From positions 1-39,853 of the IMG/VR virus record IMGVR_UViG_3300035701_000102: a stretch of DNA of 39,853 nucleotides. One strand, 5' to 3'. Under the pieces are notes generated by a model. It saw nothing but the letters and a program-made list of their open reading frames with translations. It did not search any database and was not told where the DNA came from. The translations under genes were made by a program, and so were the position numbers. Positions 1 to 39,853 of this stretch are shown piece after piece. How positions within the stretch are numbered: the stretch's first letter is position 1; the number at the start of each line of letters is the position of its first letter. The DNA is from a virus.

Positions 1-2
1 CC

Positions 3-575
3 GAACGGATAGATGGGTGGTGCGAAGGGCAATCCATGATGTTCCTGGCTGAGCAAGCGCCGAAGCACAACGTCATGGTGGAAGTCGGAACGTGGAAGGG
101 CCGTTCCTGTTCGATTCTGTGCGAACGCTCCAAGCCGGGGGCCAAAGTCTTCGCGGTCGATACCTGGAGGGGAAGTCACGACGAAGCCGCCACGCTCCAC
201 AAGCAGGGGCGAGACGACCGGGCTGGGTTGATGATTGAAATGCTGGAGAACCTACGCCCCTGGATCAACAGCGGGAAGCTGGAAATCATCCCGTTCGATT
301 CGGCCACCGTATCAAGTGTTTGGGGCAGGCTGTTTCCTAATCCAGTGATTGACTTCATCTGGATCGACAGCGACCACAGGACAGAGAGCGTGCGCAAAGA
401 AATCCGCCAGTGGCTGCCATTGATGCGCCCTGGCGGGATGATGTCGGGGCATGACGGTAAATGGGAGAGCGTTCAGGCGGCGCTCAACCTGGAACTTCCT
501 GGGTGGCAGACGAGCCTTGACCCGAATGACCACGCTTGGTTTTACGCCGTGCCCGACGCCGCGCCTTCCCAGTGA
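3..575 (+). CDS. Class I SAM-dependent methyltransferase (Methyltransf_24-like), 5' end cut off
   Basis: The reading frame is open from the first bases of the window, so the gene starts upstream; an internal ATG at 36 is probably not the start, because the upstream residues (RIDGWCEGQS) look like the usual lead-in of this family. Visible motifs are the glycine motif I (VEVGTWKGRS), an acidic strand end (FAVDTW) and IDFIWIDSDH followed by MRPGGMMSGHD, which together match class I methyltransferases of the Methyltransf_24 type. Family members often methylate sugars or natural-product hydroxyls; the substrate here is unknown. It converges with the minus-strand gene that ends at 484, overlapping by about 90 bases. 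It may belong with the two glycosyltransferases elsewhere in the window, but that is inference. Confidence 0.75.
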   Translation, partial: ERIDGWCEGQSMMFLAEQAPKHNVMVEVGTWKGRSCSILCERSKPGAKVFAVDTWRGSHDEAATLHKQGRDDRAGLMIEMLENLRPWINSGKLEIIPFDSATVSSVWGRLFPNPVIDFIWIDSDHRTESVRKEIRQWLPLMRPGGMMSGHDGKWESVQAALNLELPGWQTSLDPNDHAWFYAVPDAAPSQ

Positions 576-900
576 CCTTTTCCACGGTCGATGTCCGCAT
601 CTTGGAAATGCGGTGCGGGGCAAGGATCAGTTCGCCCACGATCTTACTGTGGCGCTTCTTGCCCACATAGATACGCTCCAGAGCGCCGCCGCCAAGTGGC
701 CACGCTTCGATCCAGAGCCGAGCGCCCTGTCGGCAAAGTTGGTGAAACTTGTAAGTGCCCGCTGCGCCCATGTCGATCTTCGCGCCCTGTGCGGTGCGAT
801 AGTACGGGCCGCCGCGTGCTTTGAATACGTCGCCAGATACCAGCGTCACCGCTGGCTTCGTCTGGTTGAACGTCCGGTAGAAATGAATCTTGCGGGTCAT
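484..900 (-). CDS. Hypothetical protein with basic C-terminal tail
   Basis: 138 residues, not recognised. The body contains repeated aromatic/basic strands and the last 35 residues are rich in Arg and Lys (for example KARRRARRKTKRG), which suggests nucleic-acid binding, though this is only composition. The ATG overlaps the stop of the upstream gene in an ATGA arrangement (897-900), so translation is probably coupled. It is the last gene of a minus-strand run of four small genes. Its 3' end overlaps the convergent methyltransferase gene, and the basic tail lies partly in that overlap, so the exact C-terminus deserves caution. Confidence 0.5.
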   Translation of the reverse strand: MTRKIHFYRTFNQTKPAVTLVSGDVFKARGGPYYRTAQGAKIDMGAAGTYKFHQLCRQGARLWIEAWPLGGGALERIYVGKKRHSKIVGELILAPHRISKMRTSTVEKVTGKARRRARRKTKRGHSGQGSSATQEVPG

Positions 901-1157
901 GCTACCGTCTCCCCCGGCTTGGTGTACTTGCGGGTCTTGGCCACGATCTTAATTGCGCCGTTCGCGTACTGCGACCGGCCGTTCTTGTTGCGCAGCGCCC
1001 TGAGTCCCAGGTTCATAAACTGCTTGTGGTCAAGGTCAATCGTCAGTTCAATTTCTCCGCTGACGAATCCATCGTCGCTCTGCTTGGCCTGGGCGCTATC
1101 CCAGTGGCCCAGCGACTGGCCCATCGTTCCGAGTTTGAATGTGTAAATGCGTGACAT
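897..1157 (-). CDS. Hypothetical small protein
   Basis: 86 residues, no family recognised. The sequence alternates charged and hydrophobic residues with a likely beta-rich core (VSGEIELTIDLDHKQFMNLG) and a basic C-terminal third. A purine-rich ribosome site (gggagagtgaacc) precedes the ATG. It lies 3 bases downstream of the preceding minus-strand gene and overlaps the next by ATGA, so it is part of the same short operon. Confidence 0.6.
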   Translation of the reverse strand: MSRIYTFKLGTMGQSLGHWDSAQAKQSDDGFVSGEIELTIDLDHKQFMNLGLRALRNKNGRSQYANGAIKIVAKTRKYTKPGETVA

Positions 1158-1160
1158 GGT

Positions 1161-1439
1161 TCACTCTCCCTTCAGTGCTACGATTACATCAAAGAACTTC
1201 GTGGTTTTCCGATCCACCTTCAGGAGCGGAGACTTTTCCAAGCGGCGAAGTGCTGACTTGGCGGCTTTGTTTTTTCGACCATCGTAAGAATCCTCAACGT
1301 GGAACCATGCGATGGTGCTAAACCGCGCTTGGCGGCAGGGCTTGCCCCAACGTGCCGTTTCTTGCCGATCCTGATCTTCCAGGAAATCGGCTACCATGCG
1401 GTCGGTAAGTTCGGCGTAGGTTTTGACTTTGGTAATCAC
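1161..1439 (-). CDS. Hypothetical small protein
   Basis: 92 residues from a GTG start at 1439. I chose this start because it is preceded by aaagggagaaataac, the best ribosome site; an ATG at 1457 overlapping the upstream stop (ATGA) is an alternative that adds six residues. The protein has a predicted helical N-terminus (YAELTDRMVADFLEDQDRQ) and a C-terminal half with basic residues and a short helix-turn pattern (AAKSALRRLEKSPLLKVD) that could read as a small winged-helix domain, but I do not recognise a family. Confidence 0.55.
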   Translation of the reverse strand: MITKVKTYAELTDRMVADFLEDQDRQETARWGKPCRQARFSTIAWFHVEDSYDGRKNKAAKSALRRLEKSPLLKVDRKTTKFFDVIVALKGE

Positions 1440-1453
1440 GTTATTTCTCCCTT

Positions 1454-1546
1454 TCATTTGCCCCATCCGACATAAACCGCCCTGTAGAGCAGGGCAGCAT
1501 AAACCGCGTAGGTCGCGGCACAGTAAGTAAGGATCAGCGTAAACAT
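1454..1546 (-). CDS. Very small single-span membrane protein
   Basis: 30 residues from an ATG at 1546 that has a good ribosome site (gaagggagcttaag) just upstream. Almost the whole chain is one hydrophobic segment (FTLILTYCAATYAVYAALLY) followed by a short tail. It is the first gene of the minus-strand operon and lies about 25 bases downstream of promoter-like module P1. Too short for family recognition; the start site and hydrophobicity are the only support. Confidence 0.45.
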   Translation of the reverse strand: MFTLILTYCAATYAVYAALLYRAVYVGWGK

Positions 1547-1569
1547 CTTAAGCTCCCTTCGCCCCTCTT

Positions 1570-1612
1570 GCCCCTCACCATACATTACGCATCCAGTTCC
1601 GATATTGTTCAC
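1570..1612 (-). promoter_or_regulatory. Conserved promoter-like module P1
   Basis: Minus-strand copy of a module found five times in the first 4.5 kb. It has GTGAAC (-35-like, 1612-1607), an internal GGAAC, then TGCG-TAATGT (-10-like from 1587) 19 bases from the first hexamer, and a downstream GGGGCA. It faces left, towards the four small minus-strand genes, and is divergent from P2. Confidence 0.65.
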
Positions 1613-1630
1613 CCATGCAAAATAATTTAT

Positions 1631-1670
1631 CTGAACCTTTTCGGAACTGGGTGCGTAATTAAAGTGGGGC
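1631..1670 (+). promoter_or_regulatory. Conserved promoter-like module P2
   Basis: CTGAAC (1631-1636), internal GGAAC (1643-1647), TGCG-TAATTA (1652-1661) and GGGGCA (1666-1671). It reads towards the tRNA-like element and the 72-residue protein gene, and stands back to back with P1. Confidence 0.65.
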
Positions 1671-1689
1671 AGGATGGGAAGGGGGCCAT

Positions 1690-1758
1690 GAGGCAAGGGC
1701 CGCGTGGGCGACAGCGGTGTGAAAGCCGCACTAGCAGGTTCGATTCCTGTTTGCCTCT
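1690..1758 (+). tRNA. tRNA-like element, non-canonical anticodon arm
   Basis: Seven perfectly paired acceptor bases (gaggcaa at 1690-1696 with ttgcctc at 1751-1757) and a standard T arm with a TTCGATT loop (1734-1750) are directly visible. The middle is irregular: 68 bases between acceptor ends, about four short of a normal tRNA. One fold gives a 5-bp D stem with a GG-containing loop and then only a 3-bp anticodon stem; another gives a GCGG/CCGC stem with an 8-base loop containing GTGAAA. No CCA is encoded. It could be a degenerate tRNA, a tRNA mimic, or a tRNA-derived attachment segment; amino-acid identity cannot be assigned. Confidence 0.4.
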
Positions 1759-1778
1759 CTTGAAAGGCGGTGAGAACC

Positions 1779-1997
1779 ATGAAGACCACAGGATGCCGAA
1801 AGAACCAGACAATCAATCTGCCGTACTTGCAAGCCAAGCGGAACGTGGTAAACGTGCGCCGGGTGGGCAGGGGCGTTGATGTTGGCGAAGTGTTCCACAA
1901 TGGAGCCTGGACGATGGTGCAGAGGCATACGAAGACCGGGGCGTGGACGCATACCAGTCAAGCTGCGGTGGATTACTTGGTCGAACACGGATATTGA
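1779..1997 (+). CDS. Hypothetical small basic protein
   Basis: 72 residues from the ATG at 1779, which is preceded by aaggcggtgagaacc. The chain is basic in its first half (QAKRNVVNVRRVGRG) and ends with a short helix (SQAAVDYLVEHGY). No family recognised. It is the first protein gene downstream of P2 and the tRNA-like element. The next module, P3, overlaps its stop codon. Confidence 0.55.
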   Translation: MKTTGCRKNQTINLPYLQAKRNVVNVRRVGRGVDVGEVFHNGAWTMVQRHTKTGAWTHTSQAAVDYLVEHGY

Positions 1998-2032
1998 ACA
2001 TTTACGCATAAGGTGCGTATAATTGCTGGGGC
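1994..2032 (+). promoter_or_regulatory. Conserved promoter-like module P3
   Basis: The copy closest to a textbook promoter: TTGAAC (1994-1999), 18 bases, TATAAT (2018-2023), preceded by TGCG and followed by GGGGCAT. It lacks the internal GGAAC of the other copies. It drives the 286-residue gene that starts at 2054. Confidence 0.7.
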
Positions 2033-2053
2033 ATAACACGAAAGGGGAAAGCC

Positions 2054-2914
2054 ATGCGAGAACTGAATCCTTACGACCGTTTCGACCGCATTCACGACGC
2101 CGCGCTGGCCTGTGCCAAGACCCGGCAGGGAGAGAATCGGATCGAAGAGACTGAGTATCACCATGGCGTTGCTGAGCCTGGGTACGACGACAAGCCGACT
2201 GTTCTGGGCAACTGGAACAAGATCAGCAAGTGGCACAAAGACCGATCAATCGACCTGGACGAAGCGCCAGCACGCATGGCGCACGCCCTGGAGGCCGCTG
2301 GCCTCAGTATCGAGTGGTCCGACGAGTGGACCGTCTGCGCGGACTGTTCCAAGCTGGTGCGGTCGCAGCCTGACAGCTATTCCTGGACGCGGGCGTACTG
2401 GGACGATGAAGACGGGTATGCGCACTGTGAAAGATGCACGGACAAGGACGACTCGGAATACCTGGAGTGGCTGGAAGGTCACGAAGACCGGGCGGCCACG
2501 TTCCAAGTGGACCTGGAAGCCGCTGGGTACAAGTGCCTGGAAGACCGGCTGGAATCCGGCCTGTACGGCGGCCAGGACGCTTCCCCGTCGAAGATCGCAG
2601 CCGCCCTGCGGAAACAGGGCGTCGAGCGGTTTATCTTCAGCCTGGACAGCGTAGGGCAGTTTGACGCCAGATTCAGCCTGTGGGTGCATTCTGACGACCT
2701 GGAGAAGTTGGACCGATCAAAATATGACGCTGCCAACAAGCGGGCAGACGTTGACCCGGCCGACGCCTTGAAGCGTGGCCTCCAGGGAGCCACGGTGGCG
2801 CTATCAAAGCTGCCGGTCGGGCCAGGGGTCAAGATGGCCAAGATCGGCCCTGACGGCACGGTAGAGGCCCGGCTTGTGTCGCCTGAAGAGTTCATCGAAG
2901 GGATAAAGGATTGA
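2054..2914 (+). CDS. Conserved hypothetical protein with a zinc-finger-like centre
   Basis: 286 residues; ATG preceded by gaaaggggaaagcc. The middle carries a CxxC pair (VCADCSK, near residue 96) and a second (HCERC, near residue 130), a spacing that fits a zinc-binding ribbon. The flanking text (IEWSDEWT, PDSYSW, LEWLEGHEDRA) resembles, from memory, an uncharacterised phage and plasmid protein family. Function unknown. It forms its own transcription unit, with module P3 before it and a strong terminator just after it. Confidence 0.7.
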   Translation: MRELNPYDRFDRIHDAALACAKTRQGENRIEETEYHHGVAEPGYDDKPTVLGNWNKISKWHKDRSIDLDEAPARMAHALEAAGLSIEWSDEWTVCADCSKLVRSQPDSYSWTRAYWDDEDGYAHCERCTDKDDSEYLEWLEGHEDRAATFQVDLEAAGYKCLEDRLESGLYGGQDASPSKIAAALRKQGVERFIFSLDSVGQFDARFSLWVHSDDLEKLDRSKYDAANKRADVDPADALKRGLQGATVALSKLPVGPGVKMAKIGPDGTVEARLVSPEEFIEGIKD

Positions 2915-2923
2915 CGATGCTTA

Positions 2924-2962
2924 GGTAGCTAACGGACCATCCGTGTCCGGTAGCTACCTTTT
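2924..2962 (+). terminator. Rho-independent terminator
   Basis: Stem GGTAGCTA plus CGGAC pairs with GTCCG plus TAGCTACC, with a short loop, followed directly by TTTT (2959-2962). It ends the 286-residue gene and sits just before module P4. Confidence 0.8.
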
Positions 2963-2965
2963 CAT

Positions 2966-3009
2966 GCGAACCATTTAGGAACGTGGTGCGTAATATATGA
3001 TAGAGGGGC
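2966..3009 (+). promoter_or_regulatory. Conserved promoter-like module P4
   Basis: GCGAAC (2966-2971), internal GGAAC, TGCG-TAATAT (2987-2996) and GGGGCAT (3005-). A TATGAT also lies at 2996-3001. It serves the 155-residue gene starting at 3026. Confidence 0.65.
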
Positions 3010-3025
3010 ATGAAAGGAATGGGCC

Positions 3026-3493
3026 ATGAGAGTCAACAGAAGCTACCACCTGACCTACCACAGCAAGCGCAAGAACCGCAAGTCGCGGCTGGATCGCAAA
3101 GCACGCAAGGCGCGGAAACTCGCCAAGCTGCATTTCCGAGACGGGTATCCCGGCCACTACTTCAAGCCTGCGCCCGCTGGACGCCGGTGGGAGTTTGTCG
3201 AAGCCGCCACGCTGGCGTGCGACGAACTGAAACGTGGCAACCGTCTTCCCGCCGCGCCGGATGGCGTGAGTGAACCGCGATGGAACGCGATGGTTCGATC
3301 TGTGGCCAACGGAGCCACGGTCGAGAGCGACAAGCGCGGCCTCTGGAGCGGGCACTATGACGACCGGGAAGTGTACGACTTCGATCAGAAGGAACTGAAC
3401 GAGTTGAGCAAGTACACGGCAAACCGGGAACTGGCCAAAAAGCTGTTCCTGGGGATGGATGTCCCAACGGTCGAACTGGACAACTTAGTTTGA
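3026..3493 (+). CDS. Hypothetical protein with basic N-terminus
   Basis: 155 residues; the ATG at 3026 follows aaaggaatgggcc. The first 50 residues are strongly basic (KRKNRKSRLDRKARKARKL), then comes a mixed alpha/beta body with an acidic C-terminal stretch. The basic start suggests nucleic-acid contact but no motif is decisive. It is first in a run (3026-4462) with the shared leader pattern gaaaggaannnngccATG. Confidence 0.6.
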   Translation: MRVNRSYHLTYHSKRKNRKSRLDRKARKARKLAKLHFRDGYPGHYFKPAPAGRRWEFVEAATLACDELKRGNRLPAAPDGVSEPRWNAMVRSVANGATVESDKRGLWSGHYDDREVYDFDQKELNELSKYTANRELAKKLFLGMDVPTVELDNLV

Positions 3494-3506
3494 AAGGAAC
3501 CAAGCC

Positions 3507-3902
3507 ATGACAACCTACATCCGAGAAGCGTTTGATAAGGTCTGCGAAGACGCGCGTGAGCCGGAAGGCGCGTACGTCTGCCTGATGGAGCGGACGCCTT
3601 TTTACGGCGGGCCGGAAGAGGGCGGCTGGTGGGGCTGCGACACGGATGTTGTCGAGTACAAGTGGTTCAGCACCACGGAAGAGGCCGAGAGCGTCAGGGC
3701 CAAGGTCGATGAACTGGCCGAAGAGTTAAAGGCCGAGAGCGTCCGGTCGCACGGCGAACATTGCCTGCGAGAAATGGAGTGGCTGGAGGCGCGCGGCCTG
3801 GATGCCGATTATCTGCCTGAGCCGGATGGTCCGAGCGATTACTACGTCACAGTGGCCGACAAAGTGCCAACGGGGCGAAGCGGCTGCCGACATTACGAAT
3901 GA
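3507..3902 (+). CDS. Conserved hypothetical phage protein
   Basis: 131 residues, very acidic; ATG preceded by gaaaggaaccaagcc. The segment AYVCLMERTPFYGGPEEGGWWG is distinctive and matches, from memory, a small family present in many phages with no known role. A helical acidic middle (EEAESVRAKVDELAEELKAE) is coiled-coil-like. High negative charge is typical of small early phage proteins that bind host factors or mimic DNA, but nothing here shows that directly. Confidence 0.65.
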   Translation: MTTYIREAFDKVCEDAREPEGAYVCLMERTPFYGGPEEGGWWGCDTDVVEYKWFSTTEEAESVRAKVDELAEELKAESVRSHGEHCLREMEWLEARGLDADYLPEPDGPSDYYVTVADKVPTGRSGCRHYE

Positions 3903-3913
3903 AAGGAAATGCC

Positions 3914-4462
3914 ATGAATACCATCGACGCAATCACCAAGGGCGAGTTTGCCTGCACGATCTACCAGGATGAAGATGCCGAGTCTCCCCGCGAGTGGGAC
4001 AACCTGGGAACGATGATTTGCTTCCACGGGCGATACAACCTGGGCGACAAGCATGAACTGAGCCTGGAGGAAGCGCGCGAACTGGAAAACAGCGACGACG
4101 TTATCAGCCTGCCGCTCTACCTTTACGATCACAGTGGCCTGCGGATCAAGGTTGGTTCCTTCGCGGGACTCTTGCCGCAAGGCCACGCCGAGTTTGATTC
4201 TGGCAAGGTGGGTTTCGTCTACTGCACCAAGGAAAAGGCGTGCAAGGAATATGGGTGCAAGCGGATCGGGCCGCGCCGCCGAATGGCGGTGGAAAAGGTA
4301 CTGGAGGGGGAAGTGAAGACTTATGACGACTACCTGAGTGGCCAAGTTTACGGATATAGCATCGAAGACAAGAACGGCGACCACGTTGATTCCTGCACCG
4401 GATTCTACGGCCTAGACGATGCGCGTTCCGCCGCGAACGCAGCGATGGACAATCCAGGATGA
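3914..4462 (+). CDS. Conserved hypothetical phage protein
   Basis: 182 residues from the ATG at 3914, chosen for its leader gaaaggaaatgcc, like its neighbours; an ATG at 3899 overlapping the previous stop would add five residues. The text YQDEDAESPREWDNLGTM, then RYNLGD, then LPLYLYDHSG and a late KVGFVY marks a widespread phage family that I recognise by sequence but that has no assigned function. It ends the P4 unit; module P5 begins seven bases after its stop. Confidence 0.7.
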   Translation: MNTIDAITKGEFACTIYQDEDAESPREWDNLGTMICFHGRYNLGDKHELSLEEARELENSDDVISLPLYLYDHSGLRIKVGSFAGLLPQGHAEFDSGKVGFVYCTKEKACKEYGCKRIGPRRRMAVEKVLEGEVKTYDDYLSGQVYGYSIEDKNGDHVDSCTGFYGLDDARSAANAAMDNPG

Positions 4463-4468
4463 AATGCA

Positions 4469-4512
4469 GTGACCCTTTTAGGAACGCCGTGCGTAATGTA
4501 GAGTAGTGGGGC
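4469..4512 (+). promoter_or_regulatory. Conserved promoter-like module P5
   Basis: GTGACC (4469-4474), internal GGAAC (4481-4485), TGCG-TAATGT (4490-4499) and GGGGCAT (4508-). It drives the gene run from 4536 to about 6298. Confidence 0.65.
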
Positions 4513-4535
4513 ATCAATACGAAAGGAACCAAGCC

Positions 4536-4799
4536 ATGAAACTCTCAGACGAAACACTCCCCCGGCACAGCGCTCTCGCGCCAAACTTCAGCGAAGTCAC
4601 GCTGGGTGAACTGGACCTGTACTTCAGCTACGCTACATTAGTTGCGTTTCGAGCGGGCGGCAAACTGGTTGTTCGCGTCAATGACTGGAGCGCCACGACC
4701 GGCAAGCACCTGAACGCCATCGACGGTGGCGATAAGAAATCGCGGCTGGAGGCCACGGAGTTTGTGGAAGCCTACCGCAAGGCGATGAAAGGAAAGTGA
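4536..4799 (+). CDS. Conserved small phage/plasmid protein
   Basis: 87 residues from the ATG at 4536 (leader gaaaggaaccaagcc). The segments LYFSYATLVAFRAGG and NDWSATTGKHLNAIDGG are typical of a small family of unknown function common on phages and plasmids (possibly Pfam DUF8033; name from memory). Predicted fold is mostly beta. First gene after module P5. Confidence 0.65.
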   Translation: MKLSDETLPRHSALAPNFSEVTLGELDLYFSYATLVAFRAGGKLVVRVNDWSATTGKHLNAIDGGDKKSRLEATEFVEAYRKAMKGK

Positions 4800-4802
4800 A
4801 CC

Positions 4803-5114
4803 ATGAACGCCACAAGAGAGAGTCGAATCAGGACAGCGCGCGAAGAGCCTGCCCTGAAGTTGAGCGACAAGGCCAAAATCAAGCTGGCCGAAATGACACT
4901 GAAACTTGAAGCCGACATCTTACTCCGCGATTCGCACAAGAGAATCCACGTACCGACCTACGAAGAGTGGGTGGGCGTAGGACTACTGGAGAGAGACGAC
5001 GGACTTAAGCGAACGAAAGGAACCAGCCATGTCCCGCAAGGATTATCGAGAGTGGAAAAACGCAACCGGAACCATCATGCCCTGCTGCGCTGCCGTGGAT
5101 GGTGTCTTGATTGA
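4803..5114 (+). CDS. Hypothetical small protein
   Basis: 103 residues; ATG preceded by gaaaggaaagtgaacc. The first two thirds are helical and charged (LSDKAKIKLAEMTLKLEADILLRDS). The last 28 codons lie inside the next gene in another frame, and read as low-quality sequence, so the C-terminus may be poorly conserved. Not recognised. Confidence 0.5.
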   Translation: MNATRESRIRTAREEPALKLSDKAKIKLAEMTLKLEADILLRDSHKRIHVPTYEEWVGVGLLERDDGLKRTKGTSHVPQGLSRVEKRNRNHHALLRCRGWCLD

Positions 5115-5424
5115 TGAGCGGAGCGACAGGACTCTGCCAGAGCCGATCCAGAAGTACGCTGTAGATGTGGGTGAAGACTCGGCACAGTTTGTAATCGAGT
5201 TCACTTCAACTGGCTATCACCAGGACGCTTCCATGTACGGCGGCCCAGAACATTTGGGCTGGCCAGCCGAGGGGAGCGACGATAGGAAAGTCCAGAAGAT
5301 CGTCCTTGGAATGTGGAACGGGACTGCAATCACAATGACAGATGAAGAGGCGTCATGCCTGGAATCGTTCTATCGAGACGATATTTACGGCGCGGACCTT
5401 GATGAAATGGAAGGGGAAATATGA
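5029..5424 (+). CDS. Hypothetical acidic protein
   Basis: 131 residues; ATG preceded by gaaaggaaccagcc. Beta-rich with an acidic C-terminal part (DDIYGADLDEMEGEI). No family recognised. It overlaps the end of the preceding gene by 86 bases and the start of the next by ATGA, so it is part of a translationally coupled string. Confidence 0.6.
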   Translation: MSRKDYREWKNATGTIMPCCAAVDGVLIDERSDRTLPEPIQKYAVDVGEDSAQFVIEFTSTGYHQDASMYGGPEHLGWPAEGSDDRKVQKIVLGMWNGTAITMTDEEASCLESFYRDDIYGADLDEMEGEI

Positions 5425-5900
5425 AAACTACAACGAAGCCGCATGTCATCTCCGCGATGAATGCGCAGGTGGTCTATGGGTGGATCAAAGAGCGGGGTGG
5501 CATTGCAATCTGGAGGTCAATCAACCTTGGGAATCCCGGCGCTTCCTGGAGTGCGCCAGTCAAGTCCGCCGCTGGCGAAGTTTACGGGAAACCTAACTGG
5601 CAGTGCGGAAACGAGCCTGAGCGAATCATCACCGATCCCGCCGAAGTCAACGTGACTGTCGGCAAGGAAGCTAAGCGATTCAAGATCAGGACGCGATTGA
5701 GCGACAATGGATTGACGATCAAGCTGGATGGCAGGAGCAGTGAGCGCGTGCGCCGATACCTGGAAAAGTACCAGACGGAAGACAAGGAAACGTGGTATGA
5801 GTTCGACGGGGACACCTGTATCATCATGGTCGATGATACCGTGACTCCGCTGGTTGATTACATAAAGGCAGGGGTATTTGCAAAAAGGAATCTGCTATGA
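5421..5900 (+). CDS. Conserved hypothetical protein
   Basis: 159 residues, ATG overlapping the preceding stop. The N-terminal text (GWIKERGGIAIWRSINL followed by NPGASWSAP) and the ITDP and RFKIRTR elements look, from memory, like a small protein family found in phages and in some environmental bacteria, without known function. The C-terminal third alternates strand and helix (RRYLEKYQ, TWYEFDGDTCIIMVDD). Confidence 0.6.
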   Translation: MKTTTKPHVISAMNAQVVYGWIKERGGIAIWRSINLGNPGASWSAPVKSAAGEVYGKPNWQCGNEPERIITDPAEVNVTVGKEAKRFKIRTRLSDNGLTIKLDGRSSERVRRYLEKYQTEDKETWYEFDGDTCIIMVDDTVTPLVDYIKAGVFAKRNLL

Positions 5901-6298
5901 CAATGGAACCGCTTCTAATGATCGAAATAGCGCTGAGTGACGACAGGAAAAGCATGAGAGTCACGTATGAAAGGGAAGGAACCTGGACAGCGTTTTCTGT
6001 GACATCAGCGGCAGAGTTTCGTAACGCACTCCTGGATGCCGCGAGCAAGATGGAAGACGGCGGGAACGATGGCGAAGGGCCGGGCGTCATTGGAATCAGT
6101 GACGGTATGCGTATCGTGCTGGGATTCAACCGCACGGACAGGCACTTCTATTTCAACCGGCGTCAGGTGAACGTCCTGACGAAGACGCTGAAATTGGCAA
6201 TCGAAAAGCACGCGGAACTGAGTGCGGAATCGAGTGAGGGCAGTGGCAAATCGGAACCTGAGTTGTTTAATGCCGTCAAGCAGGTAGAATGGAACTGA
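5897..6298 (+). CDS. Hypothetical protein
   Basis: 133 residues, ATG overlapping the previous stop and preceded by aaaaaggaatctgct, a strong ribosome site. The same 20 bases around this start recur at 33218-33237. The protein is alpha/beta with no motif I can name. It ends the coupled string that begins at 4803. Confidence 0.55.
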   Translation: MTMEPLLMIEIALSDDRKSMRVTYEREGTWTAFSVTSAAEFRNALLDAASKMEDGGNDGEGPGVIGISDGMRIVLGFNRTDRHFYFNRRQVNVLTKTLKLAIEKHAELSAESSEGSGKSEPELFNAVKQVEWN

Positions 6299-6333
6299 GC
6301 GGGATGAGGCAATGAACATTGGAGGGTATCAAT

Positions 6334-6591
6334 ATGGCGACAGTACAAGAACGTGGACGCGGGCGGCCACCGGCCGTTCCGCCTAGAGGCAAGTCGGGTG
6401 AGTTTGCCAGGAATCTGAGGCGCTACAGGATGGAAGTTGCCATGTCAGTTGAAGTTATGGCGCAAAAGGCTTGCGTCAGCCGTTCCCTGGTGAATAAGTT
6501 TGAGGCTGGCAAGGCGCACCCATCGGTCGATACTCTTTCGCGGCTGGCGAAGGTTCTGAAAGTCAGCATTGCGGACTTGTACGAAGACTGA
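6334..6591 (+). CDS. XRE-family helix-turn-helix regulator
   Basis: 85 residues from the ATG at 6334, eight bases after a GGAGG ribosome site; earlier start-like codons lack one. A helix-turn-helix of the lambda repressor-like class covers residues about 25-83: FARNLRRYRMEVAMSVEVMAQ, then KACVSRSLVNKFEAGKAHPSVDTLSRLAKVL. A basic, Pro-rich N-terminal tail (RGRGRPPAVPPRGK) precedes it and may act as a DNA-minor-groove arm. It lies between the early genes and the structural operon, a natural place for a middle or late regulator. Operator not identified. Confidence 0.85.
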   Translation: MATVQERGRGRPPAVPPRGKSGEFARNLRRYRMEVAMSVEVMAQKACVSRSLVNKFEAGKAHPSVDTLSRLAKVLKVSIADLYED

Positions 6592-6641
6592 TATATTTTC
6601 CTGGCTGGCCGGGGATTCAGTATTGACAGCGGTTTCTTGCC

Positions 6642-6830
6642 GTGGCAGAATCCCCAGAAGCTGAAGCTACGAATGCGGCGTGGATCGACCGAATAAACGT
6701 GATGATCCGCGACACGGCCGTAGATATTCTCAGGAAGCCTGATTTTCACGGAAGCGTGGACCTGAGAGTTTTCTTCAAGGACAGCAAGATCACTGGAGCG
6801 GAAAAAAGCGTAAGGCAGACGTTCAAGTAA
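6642..6830 (+). CDS. Small conserved hypothetical protein
   Basis: 62 residues if read from the GTG at 6642; GTG 6699 and ATG 6702 are alternatives. The pattern FHGSVDLRVFFKDSKITG followed by a basic end resembles a short domain that I have seen in small phage proteins, unassigned. A TTGACA at 6624-6629 is followed 17 bases on by CAGAAT, which overlaps the GTG and would favour the later start if it is a real promoter. The terminator at 6863 follows. Confidence 0.5.
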   Translation: MAESPEAEATNAAWIDRINVMIRDTAVDILRKPDFHGSVDLRVFFKDSKITGAEKSVRQTFK

Positions 6831-6862
6831 CTGCCCGAACCTAAGCCGATTGAATAACCATA

Positions 6863-6899
6863 GGCACGTAATCCCTTCGCGGGGTTGCGTGCCTTTTTT
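6863..6899 (+). terminator. Rho-independent terminator
   Basis: GGCACG.AATCCC pairs with GGGGTT.CGTGCC around a TTCGC loop and is followed by TTTTTT (6894-6899). It lies directly in front of the structural gene that starts at 6906, leaving six bases between the T-run and the start codon. Confidence 0.85.
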
Positions 6900-6905
6900 C
6901 GTTTT

Positions 6906-8651
6906 ATGGTCACAGCAGCAAACCACGACCTAGAACAGATCGTCGCCACGCACTTTCCAGCCGATAAGTTCGTGCGCGTCCGCGACATTCCGATCTTTGC
7001 CGAGCATGAAGCTGAAGGGCCGGATGGACAACGGATTGTATATGACCGTCCCGCATTGCAAGCGATTGTTGACCGCTGCAACCGGCGAATCCAGGACACG
7101 GGCGACTTTGCCGTTCTCACGGACGGCCACACGCCGGAAAAGGAAGAGCAAATCGCCGGGATGAAGCAGCCGGAAGTAGTTGGCTTCGTTGGCCCCTTCA
7201 AACTTGGAAAGATCGGATCACTTAACCCGCGCTACGCGATTCTTGCAGACGAGTTTCGATTCAAGGATCGCGCAGACCGGGTTAGCCGACTTCCGAGACG
7301 TTCGGTTGAACTGTGGATGTCGGACAATCCGAACGAAAGATTCTTTGATCCAATCGCCGCCTTGGGCGCTGAGTGCCCGCGACTGGACCTGGGAATCAAG
7401 TACGCCATGCTCCCCAACGGCCAAAGGGTCTTGAAGTATTCGGCCGAAGCACCGGAAAGGCTTGGCACGACCCAGCAATACGGACTTGGATCGGCAATCG
7501 GCAAGGCGCTTGGAATCAAGAAGCGCCCAGACAAAGGATCAGCGACTGGAGAGCGATACGAAATGGAAGGCGGCGGCGGTGACGCCGCGCCGGGCGGATC
7601 GAACACGTATGTAGCTGGCGAGACAGCGGGGAGAAAAAAGTCGCAGTACGGAATCGAGCAGGAACCAATTCCCGGCTCACCTTTGAAGCCGATGCCAAAA
7701 GGTTACGACTGGGAACATCCGGCTTCCAAGCCAAACTTTAAGTCTGCCGAGTCGGAATCGGCGTCGAAGCCGCCAACAAAATACGGAACTGAAACCCAAA
7801 CTGGAGAACCTGGAATGTTCCAGCCTGAAGACCTGAAGCAACTTTTGGACGCGATGAACTCTCTGGACTGGGTGCAATGGGTCAAGGGAAAGATGACGGC
7901 GGAAATGGCTCCCGGTGGGGAGGGACCAGCCGCGCCCGCCCCGTCGCCTGCCCCCGCAGGTGGCCCCCCGCCGGGAGCCGCCCCGCCTCCAGGAATGGCC
8001 CCGCCCGCCGCTGGCCCCGCTGAACTGGGCGGCCAAGAGGAAGAGTTGGGCGCAGAGGAAGAGGGTCTTGGCGCAGAGGAAGAGCATCTTGGGGAAGAGG
8101 AAGCACGCCCCGAAGAGGCCAAGAAAATGCCGTTCGGATGTGACGGCATGAAAAAACCCCAGAACCACACAATCAAAATGAGCCGCGCGGAGTTTTCTTC
8201 GCAGCAAGAGCGGTATCGAAAGCTGGATTCGGCGCACAAGGCGCTGGCCCAGAAGTACGAAAGGCTCAGCGCTGACGTTGCAGTGATGCAGCGCGAGTCG
8301 TCAGACGCGGTGCGTCAAGCGCGGATTGAGCAGGCCGCCTCTGGGAGTGCAATCGACGTAGAGGATGAACTGAACCGCTGCCTGTACTCCAAAGGTTCGG
8401 CGCTGACGGACGAGCAGTTTGAGGATCGTTTGGCGACGGTCGTGAAGTATGCCCGTCCCATCCCCCTTGGCGAATCGTTGCCGCGCGGAGTGGTTTCGAC
8501 GCCCAACAGCGAAGACAGGGCGCGGACGGGACTTTCGGATCGTGCGGTGGAAATCGCTGAGAAGTACCGGAGAGAGGGAAAGCAAATCACCTACCGGGCA
8601 GCCTTGGAAGAGGCTCGCGCGGAGAAGAATGGACACGCGACGGTGAAGTAG
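6906..8651 (+). CDS. Prohead protease / scaffold fusion
   Basis: 581 residues from the ATG at 6906, chosen because earlier in-frame starts lie inside the terminator; no ribosome site is visible. Residues 1-180 hold a domain with conserved elements LTDGHTPEKEEQ, VVGFVGPFKLG and LPRRSVELWM, like the protease part of Mu gpI-type or related capsid maturation proteins. The middle is Pro/Ala/Gly-rich with an acidic repeat of LGAEEE type near residue 380, then a helical coiled-coil-like end (about 420-500) as expected for a scaffold. It precedes decoration and capsid genes, the standard order. The catalytic residues cannot be fixed by eye. Confidence 0.7.
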   Translation: MVTAANHDLEQIVATHFPADKFVRVRDIPIFAEHEAEGPDGQRIVYDRPALQAIVDRCNRRIQDTGDFAVLTDGHTPEKEEQIAGMKQPEVVGFVGPFKLGKIGSLNPRYAILADEFRFKDRADRVSRLPRRSVELWMSDNPNERFFDPIAALGAECPRLDLGIKYAMLPNGQRVLKYSAEAPERLGTTQQYGLGSAIGKALGIKKRPDKGSATGERYEMEGGGGDAAPGGSNTYVAGETAGRKKSQYGIEQEPIPGSPLKPMPKGYDWEHPASKPNFKSAESESASKPPTKYGTETQTGEPGMFQPEDLKQLLDAMNSLDWVQWVKGKMTAEMAPGGEGPAAPAPSPAPAGGPPPGAAPPPGMAPPAAGPAELGGQEEELGAEEEGLGAEEEHLGEEEARPEEAKKMPFGCDGMKKPQNHTIKMSRAEFSSQQERYRKLDSAHKALAQKYERLSADVAVMQRESSDAVRQARIEQAASGSAIDVEDELNRCLYSKGSALTDEQFEDRLATVVKYARPIPLGESLPRGVVSTPNSEDRARTGLSDRAVEIAEKYRREGKQITYRAALEEARAEKNGHATVK

Positions 8652-8669
8652 CTGCGGTGAAGTAGCTGC
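8642..8669. repeat. 14-bp tandem repeat at a stop codon
   Basis: ggtgaagtagctgc occurs twice in a row (8642-8655 and 8656-8669), followed by a partial third copy. The first copy holds the stop codon of the protease/scaffold gene. Confidence 0.9.
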
Positions 8670-8705
8670 GGTTTAAGTAGACCCAAGAAAACGAGGAACC
8701 TTTCC

Positions 8706-9134
8706 ATGACTCATAGCCCCCCGCAACTTATCGCGCGTGGCGATATTAACGTCTCGCGGTTCGTGATGATGGACTCCACTGTTGACCACGGCGGCCTGCA
8801 AGCCACGACGAACGCCAAGATCATTGGCATTCTGCACGACGGGGGGCGAGTGCCGCCGATCCCCGGCACTGGCACGGTCCTGGGGGCCGCGCTTGGCGAC
8901 TCGCTGCGACTGTACGGCAACGGTGACATCTGCCTGCTCACCTACGGCGGGACGATCAAGGCGGGCGATTACCTGAACTCCGACACCAACGGAAAAGGCA
9001 CTGCCATCGCCAGTACCGGCGTGAAGCACATCGGAGCGATTGCTCTGCAAGGGGGAGTATCCGGCGACATCAAGCTGGTTCAAGTGACAATCATGCCCAG
9101 CGCTGACGGCGTTGGCGCGAACGCAAACTCGTAG
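8706..9134 (+). CDS. Capsid decoration (cement) protein, DUF2190-like
   Basis: 142 residues; ATG preceded by gaggaacctttcc. Beta-rich with the DUF2190 type of pattern: VSRFVMMDSTVDHGGLQATT, IIGILHDGG, DICLLTYGGTIKAGDYLNSD, HIGAIALQGG, and a final strand DIKLVQVTI. Proteins of this family sit on the outside of the capsid in several siphoviruses. It lies between the protease/scaffold and the major capsid, as expected. Confidence 0.75.
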   Translation: MTHSPPQLIARGDINVSRFVMMDSTVDHGGLQATTNAKIIGILHDGGRVPPIPGTGTVLGAALGDSLRLYGNGDICLLTYGGTIKAGDYLNSDTNGKGTAIASTGVKHIGAIALQGGVSGDIKLVQVTIMPSADGVGANANS

Positions 9135-9203
9135 TCGATCTGCTAACCCACCGGAAAAGCGACCTGGGTTGGTCGCCAAACATTTCAAACGGAGTGAACA
9201 CAA

Positions 9204-10253
9204 ATGGTTGACTATCCTTCCTTTCCAGGTGGATATAACACGTTCGTCAAATCGCACGAAGCGACGAATCACCTGAAGATCGACTTCTCCCGCAACGTCA
9301 ACAGCTTCCCGCTGAACAAGTACATGCAGCTTCTGCCGGTCAAGAAATCGACCGGGTACTACCTGAAGCTGACGGTCGAAGAGGCGGGCCGGATTCTGAA
9401 TCCGACCACGCTCTCCGACTTCATCTGGCACGACGGAGAACCGCGACCGGAGCGCGTCGAAGGTCAAGAATCGTTCCAGTGGCTGGAGTATCGCACCACG
9501 CGGTACGACTTCGGCTTCCAACTGGGCGACAAGTCCATCGACCAAGCGAGTTGGGACTTGCTCGAAACGCATTCGCGCATCAAGGCCCAGCAGGCCATGA
9601 CCGCGCGGACCCAGGCCGCCATCAACGCGCTGACGACGAGCGGCAACTACGACTCGACTCACGTGAGCGCTGTCGCTTCCGTCAGCGGAAACACTGGAAC
9701 GTGGGCGCAGTCAACAACTCAGCGCCAGGACATTCGGCGTTCGATTCTCAGTGCCGCCAGCATCATCAAAAAGGATGTGCTGGGCGTCACGAAGACCGGG
9801 GACTTGATTTTGGTGATGGGACCGGACACGGCCATCGCCATCAGCGAGTGCCAGGAAATCATCGACCATGTGAAGCACAGTCCGCAGGCGCTTGGTCAGA
9901 TCAAGGGCGACCTGCCCGGCCACAACGCGGAGTGGAATCTGCCAGACCATTTGTACGGCGTGCAAATCGTGGTTGAGGATACGGTCAAGACCACGACCAA
10001 CAAGGGCGCGACGACCAGCAAGGGATACGTGCTTGGCAGCGGCACGGCCGTCCTGGTTTCTCGTCCCGGCGACTTGGTTTCGCCGGGCGAAGGTCCGTCC
10101 TTCAGTACGGCCATGATCTTCGCCTACGAAGAAATGACCGTGGAAACCCTGCGGCAAGTTGACCATCGAAGAGTCAGCGGCCACGTGGTCGATGATTACG
10201 CGGTGGTCGTGACAGCACCCGCGACAGGCTTCCTGTTCACTTCGGCAGTCTGA
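9204..10253 (+). CDS. Major capsid protein (HK97-like)
   Basis: 349 residues; ATG preceded by acggagtgaacacaa. Its length, position right after the decoration gene, and elements such as YDFGFQLGDKSIDQ, a long helix (LLETHSRIKAQQAMTARTQ), LILVMGPDTAI and a late IFAYEEMTVETLRQVDHRRVSGHVVDD match HK97-fold capsid subunits of Mu-like and related siphoviruses. No long N-terminal delta domain is present, consistent with the separate scaffold upstream. Confidence 0.85.
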   Translation: MVDYPSFPGGYNTFVKSHEATNHLKIDFSRNVNSFPLNKYMQLLPVKKSTGYYLKLTVEEAGRILNPTTLSDFIWHDGEPRPERVEGQESFQWLEYRTTRYDFGFQLGDKSIDQASWDLLETHSRIKAQQAMTARTQAAINALTTSGNYDSTHVSAVASVSGNTGTWAQSTTQRQDIRRSILSAASIIKKDVLGVTKTGDLILVMGPDTAIAISECQEIIDHVKHSPQALGQIKGDLPGHNAEWNLPDHLYGVQIVVEDTVKTTTNKGATTSKGYVLGSGTAVLVSRPGDLVSPGEGPSFSTAMIFAYEEMTVETLRQVDHRRVSGHVVDDYAVVVTAPATGFLFTSAV

Positions 10254-10283
10254 CGCTGGGGCGAACTACGGAGCGGTGCGGTT

Positions 10284-10793
10284 ATGTCATGGGCAGCCCC
10301 GGCCGACTTAATGGCGCGAAAGGACTACAACATCTTGGCAGATTTGTGCCAGGATGAAGGGGAGCGTCCGTCGCGGGCCGACATGCTCACGAACGTCAAC
10401 ATCCAGACTTCCCTGGATGATGCCAGCGCCGACATCGAAGCGGCGCTTTTTGTTGCGCACCGATACTCACTTGAAGACCTGACTGGCCTGACTGGGAACA
10501 GCTTGGCATTGCTCAAGCGTATGACATGCGACTTGGCGATGGCCTATCTGTATGACAGGCGGCCGATTCACAATCCAGAGCAGTACGAGCGATACTTGAC
10601 GCTGAAGCGCAACACGCTGGAGCGGTTGCGTACCGGCGAAAATGTGTTTAACCTACCGGCGCAGGAAGACAAAGCACTGCCGACTATCGACGGTCCCACA
10701 AATGCGACCTACGAACGCCTGAACCTGATTCCTGAGAGGACACCGAACTTCTACCCGTTCCGATCTTCCAGGCTGCCAACTGACAGAGGATAG
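10284..10793 (+). CDS. Head-tail connector protein, DUF1320-like
   Basis: 169 residues; start 10284 after ggagcggtgcggtt. Helical, with a central pattern NIQTSLDDASADIEAALFVA, then LLKRMTCDLAMAYLYDRRP, close to phage connector proteins of the DUF1320 (Mu gp36) type that join capsid and tail. Located right after the major capsid gene, as in Mu-like phages. Confidence 0.7.
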   Translation: MSWAAPADLMARKDYNILADLCQDEGERPSRADMLTNVNIQTSLDDASADIEAALFVAHRYSLEDLTGLTGNSLALLKRMTCDLAMAYLYDRRPIHNPEQYERYLTLKRNTLERLRTGENVFNLPAQEDKALPTIDGPTNATYERLNLIPERTPNFYPFRSSRLPTDRG

Positions 10794-10795
10794 CT

Positions 10796-11317
10796 ATGAC
10801 CATTCAAGTAAATGCCAGCGGCCCGATTCTGTTCAAAATCGCCATTGACAGCGGGCTGACGACCCTCCAGAACCTGGGGTACGCCCTGGACCAACCGCGC
10901 GTGATTGAGCAGCCGTACTGGTACGACGTTCACGGCGACCAGCACGGCGGCATGAACGGACCTCCCATCGACGTACAGTACCTGGGGATGGTCATTCGCG
11001 TTCGCGCGGAACTGTCTCGATTCGACCGTGATGTGGCCAACATAGTTCGCAAAAGAATCAGGAATGGAACTATCGGAAGTGTGCCGGACGCCGACATTGG
11101 CGCGCTGGCCTTTCAGTCCCCTGAGTTTATGCGGGTGGTCATGTCCCCCCAACACGCCGTTAGGGGGTCTGCCTCAGAGACACGAAACTATGTATGCTGC
11201 ATCCCGCGCGAAGCGACTGAGCAGAGTTACGGCACGAAGTTCAGCACCTTCATTTTCGAGTTTGAGGCGCACCGCTATCAGGCCAGCAGCGGCCTTGTCG
11301 AAAACTCCACCAGCTAA
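10796..11317 (+). CDS. Probable major tail tube protein
   Basis: 173 residues, starting two bases after the connector gene (ribosome site gacagaggatagct). Beta-rich with GPPIDVQYLGMVIRVRAELSRFD and a late GTKFSTFIFEFEAHRY. The position directly before the tail assembly chaperones is that of the tail tube protein in siphoviruses; the sequence alone is not decisive, and it could instead be another tail completion protein. Confidence 0.55.
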   Translation: MTIQVNASGPILFKIAIDSGLTTLQNLGYALDQPRVIEQPYWYDVHGDQHGGMNGPPIDVQYLGMVIRVRAELSRFDRDVANIVRKRIRNGTIGSVPDADIGALAFQSPEFMRVVMSPQHAVRGSASETRNYVCCIPREATEQSYGTKFSTFIFEFEAHRYQASSGLVENSTS

Positions 11318-11330
11318 GGTCAGTGCGGCA

Positions 11331-11801
11331 ATGTTTCAATGGCTGAAAAACAGGCGCGAAAGAATAGAAGCGTCAAGGCGTGCCATTTTCCGTTTCTGGG
11401 ATGGCATCAAGTGGCGATACGCCGATCCGATGGCGATTGCGCAGCACCTGGACGAAGACCCAGAGTACGATGCTGCCACGACGCCGCGACTGCTTCAACT
11501 CCAGGACATGGATGCTTTTTTTGTGACGGTGCGCGCCACGCGCCGGGCGTTCGGAGTTCAGGAGTGGACTCAGGAAACAGGCGGCCTGACGGTCCAGGAG
11601 ACGATGGCATTGCTAAGGAACTACTTCCTCTTCACGGAGAGTGTAAAAAAAAACACAGAAGATTCTGCGAACTCGCCGCCCTCTACGGAATTGGGGAACT
11701 CGAAAGAATCGAGCGAACCGACTACGAACGGTTTTGCGCACTCTGGTTCAACCAGCACAGAGTCGGAATCCAGTGTGCCAATCGAGTCCGCATCGGCGTA
11801 G
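11331..11801 (+). CDS. Tail assembly chaperone (gpG-like), zero-frame product
   Basis: 156 residues from the ATG at 11331. The first 105 residues are helical and structured (RAIFRFWDGIKWRYADPMA, RLLQLQDMDAFFVTVRATRRAF). After the A-run at 11645-11653 the zero-frame protein turns into a low-complexity Ser/Thr/Glu/Asn tail, whereas the -1 frame continues as ordinary protein. Placement between tail tube and tape measure fits a G-type chaperone. See the longer frameshift product. Confidence 0.65.
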   Translation: MFQWLKNRRERIEASRRAIFRFWDGIKWRYADPMAIAQHLDEDPEYDAATTPRLLQLQDMDAFFVTVRATRRAFGVQEWTQETGGLTVQETMALLRNYFLFTESVKKNTEDSANSPPSTELGNSKESSEPTTNGFAHSGSTSTESESSVPIESASA

Positions 11802-11953
11802 ACTACGCACTTTGCACGGCATTCGGCGGTTCCCTGCCAGCATCATTCTTCGATGCAATTTCCGATACGCCTGAAGAGGCGGCGCATCTTCACGGAAAGC
11901 ACACCGTCTACCAGCGCATGAATGGTTCCACCACCGCGCGGAGGGGGAGTTGA
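11331..11953 (+). CDS. Tail assembly chaperone extended by -1 frameshift (gpGT-like)
   Basis: Nine adenines at 11645-11653 follow the sense codon GTA in the zero frame, a classic slippery run. A -1 slip joins the first ~106 residues to a frame that reads KHRRFCELAALYGIGELERI, then DYERFCALWFN and further structured sequence to a stop at 11953, giving about 207 residues. The downstream part has no start codon with a ribosome site of its own near its beginning. Programmed -1 shifting of this gene pair is the rule in siphoviruses; the shift here is inferred from sequence, not shown. Confidence 0.65.
11645..11653 (+). promoter_or_regulatory. Slippery A-run, predicted -1 frameshift site
   Basis: Run of nine A between gtgt and cacagaag. 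Its position in the chaperone gene, and the change from structured to low-complexity protein in the zero frame just after it, support a programmed slip. Runs of A in assemblies can also be length errors. Confidence 0.6.
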
Positions 11954-11956
11954 ACC

Positions 11957-13411
11957 ATGTGGCCACTACTTGCAGAACTTGTCGGCCCAATGATGGCCGA
12001 GACTGGCGCTGCCGCAGGGGCCGTTGAAGGCGCTGCGGCCACTGGGGCGGCCAGCGCTGCTGGCGTTGCCGAAAGTGCCGCTGGAAGCGCAGAGGCCGCA
12101 GCGGGCAGGGCCGCAGCGTCTGGATCGGTGTCGCCCATCCAGGCTCCCCCGGCAATCCAGCCGCCACCCATCCAGAGCCGCATACCCGTCCAGGCTCCCC
12201 CCGTCCAGGGTCAGCCAGTCCAGCAAAAGACCTTCATCCACAAGATGACCGAAAGGCTTGTGGATCGTTTCCTTCCGGCCAACCCAGCCGCAGCGCCTGG
12301 AGCGGTGTCTGCGCCCGCGCAGGGGGCGGCCCAGGCGCAGGGGGCGGCCCAGTCGCAGGGCGTCTGGCAGCGAGTGGCAGGAAAGCTAGCCGATAGCGTG
12401 CTTCCGCCGCAATTAAGGGGCATCATTTCCGGCGAGGGACAAGCGGCACATGAAGGCAATGCCTTCGACCGCATACTGCGCCAGAGCAAAATCGCTGGGG
12501 GGCAAAGCGGGAGTGCGGGCGGGAATGCAAAGTCCGCAGAGGAAGCATCGCAGGCCGCGATGCGGTCGAAGGCGATGAATGACGAGCGCGCGGCACAGGC
12601 TGGAAATCCGCAGCTAAACCCAGCATCGCATTCCGTGTCACAGCGCGTCTCTCAGGCCATGTTCGGCAATCCAGTTCCGACACCGGCCCAGTCCAGGTCC
12701 GTTGCCGATCAGGCCGTCGCCAAGATGGACTCCCAGCAACTTCAGCAAGCTGGGGCCAGTCCCTGGAATATGATCGGTGGAGACGGCCAGCGCGACGAAG
12801 GAAAAGAGCGTAAGCGCATTGCCGAGAAAATGATGGAGGAAGATCAGTCGAAGGCTAAAGAGCAGGGGAAGGGCATACTTGGAGGCGTTGCGCTGGCCGC
12901 TACAGGCAATCCGATGGGCGTGATGGCGGGCGTGGTGGCTATTGGTGGCGCGTTCATTGGCCTTGGGAAGATTGTCGAGAAGTTCGGTGAGCATTTAATA
13001 GAGTCCCAGAGAGACTTGGCGCGGTTCAATGGCTCCATCGCAGCGTCGATGGCTCAGTTGGACGTTGAGAGAATAGGGCGCGAAATTGCGATGGGCGGAA
13101 GGACATCTGCTAGCGTAGCATACCTGACTGAAGCGCAGAGCAGATTTGAAGAGGCAGCCATTCCCATCGAGGCGATTTGGACAAACGCCACGAACCGCAT
13201 AGAAGGATTCATGCTCAACATAGGAACGAAAGTCATGGAGTACGGATCGACATTCTTTTCCAACATTCCGATTGTAAACGATGCGCTCAAGAAGCTGGCC
13301 AACATGGGAGACACATCCGTTCCAGCGTGGCAGTCTTTCCTCAGTGACGTATCTGAGGGGCGACACATGAGCGCGGCTGAACGTGCCTCCAGCACAGAAA
13401 TCAGAAGATAA
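11957..13411 (+). CDS. Tail tape measure protein (short)
   Basis: 484 residues; ATG after ggagggggagttgaacc. Ala/Gly/Gln-rich N-terminal 170 residues with repeats (AQGAAQAQGAAQ type, coded by tandem DNA repeats near 12315-12360), a long helical charged middle, a hydrophobic segment (GILGGVALAATGNPMGVMAG... to GGAFIGLG, about residues 305-340) and an amphipathic C-terminal third. This composition and the place after the chaperones indicate the tape measure. At this length the tail would be short, on the order of 70 nm if the usual 1.5 A per residue holds. Confidence 0.75.
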   Translation: MWPLLAELVGPMMAETGAAAGAVEGAAATGAASAAGVAESAAGSAEAAAGRAAASGSVSPIQAPPAIQPPPIQSRIPVQAPPVQGQPVQQKTFIHKMTERLVDRFLPANPAAAPGAVSAPAQGAAQAQGAAQSQGVWQRVAGKLADSVLPPQLRGIISGEGQAAHEGNAFDRILRQSKIAGGQSGSAGGNAKSAEEASQAAMRSKAMNDERAAQAGNPQLNPASHSVSQRVSQAMFGNPVPTPAQSRSVADQAVAKMDSQQLQQAGASPWNMIGGDGQRDEGKERKRIAEKMMEEDQSKAKEQGKGILGGVALAATGNPMGVMAGVVAIGGAFIGLGKIVEKFGEHLIESQRDLARFNGSIAASMAQLDVERIGREIAMGGRTSASVAYLTEAQSRFEEAAIPIEAIWTNATNRIEGFMLNIGTKVMEYGSTFFSNIPIVNDALKKLANMGDTSVPAWQSFLSDVSEGRHMSAAERASSTEIRR

Positions 13412-15453
13412 TGGGCGATCAGGTAGAAATCAGGACGTTGGTGAGCCAGACGGAAGTGGAATACAACGGAGTTGTATTGCACGGCGTCAGGACTCTGGCA
13501 TTCGATGAAACCGTTCAGAGAGACGAGAGCGGGACGGACATCCTCTACCATCAATTCCACATCAGAGTCGAGTCGCTTGTCCACAGTTACACAAAGTTCT
13601 CTACCATTGACCCCGACCCGCCGCACGCGGGTCCAGATGCAGTCTCGCGGGCAGCCATTGCGTATGCTTCCGTCAGTTCCGTCCAAAACGCTTCGGCGTC
13701 TGACTCCATGGCTGCACTGCACGCTAGGCTAATGCAAGACCGGGGAATCTTCAGGTATTACACTGGAAACAAGTTGCTTTTGGAGGCGACTAGCGCTGGC
13801 AATAGCCTAACGCGCGATGTGAATAATGGCCCCAAGCCAATTTTCTGCAACATCACTCACGTAGCAGCGGGTAAGGTGTATCGGATTGAGTTTGAAATCG
13901 AAGTCTGTTTGGTCAAGTGCCCCGGCAGTAGCGGACAGCCTTCAGGCCAGGGGGAGGTAGCTGAATTACTCAACAATCGCTGGTCGTGTGAGGATACATA
14001 CGACGAAAACCAATATCTGACACGATACGTCGATGGGGTTTTGCGCGTTTCTCAAATAGAGAAAAGTCCACGGGCCTTTTTGCCATACGTCATTCCGCCG
14101 CTGCCAGAGGGATTCCGACGAGAGCGAGTCAAGGGACTGGTAAGCGCTGACGGCCTGACGCTTCGGTACTCTTTTCAAGATCGGCGCGAGTATGCAGCGC
14201 CGCCATCGCCAGCCACAAGCTGGGAAGCCAGCTACACTGAAACGACTTCGGACTCTGGAGCCAGCATATTCGCTGAAGTCAGTGTGCGACTGGAGGGGCC
14301 GCCAGACGCCAGCAAGGCAAAGATGCTGGCCAGATGCACCCAGGTCGTGGAGGCTCGTCTTGGAAGCCAAAGGCGCAACTACAACACGAAAGAAAAAAAG
14401 GGTGGAAACTGGTACGTCGTGGCGGCCAGCATCATAGAAATCCTCAACAAGAACCAAGTGGAACTTCGCGTCCGAGTTCGCAGACTCAACATCACAAGCG
14501 AAACGTGGCTCTTGCAGCGCGTTTCAACGATAGGCACGTTCCTGGACAATCCGAACGGCGCAGTTGCCGCAGCCACGACAAAGGAAAGGGAAATGCAGGG
14601 CGTCCCCCTTCCAGAATACTATCCGCAGAAGTTTCCGTGTCCTGATGTGTCCACCCTCCCAGTTGGCCCGTTTGCGATGATGCTCCAAGACCCATGCGGG
14701 TCTAATGAAAAGCATCGACTGTTCGGATATTACACTACTCCGAGCGGCGTGGGCGTAGATCAATACGGAGGACAGACACCACCTAAGACCGATGGAACTT
14801 CCGCCACGCGGAGGGACACAATCACGCGCACGGCAGACACCAATGCTGACTGGAGGGTTGCGGGGGAGGGTGTGGTAATCACCAAGCCAGAGGGATTGGC
14901 GAAAAGCGTATTCTCCCCCGACCACGAATTAGACCTGTATCTGCACTACGTCGCTGAGAATCGGTACGTCATAAACTTCGGCAAGGTCATGTTGCCGGTG
15001 TCGCTTACATCCTCTTCTGTTGCTGGGGCGACTCCATCGACAGGCGCAACGGGAACCATATCATCGTCTACACCCACGGCAAAGGATACGGCCGTATTCG
15101 CAAGGATTCACGAACCGATAGTCCAGCGCATTCTGCGAATCGTGACGGAGCGGCGAGGCGCGCAGCCTGTGCTGCCCAAGATGACGGAAGAAATAACCCA
15201 GACCAGCGGCCTGAAGGAAGTCTTGCTGGACGTTAGCTACAACCCGAAGACTCCGAAGCTGTCCCCAGATGGAACAGACTACACTTACGGAGTCGATGTG
15301 ACTTATACTTACGGACTATCACGAAAGCCATCTAGCGAAACTTCATCTACCGACAAGTATCGCGTTAGCGCTTCTGAAGTTGTTCAGTTGAAAGACTCCG
15401 ACTTTGCCCTCAATGAAGCAACGGCGTTCGCTAAGGAAGTGGAGAAGATATAA
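13411..15453 (+). CDS. Large tail/baseplate protein
   Basis: 680 residues, start overlapping the tape measure stop (TAATG). Mostly predicted beta with no enzyme motif. Place after the tape measure is that of distal tail or baseplate hub proteins. Elements visible include VRTLAFDETVQRD near the start and repeated strand-rich blocks throughout. No named family recognised, so the baseplate role rests on position and size. Confidence 0.6.
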   Translation: MGDQVEIRTLVSQTEVEYNGVVLHGVRTLAFDETVQRDESGTDILYHQFHIRVESLVHSYTKFSTIDPDPPHAGPDAVSRAAIAYASVSSVQNASASDSMAALHARLMQDRGIFRYYTGNKLLLEATSAGNSLTRDVNNGPKPIFCNITHVAAGKVYRIEFEIEVCLVKCPGSSGQPSGQGEVAELLNNRWSCEDTYDENQYLTRYVDGVLRVSQIEKSPRAFLPYVIPPLPEGFRRERVKGLVSADGLTLRYSFQDRREYAAPPSPATSWEASYTETTSDSGASIFAEVSVRLEGPPDASKAKMLARCTQVVEARLGSQRRNYNTKEKKGGNWYVVAASIIEILNKNQVELRVRVRRLNITSETWLLQRVSTIGTFLDNPNGAVAAATTKEREMQGVPLPEYYPQKFPCPDVSTLPVGPFAMMLQDPCGSNEKHRLFGYYTTPSGVGVDQYGGQTPPKTDGTSATRRDTITRTADTNADWRVAGEGVVITKPEGLAKSVFSPDHELDLYLHYVAENRYVINFGKVMLPVSLTSSSVAGATPSTGATGTISSSTPTAKDTAVFARIHEPIVQRILRIVTERRGAQPVLPKMTEEITQTSGLKEVLLDVSYNPKTPKLSPDGTDYTYGVDVTYTYGLSRKPSSETSSTDKYRVSASEVVQLKDSDFALNEATAFAKEVEKI

Positions 15454-17123
15454 TGCCATTCAATTTTAGTTACGCTGGCGGACTATTTACGATCCTTGGA
15501 AAGATTTTCAAGGCCCAGGAAGATGCCTTATCGGTAGTCGTCAGCGGCGGATCAATCGACACCGACATAACGGCAGTCCTGACGGCATTCGATGCACTGA
15601 ACGGTGGTGTTCCGACGCTAGATCAGCAGGTGTCCATACAGGGTCTTCGGGGTGCTATGCGAAGTTGGCAGAACACGAAGAGCCTACTGAGCGGACTTGA
15701 AGATGTGGCAAAAAAGTTTCTTATTCAGTTTATAAACGACTGGCATCCGCTGGCTGACAGGAACCTGGACACTGCCGTTGATTATCTGATTGCGATAATG
15801 AACGGCAGCGGCGGCGAATCATCCCCAGACGCCAGCGTTCTGCGATCTACTCCAACTATTGTCTTCACGCCGAGTGGCAGCATCGTTGGTGACGCGAAGA
15901 TTGACGGGACAATCCTTGACGGCGATGGAAGACCGCTTGAAATCGTTCTGGAGGAAGGCGCAGGAGTGTCAGTCGATGCCGCCTCTCAGCAACTTTTGTT
16001 CGCCGGGACGATAGCTTCTGGAGGGGTTATGGATTACGACTGGCCGCTGGGTTCCGGCATCCAGACCGGCCTTTCAACTGCATCGCTAGGCTCCAGCGGA
16101 TTATTAACTAACGGAGGATTCGATTCCGAAAGTTCAATCCAGTCAAGCCTGCCCGCCAGTTGGCTGCTCTCCGTGGGTGCTCCAGGGACGACTATCTTGA
16201 TGTCCACAGCGGAAGTGCAGACAGTCATCATAAGCGGTTCTCCAGCCAGCGGATCGTATGCGATCAAGTTCACAAATATACTTGGCTTCATCCAGCAAAC
16301 GATTCCTCTTACTTGGAATGCGACGGGGAGCGCTGTTCAGTCTGCGATCAATCTACTGTTCGGTCTGTCGAGTTGCACTGTAGTAACAACTGGCACAACG
16401 CCAAACTACACGCACACAATTACCTTTACCGGCGCTTTCCCCCCAGGCGACCAGACAATACTTAGTTCCGTGAACTCACTCAACACGGGCAGTATCGCAC
16501 ACGCGCAAGTCACTGCGGGGACTCCCGCATTCTATGGCCGATCATTGTCATTCGTGGGCGATGGTGCAACGGTGCATTCCATCTATCAGAAGATTACCCT
16601 TTCACCACGGACGGTCTACGCATTCCACTGCCGACTGCTTTTAAGCGCCGCACCGGCCGCTGGAGTGTTGAAGGTCGAACTGATGGACGGAGTTGGCGGA
16701 AGCGTTCTCACGGACGCGCACGGAAACTCAAACGTGATTACGGCCACATTGACTTCTGGAATTGCAACGGTTGGCAGTCCATTCACGCCGGTTACTGGAT
16801 TCTTCAGGATCAAAGACCCAGTGCCGGATGCGGTGTACATTCGCATTCGACTCAGCACGGCGCTCAGTAATGCCAAGACCCTGTATCTTGACGAAGCGAA
16901 GTTGTCCCAGGCGCAGCAGTTGTATCCTGGAGGCCCGTTCGTGGCCGCGTTCTACGGAAGGCTTGCCCACGCTGGCACAGATACATGGACAGCCACTACC
17001 ACAAACGATCGCGCCGGGGAGTTTAATGAGTGGTTCTACCGAAACGGCCTATTGCCAGCGGGCAAATACCTGCCGAGTAAGACATCTGGAAATACCATTG
17101 ACGACACGACGTTGATTGCTTAA
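15453..17123 (+). CDS. Tail/adhesin-type protein, CBM-like jelly roll with an inserted domain
   Basis: 556 residues; ATG overlaps the previous stop (TAATG). N-terminal 130 residues are helical (attachment-like). At residues about 217-240 LLTNGGFDSESS with a later PASWLL looks like the start of a CBM4/9-type jelly roll; the fold seems to resume after about 355 with GRSLSFVGDGA, IYQKITLSPRTVYAFHCRLL. In between (about 253-355) is a separate repeat-type unit: EVQTVIISGSPASGSYAIKF, WNATGSAVQSAINLL, HTITFTGAF, which I recognise as a stand-alone beta domain in large surface proteins. Likely a virion surface or host-binding component. Confidence 0.55.
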   Translation: MPFNFSYAGGLFTILGKIFKAQEDALSVVVSGGSIDTDITAVLTAFDALNGGVPTLDQQVSIQGLRGAMRSWQNTKSLLSGLEDVAKKFLIQFINDWHPLADRNLDTAVDYLIAIMNGSGGESSPDASVLRSTPTIVFTPSGSIVGDAKIDGTILDGDGRPLEIVLEEGAGVSVDAASQQLLFAGTIASGGVMDYDWPLGSGIQTGLSTASLGSSGLLTNGGFDSESSIQSSLPASWLLSVGAPGTTILMSTAEVQTVIISGSPASGSYAIKFTNILGFIQQTIPLTWNATGSAVQSAINLLFGLSSCTVVTTGTTPNYTHTITFTGAFPPGDQTILSSVNSLNTGSIAHAQVTAGTPAFYGRSLSFVGDGATVHSIYQKITLSPRTVYAFHCRLLLSAAPAAGVLKVELMDGVGGSVLTDAHGNSNVITATLTSGIATVGSPFTPVTGFFRIKDPVPDAVYIRIRLSTALSNAKTLYLDEAKLSQAQQLYPGGPFVAAFYGRLAHAGTDTWTATTTNDRAGEFNEWFYRNGLLPAGKYLPSKTSGNTIDDTTLIA

Positions 17124-17176
17124 CCCACTCCCGCTACAATGCGGGGCAACCGTTTCCCTTTTTACAGGATTCGACC

Positions 17177-17401
17177 ATGAGTTTCTTTAGCGACCAGCTT
17201 ACGGCGGCCCTGCTCAGCGCCACGACAACGGACTCCGTGCGGAGCGATCTGTCGAGTGCCTTCACGACGTTTCGGGCGTCACTAAGCACTGCCATCGTCA
17301 CCAATCACGGACGCAGCGCGACGAGCGCCGAAGTGATTGACATTCTGGACTCGAAATTGATCGACCTGGCGCGCAGCATTGGGATAATGCTGCATAACTA
17401 A
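17177..17401 (+). CDS. Small virion-associated hypothetical protein
   Basis: 74 residues, helical, Ser/Thr/Ala-rich; ATG preceded by ttacaggattcgacc. No family recognised. A small hairpin (cccgc at 17130-17134, gcggg at 17141-17145) lies in the 53-base gap upstream but lacks a directly attached T-run. Confidence 0.5.
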   Translation: MSFFSDQLTAALLSATTTDSVRSDLSSAFTTFRASLSTAIVTNHGRSATSAEVIDILDSKLIDLARSIGIMLHN

Positions 17402-17404
17402 CCC

Positions 17405-17935
17405 ATGACACAGCGGCCAACGAGCGGAACGGCCGATCAAATCGTTTCGGCCATCGTCAAGCGGCTTATTTCGCAGTTCCCTGAGTTCAATGAAGCCACG
17501 TGCTTCGTTTCGGATTCACCGGAACCGATTCAAGTTCCGCGTGGCAGCGTATTCTGCACCGTATCGCCTGGAGAGGGTACATTCCCAGAAGAGTTTCAGT
17601 CTGGTGGTGGAGTTGAGACGCTAACGGAGCATTTCGGCGTCACCATCACCCCTTACGTGCTGACGCGCGCCGGGGTCATGGATGAAACCAGGGATGCGCT
17701 GCTCCATCCTGAGCGCGGCGTCCTGACGCGATACAAGCTGCGGATACTTAGGGCAATGCTTTACGAATGGACGCCCCAGCAGGGAGACTCAATTTTCTTC
17801 CTGCGCAATTCCACGCTGGTTGCCGTTTCGTCCAGTCGCGGCAGATACTGGGGAGGCGAAAGCGAACTGTACGCTACGCTCTCCCTGGAGTTCCGAGCCG
17901 ACTTCGACTGGGAGTTAATCGAGCAACTTCCATGA
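17405..17935 (+). CDS. Tail completion/terminator-like protein
   Basis: 176 residues beginning three bases after the preceding stop. Sequence features (SVFCTVSPGEGTF, LTEHFGVTITPYV, late ATLSLEFRADFDWELI) fit small alpha/beta tail terminator or completion proteins, but no family is certain. It is out of the usual place (normally before the tail tube). Confidence 0.4.
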   Translation: MTQRPTSGTADQIVSAIVKRLISQFPEFNEATCFVSDSPEPIQVPRGSVFCTVSPGEGTFPEEFQSGGGVETLTEHFGVTITPYVLTRAGVMDETRDALLHPERGVLTRYKLRILRAMLYEWTPQQGDSIFFLRNSTLVAVSSSRGRYWGGESELYATLSLEFRADFDWELIEQLP

Positions 17936-18936
17936 GAATCCTGATTGTCGTTGACACGATCAACTGGTGCTTCGCTGCTCGCGCGTCCGCGCTTCAGAAG
18001 TACGCCCCAGGGGACATGGAAATCGACATCGTGCCGTACTCACTCGATGGCAATACGACGCCGCTGGAGTGCATGGCCCCGTGGCATCGGTACGATGTTA
18101 TTTTCTGTCTTCCCACAGTGAAGGTCGTGCCGATTACATCCTTCCTGCGCGAATCGAACATTTCCGTTCCGGTGATTGCCAGCCACAACAGCGGAGTTGG
18201 GCGGCGAAAGGAAATGCTCCTGGAGTCGATATTGGCGGCAGATTACACGGTCATCAACAACTACGCTGCTTGGATCAGCGCCAAAGGAACGATGCCGAAA
18301 TCCAGATTTCGCGCCTGCAACATTTCCAATGGAGTTGATCTGACGATATTCAATGTGAAGACGGATGGAGACTCCCGGCCAGAGCGAGTTCTGTGGACGG
18401 CATCGCACAGTAAGGCGCACGATGTCCACGACATAAAGGGATACGAAACGCTGCTAAGTCCGCTGGCGATGATTGCTTCCGAACACAATATCCAATGCGA
18501 CTACAAAATCTGTCTTCCTCACCAATCGCTGAATCAGCATGAAATGGCGCTGTGGTACAACACCGGACGATACGTTGCCTGCGCATCGACCAGCGAAGGA
18601 ACGCCAAACTACCTACTAGAAGCAGTCGCCTGCGGGTGCGTTCCGGTGACGGTTCCGGTGGGGAATGTGCCTGAGTTTCTTTCCCACGGAGTCAGCGCAT
18701 CCATCTTCCATGAGCGAAATACGGGCGAAGCATGGAACGCCCTGAAGTATGCCAGGGACAATTTCAACATGCTCCAGGAAGGCGCTTTGGAGTCGATCAA
18801 ATCGTGGGACTGGAGCATACGCTCCAAGTTCTTTTACGATCTGTTCCGCTCCATTGCGGCTGGAGTCAGCCCAGAACCGTTCTCGTATATGGAGAGGGAT
18901 AGGTGGGAATATCATTCGCTGGCCACGACACTGTAA
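17932..18936 (+). CDS. GT4-like glycosyltransferase
   Basis: 334 residues from the ATG at 17932, overlapping the preceding stop as ATGA. GT-B type layout: N-terminal Rossmann strand MRILIVVDT, an inter-domain NISNGVD, and the C-terminal EX7E signature with E222 and E230 in EGTPNYLLEAVACGCVPV followed by GNVPEFL. This is the nucleotide-sugar binding motif of GT4-family retaining transferases. Acceptor unknown. Being embedded in the tail operon, it could glycosylate a tail protein or alter a host glycan. It overlaps the next gene by 34 bases. Confidence 0.85.
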   Translation: MRILIVVDTINWCFAARASALQKYAPGDMEIDIVPYSLDGNTTPLECMAPWHRYDVIFCLPTVKVVPITSFLRESNISVPVIASHNSGVGRRKEMLLESILAADYTVINNYAAWISAKGTMPKSRFRACNISNGVDLTIFNVKTDGDSRPERVLWTASHSKAHDVHDIKGYETLLSPLAMIASEHNIQCDYKICLPHQSLNQHEMALWYNTGRYVACASTSEGTPNYLLEAVACGCVPVTVPVGNVPEFLSHGVSASIFHERNTGEAWNALKYARDNFNMLQEGALESIKSWDWSIRSKFFYDLFRSIAAGVSPEPFSYMERDRWEYHSLATTL

Positions 18937-20471
18937 TCGAGTCTGGGACGCTTCAGGCTCTATGGGAAGAGTTGCTTCCCTTGGACTTCCACTCCGATCA
19001 AGCGCCGTTGCTGGCCGCCAATCCTTCAGCTTATCCGTGGCCGCCGTTCAAGCACCTGACTTTCAATGAACTCTACTGGCCATGCACCGGCGCGTGCCGC
19101 TGGGCGCGATGCTACTTGCTGGCGACTGCGGACGTTGCTTCGGCAATTATCAAGGACGGTCCAAGTGAGTCAGTGACGGGGAAAGGCCTAGTAATTGAAG
19201 AGCCTATTAGCAAAAACAAAATCACTGTCACTATGTTTGCGCTGCCGCCAAGGCCGATCAGCGCGTACCTTCCTGGAAAGTCCACAACGCCAGCGGCGCA
19301 GCATCTATGGGTCATTCCGTTGGTTGACCGTCGCTACTGGTGGCAGTATCGCAGCACTAACGAAATGACTGCCATCGTTCAGGGAACAACCACCTGGACG
19401 GACCTGTTTGAAACGATAAGGATACAGCTTGGACTGCCAACTCTCAACGTAGATTCTGTCAGTTCCGACTACCTGTACCCCGACACGGAAACACTGACTC
19501 GATTTCAGCACTCATCGGCCGCGCTACTTGACGCAGCCGCCTCCAGCGTGGGAATGAGAGTAGTTGTCGATATTACAGGAATCACAAGGATTTGTGGGCC
19601 TGCTACTGGGTCAATCGAGTACCTTGTGAACCAAAACTCCACCAGCTATACGATGGGTGGTGGTGGCCCGTACAACCTTCAAAACATCGGTGGACTTCCG
19701 CAGCAACTGGCGTGTTCCGTTCCGTCTGAAGTGAATGTGGCATTCAGGCGAAGGGATTCCTCTACACGCAAAGTTGTCGGCATCAAGTCGTACACCAAAT
19801 CTCCAGCGGCCGGTCTGTTCAGCGCCGGGCAACTCATTGCGCAAGACACTAGGGGGCCGAGAAAATATATTCGATCCGCTTGCTACGCCGATGGCCTCAG
19901 TGGAACACCGGCCAACGACACGAAACTCACCGCCCTGGCCGCAAAGATTTCCACCGACTACTACGCATCGCTTGCGTACTGGTATGACTTCAACATCAAC
20001 GGACTTGCTCAATGGAGTCCGTGTTTTCACGACGATTACATAACCTACTCAATCGGTTCGTTACGCCGAAGGCACTTTGGGATTGGCCAATACGCTGCCA
20101 CAACGCGCGTGCGGTCGCTCCCAGAGAACTTCTACCCAGAAGATCAGTTTCAGCAAGACAGCTTCCCAATTCTAGAGCCAGCGTCCCCGTATGATAACCC
20201 AGGCGACGGGCAGTATCCGCCAACTGTCTCTGGGAGCGCGATATTTAATGTTGGAAAAACGAGTGGCGTGGTCACGGCGCGGAATGGCAGCACGAACAGC
20301 GGATACGGAAGCGTGATTGTCTGGAAAACGGACGGATCACACGCAATGACAGCATCTTCCACGACTGTCACTGTCGAAAACACTTTCGCTGAAGCAATAC
20401 CCGACGGCAAGTTCGTGCAAATTGCGGTGGACACTTACGGGAAGTGGTGGATCGTTTCAGCGGAGTGCTAG
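18903..20471 (+). CDS. Baseplate/tail hub-like protein
   Basis: 522 residues from a GTG at 18903 with ggagagggatag just upstream. Beta-rich middle (LWVIPLVDRRYWWQYR, ATSVTTWTDLFETIRIQLGLP pattern, MRVVVDITGITRICGP) resembles tail hub proteins, and the C-terminal 70 residues form a beta unit (KTSGVVTARNGS, TTVTVENTF) seen at the end of phage structural proteins. Function rests on position and fold impression only. Confidence 0.5.
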   Translation: MGISFAGHDTVIESGTLQALWEELLPLDFHSDQAPLLAANPSAYPWPPFKHLTFNELYWPCTGACRWARCYLLATADVASAIIKDGPSESVTGKGLVIEEPISKNKITVTMFALPPRPISAYLPGKSTTPAAQHLWVIPLVDRRYWWQYRSTNEMTAIVQGTTTWTDLFETIRIQLGLPTLNVDSVSSDYLYPDTETLTRFQHSSAALLDAAASSVGMRVVVDITGITRICGPATGSIEYLVNQNSTSYTMGGGGPYNLQNIGGLPQQLACSVPSEVNVAFRRRDSSTRKVVGIKSYTKSPAAGLFSAGQLIAQDTRGPRKYIRSACYADGLSGTPANDTKLTALAAKISTDYYASLAYWYDFNINGLAQWSPCFHDDYITYSIGSLRRRHFGIGQYAATTRVRSLPENFYPEDQFQQDSFPILEPASPYDNPGDGQYPPTVSGSAIFNVGKTSGVVTARNGSTNSGYGSVIVWKTDGSHAMTASSTTVTVENTFAEAIPDGKFVQIAVDTYGKWWIVSAEC

Positions 20472-20474
20472 TCT

Positions 20475-21857
20475 ATGTGCATGAGGAAGTTTTCTCCACA
20501 GAAGCGCTGCCCCTGTGCGTACTATCGCATGGATCAGTCAACTGGCGCAACTGAGACTGATTTAGTGCAAGGACTGGATTTAGCTAGTGTGGGGTCAATG
20601 ACCAGTGGAACTGGATATGTTGGCGCTTCGCCAAAATCCAGACTAATTACGGCCGCGCAAAGTCCAAGTACCACTTGGTTGAAACGCGCGAATGCGGAGC
20701 GTTGCCCATTCTCAATTCAGCTTGGCGGCACAGTTTCCGGTTGGTTTCGCTACAACGCCACTGTTGGCACTCCTGCTGGTCCTACCATGGCTGGTCAATA
20801 TGGTGTCAGGAAGACTTCTGACAATATCAGTGGAGCCGACACCAATTTGGAATGGAACCTTTCCCCTTATGACCCCAGCCCTTCGGTAGCCACCTACACC
20901 GGCGCGGGTGTTGCGGCTAGAGTGCCAACGTCAAATTGGTCTACTTCTGGGACCGATAACTTTCTGACTATTACTGCGGGTGAATTACTCCCGGCAGGTA
21001 TCCTCCCGCCTGATGCGAGCGGGAGAGCCTGCGACCACGTTGTAGGTAGTGGTTGGTACGGCACGAACTATTATGAGTTAATCATGGTAGACGATCCGTA
21101 CACCACAGATAATAATTATTGGGCTAACGCTTCGACTGCTGCTGGTAATCGAGTGTTTCGGAGTGTGAATGGTCATTTAGCTGTAGTGACTTCTGCTGGT
21201 GAGAATGATTTTCTTTATGGCTTAGTCCCCCCGCCCGGTCATTCAGTGTTTGAGGGTGCTTGGTTGGGAGGGAAAGCCAGTGGATATACGCCCGCCGCTG
21301 GCGGGAATTGGCAGGTAGGACCGGGAGCGCCCGTCGCATTTACTTACACGAATTGGGGTGGCGGTGAGCCAAACAATGCTGGCTATGCGTATATGAACAT
21401 GGGCACTGATGATGGCATTGGTATTCCGGTAAAGACATGGGCTGACGCCGTAAGTCCCGGTGTACCCACCATTCACTTTCCGCCAAGCCAACCTTACGGC
21501 GACCCCGTGACAGGGTATTTTGTTGAGTATGAGAATCCGTCAACGTACACATTGCCTAAGTCTGGGCATGATAACTGGATTTTTGCAGCGTTGCGTGTAA
21601 GGCCCGATGGCAGCCTGATGACGCTAACGATGGGATTGGCTGACGGTGCTATTAAGCATAAGTCAACCAACCCGCTTTATCCTGGTGGGTTGTCAGTGAG
21701 AAGTCATCAAGCCAGTAACTTGATATATTTTGAGGGTGAATACGCCTTTCCCAATTTCGATTATTTGTTCGATGAGTGGGGATTTAATTGCTGCTACTTA
21801 TCAGATGCAGATGTTGAATGGATTTTCAACAGCGGTTCAGGGCGGCAGGTCAAGTAG
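20475..21857 (+). CDS. Receptor-binding protein candidate: LamG-like fold with inserted C-type lectin domain
   Basis: 460 residues; ATG nine bases after ggag. N-terminal 150 residues and the part after about 358 (HDNWIFAALRVRPDGSLMTL) together look like one concanavalin/LamG jelly roll. Between them, residues about 198-353 read as a C-type lectin fold: GHLAVVTSAGENDFLYGL, AWLGG, YTNWGGGEPNN, a WAD and a final GYFVEYE. C-type lectin folds bind receptors in several phages. The gene is visibly richer in A/T codons than its neighbours from about 20840 on, suggesting separate origin. No reverse transcriptase or template repeat is in the window, so diversity generation is not supported here. Confidence 0.65.
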   Translation: MCMRKFSPQKRCPCAYYRMDQSTGATETDLVQGLDLASVGSMTSGTGYVGASPKSRLITAAQSPSTTWLKRANAERCPFSIQLGGTVSGWFRYNATVGTPAGPTMAGQYGVRKTSDNISGADTNLEWNLSPYDPSPSVATYTGAGVAARVPTSNWSTSGTDNFLTITAGELLPAGILPPDASGRACDHVVGSGWYGTNYYELIMVDDPYTTDNNYWANASTAAGNRVFRSVNGHLAVVTSAGENDFLYGLVPPPGHSVFEGAWLGGKASGYTPAAGGNWQVGPGAPVAFTYTNWGGGEPNNAGYAYMNMGTDDGIGIPVKTWADAVSPGVPTIHFPPSQPYGDPVTGYFVEYENPSTYTLPKSGHDNWIFAALRVRPDGSLMTLTMGLADGAIKHKSTNPLYPGGLSVRSHQASNLIYFEGEYAFPNFDYLFDEWGFNCCYLSDADVEWIFNSGSGRQVK

Positions 21858-22839
21858 ACCGACTCGCTGCGCGGTCATAAGCGCCGTCAAGGATATGCGC
21901 GACGCGCTGCGCGGAGACTCCCTTTTGGTATTCGGCCGCTAATTGATCGGCAAAATCCCTCTTCGCGGGAAGGCGATACTTCCACGTTTCTTGTGATGTG
22001 GCTACGACCTGCGCAAGATCGGAAAAGTCGTGATTGCACCACAGGACACCCATTGAATCAAAAACCCTGTCGGCCGTTTCCACCCACGGACTATTCGGCT
22101 TGATTAGGTCGCACCCAGCTAGCAGCGCTTCGTAGTCGCGGTAGCAGACTTCTCCATACCCCCACGGGGAGACGACGCACCTGGAGTACCGGACTAGGTT
22201 GGTGTAGTTGGCCGCTGGGATATTCCTCCCGGCGCTGGCCATCCCACCTGGGATAGCCTTGACTGCATCGCAGGCGGCCTGCCTGTGGGCCTGGATTTCA
22301 GCCACCCCGTATTCGACGGTCCCGGCAAAGAACGCCTCCACCGGCCGCTCAGAGGCCCATTCCAGGTACGCTGGCATCTGGCTGACTACCGGACGGTAGC
22401 ACGCATAAGAGAACGCCAATTTGATCTTACGCTGCGCACCCTCACTGACTGGCGTGGGCCGACCAGCGTGGGCGGCCGGATTCATTTCCGCCACGTGCCG
22501 CCGATCCCCGTAGATGCAGTGGTCCGATGCGTTCTTGAATGACCACCCCTTCATCACTGCCAGCACGTTCGGATGTTCGATGCTTCGGCGCGTAGCACCC
22601 GTAAGCTGGCATCCGTCAAGTCGCTCCAGCAATACCATCGGCCGGTCAAGCATCGGCTGAACGAGCGCGTCCGTCTGCGCGATCAGCATGTCCACCTTTT
22701 TGTCGCTGGCGACGAAATCCTGCCAGCTTGTGGTGAACTCAATGAACCACCCGCATCGCTCCATGTCTCGGATCAAGCTAATAAACGCTTCGGCCTGGGA
22801 CTCCCCCTTTTTGTCGTAAACGAAAATTGCGCTTCGCAT
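21850..22839 (-). CDS. Exostosin/GT47-like glycosyltransferase
   Basis: 329 residues from the ATG at 22839, overlapping the previous stop as TAATG and preceded by gggagaacaac. N-terminal AIFVYDKKGESQAEAF, a central LAFSYACYRP, then FFAGTVEYG, and the diagnostic late block RCVVSPWGYGEVCYRDYEALLAGCDLI that resembles exostosin-type and related bacterial transferases. Last gene of the minus-strand operon, and convergent with the lectin gene by 8 bases. Acceptor unknown. Confidence 0.65.
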   Translation of the reverse strand: MRSAIFVYDKKGESQAEAFISLIRDMERCGWFIEFTTSWQDFVASDKKVDMLIAQTDALVQPMLDRPMVLLERLDGCQLTGATRRSIEHPNVLAVMKGWSFKNASDHCIYGDRRHVAEMNPAAHAGRPTPVSEGAQRKIKLAFSYACYRPVVSQMPAYLEWASERPVEAFFAGTVEYGVAEIQAHRQAACDAVKAIPGGMASAGRNIPAANYTNLVRYSRCVVSPWGYGEVCYRDYEALLAGCDLIKPNSPWVETADRVFDSMGVLWCNHDFSDLAQVVATSQETWKYRLPAKRDFADQLAAEYQKGVSAQRVAHILDGAYDRAASRST

Positions 22840-23045
22840 TAGTTGTTCTCCCACGGCATGGACGAACCAGCGTCACCATCGTCATCTATTTCCACTGACC
22901 GAATGTAGGATGCGGCAAGCTGCATCCAGACGCGCTGAGCAGTTGGGATTAGGCTCCAGCACAACATGCACACAAGAATGTCGTCTTCTAGCAGAATGGC
23001 TTCGCCATCGACCTTACCGCACGAACAGCAGGCTCTGGCCGTCAT
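22839..23045 (-). CDS. Small zinc-ribbon protein
   Basis: 68 residues. Two CxxC knuckles (CCSCGK near residue 6 and CMLCW near 27), with an acidic tail. Probably a zinc-binding ribbon; role unknown. Overlaps the next gene by one base, two bases after the methyltransferase gene. Confidence 0.6.
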   Translation of the reverse strand: MTARACCSCGKVDGEAILLEDDILVCMLCWSLIPTAQRVWMQLAASYIRSVEIDDDGDAGSSMPWENN

Positions 23046-23046
23046 A

Positions 23047-23634
23047 CTAAATAGACCATTGTATTACATTGTCGATTGACCACATCTTTCCTGGCCACTT
23101 CCAGAGCGATGTGTTGCAAACCCAGTCGGTTTCCTTTCCGTGATTGACATGGAAGTTAATCCGCCCGCCATCGTTCAGTCTCGGCAGTAAGTCGTCAAGC
23201 AGACCCTGGTATTCATCTTGAGTCCACCAGTGCTTGCCGTGGCAAAGATTCAGGCCCATCGCCGTTACTAGGTCGATGCGCCCAACGTCTGGCAGCGGAA
23301 CGCCTGGAGTGATTTCATTCCAGATGATCCGCAGATTGGGGAACATCCCCCTGAACCGGTCGATTACTTGGTCGTGGGCATTTAAGCCAACGGTTTCGTG
23401 GCCCGCGTGCTGCGCGGCGGTGATAAAGTATCCAGGGCCGCATCCAAGATCGAGAATCGACAGAGGCGCGATGTCGTATAGGCCAAGGCGCTGACAGTGC
23501 GCAATGGCATCACGCGCGAAGCGTGTTGGTTCGTCTGTAAACTTGTAGAGCGTCGATTTTGGGTCACACAGCGCGCGTATCTTTTCGATCTTGTGCGCTG
23601 GCATCGCCTCCAGGAGCCGGGCCAGATAATCCAA
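23047..23634 (-). CDS. Class I SAM-dependent methyltransferase
   Basis: 195 residues from a TTG at 23634, with an in-frame stop two codons upstream and an aaggatga ribosome site; an ATG at 23604 is a weaker alternative. Motif I is complete (ILDLGCGPGYFITAAQHAGHE), followed by VGLNAHD and RIDLVTAMG. A final His/Trp-rich part is unusual. Substrate unknown; the operon partner glycosyltransferase suggests a sugar, but DNA or protein is possible. Confidence 0.75.
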   Translation of the reverse strand: MDYLARLLEAMPAHKIEKIRALCDPKSTLYKFTDEPTRFARDAIAHCQRLGLYDIAPLSILDLGCGPGYFITAAQHAGHETVGLNAHDQVIDRFRGMFPNLRIIWNEITPGVPLPDVGRIDLVTAMGLNLCHGKHWWTQDEYQGLLDDLLPRLNDGGRINFHVNHGKETDWVCNTSLWKWPGKMWSIDNVIQWSI

Positions 23635-23646
23635 GCGTCATCATCC

Positions 23647-24009
23647 TTACTCCCCGCAAGGCTTTTCAGGACGCAACCAGAGAACCTTTTCGCCATCCAG
23701 GGCGATCTTGTCTCCAGGCAGGAAACCCGCTGGAATCTTTTCTCCCCTTCGGCCGCCAAGTTTCTCGACAACATCATACTTAACAGGATCATCCGGCAAC
23801 ATGACCCTGCCGCCAGACAGTCCATGCTTCACATCCCTGATTCCTGGGTGTGCTATCATCGCGTGGTTGCGCCTGCGCACTTCCTCTGGCATAGGCGGCT
23901 TAACCATGCCGTGGCCGTTTGGGCAGACGCTGCCCGATTCACTTGCCATCAGTGGCGAGCCGCATTCAGTACACGACCATCCTTTTTCGCTTTCGGCAAC
24001 GGTACTCAT
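23647..24009 (-). CDS. Zinc-ribbon protein
   Basis: 120 residues; ATG overlaps the upstream stop (ATGA). Two-knuckle zinc ribbon near the start (CTECGSPL, then CPNGHG), with a basic middle and a beta-rich C-terminal part. Such ribbons are typical of small nucleic-acid binding proteins. Lies between nuclease and methyltransferase in the recombination operon. Confidence 0.65.
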   Translation of the reverse strand: MSTVAESEKGWSCTECGSPLMASESGSVCPNGHGMVKPPMPEEVRRRNHAMIAHPGIRDVKHGLSGGRVMLPDDPVKYDVVEKLGGRRGEKIPAGFLPGDKIALDGEKVLWLRPEKPCGE

Positions 24010-25058
24010 TGCTCTTCTCCATCTTCAGAATCCGAGAGGAATCGGTCGTCAATGTAGATTTTAGCGGAAGGCTTGCGAGCCGACACTTTGCCGACTCCGA
24101 ATCGCAGCGAGCCGCTGCCCACGATTTCTTCCCCGGTTTTCTTTACGTGAGCGGCCAGTAGCTTTGTTCGCGCCTTCAGGGTTTCCTGGACGGCGTTCGT
24201 GGCGTCCAGGAACGCGCCGGGATTCGCCGCGCATTCGCTGATGTCCAAGCCAGCGACCGGGCAGAGCGCCGCCGCTGGGCAGATGCAGCACTTGTCAACC
24301 GTGGGCCACGCTGGAGCCTTGTCCGAGTTGTGGTAGTCACGCCACGCTCCGATTGCGCCAACGATCCTTCCCTCTAGCGCCGTGACATCACTGCGATTGT
24401 AGAAGACGCCGTAAGTCAACTGGCGCAGTCGCGTATTCCAAATCTTAACCCTGACAGCATCGACTTCTGGGTATGTCTTCAGCGTCAGGTAGGAATAGAA
24501 CGCGAACTGGAACGAAAAGCGGACTGTCTCTTCTGTCCAGTGCTTGTGTCCGGTCTTGTAATCGTATAGGTAGATCACTTCCGGCGATGGGCTGGCAATT
24601 AAAAGGTCCAGTTCGCACGTGAGCCGCACGCCACAGATGTCGTGCGCTATCTGCCCCTTCCTGTCCCCTTCGCCACCGTCATAGCGAAGAATGTTGTTGA
24701 CGTTCGTGGAAGCAATCATTTTGCACCACGGATAGACCGCTCCCTGGATGGCGGCCACGGCGTCAGGCTGGATGTCTGGCCGGGCGGCACTCACCCAGTT
24801 AAATAGCGCGTCACGCAAATCGGAGAACTGCATCGCGCCCCTGGAGTCAACGTATTCATCAATCGTCTGCTTGAAGGCGTCGTGGACCGCTTGGCCTGTG
24901 GCGCTCAGCCTGGAGTGGTTGTTGACTTTGCCCTGTTCGATCATGCGCGCGGCGGCCGGGCAGTTGGCGTATTGCTCAATCGTGGAACGATCCAGCAGGG
25001 GAGTTTCCGGCGCGTCTCCGAAATCAATAAAGCTGGAGAGTACGATGTTCTGTGTCAT
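24006..25058 (-). CDS. PD-(D/E)XK nuclease, Cas4/RecB-like with probable Fe-S cluster
   Basis: 350 residues; ATG overlaps the ERF stop. A GQAVH element near residue 55, then the catalytic ELDLLI (D151) and YDYKTG (D166, K168), the PD-(D/E)XK signature. A Cys at 33 and a C-terminal group (C257, C258, C260, C266 in KCCICPAAALCP) reproduce the four-cysteine iron-sulfur arrangement of Cas4/AddB-type nucleases. With ERF next door, it likely makes recombinogenic 3' ends as lambda exonuclease does for Beta. Confidence 0.85.
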   Translation of the reverse strand: MTQNIVLSSFIDFGDAPETPLLDRSTIEQYANCPAAARMIEQGKVNNHSRLSATGQAVHDAFKQTIDEYVDSRGAMQFSDLRDALFNWVSAARPDIQPDAVAAIQGAVYPWCKMIASTNVNNILRYDGGEGDRKGQIAHDICGVRLTCELDLLIASPSPEVIYLYDYKTGHKHWTEETVRFSFQFAFYSYLTLKTYPEVDAVRVKIWNTRLRQLTYGVFYNRSDVTALEGRIVGAIGAWRDYHNSDKAPAWPTVDKCCICPAAALCPVAGLDISECAANPGAFLDATNAVQETLKARTKLLAAHVKKTGEEIVGSGSLRFGVGKVSARKPSAKIYIDDRFLSDSEDGEEQ

Positions 25059-25774
25059 TGTGGTAATCCCATCTGCTTGCAGACAGCATCCAGCCTATCA
25101 GCGGTCCATTCATCGAACCGACTGGGATTGAACTCTTGCAGCGTCAGGCCAGTGGCTTTCAAGCAGTCTTCGCGCCACGTGTCCACAAGCACCTGCCTGT
25201 CGTCTGTTTGCTGGCGCGTGAGCCATTCCTTGAAGATTCCGTCGAACTGATCCCGCGTGATGCGCTGATCCCTTGGCTGCGCCGTTTTGGCGTTCGCGTC
25301 TGGAGCAGGATTCGGATGCTCAACAGGCAGTCCGTCCGAGTCCACAGAGGCAGTGGGAATCTTCAATAGCTGCAAGATTGCGTATTTGTCGGCTGCCGAC
25401 ATGGCCTTGTTTGATGCCTTGTCGCCCGAATAATCCATGCCCTCACCCACAACTTCCGTGGAGACGCTCGATCCATCCTCTGCCCAAAAGGTGTATTGCA
25501 TTGTCAGGATGGCGTGGACATACGACGTTCCCTTTTTACTGGACCCCTCTTTGTGTTCCGCCTTGATGATGGTGGAAGTAGAGAAGACGCCATGCTCCGC
25601 GAAGTGGGGATGGACGGCGTTATACACTTGGTCGATGCCACGGAAGTTGTACTTTTGCTCCGTGTTCTTTTGCGACTTGGCAATCGGTTCGACAGCGCGC
25701 ATGATGGCCACGATTGCCCGATAGATCATCGGACTCTTCGGAATGTCGATTACAACGCCTTCAATGGACTCCAT
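25055..25774 (-). CDS. erf: ERF-family single-strand DNA annealing protein
   Basis: 239 residues; ATG preceded by gcgggggaacca. The hallmark blocks are YNFRGIDQVYNAVHPHFAEHG and GEGMDYSGDKASNKAMSAADKYAILQLLKIPT, which are characteristic of the ERF superfamily. Anneals single strands in phage recombination. Partner nuclease gene follows with an ATGA overlap. Confidence 0.9.
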   Translation of the reverse strand: MESIEGVVIDIPKSPMIYRAIVAIMRAVEPIAKSQKNTEQKYNFRGIDQVYNAVHPHFAEHGVFSTSTIIKAEHKEGSSKKGTSYVHAILTMQYTFWAEDGSSVSTEVVGEGMDYSGDKASNKAMSAADKYAILQLLKIPTASVDSDGLPVEHPNPAPDANAKTAQPRDQRITRDQFDGIFKEWLTRQQTDDRQVLVDTWREDCLKATGLTLQEFNPSRFDEWTADRLDAVCKQMGLPQ

Positions 25775-25802
25775 TGGTTCCCCCGCAAGGTGAATGATTG
25801 GA

Positions 25803-26048
25803 TTACTTTGCCGCCGCTGTTTCGTGTTTAGCCTCTTCCTTGGCTGGCTCAGTCAGGGCGATTTCCGCCGTGGGGCAAAGCGCCTCAATGGCGTCAAAGA
25901 CCGCGTTCGCCTTCTCCCTGACTCCCTTGATGCAGGCCCGTTTCGTCAGGCTGTCGCACATCGACTGAACGGCCGAAAAGGCCCGTAGATCGCTTGTATT
26001 CAGCTTCGCCACCATCGTTTTCTTCCGAAGATTTTCCCTGATTTCCAT
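25803..26048 (-). CDS. Hypothetical small helical protein
   Basis: 81 residues; ATG after ggagcgcggca. Helical and Ala/Glu-rich at the end. No family recognised. First gene of the leftward operon, about 45 bases downstream of the leftward promoter. Confidence 0.55.
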   Translation of the reverse strand: MEIRENLRKKTMVAKLNTSDLRAFSAVQSMCDSLTKRACIKGVREKANAVFDAIEALCPTAEIALTEPAKEEAKHETAAAK

Positions 26049-26069
26049 TGCCGCGCTCCAAAATTGTGT

Positions 26070-26097
26070 TTGACAAACCGTAAAAGGACGCTATGAT
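26070..26097 (+). promoter_or_regulatory. Rightward sigma70-type promoter
   Basis: TTGACA (26070-26075), 16 bases, TATGAT (26092-26097). Transcription would start near 26104, about 31 bases before the regulator gene at 26136. Confidence 0.75.
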
Positions 26098-26098
26098 G

Positions 26099-26126
26099 AT
26101 TATGTCAGCGGGGAACCTAATGTCAA
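26099..26126 (-). promoter_or_regulatory. Leftward sigma70-type promoter
   Basis: On the minus strand TTGACA (26126-26121), 16 bases, CATAAT (26104-26099). It points into the recombination operon. Its core overlaps the start region of the rightward promoter, so the two face each other and cannot both be occupied. Confidence 0.7.
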
Positions 26127-26135
26127 GAGGCAGAA

Positions 26136-26345
26136 ATGAAACTTTCCGTAAATCAACGGTCCATGCTACGCAAGGCGCGGATCGGCAAGGGACTATCGCA
26201 AGTCAAGGCCGCGAAGGCGGCCAAGATTAACGCCACCTACTGGTGCGCTTGCGAGCGGGGACTGAGGGAGCCTAGCCTGAAGATTGCCAGTCGCATGTAT
26301 TCCGTCGTAGGCATTAGGCTTGAAGTTGGCATGACGGCAAAATAA
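26136..26345 (+). CDS. Small helix-turn-helix regulator (Cro/CI-like)
   Basis: 69 residues; ATG after aagaggcagaa. One compact lambda-repressor-like HTH: LRKARIGKGLSQVKAAKAAKINATYWCACERGLREPSLKIASRMYSVV. No effector domain, so Cro-like in size. It is placed right after the two facing promoters, and is the natural candidate to control them; the operator is not resolved. Confidence 0.8.
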   Translation: MKLSVNQRSMLRKARIGKGLSQVKAAKAAKINATYWCACERGLREPSLKIASRMYSVVGIRLEVGMTAK

Positions 26346-26351
26346 TTGTGA

Positions 26352-26380
26352 TTGACGCGGCGATTCTAAAGTGATTCAAT
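26352..26380 (+). promoter_or_regulatory. Possible promoter of the initiator leader
   Basis: TTGACG (26352-26357), 17 bases, TTCAAT (26375-26380). The -10 is weak (4 of 6). If used, its RNA would begin close to 26387, exactly at the structured leader. Confidence 0.45.
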
Positions 26381-26389
26381 GGCGACCGT

Positions 26390-26481
26390 CCTGCTACGGA
26401 CACGAAACAAATCGCCCGCTTAGGGCGTCAGTCGCCCGGCCCGCATCTTTCCGTAGCAGGGAATGTGGGCCGGGCTTTTTT
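26390..26481 (+). promoter_or_regulatory. Structured leader with terminator (attenuator-like)
   Basis: The terminator stem is gcccggcccgcat (26434-26446) with atgtgggccgggc (26463-26475), then TTTTTT. Its 16-base loop contains tccgtagcagg (26450-26460), the exact complement of cctgctacgga (26390-26400) upstream. A small hairpin cgccc/gggcg (26413-26427) lies between. The upstream segment could pair with the terminator loop as a pseudoknot or compete with it. The start codon of the initiator gene (26500) follows by 18 bases. Confidence 0.7.
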
Positions 26482-26499
26482 ATTGCAGGGAGGATGCCG

Positions 26500-27378
26500 A
26501 TGGCCGCCAGTTGGGTCAAGATGAGAACCGACCTGTACCGCGATCCAAAGGTCTGCGCCATGGCCGAAGAGTTGGATGACCCGGACGGTCCTCTGGCTCG
26601 ATATGTGAGCCAAAATTGCCAGTGTGACATGGCCGTAACGCGTAACGTAACGCGTAACGCCGTAGTCGGGTCACTCGTTACGTTATGGGGCGTAACGCGC
26701 GTTATCGGTAAGCGTAACGCGCTTGATCTTGTGTTACCAAAAATGACTCTCAGTGTGCTAGACGACATGGCCGAGTTACCTGGAATTGGGGCTGCCATGG
26801 CTGCCGTTGGCTGGGCCATAGAAACCACGGAAGGGGTTGTTTTCCCGAACTTTTTTGATGAATACAATGTTGACCCTGCCAGTAAGGCAGCCGACCGGCA
26901 GCGGCGATATAGGGATCGTAAGCGTGACGTAACGCGTGACGTAACGCGTGACGACAGAGGAGAGGAGAGGAGAGAAGAGAGCATGTCCCTGTGTGTAGCT
27001 AAAGCTAAAAGGGTTACTTGTAACCCCAGGAAGGCGGCCGGGGTGTTTTCAACACTGACGGAATCCGACATCCAAAGTGACATCAAGCTTCTCCGATGGT
27101 TTGAATACGCCTCCAAGCGGCGTAAGCCTGTGGTTGATCCAGGGGAAGAAAATGCGCTGCTTGTTTTCGGGGCCGCTGAGCGCGCCATCGAAAAGTCCGA
27201 TGAACGCGGTCCTGTGGCGCTTTTCGCGTACATCGTCAGCAAGAAAATGTGGCACTTGATTTCCAACGCGCAGGAAGACCGCGCACGTAAGCGATTGCAC
27301 GCCGCGATGTATCCAGAGCAAACCAACGGCGCGCCGAAATCTTTCATTCCAACTTTCAATGGAGTATCCGATGATTGA
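26500..27378 (+). CDS. Replication initiator-like protein carrying internal iterons
   Basis: 292 residues from the ATG at 26500, chosen because the GGGAGG ribosome site directly abuts the earlier ATG at 26494. N-terminal part MAASWVKMRTDLYRDPKVCAMAE looks like a phage replisome-organizer winged-helix. The middle is basic, with repeated VTRN and VTRD motifs that reflect DNA repeats, and a C-terminal part (SDIKLLRWFEYASKRRKP, ALLVFGAAERAIEK) that may load the helicase. The next gene is a DnaB-type helicase, overlapping by 8 bases. Function of the exact domains is inferred. Confidence 0.6.
   Translation: MAASWVKMRTDLYRDPKVCAMAEELDDPDGPLARYVSQNCQCDMAVTRNVTRNAVVGSLVTLWGVTRVIGKRNALDLVLPKMTLSVLDDMAELPGIGAAMAAVGWAIETTEGVVFPNFFDEYNVDPASKAADRQRRYRDRKRDVTRDVTRDDRGEERREESMSLCVAKAKRVTCNPRKAAGVFSTLTESDIQSDIKLLRWFEYASKRRKPVVDPGEENALLVFGAAERAIEKSDERGPVALFAYIVSKKMWHLISNAQEDRARKRLHAAMYPEQTNGAPKSFIPTFNGVSDD
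26634..26946. repeat. Iteron cluster (CGTAACG), probable replication origin
   Basis: CGTAACG occurs at 26634, 26641, 26646, 26653, 26691, 26713, 26928 and 26940 on the plus strand and inverted (CGTTACG) at 26676; four of these are the longer CGTAACGCGT. They fall in two groups inside the initiator gene and are followed by a 26-base purine-only tract (26956-26981). This is the arrangement of lambda O and its origin. Confidence 0.65.
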
Positions 27379-28735
27379 AACATCCAGCGATCCAGTCGCA
27401 GAGTCGGCCTTGATTGGCAGCATCATGCTTGACCCATCCATCGCAGATGAAGTTTCCACAGTTATTTCGCCGGAAGACTTCGCTGATCCAGAAAAGGCGA
27501 CGATCTATCGCGCCCAACTTGCGCTCATTGCGTCTGGAGCCAAGCCGGATGCCGTAATGCTTCCCAAGGCGCTCAAAAAGTCTGGCGACTGGGGAGACGA
27601 CAAAGTGAACGCGGCGATGATTGCCGAGTGCGTGATGTCCGTGGGGCACGCGGGCAACGCGGTCTACTACGCGAAGACGATCCGAGAGTGGGCGGTGCGT
27701 AAGTCGATGAAGACCATCGGTTCGATCATGGCGCGCGATGCAATGGACGCCACAAAAGACGCAAGCGAATTACTGAGCGCGGCAGAGTCAAACATCTTCG
27801 CGCTATCTGAAGGCACGCTTTCCACGGAATCAAAACCAGTGTCCGATGTTGTGATGGAAGTGATGCAACTCCTGGAGCGCCGTCGCGGAGGCTCAACAGA
27901 TTTCGGTGTATCCACGGGATATTCCGACATCGACAACATCACGGGAGGATTGCGGAATGGAGAATTGATCGTGGTTGCCGCGCGGCCCGGCATCGGCAAG
28001 AGCGCGTTCGCGCTGTGCGTGGCGCGTCACGTTTCGCTGAAGTGCGAAGAGCCAGTGCTGTACCTGTCGCTGGAAATGTCTCGGCTGGAGTTGGGCGAGC
28101 GGTTGGTTAGCGGAGAGGCGCGCGTGGACTCCAGAAGTATTCGCAATAACTTCTTGTCGCAGCGCGATTGTGAAGACTTGGTGAGCGCTCAATCCAGGCT
28201 CCAGCAGTGTCCGCTCTACGTGCATGACGAGTCGATGTTGACGGTGGCGCATGTTGGTTCCTTGGCGCGGCGACTGAAGCGCAAACGCGGACTCAAATTG
28301 ATTGTGCTTGATTATCTGCAACTGCTCACGCCCGATGATCGAAAAGCACCGCGACAGGAACAAGTGGCCTGCATGACGCGCAGGCTGAAAGGCTTAGCGC
28401 GCGAGTTGAATGTTCCGATCCTGTGCCTATGCCAACTGAACCGCGAAGTTGAAAAGGGAACCGACATGCGACCGCGCTTGTGCCACCTGCGCGAGTCAGG
28501 CGCAATCGAACAAGACGCCGATGTGGTGATGATGCTGCACCGTCAGCGCGGCAAGGAAGATCAGGGACCGATGAATACCGAAGTGCTGATTGCCAAGAAT
28601 CGAAACGGCCGCGTAGGCGATGCGCTGCTGTCGTGGCTGCCGCATTTTGTTTGTTTTGAAGCAGCGGCAAGGCCCGACCAGACGCAGCGATATTCGGAGT
28701 TTGACGCCTATCGTGATAGCAGCGGGGACTTTTAG
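27371..28735 (+). CDS. dnaB: Replicative DnaB-type helicase
   Basis: 454 residues from the ATG at 27371 (after ggagtatccg). N-terminal DnaB domain (VAESALIGSIMLDPSIADEV), then linker, then RecA-like domain: Walker A ARPGIGKSAF near residue 204, VLYLSLEMSRLELGERLV, Walker B KLIVLDYLQLL near residue 310, and IEQDADVVMMLHR. All motifs are intact, so an active 5'-3' hexameric helicase is expected. It is the main replication protein of this phage here, next to the initiator and iterons. Confidence 0.95.
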   Translation: MIETSSDPVAESALIGSIMLDPSIADEVSTVISPEDFADPEKATIYRAQLALIASGAKPDAVMLPKALKKSGDWGDDKVNAAMIAECVMSVGHAGNAVYYAKTIREWAVRKSMKTIGSIMARDAMDATKDASELLSAAESNIFALSEGTLSTESKPVSDVVMEVMQLLERRRGGSTDFGVSTGYSDIDNITGGLRNGELIVVAARPGIGKSAFALCVARHVSLKCEEPVLYLSLEMSRLELGERLVSGEARVDSRSIRNNFLSQRDCEDLVSAQSRLQQCPLYVHDESMLTVAHVGSLARRLKRKRGLKLIVLDYLQLLTPDDRKAPRQEQVACMTRRLKGLARELNVPILCLCQLNREVEKGTDMRPRLCHLRESGAIEQDADVVMMLHRQRGKEDQGPMNTEVLIAKNRNGRVGDALLSWLPHFVCFEAAARPDQTQRYSEFDAYRDSSGDF

Positions 28736-28740
28736 TGACC

Positions 28741-28769
28741 TTGACGCCCCGCAAATGTTAGGGCATAAT
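28741..28769 (+). promoter_or_regulatory. Strong promoter, probably giving a leaderless mRNA
   Basis: TTGACG (28741-28746), 17 bases, CATAAT (28764-28769). The start codon at 28778 is only eight bases after the -10, so the RNA would begin at or just before the ATG. Confidence 0.65.
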
Positions 28770-28777
28770 TCGGCGCA

Positions 28778-29386
28778 ATGCCCACCATTGCCCGCTGGTC
28801 TACAGTCGAGAAAAAGATTCGTAGCGGCGACCTGCTTTTGTGGAGCGGCAGCGGTGTCCTTTCGGCGTCATGGTGGATTGCTAGGGCATCATGCAGCCAA
28901 TACACCCACGCCGCAATGGCGAGCGTTGACTCGGACGGTGTTGACGTTGTAGAAATGACTTTCAATGGCGGCCGATGCTGGGACTTGTACGATCAAGTCA
29001 AGCGGTGGCCGATGCAGTGGTCATGGCGTCCCATTCGGTGGGAGTTCAGCCGTGAGTACGATGGCGAAGCCGCAGCGGCAGTGGCCAGACAAATCGCCCG
29101 GCAAGGCTACGGGTGGAGTGGCGTCCTGCGGGTCGCGCTCAAGTACGCGCCAGGACTCCGCGAGTGGATCGGCATTGGGGATGAAGGCGACATTCGGCCA
29201 AGCGCCGAAAAGCTGGAAGAGACATTCAATAAGCCGATGTTCTGTTCTGAAATGGTTCACACGGCTGCTCACTTGGGAGGCGGAATACTTCCGGTCCAGG
29301 GTTTGTCACGGCGCTTCGTCGCGCCAGCCGATGTGGCTCATTCGATTTTGTGGGACTCAGAAAAGGGAGCGGTGTTAATACCATGA
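28778..29386 (+). CDS. Permuted NlpC/P60 (YiiX/YaeF-like) peptidase
   Basis: 202 residues. GDLLLWSGSG at the start, then SQYTHAAMAS (H44) and a late FCSEMV (C155): the His-then-Cys order of permuted papain-like NlpC/P60 enzymes. No signal peptide is seen. Such proteins often cut amide bonds in peptidoglycan or lipids, so a lysis or envelope role is plausible. It leads the exported-protein cassette and overlaps the next start (ATGA). Confidence 0.65.
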   Translation: MPTIARWSTVEKKIRSGDLLLWSGSGVLSASWWIARASCSQYTHAAMASVDSDGVDVVEMTFNGGRCWDLYDQVKRWPMQWSWRPIRWEFSREYDGEAAAAVARQIARQGYGWSGVLRVALKYAPGLREWIGIGDEGDIRPSAEKLEETFNKPMFCSEMVHTAAHLGGGILPVQGLSRRFVAPADVAHSILWDSEKGAVLIP

Positions 29387-29802
29387 GAGCGATCATCTTT
29401 TTCCTTGCCGTGATATTTTCGTTCCGCTGCTACGCGGCGACGGAAGCGCTCGAAGAGGTCAACGCGAAACGCGAAGAGCGCGGGCTGCAAAAGTTCATCG
29501 AAGACAAGTCGCTAACCAAGGCCGCGAAGTCGTGCGCGGACTTTCGCGCAGAACGGCTAATCAGTGGCCACACTTCCAACGACTTCAATGCAGTGCCAAC
29601 CGGCGCTAAGGCCGACGCCGCTGGCTGCGCCGCGTGGCCACCTAGCATGGGCTGGGGTTCGTGCTGTGCTTACGAACACTGGAAGTTTGCAGGTGCTGCC
29701 TGGGCAATGGGCCGCGACGGAAAACGATACATGCACTTATTCGTTCGTGAGGGCGACGGCGGCGGCAGCGGATTTTGGCGCGGCCGTCGTGGCAGACGGT
29801 AA
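29383..29802 (+). CDS. Secreted CAP-domain protein
   Basis: 139 residues from the ATG at 29383. A signal peptide (MRAIIFFLAVIFSFRCYA) precedes a CAP/SCP-like domain: EVNAKREERGLQKF, SGHTSNDF and AAWPPSMGWGSCCAYEHWKFAGAAWAMG. From memory this exact variety is frequent in planctomycetes and their phages. Role unknown; CAP proteins are secreted and sometimes bind lipids or act in peptidase-like ways. Confidence 0.7.
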   Translation: MRAIIFFLAVIFSFRCYAATEALEEVNAKREERGLQKFIEDKSLTKAAKSCADFRAERLISGHTSNDFNAVPTGAKADAAGCAAWPPSMGWGSCCAYEHWKFAGAAWAMGRDGKRYMHLFVREGDGGGSGFWRGRRGRR

Positions 29803-29825
29803 CTTTGTTTTGAAGGGAGAAAAAA

Positions 29826-30812
29826 GTGCTGGAAGAAAAAAGAAATATCGTGGCGATGTTGATTGCAGCGACCTGCGGGCTGGCGATAGTTTTCGCGCTG
29901 GGTGCGAGCAAGCCAGAGCCGCAACCACAACCGCAGCCACCGCAAGTTGTGGTCATCAAGTACGTCAAGGTGACCACCGAAGCTCCAGTGGTTGTTCAGC
30001 GTCCAGCTAGGCTGCACTGCATTCCGTTCCTGGGCCGCGTCCGGTTTGCGTTCGCGCCGTATGCGTACACCCAGAAGTACATTCGGCCGCAATGCGTTCT
30101 GGCCGAGCGGCGTGGTTGCCGTCCGGTGGTGGTTGTACCCGGCCCTAAGCCTGTTCCGTGTCCGCATTGTCCCAAGGGGGACATGATGAAGCGGCGGCAT
30201 TATATTTTCCGCCACCACTGCCCGAAGCCGAAGTGCGAAGATGGAAAATGCGGGGACGAAATCATCCACGATGGGATCATCCACGGTGGAAAATGCGGGC
30301 ACGGTGGAAAATGCGGGGCCAATGCTGTTCCGCCACCTGACCCGAAACCGGCCAAGGCTGTTGATGGCTCAGTCGATGTGACAGCAACGGATGCTTCAGC
30401 CACCGTTTTCGTCACCGACAAGAACGGAAATACTATTGCGGCTACACCTTCCACGGCGAAGACTCCATTGGTGGATAATCCCACTGTTGAAAAGATGTTC
30501 GCCGTGAGTAATCACTTGCGGGTTGAGAACCATCTAGCTAAGCAAAAACTTTCCGGTGAGTTGTGTCGGTTCGCCAAGGAACACGCGGAGCAGATGGCCT
30601 CTAGCGGAAAGGCTAGGCATAGCAAGGGAGGATACCCAGAAGTTGTTGGAACTTATCTGGATGTGAACCAAACATTCAACGCCTGGATGCACTCGCGCAA
30701 AGACAGGAAGGCCATCCTGGGAGCCTACGAAGTGTGCGGCTACGGCCACGCCAAGGCGAAGGATGGCACGCAGTATTTCTGTGGAGTTTTTTCTGGGAAG
30801 GAAAAGCCGTGA
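29826..30812 (+). CDS. Membrane-anchored protein with C-terminal CAP domain
   Basis: 328 residues from a GTG preceded by gaagggagaaaaaa. N-terminal membrane segment (NIVAMLIAATCGLAIVFALG), Pro/Gln-rich linker (PEPQPQPQPPQ), a Cys/His-rich middle with repeated GGKCGH, then a CAP domain near the C-terminus: VEKMFAVSNHLRVENHL, LCRFAKEHAEQMASSG, and a final GYGHAKAKDGTQYFCGVF. Likely periplasmic. Second CAP protein in a row. Confidence 0.65.
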   Translation: MLEEKRNIVAMLIAATCGLAIVFALGASKPEPQPQPQPPQVVVIKYVKVTTEAPVVVQRPARLHCIPFLGRVRFAFAPYAYTQKYIRPQCVLAERRGCRPVVVVPGPKPVPCPHCPKGDMMKRRHYIFRHHCPKPKCEDGKCGDEIIHDGIIHGGKCGHGGKCGANAVPPPDPKPAKAVDGSVDVTATDASATVFVTDKNGNTIAATPSTAKTPLVDNPTVEKMFAVSNHLRVENHLAKQKLSGELCRFAKEHAEQMASSGKARHSKGGYPEVVGTYLDVNQTFNAWMHSRKDRKAILGAYEVCGYGHAKAKDGTQYFCGVFSGKEKP

Positions 30813-30907
30813 TAGCCTTCCCGTCATGGTTCGCCTATTTGATTTTGATGGTAGCGCCATGGTCGATCCGTCGTGAAGGCGATTCTGATAGTCCTGGTGG
30901 CTATTAG
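30809..30907 (+). CDS. 32-residue membrane-type small protein
   Basis: GTG overlapping the preceding stop (GTGA), with aaggaaaagcc upstream. The chain has one hydrophobic segment (FAYLILMVAPW) and a charged tail. Below usual gene-calling limits; support is start context and hydrophobicity. Confidence 0.4.
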   Translation: MIAFPSWFAYLILMVAPWSIRREGDSDSPGGY

Positions 30908-30965
30908 TGTTTCGATATGGGCCATGTGGCCCGGTGACGATCCGCACGAAAGGAAGATGAAATGA
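30873..30965 (+). CDS. 30-residue single-span small protein, overlapping the previous one
   Basis: GTG at 30873, in another frame of the preceding small gene (35 bases shared), ending with an ATGA overlap to the next gene. AILIVLVAISVSIWAMW forms one transmembrane segment. No visible ribosome site, so expression is uncertain. Confidence 0.35.
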   Translation: MKAILIVLVAISVSIWAMWPGDDPHERKMK

Positions 30966-31324
30966 ATCGCCTATTCCTTGCCGCCGCCCTGGTCGCAGTT
31001 GCTGGATGCCAGCAAGCGCAGCCGCCAGCGGTGAATCAAACCGTCAATGCCTCACCAGACCAGTACGCCTTGGCTCAGCCTATCGTGACGGTCGAAACCG
31101 TTCCCGTGTCCTATGTAGGTCCGCGATACATCTATCGCGGTTCGCATTTCTATTACTGGGGCGCTCCGTACTATGGATACTACGCATGTCGTCCTGGAGT
31201 CTCCGTGAATCCCGTATGCGTGCGCACCGGCCCGCGAGTCGTGGTCAATGCGCCGTTCGTTCACGTAGACGCTCCAGTGCGCCCGCGCCCAGTGCCAGTG
31301 GTAGAGCCAAGTCCGAGACATTGA
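30962..31324 (+). CDS. Lipoprotein, proline/tyrosine-rich
   Basis: 120 residues; ATG after gaaaggaagatgaa. Lipobox VAVAGC at residues 11-16 with C16 as the lipidated residue; the mature part is Tyr/Gly/Pro-rich (YYWGAPYYGYYACRPG) and has a Pro/Arg-rich end. Could be an outer-membrane lipoprotein such as an o-spanin, but the length and composition are not typical. Confidence 0.65.
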   Translation: MNRLFLAAALVAVAGCQQAQPPAVNQTVNASPDQYALAQPIVTVETVPVSYVGPRYIYRGSHFYYWGAPYYGYYACRPGVSVNPVCVRTGPRVVVNAPFVHVDAPVRPRPVPVVEPSPRH

Positions 31325-31326
31325 CC

Positions 31327-31800
31327 ATGAAAGCAATTATATTTGTATGCCTGTCGGTCCTCTGCGGGAACGCCTTCGGCGCGGAGGCGTCCGTGGCGCA
31401 TACGATGGTAGTAAAGTCCGCGTATGCCAAGGTGGTTTCCGTGCTGGCGCTGAAGCGACCTGTCTTGGTTCAGGCCACCGGAGCGAGCATACTTCAAACC
31501 AAGGGGAACCTATTCAAGATCGGCTGCGACCGTGCAGAGTTCTGGGTCAAGGAAACCAAAGATCAAGTGTCACCCAGCCGATTAGTTGTTACGTGGTCGC
31601 TGGCATCCAAGAACAGGGACATTAAGGCATACAAGAGCGTCATTGATTGCTATACTTGCGACAAGGGCACGACTGTTCGGGGGAGCATTCAGTGCCGAGT
31701 GGGCGACGGGATGCTGGGAAGCCGCAAGCTGGACGATCACGTTCAGCGCGGTGTCGAGCAAATGCAGGGCGAACTGAAGCGGCTGCTTGGAGAAAATTGA
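31327..31800 (+). CDS. Secreted hypothetical protein
   Basis: 157 residues from the ATG at 31327. Signal peptide (IIFVCLSVLCGNAFGAEA). The mature protein has several cysteines (IGCDRAEF, VIDCYTCDKG, QCRVGDG) that could form disulfides in the periplasm. No family recognised. The stop overlaps the next start (TTGA). Confidence 0.6.
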   Translation: MKAIIFVCLSVLCGNAFGAEASVAHTMVVKSAYAKVVSVLALKRPVLVQATGASILQTKGNLFKIGCDRAEFWVKETKDQVSPSRLVVTWSLASKNRDIKAYKSVIDCYTCDKGTTVRGSIQCRVGDGMLGSRKLDDHVQRGVEQMQGELKRLLGEN

Positions 31801-32405
31801 ACAAGTCCATCGGAAGTATTCTACTACTATCCCTGTGCGCAGTTGCCGGATGTGAAAATCTAGGCACGTTCGCGCTATCTATCGGCAAGTCCGTCCAGCC
31901 CATCGTCGCTCACCGCAAGCTATCCGGCGCGAACATCCCGCTGGAGTGCCGCTGGAGAAATTACAACCACGGATCATGCGTCTATGCCTCTGGCGAGACG
32001 GTCCTGAGCGCGTGCGGGCAGGACGGGGCCGCCAAGTGGATGCGAGAAAACTACAGCGGCGGCAGTTCATGCAGCACGCTGGAGAAGGTCTGGCAGCGTA
32101 AAGGCTTCAAGACCAAGGCCACCTACTCTTGCGACATGAAGTTCCTGCAATGGTGCGTCGATCATCGCGTGCCCGCCGCGATTGAATACTTCGGAGGCCA
32201 TTGCGTTACGTTCGTTGGAATGGACAAGCAGTGGGTATATCTGCTAGACAACAACGGGCCGCGAGAAAAACTAAGGCCAATCCCACGCAAAGAGTTTGAG
32301 GGGAGGGGAGGATGGTCAGGGTACGGCGGAAACGCTTGTACCATCGTGAGTAAGCCGACAGTTCCGATGCCATATATTCCGAAACTTCCACACGCCTCTT
32401 TGTAA
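31797..32405 (+). CDS. Lipoprotein with C39-like cysteine-peptidase fold
   Basis: 202 residues from a TTG at 31797 preceded by ggagaaaa. Lipobox AVAGC with Cys19. Catalytic-type Cys61 in NHGSCVYAS, His135 in GGHCVTFVGMD and Asp/Asn 151-153 in LLDNNGP reproduce the C39/papain-like triad order. The protein family (GSC, then GGH and DNN) is one I associate with planctomycete phages. Substrate unknown. Confidence 0.65.
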   Translation: MNKSIGSILLLSLCAVAGCENLGTFALSIGKSVQPIVAHRKLSGANIPLECRWRNYNHGSCVYASGETVLSACGQDGAAKWMRENYSGGSSCSTLEKVWQRKGFKTKATYSCDMKFLQWCVDHRVPAAIEYFGGHCVTFVGMDKQWVYLLDNNGPREKLRPIPRKEFEGRGGWSGYGGNACTIVSKPTVPMPYIPKLPHASL

Positions 32406-32416
32406 GGGAGAACGCC

Positions 32417-33172
32417 ATGAAGAGAATGCTGATTTGCGGAGCCGTGTTCGGCTTCCTGTGCCTTGCACAGATAGCGCAGGCCGTCGAAAAGAACTTCGTG
32501 ACGGTGCTGGCCACGAATCCCACCAACGAGAAGATCATCCGTGGATGGTTTTCGACAGAGCCTGAGTTGAATCAGATTCTGTCCAAGTCGGTTTGGATCG
32601 TGATGACCAAAGACCAAGCGCGATTTGCTTCGTATTACGAACAGACGCAAAAAGCGCTCCGCAAGCGATTCCTAACACCGGCCATCATTGTCCAGCGCCC
32701 CGATGGGCAGATCGTGACATGCAAGATCGACGGGCGCACCGTCTCTGCGGTCTTCGCCGGGACTGAGTGCCGACTTGACTTACTGAAAGAATACCTGCCC
32801 GACCTGTCTCTTGGTATGCGGGCGCAGGAAAAACTTCCAGGGGCAGACACCACGTTGACGGAACTATCTGAAATCCAGCGCGGAGGCGATAACATTGGCG
32901 GCCTGTTTCGCCATAGATACACGACGGAAGCAGACGACATTGCCCGTCCGTTCCGACACCCGAAGCCGTGCCCGTCTCCGAATGACACGCCTGAGCCAGA
33001 CCCAGAGCCGAGCAACGAGCCGGTTATTCAGCAGCCGCCCACCATCGCGCCTGTCCCCGTCGAAGCAAAGCACGACAACTCACTGATGGCCGTTCTGGTC
33101 ATTGGTGCGATTGCGATAGTTGGATTACTGACTGGAATTGGAACGTCTTTTTTCAGGGAAGTTCGCGGCTAG
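32417..33172 (+). CDS. Exported protein, thioredoxin-fold-like, with C-terminal membrane anchor
   Basis: 251 residues; ATG after aagggagaacgcc. Signal peptide (MLICGAVFGFLCLAQIAQA), then a domain with LTPAIIVQRPDGQIVTCKI (near residue 86-105), the cis-Pro loop and RPDG turn of thioredoxin-like folds, but without a CxxC. A Pro/Glu-rich linker (PDPEPSNEPVIQQPP) and a C-terminal transmembrane segment (LMAVLVIGAIAIVGLLTGIG) follow. The thioredoxin fold is an inference. Confidence 0.5.
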   Translation: MKRMLICGAVFGFLCLAQIAQAVEKNFVTVLATNPTNEKIIRGWFSTEPELNQILSKSVWIVMTKDQARFASYYEQTQKALRKRFLTPAIIVQRPDGQIVTCKIDGRTVSAVFAGTECRLDLLKEYLPDLSLGMRAQEKLPGADTTLTELSEIQRGGDNIGGLFRHRYTTEADDIARPFRHPKPCPSPNDTPEPDPEPSNEPVIQQPPTIAPVPVEAKHDNSLMAVLVIGAIAIVGLLTGIGTSFFREVRG

Positions 33173-33192
33173 GCGCTGCTGCCATTTTATTT

Positions 33193-33220
33193 TCTGACTT
33201 TAGAAATCTGACTTTAGAAA
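33193..33220. repeat. 14-bp tandem repeat before a start codon
   Basis: tctgactttagaaa at 33193-33206 is repeated exactly at 33207-33220, just before the ribosome site of the next gene. Confidence 0.9.
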
Positions 33221-33232
33221 AAGGAATCTGCT

Positions 33233-33745
33233 ATGACGTTGCAATGGGAACATGCCGTAATCGGCGTGCTGGTGTTTTTGCTGGCGCTGACGCTTGGGAA
33301 GTGGCTGTTCAAAAAGGACACCCAGCAGGAAATCCGGTTGAAGGGCTACGCCTCTTTGGCTACCGTTCTGTCGAAGGTGGGATTCAAGCGTCTGCCGCGT
33401 CTCCTGGTCGATCTTGCGGTCAAGGACGTTTCCGGTGCGTTTCACGAACTGAAGGAACTGCAAGAACTTGCCCTGGACGAGCCACGGATGCGCGCCGAAT
33501 TGTTTGGCGTGTTGCATACGGCCATCCTGGAGTCGGCCAAAGACCCCTCCGAACTTTTGAAGATTCGTTCGCTACTGAACTCCGTGGTCACTCAGGCGTC
33601 CGCGAATGCGCAGGCGCTTGTGGATGCCACTTCAGCGCCCACGCTACCAGCGGAAGCCTCACCGTCCGTTACGCTCCCTGGCCACACGGTCAACATCGCT
33701 CAGTCGCCTCCCACAGTGGTTGTGACTAAGCTGCCGTCAACCTGA
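33233..33745 (+). CDS. Single-span membrane protein
   Basis: 170 residues; ATG after aaaaaggaatctgct. One N-terminal transmembrane segment (AVIGVLVFLLALTLGKWLF), then a helical soluble domain and a Pro/Thr/Val-rich end. Could act with lysis proteins, but one span and a long soluble tail are not typical of holins. Its start region is 20 bases identical to that of the gene at 5897. Confidence 0.6.
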   Translation: MTLQWEHAVIGVLVFLLALTLGKWLFKKDTQQEIRLKGYASLATVLSKVGFKRLPRLLVDLAVKDVSGAFHELKELQELALDEPRMRAELFGVLHTAILESAKDPSELLKIRSLLNSVVTQASANAQALVDATSAPTLPAEASPSVTLPGHTVNIAQSPPTVVVTKLPST

Positions 33746-33775
33746 ATCCCCCCCGCCCCACCAGAGGAATTGGAT

Positions 33776-33810
33776 TCGGTAGCGCCGTCCGCAATGACCG
33801 GCGCTACCGA
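33776..33810. repeat. 12-bp perfect inverted repeat
   Basis: tcggtagcgccg (33776-33787) and cggcgctaccga (33799-33810) form a perfect 12-bp stem with an 11-base loop. No T-run follows; a short reading frame (33794-33868, 24 codons) starts in the loop, but I do not claim it as a gene. Possible transcription or RNA-processing signal. Confidence 0.6.
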
Positions 33811-33879
33811 CTTGGCCGCTGAAGTAGGAAAGATTGCCGCCGCCGTGGCGGCGCTAGTCCCTCAATAAAGGATTGTCCC

Positions 33880-34188
33880 ATGCCAGATAGGATTCTTGAT
33901 CTTGAACAGGCGATGGTCGTGGCGCGTCAGGCGTCTGACGACGCTCAGGAGCAGTCCGCCATGGACGAAGAGGGTGCGCGTGTTGCCCGTACCAAGGCCG
34001 ATTTGTCAGCGCAGGCCGCACGTGATGCGAAAGCCGCCCACATGAAGGCATTCGTTGAATTGGGGTCAGCAATCCAGGCCGAGAACTCGCCTTCCGCGCC
34101 GGTTGAGACAGTCGAAGCGCCGCTTCCGTATGCGGCATCGCCGGTTGAATCCGCGCCAGCGCCTCCAGTGGACTCTACGACAATCTGA
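33880..34188 (+). CDS. Helical, coiled-coil-like small protein
   Basis: 102 residues; ATG after aaaggattgtccc. Residues 1-70 are long amphipathic helices (LDLEQAMVVARQASDDAQEQ), then a Pro/Ala/Ser-rich tail. No family recognised. Such proteins in this position often assist virion or lysis complexes. Confidence 0.55.
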   Translation: MPDRILDLEQAMVVARQASDDAQEQSAMDEEGARVARTKADLSAQAARDAKAAHMKAFVELGSAIQAENSPSAPVETVEAPLPYAASPVESAPAPPVDSTTI

Positions 34189-34245
34189 AGCAGATCGGCG
34201 GCGAACACTAGGCTTGCGGGGGCCGAAGTCGCGGAGCATTGCCGC

Positions 34246-34641
34246 ATGGTTAGCTTGCTGTTAGGAATTGCCGATCCCGTGATTGAGCCAAGCGATGCGC
34301 TTGGACTCATTAAGACGCTGTTCCAGATGTTCGGGACTCCTGGAGTCATTGCGTATCTTGCGTGGTACATCTTCCGCAGGCTGTTTGATGCAGAAAAGGG
34401 AATCATAACCGCTGTCTCTATGCGTCACATGGAGTTCTTGGATAGGACTTCAGAAGCCCAGAACAGGCAATCGGATACGCTGGCATCCTTGGCTCACGGG
34501 CAGTCCGAAATCAGCGCCGCGCAACTGGATATTTCAAAAAACATCGCAAGCCTTATGGATGTTCAATGCAAGAGGACGATGCTGGTAGAAGAGGAATTGC
34601 AGCGACTCCTGGCAACTACCAAGGCCCATAAAGTCAGGTAG
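34246..34641 (+). CDS. Membrane protein with coiled-coil tail (holin candidate)
   Basis: 131 residues; ATG after gcggagcattgccgc. One or two hydrophobic segments near the start (VSLLLGIADPVI and TPGVIAYLAWYIFRRLF) and a C-terminal coiled-coil (RTSEAQNRQSDTLASLAHGQ). Membrane segment plus coiled coil near the lysis-type genes makes it a holin-type candidate, weakly. Confidence 0.55.
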   Translation: MVSLLLGIADPVIEPSDALGLIKTLFQMFGTPGVIAYLAWYIFRRLFDAEKGIITAVSMRHMEFLDRTSEAQNRQSDTLASLAHGQSEISAAQLDISKNIASLMDVQCKRTMLVEEELQRLLATTKAHKVR

Positions 34642-34653
34642 GCGACGCGCGAA

Positions 34654-34878
34654 ATGAAAGTCTTCTCTACGCCCGATGGCGGCCGCTGCGTCAGCGGAGA
34701 ACTGAGGGTCATCTACCAGGACGGCCGCGCAATCATCATGTTCAACGGGCATACCATCACCCAGGCTGTCTTGCGGTATTTGCTGTCCGACACGCTTCGT
34801 GATAGCATTGCTGCGGACGAAATGAAGCGCGAATCGTTTTCTCTTGGAGAGGCGAGACTAACCTTAAGCATCGTATAG
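34654..34878 (+). CDS. Small hypothetical protein
   Basis: 74 residues, no clear ribosome site. Beta-hairpin start (MKVFSTPDGGRCVSGELRVIYQD) then a helical end. Not recognised. Confidence 0.45.
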   Translation: MKVFSTPDGGRCVSGELRVIYQDGRAIIMFNGHTITQAVLRYLLSDTLRDSIAADEMKRESFSLGEARLTLSIV

Positions 34879-34889
34879 GGAACAAAATT

Positions 34890-35219
34890 ATGAGTAGCTA
34901 TGAAGCATCGGGTCCAGTCAAACATGCGCCCATCGCAATCGCCGCCAGCGCGCAATTACTGGCGTTGGTCGCTGGAAAAAAGATTCGCGTAATCGCCTAC
35001 GCCTTCAATTCGGTTGGCGCTGGGACCGTTACGTTTCTCTCTGGAGGCAGTGGCGGCACGGCGCTTACCGGGGCGATGCCGGTTGCCGCTAACGGCCGAT
35101 GCGAAAGTTCGGAGTGCGTGGCGGGCCATTTTGACACGGTGCTGTCGGAGAATCTGTACGTCACTCTTGGAAGCAGCGCAACGGCGCAGGGGCACATCAC
35201 TTATCAGGAAATTGTATGA
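34890..35219 (+). CDS. Small virion-type beta protein
   Basis: 109 residues, ATG at 34890 after atagggaacaaaatt. Beta-rich with VIAYAFNSVGAGTVTFLSGG and LSENLYVTLGSSATAQGHITY, a pattern seen in small phage structural (decoration or fibre-associated) proteins. Overlaps the next start (ATGA). Confidence 0.55.
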   Translation: MSSYEASGPVKHAPIAIAASAQLLALVAGKKIRVIAYAFNSVGAGTVTFLSGGSGGTALTGAMPVAANGRCESSECVAGHFDTVLSENLYVTLGSSATAQGHITYQEIV

Positions 35220-35467
35220 TCGCAGAGTTGCCCGCGCTAGACATTTCAGCGGTCTTTGAGACACCTTCGATACCGTGCGCTGTGAGCGATTCCTTTGTTT
35301 CCTTGACCGGAAAACTACCGGATGCGGACGCGAGTGACCCGTCTGCCGCGTTTGATTATTCCATTTTCTGTACGACGGATGGAGTCGAGTGGAAGGTGAC
35401 TTGCAGTGGCGGCTGGAATGGCGGGATTGATTTGCGCAGTGGAGGACCGAATCAACCGAAGATATAG
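35216..35467 (+). CDS. Small hypothetical protein
   Basis: 83 residues, ATG overlapping the previous stop. A short beta domain (YSIFCTTDGVEWKVTCSGGWNGG) resembles part of the 141-residue protein two genes downstream (KTYDGSTWEFVAGYVWQGG). Not recognised further. Confidence 0.5.
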   Translation: MIAELPALDISAVFETPSIPCAVSDSFVSLTGKLPDADASDPSAAFDYSIFCTTDGVEWKVTCSGGWNGGIDLRSGGPNQPKI

Positions 35468-35482
35468 ACCGCACTGCCTCCA

Positions 35483-35755
35483 GTGGCCTATTTCTCGACG
35501 CGTAACTTTCCGTATCATGATAATTGGCTCAAAGCGACCATATCCAATCTAATGAAGATCGCTGCGGTATGGTACGAGCGTAACCGTCTGCAGGCTACCC
35601 ACGGCGGTATAACTGTTGATGATAGAGACAAGCTAAACCCGTACTTGCAGGTGTCGATGCAGCTGCAGGAAGAGTGGAAAGAGTTTGTCATGTGGAAGAA
35701 GGTTCAAATCAACGCCGGATTGGCCGTCGGGATTGTTGGATCTCCATACGGATAA
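35483..35755 (+). CDS. Small helical hypothetical protein
   Basis: 90 residues if read from the GTG at 35483; no ribosome site is visible and a later ATG (35552) is possible. Helical with basic and aromatic residues (WLKATISNLMKIAAVWYERN). Low confidence in start. Confidence 0.4.
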   Translation: MAYFSTRNFPYHDNWLKATISNLMKIAAVWYERNRLQATHGGITVDDRDKLNPYLQVSMQLQEEWKEFVMWKKVQINAGLAVGIVGSPYG

Positions 35756-35776
35756 TAGTAGAAGGTCTTAAACCGA

Positions 35777-36202
35777 ATGGCCAAAATTGACTCCATCATT
35801 GATGCAGAGGCGGCGATTGCCGACATAATGCTTGGCGATTCGGATTTGCCCGCCGCAAAACCTAATGCTGATGTCACAGACAAACGGCAGGGTTACTCTC
35901 TGGATTTCGCCGCTGAAATGACGGACAAGGAGGCGTCTGATCCGACATTGTTCTACAAGATCGTGGTTGAGAAAACATACGATGGATCAACGTGGGAGTT
36001 TGTTGCTGGTTACGTTTGGCAGGGGGGCGAAATAGGCCGCGATGGAAACCCAGTCAAGCCCGGCATCACCGTCCAGTTTGCGGAGGAAGACGCGAAGGAT
36101 CGTCCGGTCAAGTTTCGGCTGATGACCAATGCCCCCGCCGAATCCAGTCTTGTAGTGTCCAAGCTGGTTCCCTTGGATAAACAACCCGCCTCTAAAATCT
36201 AA
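35777..36202 (+). CDS. Virion-type hypothetical protein
   Basis: 141 residues. A beta domain shared in pattern with the 83-residue protein upstream (TWEFVAGYVWQGG). Ends with an overlap to the next gene (TAATG). Probably structural by context only. Confidence 0.5.
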   Translation: MAKIDSIIDAEAAIADIMLGDSDLPAAKPNADVTDKRQGYSLDFAAEMTDKEASDPTLFYKIVVEKTYDGSTWEFVAGYVWQGGEIGRDGNPVKPGITVQFAEEDAKDRPVKFRLMTNAPAESSLVVSKLVPLDKQPASKI

Positions 36203-36876
36203 TGGCCATTATTGCCCACTCTCAAACCGTATCTGTCGCATTCGGGAACAGTTCCTCCGCTCGTTCCTTGGCATTTGCTAGCAATAACACAGCGGGCGGT
36301 TTAATTATTGTTGGAGTTAACTCTTACGGAGTTGGTACGGAAACTGTAACCGTTGCCGATACGCGGGGCAATACTTACGTTCAGGCGGGGTCATACACCA
36401 CTTCCAGTTTTGTTCGCGTTTCAATCTGGTACGCAAAAAATTGTGCGGCTGGTGCAAATACGGTCACGATCACGCCATCCGCAACAGTTTACCTTTCATT
36501 TTCAATCGGGGAGTACAGCGGGGCGGATACAACGGCTCCTTACAATTCCAGCACGGGGGCAAGTGGGAATAGTTCTGCTATCAGCAGCGGTAGCGTGGCC
36601 GTGAATGATGCCAATTCCTTGCTGTATGGAACAGGTGTATTGTGGGGAAACACCGGATCGGGTACGCCGGGATCGGGATTTACTGAGCGGGCGGATATAG
36701 TCTCCGGTGCGAATGACGGCGTTTACACAGAAGACAAAATTGCTAGTGCAGCTGCCGTGTGCGATTACACGGCAAGCAATAGCGGAACATGGACGTTCAT
36801 GGGGGCCAGCTTCAAGCCGCCAGCGGCGGGCGGGACGAATCGCATTCGGGCACTTATCACATCGGGGATCAACTAA
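36202..36876 (+). CDS. Structural beta-rich protein
   Basis: 224 residues; start overlaps the previous stop (TAATG). Ser/Thr/Gly-rich beta protein (SSSARSLAFASNNTAGGLIIVG, YLSFSIGEYSG). This style is usual for fibre-associated or receptor-contacting phage proteins. No catalytic motif. Confidence 0.55.
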   Translation: MAIIAHSQTVSVAFGNSSSARSLAFASNNTAGGLIIVGVNSYGVGTETVTVADTRGNTYVQAGSYTTSSFVRVSIWYAKNCAAGANTVTITPSATVYLSFSIGEYSGADTTAPYNSSTGASGNSSAISSGSVAVNDANSLLYGTGVLWGNTGSGTPGSGFTERADIVSGANDGVYTEDKIASAAAVCDYTASNSGTWTFMGASFKPPAAGGTNRIRALITSGIN

Positions 36877-38339
36877 TGTTTTTAGGTCAATCAAGTTCTT
36901 ATGGAGTGACCGTTGGCCCCGTTTTGGATAGCACGGGCGCTTCCTACGCCTCCATGGCCATCGGGGATTTTTCAATATCAAAGAACGGGACTGCCGCTGC
37001 GATGGCGTCGGCAGCAACGGCCACCCACCTAACCAACGGGTACTACTTCTTAAACCTATCCACGGGGAACACAGATACGCTTGGTGAAGTCGCCATCATT
37101 TGCAACAAGGCGACCTATACGATGGCGGTATTCCGTTTCAATGTCGTGCCCGGCACTGTCTATGCGGCCATTCGCACCAATGCCGTCAACGTCAATGGCG
37201 GATTCCTAGCAGCCACGGCAACCACTACAGTAAATGCGAACGTAGGAACGACTCAGCCAATAAACTTTACTGGCACGGCAGGGAGCGCCCTGGCAAAGTC
37301 CGATGCGGTGGACTTTGCCGGGACAGCGCAGACGCCGCGAGACATCGGGGCCAGCGTGCTGCTATCTAGCGGCACTGGTACGGGCCAACTGGACTTCACC
37401 AGCGGAGTCGTGAAGGCTAACTTTGTGCAAATACTCGCTACAGCATTGACTGAAACGGCGGGATTCCTTGCCGCTGGATTCAAGAAGTTCTTTAATGTTG
37501 CGGTTCCCGTGGCGACTGTGGCAACCGTCGATCAGACGGGCGACAGCTATGGCATTGTTTCCAGCGGCACTTTCGGCAACGCGGCCATCAAGGGATACGT
37601 GGACGACATTGGCGTAGCTGGGGCCGGGCTGACGGCACTGGGCGATACGAGACTCGCAAACCTGGATGCGGCCGTAAGCAGCCGCATGGCCACCTACACA
37701 CAACCCACGGGGTTCCTGGCAGCCAACTTTACGACATCTTTCGGCCATCTGGACGTTGATGTTAGTAGCCGAATGGCCACCTACACACAACCGACTGGGT
37801 TCTTGGCAACCGCATTCCCTGCCGGAACAGTTGCCTCCAGCACGGAGGCGCTGGCCGTTAAGGCGAAGACCGATAACCTGCCAGCCGATCCAGCGGACGC
37901 CTCAGACATTGCCGCATCTTTTTCTACCGTCAATGCCACGCTGGCGACGATTGCGGGATACGTGGACACCGAAGTAGCTGCCATTAAAGCCAAGACCGAC
38001 AACTTACCAGCGAGTCCAGCGGCAGTCGGTTCCGCAATGACCTTGACCGGCGATTATGACCCTGCGAAGACCGCAGCGCAGGCCGGGGACGCCATGGCGC
38101 TCACTAGCGGAGAGCGCAGCACATTGTCCGCAGCCTTGCTTGACCTAGCGAACGGTGTCGAGACTGGCGTTACGTTGCGGCAGTTTGCCAGGGCCGTCAT
38201 GGCGGCGGTGGCCGGGAAGAGCGACGGTTTGGCTACTGCGACGGCACACTACAGGGATCAAGCGGACAGCAAGAATAGAATTACGGCCACGTGCGATGCT
38301 GACGGAAACAGAAGCGCTGTTACCTTGGATGTAACCTAA
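36876..38339 (+). CDS. Tail fibre-like protein with internal repeats
   Basis: 487 residues from the ATG at 36876, overlapping the previous stop (TAATG). Low-complexity beta-rich first half, then paired repeats: SSRMATYTQPTGFLA twice and KAKTDNLPA(D/S)PA twice, typical fibre shaft units. The DNA of the first pair is also repeated (about 37680-37725 and 37769-37815). Probable distal fibre or host-recognition protein. Confidence 0.65.
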   Translation: MFLGQSSSYGVTVGPVLDSTGASYASMAIGDFSISKNGTAAAMASAATATHLTNGYYFLNLSTGNTDTLGEVAIICNKATYTMAVFRFNVVPGTVYAAIRTNAVNVNGGFLAATATTTVNANVGTTQPINFTGTAGSALAKSDAVDFAGTAQTPRDIGASVLLSSGTGTGQLDFTSGVVKANFVQILATALTETAGFLAAGFKKFFNVAVPVATVATVDQTGDSYGIVSSGTFGNAAIKGYVDDIGVAGAGLTALGDTRLANLDAAVSSRMATYTQPTGFLAANFTTSFGHLDVDVSSRMATYTQPTGFLATAFPAGTVASSTEALAVKAKTDNLPADPADASDIAASFSTVNATLATIAGYVDTEVAAIKAKTDNLPASPAAVGSAMTLTGDYDPAKTAAQAGDAMALTSGERSTLSAALLDLANGVETGVTLRQFARAVMAAVAGKSDGLATATAHYRDQADSKNRITATCDADGNRSAVTLDVT

Positions 38340-38560
38340 TGTTCGGTCGAAGGTATTTTGGGAACAGGTTCTATGGTGGCCGCTACTGGGGGCACGCTGG
38401 CCTAGAGTCAATTCTGTTCTACCCACCGGGCGGCAGTCCCATCGTGGTATCTGCCGAATGGATCGGCGGCGCGGTAGTATCTGCTGAGTTCTACAACGTA
38501 GCAGAGTGTGGCGAATGGCTGGGGGGCGCTGAAGCAGTGGAGCAAGTAACCAATAACTAG
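38339..38560 (+). CDS. Small glycine/tyrosine-rich phage protein
   Basis: 73 residues, start overlapping the previous stop (TAATG). Begins MFGRRYFGNRFYGGRYWG, a style recurrent in phage genomes right after fibre genes. Repeats of SAEWIGGAVVSAEF type follow. Function unknown. Confidence 0.5.
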   Translation: MFGRRYFGNRFYGGRYWGHAGLESILFYPPGGSPIVVSAEWIGGAVVSAEFYNVAECGEWLGGAEAVEQVTNN

Positions 38561-38615
38561 GACGCGCGGCGCTGCCGATTGCTTTACCCCGCAGTATCGG
38601 CAGCGCTAGCGCGTC
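38561..38615. repeat. Long inverted repeat before the terminase-small-like gene
   Basis: GACGCGC (38561-38567) plus gcgctgccgat (38569-38579) pair with atcggcagcgc (38596-38606) plus GCGCGTC (38609-38615): 18 bp of stem with one small bulge and a 16-base loop. No T-run follows. It could be a packaging site, an RNA-processing signal or a terminator without a T-run. Confidence 0.75.
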
Positions 38616-38632
38616 TGATTACGGAGAATACG

Positions 38633-39649
38633 ATGGCGACAGCGGCAACGGCGAGCGCGGTACGGGAAGCAGTCGAGTCCTTGGCGATTGAATACAAGTC
38701 CTGGGAATCCGATCCGCAGGATTTCCTGCCTGAGCATCTGCGAGGCTCAATCAGCGACGGACTGGCTCAGTCAATCGAGCGGACAATTCGGGCCGCGAAC
38801 GATCCAGCGGAAGATTTTGAAGACAAGCGAATCGTCTTGGCCATTGATCGGATGGCCAAGGAATGGCGTCAATGGCAATCCGAGTATGCCAAGTCACCGG
38901 ACCAAAGCGGCCGTCACTTGCGAGGGCATCGCGGACTGTGGCTGGCAGTCGAGTTTGTGGTGGACGCGATGGCTCACCCGTTCAAGTTCAAGCATGTCGA
39001 GACAATCGAACACTTGAGAAGAGACAAGGTTCCGCCAAGGCAGATTGCCAGGATTTACGAGTGGTTCAATGACATCAATGAGCCTGACATCGACAAGGTT
39101 CTGGAAGAGTTCGCCAACAAGGGGACGCACGTAAAGGGCACGTATCAACTTCCGAGTGACTTGGCTCAAGTGGCCGCCATAGAGGCTGACTACAAGGCGC
39201 GAGTGGTGCTAGCTGAGCAGCGGATAGTCCAGCAAGAGCAAGAGTCCCAGCCAGTCATTGCGCCGGAACCGCTGGATGACCTTATCTGCCAGAGGATTAC
39301 ATGCAAGCAGATTCAGAAGATGAAGCAACTTCCGCGCGACGTAATCTTGAGGCGGGCCGGTGAACTGGGCGTCATGCTCCCCGACGAGCCGAATGCAGCT
39401 TCCTACTCGATTGAGCGGCTAGACGAGACGGTTGAACGGGAAGACCGCGAGAAGCAGGCCGAGTGGCAGCGTCAGAGGCGGGAAGACCTAGCGGACACCC
39501 GACAAGGCGAACCGCTGGAGGATCGGATTGCCGGGATGTATGAGCAGGGTATCAAGCCGAATGAAATTGCGGAAATCCTCACGGCCCAGTACCCTGATAT
39601 GACAACCCAGCGGGTCATGGCCATAATCGAAGCTGCTATGGGCGAGTAG
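38633..39649 (+). CDS. DNA-binding protein, terminase small subunit candidate
   Basis: 338 residues from the ATG at 38633 (after ggagaatacg). Two HTH-like segments: VPPRQIARIYEWFND near residue 140 and IKPNEIAEILTAQYPDMTTQRVM near the C-terminus, with a long charged coiled-coil middle. It is longer than most small terminases, so the call rests on the HTH elements, the preceding inverted repeat, and position at the end of the structural genes. Alternative: a regulatory or replication protein. Confidence 0.4.
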   Translation: MATAATASAVREAVESLAIEYKSWESDPQDFLPEHLRGSISDGLAQSIERTIRAANDPAEDFEDKRIVLAIDRMAKEWRQWQSEYAKSPDQSGRHLRGHRGLWLAVEFVVDAMAHPFKFKHVETIEHLRRDKVPPRQIARIYEWFNDINEPDIDKVLEEFANKGTHVKGTYQLPSDLAQVAAIEADYKARVVLAEQRIVQQEQESQPVIAPEPLDDLICQRITCKQIQKMKQLPRDVILRRAGELGVMLPDEPNAASYSIERLDETVEREDREKQAEWQRQRREDLADTRQGEPLEDRIAGMYEQGIKPNEIAEILTAQYPDMTTQRVMAIIEAAMGE

Positions 39650-39671
39650 AGCCAACGGGGGGACTCATTCG

Positions 39672-39853
39672 ATGGATACCTGGATCAAGGCGACGGTTAA
39701 TTTTCCGTTTCGGGCCGCACGGTTGATCTTTAGCTGCCGATACATCCCCGATTTACTTGGCTATACGGTCCACGGCAATCTGGCCGAGACTCTCAAGAGG
39801 CTGGAATCTATCGGGGCGATAGACACCCTGGAGACGATCTTGCTGGACTTGAT
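39672..39853 (+). CDS. Partial gene at the window end
   Basis: 60 codons from an ATG at 39672 (after ggggggactcattcg) to the end of the window. The start (MDTWIKATVNFPFRAARLIF) is amphipathic and not recognised. If packaging genes follow, it may be a small gene between the two terminase subunits. Confidence 0.5.
   Translation, partial: MDTWIKATVNFPFRAARLIFSCRYIPDLLGYTVHGNLAETLKRLESIGAIDTLETILLDL

Follow-up and report, generated by a model that had tools for sequence, protein, structure and literature searches.

A repeated promoter-like module in front of the units of a private phage gene cluster and a possible shared regulator

Results

The DNA analyzed here (hereafter the window) is a 39,853-nucleotide stretch of the virus record IMGVR_UViG_3300035701_000102. 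It contains a putative start-signal repeat of approximately 40 letters at five sites, P1 to P5, all of which were present where an earlier note on this DNA had placed them. On the minus strand, P1 (1569-1611, core 1584-1611, GGGGCA at 1569-1574) heads a leftward unit consisting of a 30-aa ORF (1454-1546) followed by ORFs 1161-1466, 897-1157 and 484-900. The remaining sites are on the plus strand. P2 (1632-1671, core 1632-1659, GGGGCA at 1666-1671) heads a tRNA-like RNA gene (1690-1759) and ORF 1779-1997, and the variant module P3 (1995-2033, GGGGCA at 2028-2033), which starts within the stop codon of this ORF, heads ORF 2054-2914. An intrinsic-terminator-like hairpin followed by TTTT (2923-2962, plus strand; inverted repeat, fold z -5.3) lies just before P4 (2967-3010, core 2967-2994, GGGGCA at 3005-3010), which heads ORFs 3026-3493, 3507-3902 and 3914-4462. 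P5 (4470-4513, core 4470-4497, GGGGCA at 4508-4513) starts 7 nt past a stop codon and heads the ORFs from 4536-4799 to 6334-6591. Within the P5 unit, the final regulatory gene (6334-6591, plus strand) encodes an XRE/Cro-C1 HTH protein (PF01381), a candidate regulator; another XRE gene is present at 26136. A strong terminator (6862-6900, plus strand) marks the end of the cluster, ahead of the structural genes. The earlier statement that the copies head gene units after terminators or gene ends was borne out by these positions, as was the back-to-back arrangement of P1 and P2, whose 28-nt arms are 86% complementary and separated by 20 nt.

The RNA gene downstream of P2 was called as tRNA-??? by ARAGORN, and at minimum free energy it folds into a cloverleaf whose D arm is short and whose anticodon loop, of 6 or 8 nt, is odd. 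No Rfam match was found for it in a scan of the whole window; a local Rfam scan gave a weak, sub-threshold match to tRNA-Sec.

P1, P2, P4 and P5 are full copies, sharing the pattern (T)GAAC-N6-GGAAC-N4-TGCGTAAT with identical spacing; in finer form, they read TGAAC/CGAAC/TGACC, N6, GGAAC, N3, G/A, TGCGTAAT. P3 (blocks at 1995-2023) is a variant without GGAAC that reads TTGAACATTTACGCATAAGGTGCGTATAAT, and its distance from TGAAC to TGCG is 1 base shorter than in the full copies. The uniform module originally described is thus found in P1, P2, P4 and P5 but not in P3. Similarly, TGAAC as the first block is correct for P1, P2 and P3, whereas P4 has CGAAC and P5 has TGACC. The four full copies also contain a direct repeat, GAAC-N7-GAAC, with an 11-bp period, which is exact in P1, P2 and P4 and has one change in P5.

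A weight matrix trained on the four full copies assigned them 40-44 bits (30-40 bits in leave-one-out scoring), whereas the best score per simulated window averaged 10.6 and reached a maximum of 18.5 in 60 first-order Markov windows, which rules out a chance origin of the repeat. The next-highest score in the window was 8.6 bits, and no full copy was detected beyond its 1.5-4.6 kb region. A possible degenerate sixth copy (GGAACTGAGTGCGGAAT-N6-AGGGCA; 6214-6242, plus strand) was observed upstream of the XRE gene, within ORF 5897-6298. Its right half (6214-6230) is located 104 nt before this gene and scores 19.6 bits, a value reached in 0.5% of second-order Markov windows. Elsewhere in the window, a left-half-only match that none of 200 simulations reached was present at 29244-29259 on the minus strand, inside ORF 28778-29386; it has neither a right half nor a unit to serve.

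GGGGCA occurs no more than 24 nt after TGCGTA in all five modules, compared with none of the 17 other TGCGTA sequences in the window (about 4e-5 by simple counting), in agreement with the suggestion that conservation of the spacer and GGGGCA exceeds that of an ordinary promoter. The constant spacing proposed between TAAT and GGGGCA was not found, as this gap is 9, 6, 4, 10 and 10 bases in P1 to P5, respectively. From the end of GGGGCA, the start codon is 15-22 nt away, and in P2 the tRNA-like gene is 18 nt away.

The modules differ in their resemblance to sigma70 promoters. P3 contains TTGAAC-N18-TATAAT, a 10/12 match that exceeds the 99% point obtained with random windows (9.5) and includes a perfect TATAAT, a hexamer that occurs just four times on both strands of the window. 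The best scores of P1, P2, P4 and P5 are 7-8, and random 68-bp windows have a median of 6.5 and a 95% point of 8; as sigma70 promoters, these four copies are no better than random windows. Between its -35 and -10 elements, P3 has the exact inverted repeat TACGCA-N5-TGCGTA (2003-2019, plus strand), which fits an embedded operator as predicted from sequence. At the same position and spacing, the other copies have TMGGAA-N5-TGCGTA, such that the symmetric positions, all matched in P3, number 4/6 in P4 and P5 and 3/6 in P1 and P2. The earlier description of a sigma70 promoter with an embedded operator therefore suits P3 and not, by consensus, the four full copies; since the scores of the latter are within the random range, it is P3 that carries this general label.

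The host is probably a Pirellulales (Planctomycetota) bacterium. Searches of IMG/VR, of about 400 Pirellulales genomes and of 68 related-phage loci did not reveal the module. Full-core matches in IMG/VR (n=117) lacked the other blocks and were attributed to chance, and looser two-block patterns yielded 73 and 27 stretches, among which the single contig that appeared twice and, by eye, all others were unrelated sequence. The exact core had 4 matches in 197 Pirellulales genomes and the two-block pattern had 2 matches in 397, with the rest of the module missing in each case. No module copy was present in the 68 capsid-related viral loci or in 14 Pirellulales regions. Early-gene and protease queries revealed no close relatives, and for DnaB, no segment of a relative in viral contigs exceeded 44% identity. 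Of the relatives that have a small-gene cluster, G404 is nearest (64% capsid identity); the same genomic slot there does not contain a repeated module, and the gene cluster associated with the module had no match among the relatives and contigs compared. The negative result for the motif in related phages has little force, because the cluster genes have no detectable relatives in these contigs; and as no related phage carries the module, its individual bases lack comparative support.

Discussion

The modules described here precede a tRNA-like RNA and small uncharacterized genes, such that one control factor probably switches these units together. Promoter function of the modules is very likely and is supported by placement, as every copy heads a unit and ends 15-22 nt before the start codon. 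Our best explanation, to which we give slightly less than an even chance, is a five-copy promoter cassette with a spacer predicted to contain the binding site of a common regulator, for which the XRE protein encoded at 6334 is a candidate. This cassette would be used five times, and possibly six, by the private gene cluster of a tailed phage. Host RNA polymerase would start just 3′ of TGCGTA(AT), near GGGGCA, which would then form the 5′ end of each leader. The spacer block TMsGmA-N5-TGCGTA (a palindrome in P3, asymmetric elsewhere) would be bound by one shared protein that controls all five units jointly. It is likely that a single factor reads this block; that this factor is a repressor, and not an activator or sigma factor, is given slightly less than an even chance, and its identity with the XRE protein (6334-6591) is a tentative suggestion. 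The phage's own XRE repressor would nevertheless be the most likely protein, and because it would be made from the P5 unit, the cluster may be active upon entry and later be silenced by feedback, in a way similar to lambda Cro action. Location of the XRE gene in the P5 unit and the partial module 104 nt before the gene favor this candidate, and an embedded operator is favored by Pirellulales lexA promoters, in which a repressor box lies between TTGACT and the -10 element (21/29). However, the spacer block is asymmetric in P1, P2, P4 and P5, and such a site would be unusual for an XRE repressor acting as a dimer.

It is also conceivable, though we consider it rather unlikely, that these four copies represent an undescribed phage promoter class, whose starts depend on a dedicated factor reading TGAAC-N6-GGAAC-N4-TGCGTA and switching the private cluster, including the tRNA-like RNA; candidates for this factor are a captured host ECF sigma, or an activator or sigma made by the phage. 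Another rather unlikely reading is that the modules are promoters of an ECF-type alternative sigma, either host-made or encoded in a part of the phage outside the window, with TGAAC as -35, a spacer of 16-17, CGTA(AT) as -10 and a conserved spacer element. TGAAC-N17-CGTAAT is present in P1 and P2, the same arrangement with CGAAC or TGACC in P4 and P5, respectively, and TGAAC-N16-CGTATA in P3; spacing is thus 17 in four copies and 16 in P3, and CGTA is found in 5/5. This layout matches ECF promoters of the form GGAAC-N16-CGTT, in which AAC is near-invariant (PMC7083833), conserved spacer elements have been described in such promoters (PMC5333181), and an ECF sigma would account for the four copies that are not sigma70-like. 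However, no sigma factor gene was recognized among the window genes scanned, AAC occurs in 4/5 modules with ACC in P5, P3 carries a perfect sigma70 -10, and GGAAC and GGGGCA are extra invariant blocks. In 40 Pirellulales genomes, the bare pattern occurred at about twice the level of a reversed control, and because just 3/30 sampled sites were outside long ORFs, it does not stand out as a class of host promoters. GGAAC as an ECF -35 and sigma54 (GG-N10-GC) were dropped by inspection due to wrong spacing, and the variable spacing to GGGGCA led us to discard a T7-type single-subunit RNA polymerase promoter.

The 11-bp period of GAAC-N7-GAAC, one helical turn, raises the possibility that an activator comparable to lambda CII or T4 MotA binds this repeat across the -35 and spacer and thereby turns on the four full copies, as otherwise weak sigma70 promoters, with P3 as a factor-independent early member. 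Core elements are weak in exactly the copies with this repeat, and P3 has a strong core without the second repeat; yet no candidate activator was identified, and the strongest conservation is further down, in TGCGTA and GGGGCA, which an activator leaves unexplained. We consider this reading unlikely. The same repeat, read on the other strand as GTTC-N7-GTTC, has the geometry of an alphaproteobacterial-type LexA box, exact in P1, P2 and P4, and would place the cluster under SOS control, as the Caulobacter SOS box is GTTCN7GTTC (PMC9578287). In the probable host order, however, lexA carries a different element, TTGAC-N1-3-TGWAC-N2-4-MGTATA (21/29 lexA upstream regions), which has no match in the window, and neither GAAC-N7-GAAC nor GTTC-N7-GTTC was found in any of these 29 regions; we therefore regard LexA control as highly improbable although the geometry fits. 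Finally, since the modules are repeated and placed between gene units, they could be sites for recombination or gene-cassette exchange, replication or stoperator-like termination rather than promoters, and similar repeats mediate deletions in cluster O phages (PMC4351075). This is improbable given that every module points the same way as the unit it precedes and keeps within a narrow range of distances to the start codon, that GGGGCA follows, that P3 includes a full sigma70 promoter and that all are restricted to one cluster.

Repeated signals in this arrangement are known in other phages; the module is ordinary in kind and new in sequence, and the mechanism is our proposal. T4 early and middle promoters likewise form a phage family conserved beyond -35 and -10, and in middle promoters a phage-specific box replaces the -35 and a phage factor is needed (PMC2988021). 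However, the MotA box is 9-10 bp and lies 12 ± 1 bp before a good TAtaaT, whereas the block here is ~28 bp, P1, P2, P4 and P5 have no good -10 at that distance or in any other fixed register, and neither MotA nor AsiA is known here. SAS/ESAS elements of cluster K mycobacteriophages, the latter with an imperfect 17-bp inverted repeat, are also repeated before several small phage genes (PMC11373665). SAS, at 3-9 bp from the start codon, is regarded as a translational element; in contrast, the block here is about 30-60 nt upstream, has a promoter-like core and another sequence, and even its nearest element, GGGGCA, ends 15-22 nt away. Cluster O phages contain 17-bp repeats (TGTTCGG-N3-CCGAACA), many intergenic and with no assigned function (PMC4351075), but these are >30 perfect dyads spread genome-wide, compared with five asymmetric cassettes within 3 kb, all oriented with transcription. 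Cluster A stoperators are likewise repeated asymmetric sites that follow the direction of transcription, and they are read by an HTH immunity repressor that is monomeric (PMC9283540; PMC4351075); these are spread over the genome, some away from promoters, whereas the modules are confined to the starts of one cluster.

In the literature searched, few papers dealt with planctomycete phages and none with their transcription control. The cassette offers a compact, testable regulon, consisting of one short DNA and one candidate regulator from the same cluster, whose gene is preceded by a sixth possible site. The lexA upstream element, a side result of this analysis, could help read SOS control in Pirellulales. 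Should four of the starts indeed require a dedicated factor, the module could be put to use as a specific switch in planctomycetes.

Copies and spacing of the module

The five-copy promoter-like cassette is real and appears, from its sequence, to hold a shared candidate regulator site. Four copies are full (P1, 1584-1611, minus strand; P2, 1632-1659, P4, 2967-2994, and P5, 4470-4497, plus strand) and align without gaps as GAAC (GACC in P5), N7, GAAC, N4, TGCGTAAT. The remaining copy, P3 (1995-2023, plus strand), keeps TGAAC, TGCGTA and GGGGCA but lacks GGAAC, and is thus a variant rather than the fifth matching copy of the earlier note. With a matrix built from the four full copies, these scored 40-44 bits (30-40 bits when left out of training), compared with a mean best score of 10.6 bits and a maximum of 18.5 in simulated windows. 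GGGGCA followed TGCGTA in 5/5 modules and in none of the 17 other TGCGTA occurrences in the window. However, its distance from TAAT was not constant as had been claimed; since this gap varies from 4 to 10 bases, GGGGCA is a separate element outside any rigid site.

Partial matches also occur. A left half (TGAACCATTTCAGAAC) without a right half lies at 29244-29259 (minus strand) within ORF 28778-29386 and outscores all 200 simulated windows. A degenerate right half followed by AGGGCA occupies 6214-6242 (plus strand) within ORF 5897-6298, 104 nt before an XRE gene (6334-6591, plus strand).

Virus and probable host

This IMG/VR virus record (39,853 bases, 56% G+C) showed no end repeats in the window and is therefore probably a fragment. 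Its genes include those for a head scaffold and major capsid protein, a DnaB helicase, an ERF recombinase and an exonuclease. Top DnaB matches among 84,980 species were from Planctomycetota (41%), the first-ranked being a chromosomal dnaB adjoining ribosomal protein genes. Open frames matching the capsid protein at 39-50% were present in 12 of 397 Pirellulales genomes, and IMG/VR matches reached 64%. Together, the DnaB and capsid matches make a Pirellulales host likely. In addition, three consecutive secreted-looking proteins with signal peptides, unusual in a phage, are encoded at 29350-32405 (plus strand); one contains a CAP domain (PF00188) and another, judged by eye, is cysteine peptidase-like.

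Promoter-like character and possible regulation

A sigma70-like promoter with an embedded operator had been proposed, and P3 fits both parts: TTGAAC-18-TATAAT matches at 10/12 positions, a score exceeding the 99% point for random windows, and the spacer contains an exact inverted repeat, TACGCA-N5-TGCGTA (2003-2019). In contrast, the four full copies are no better than chance as sigma70 promoters and asymmetric in the spacer, with TAGGAA (P4, P5) or TCGGAA (P1, P2) in place of TACGCA; the N5 spacing and TGCGTA are the same in all. We read this block as a candidate 17-bp site of a single protein, with symmetry in P3 but not in the other copies. Its position, after the -35-like block and before the start, would put a bound protein in direct contact with RNA polymerase, whether to hinder or to assist it. 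Use of sigma70 promoters by this phage is plausible, given a near-consensus promoter (TTGACA-16-TATGAT, 26070-26097, plus strand) before a second small XRE gene (26136), in divergent orientation to the ERF and exonuclease genes.

Our first choice is feedback repression, in which the XRE protein of the P5 unit would repress the module promoters; it is preferred because the XRE gene lies in that unit and is preceded by the possible degenerate module. By their weak cores, the four full copies point to an activator or to an alternative sigma factor. The ECF layout (AAC, 16-17 bases, CGT) known in other bacteria (PMC7083833, PMC5333181) is present, with ACC for AAC in P5, but no sigma factor was recognised among the window genes scanned. 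In 40 Pirellulales genomes the bare pattern occurred about twice as often as its reversed control, yet just 3 of 30 retrieved sites fell outside long ORFs. LexA control is disfavoured, since most lexA promoters sampled from the probable host order carry a different element that was not found in the window. lexA was present in 58/58 Pirellulales genomes sampled, and upstream of it (L365-L394) 21 of 29 promoters shared TTGACT-N-TGTACA-N2-CGTATATTATA (CGTATA) between -35 and -10. This element, for which a limited literature search found no earlier description, is likely the LexA box of that order.

Gene cluster and occurrence elsewhere

P1 heads four small ORFs leftward; P2, rightward, a 72-aa ORF preceded by a tRNA-like gene; P3, a 286-aa protein whose relatives are hypothetical proteins from phages of Rhodococcus, Mycobacterium and Bacillus; P4, three ORFs; and P5, six ORFs, the last with the XRE fold. 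Start codons lie 15-22 nt beyond GGGGCA, with an AAAGG-type ribosome site in between. A hairpin terminator just precedes P4 and a stronger one ends the cluster. In the tRNA-like gene (1690-1759, plus strand) the acceptor stem and T arm are perfect, but the D arm has 3 bp and the anticodon loop 6 or 8 nt (UGUGAAAG). ARAGORN gave it no name and Rfam only a sub-threshold tRNA-Sec match; possible readings are a frameshift-type tRNA, a decoy and a tRNA in decay.

The cassette is new in sequence, but its kind is familiar from the early and middle promoters of T4 (PMC2988021), cluster K (PMC11373665) and cluster O phages (PMC4351075) and stoperator phages (PMC9283540). The motif expected in related phages was found neither there nor elsewhere by searches that used mostly exact patterns, plus matrix scans of the retrieved loci, in collections that may omit the records nearest the window. 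As the cluster genes are private, comparison is not yet informative on which module bases matter. In the phage with the closest capsid (G404), a small-gene cluster at about 37400-40600 (L400, L401) carries GGTATCTTGATACC in its divergent start region, a candidate for its own operator.

Gene order is conserved in related phages for the structural genes after the cluster (6885-20471), but the 17 ORFs that precede these genes have no match there, and the equivalent slot of G404 holds a different small-gene cluster, read in both directions, in which the module was not found. The module is therefore part of an exchangeable gene cluster.
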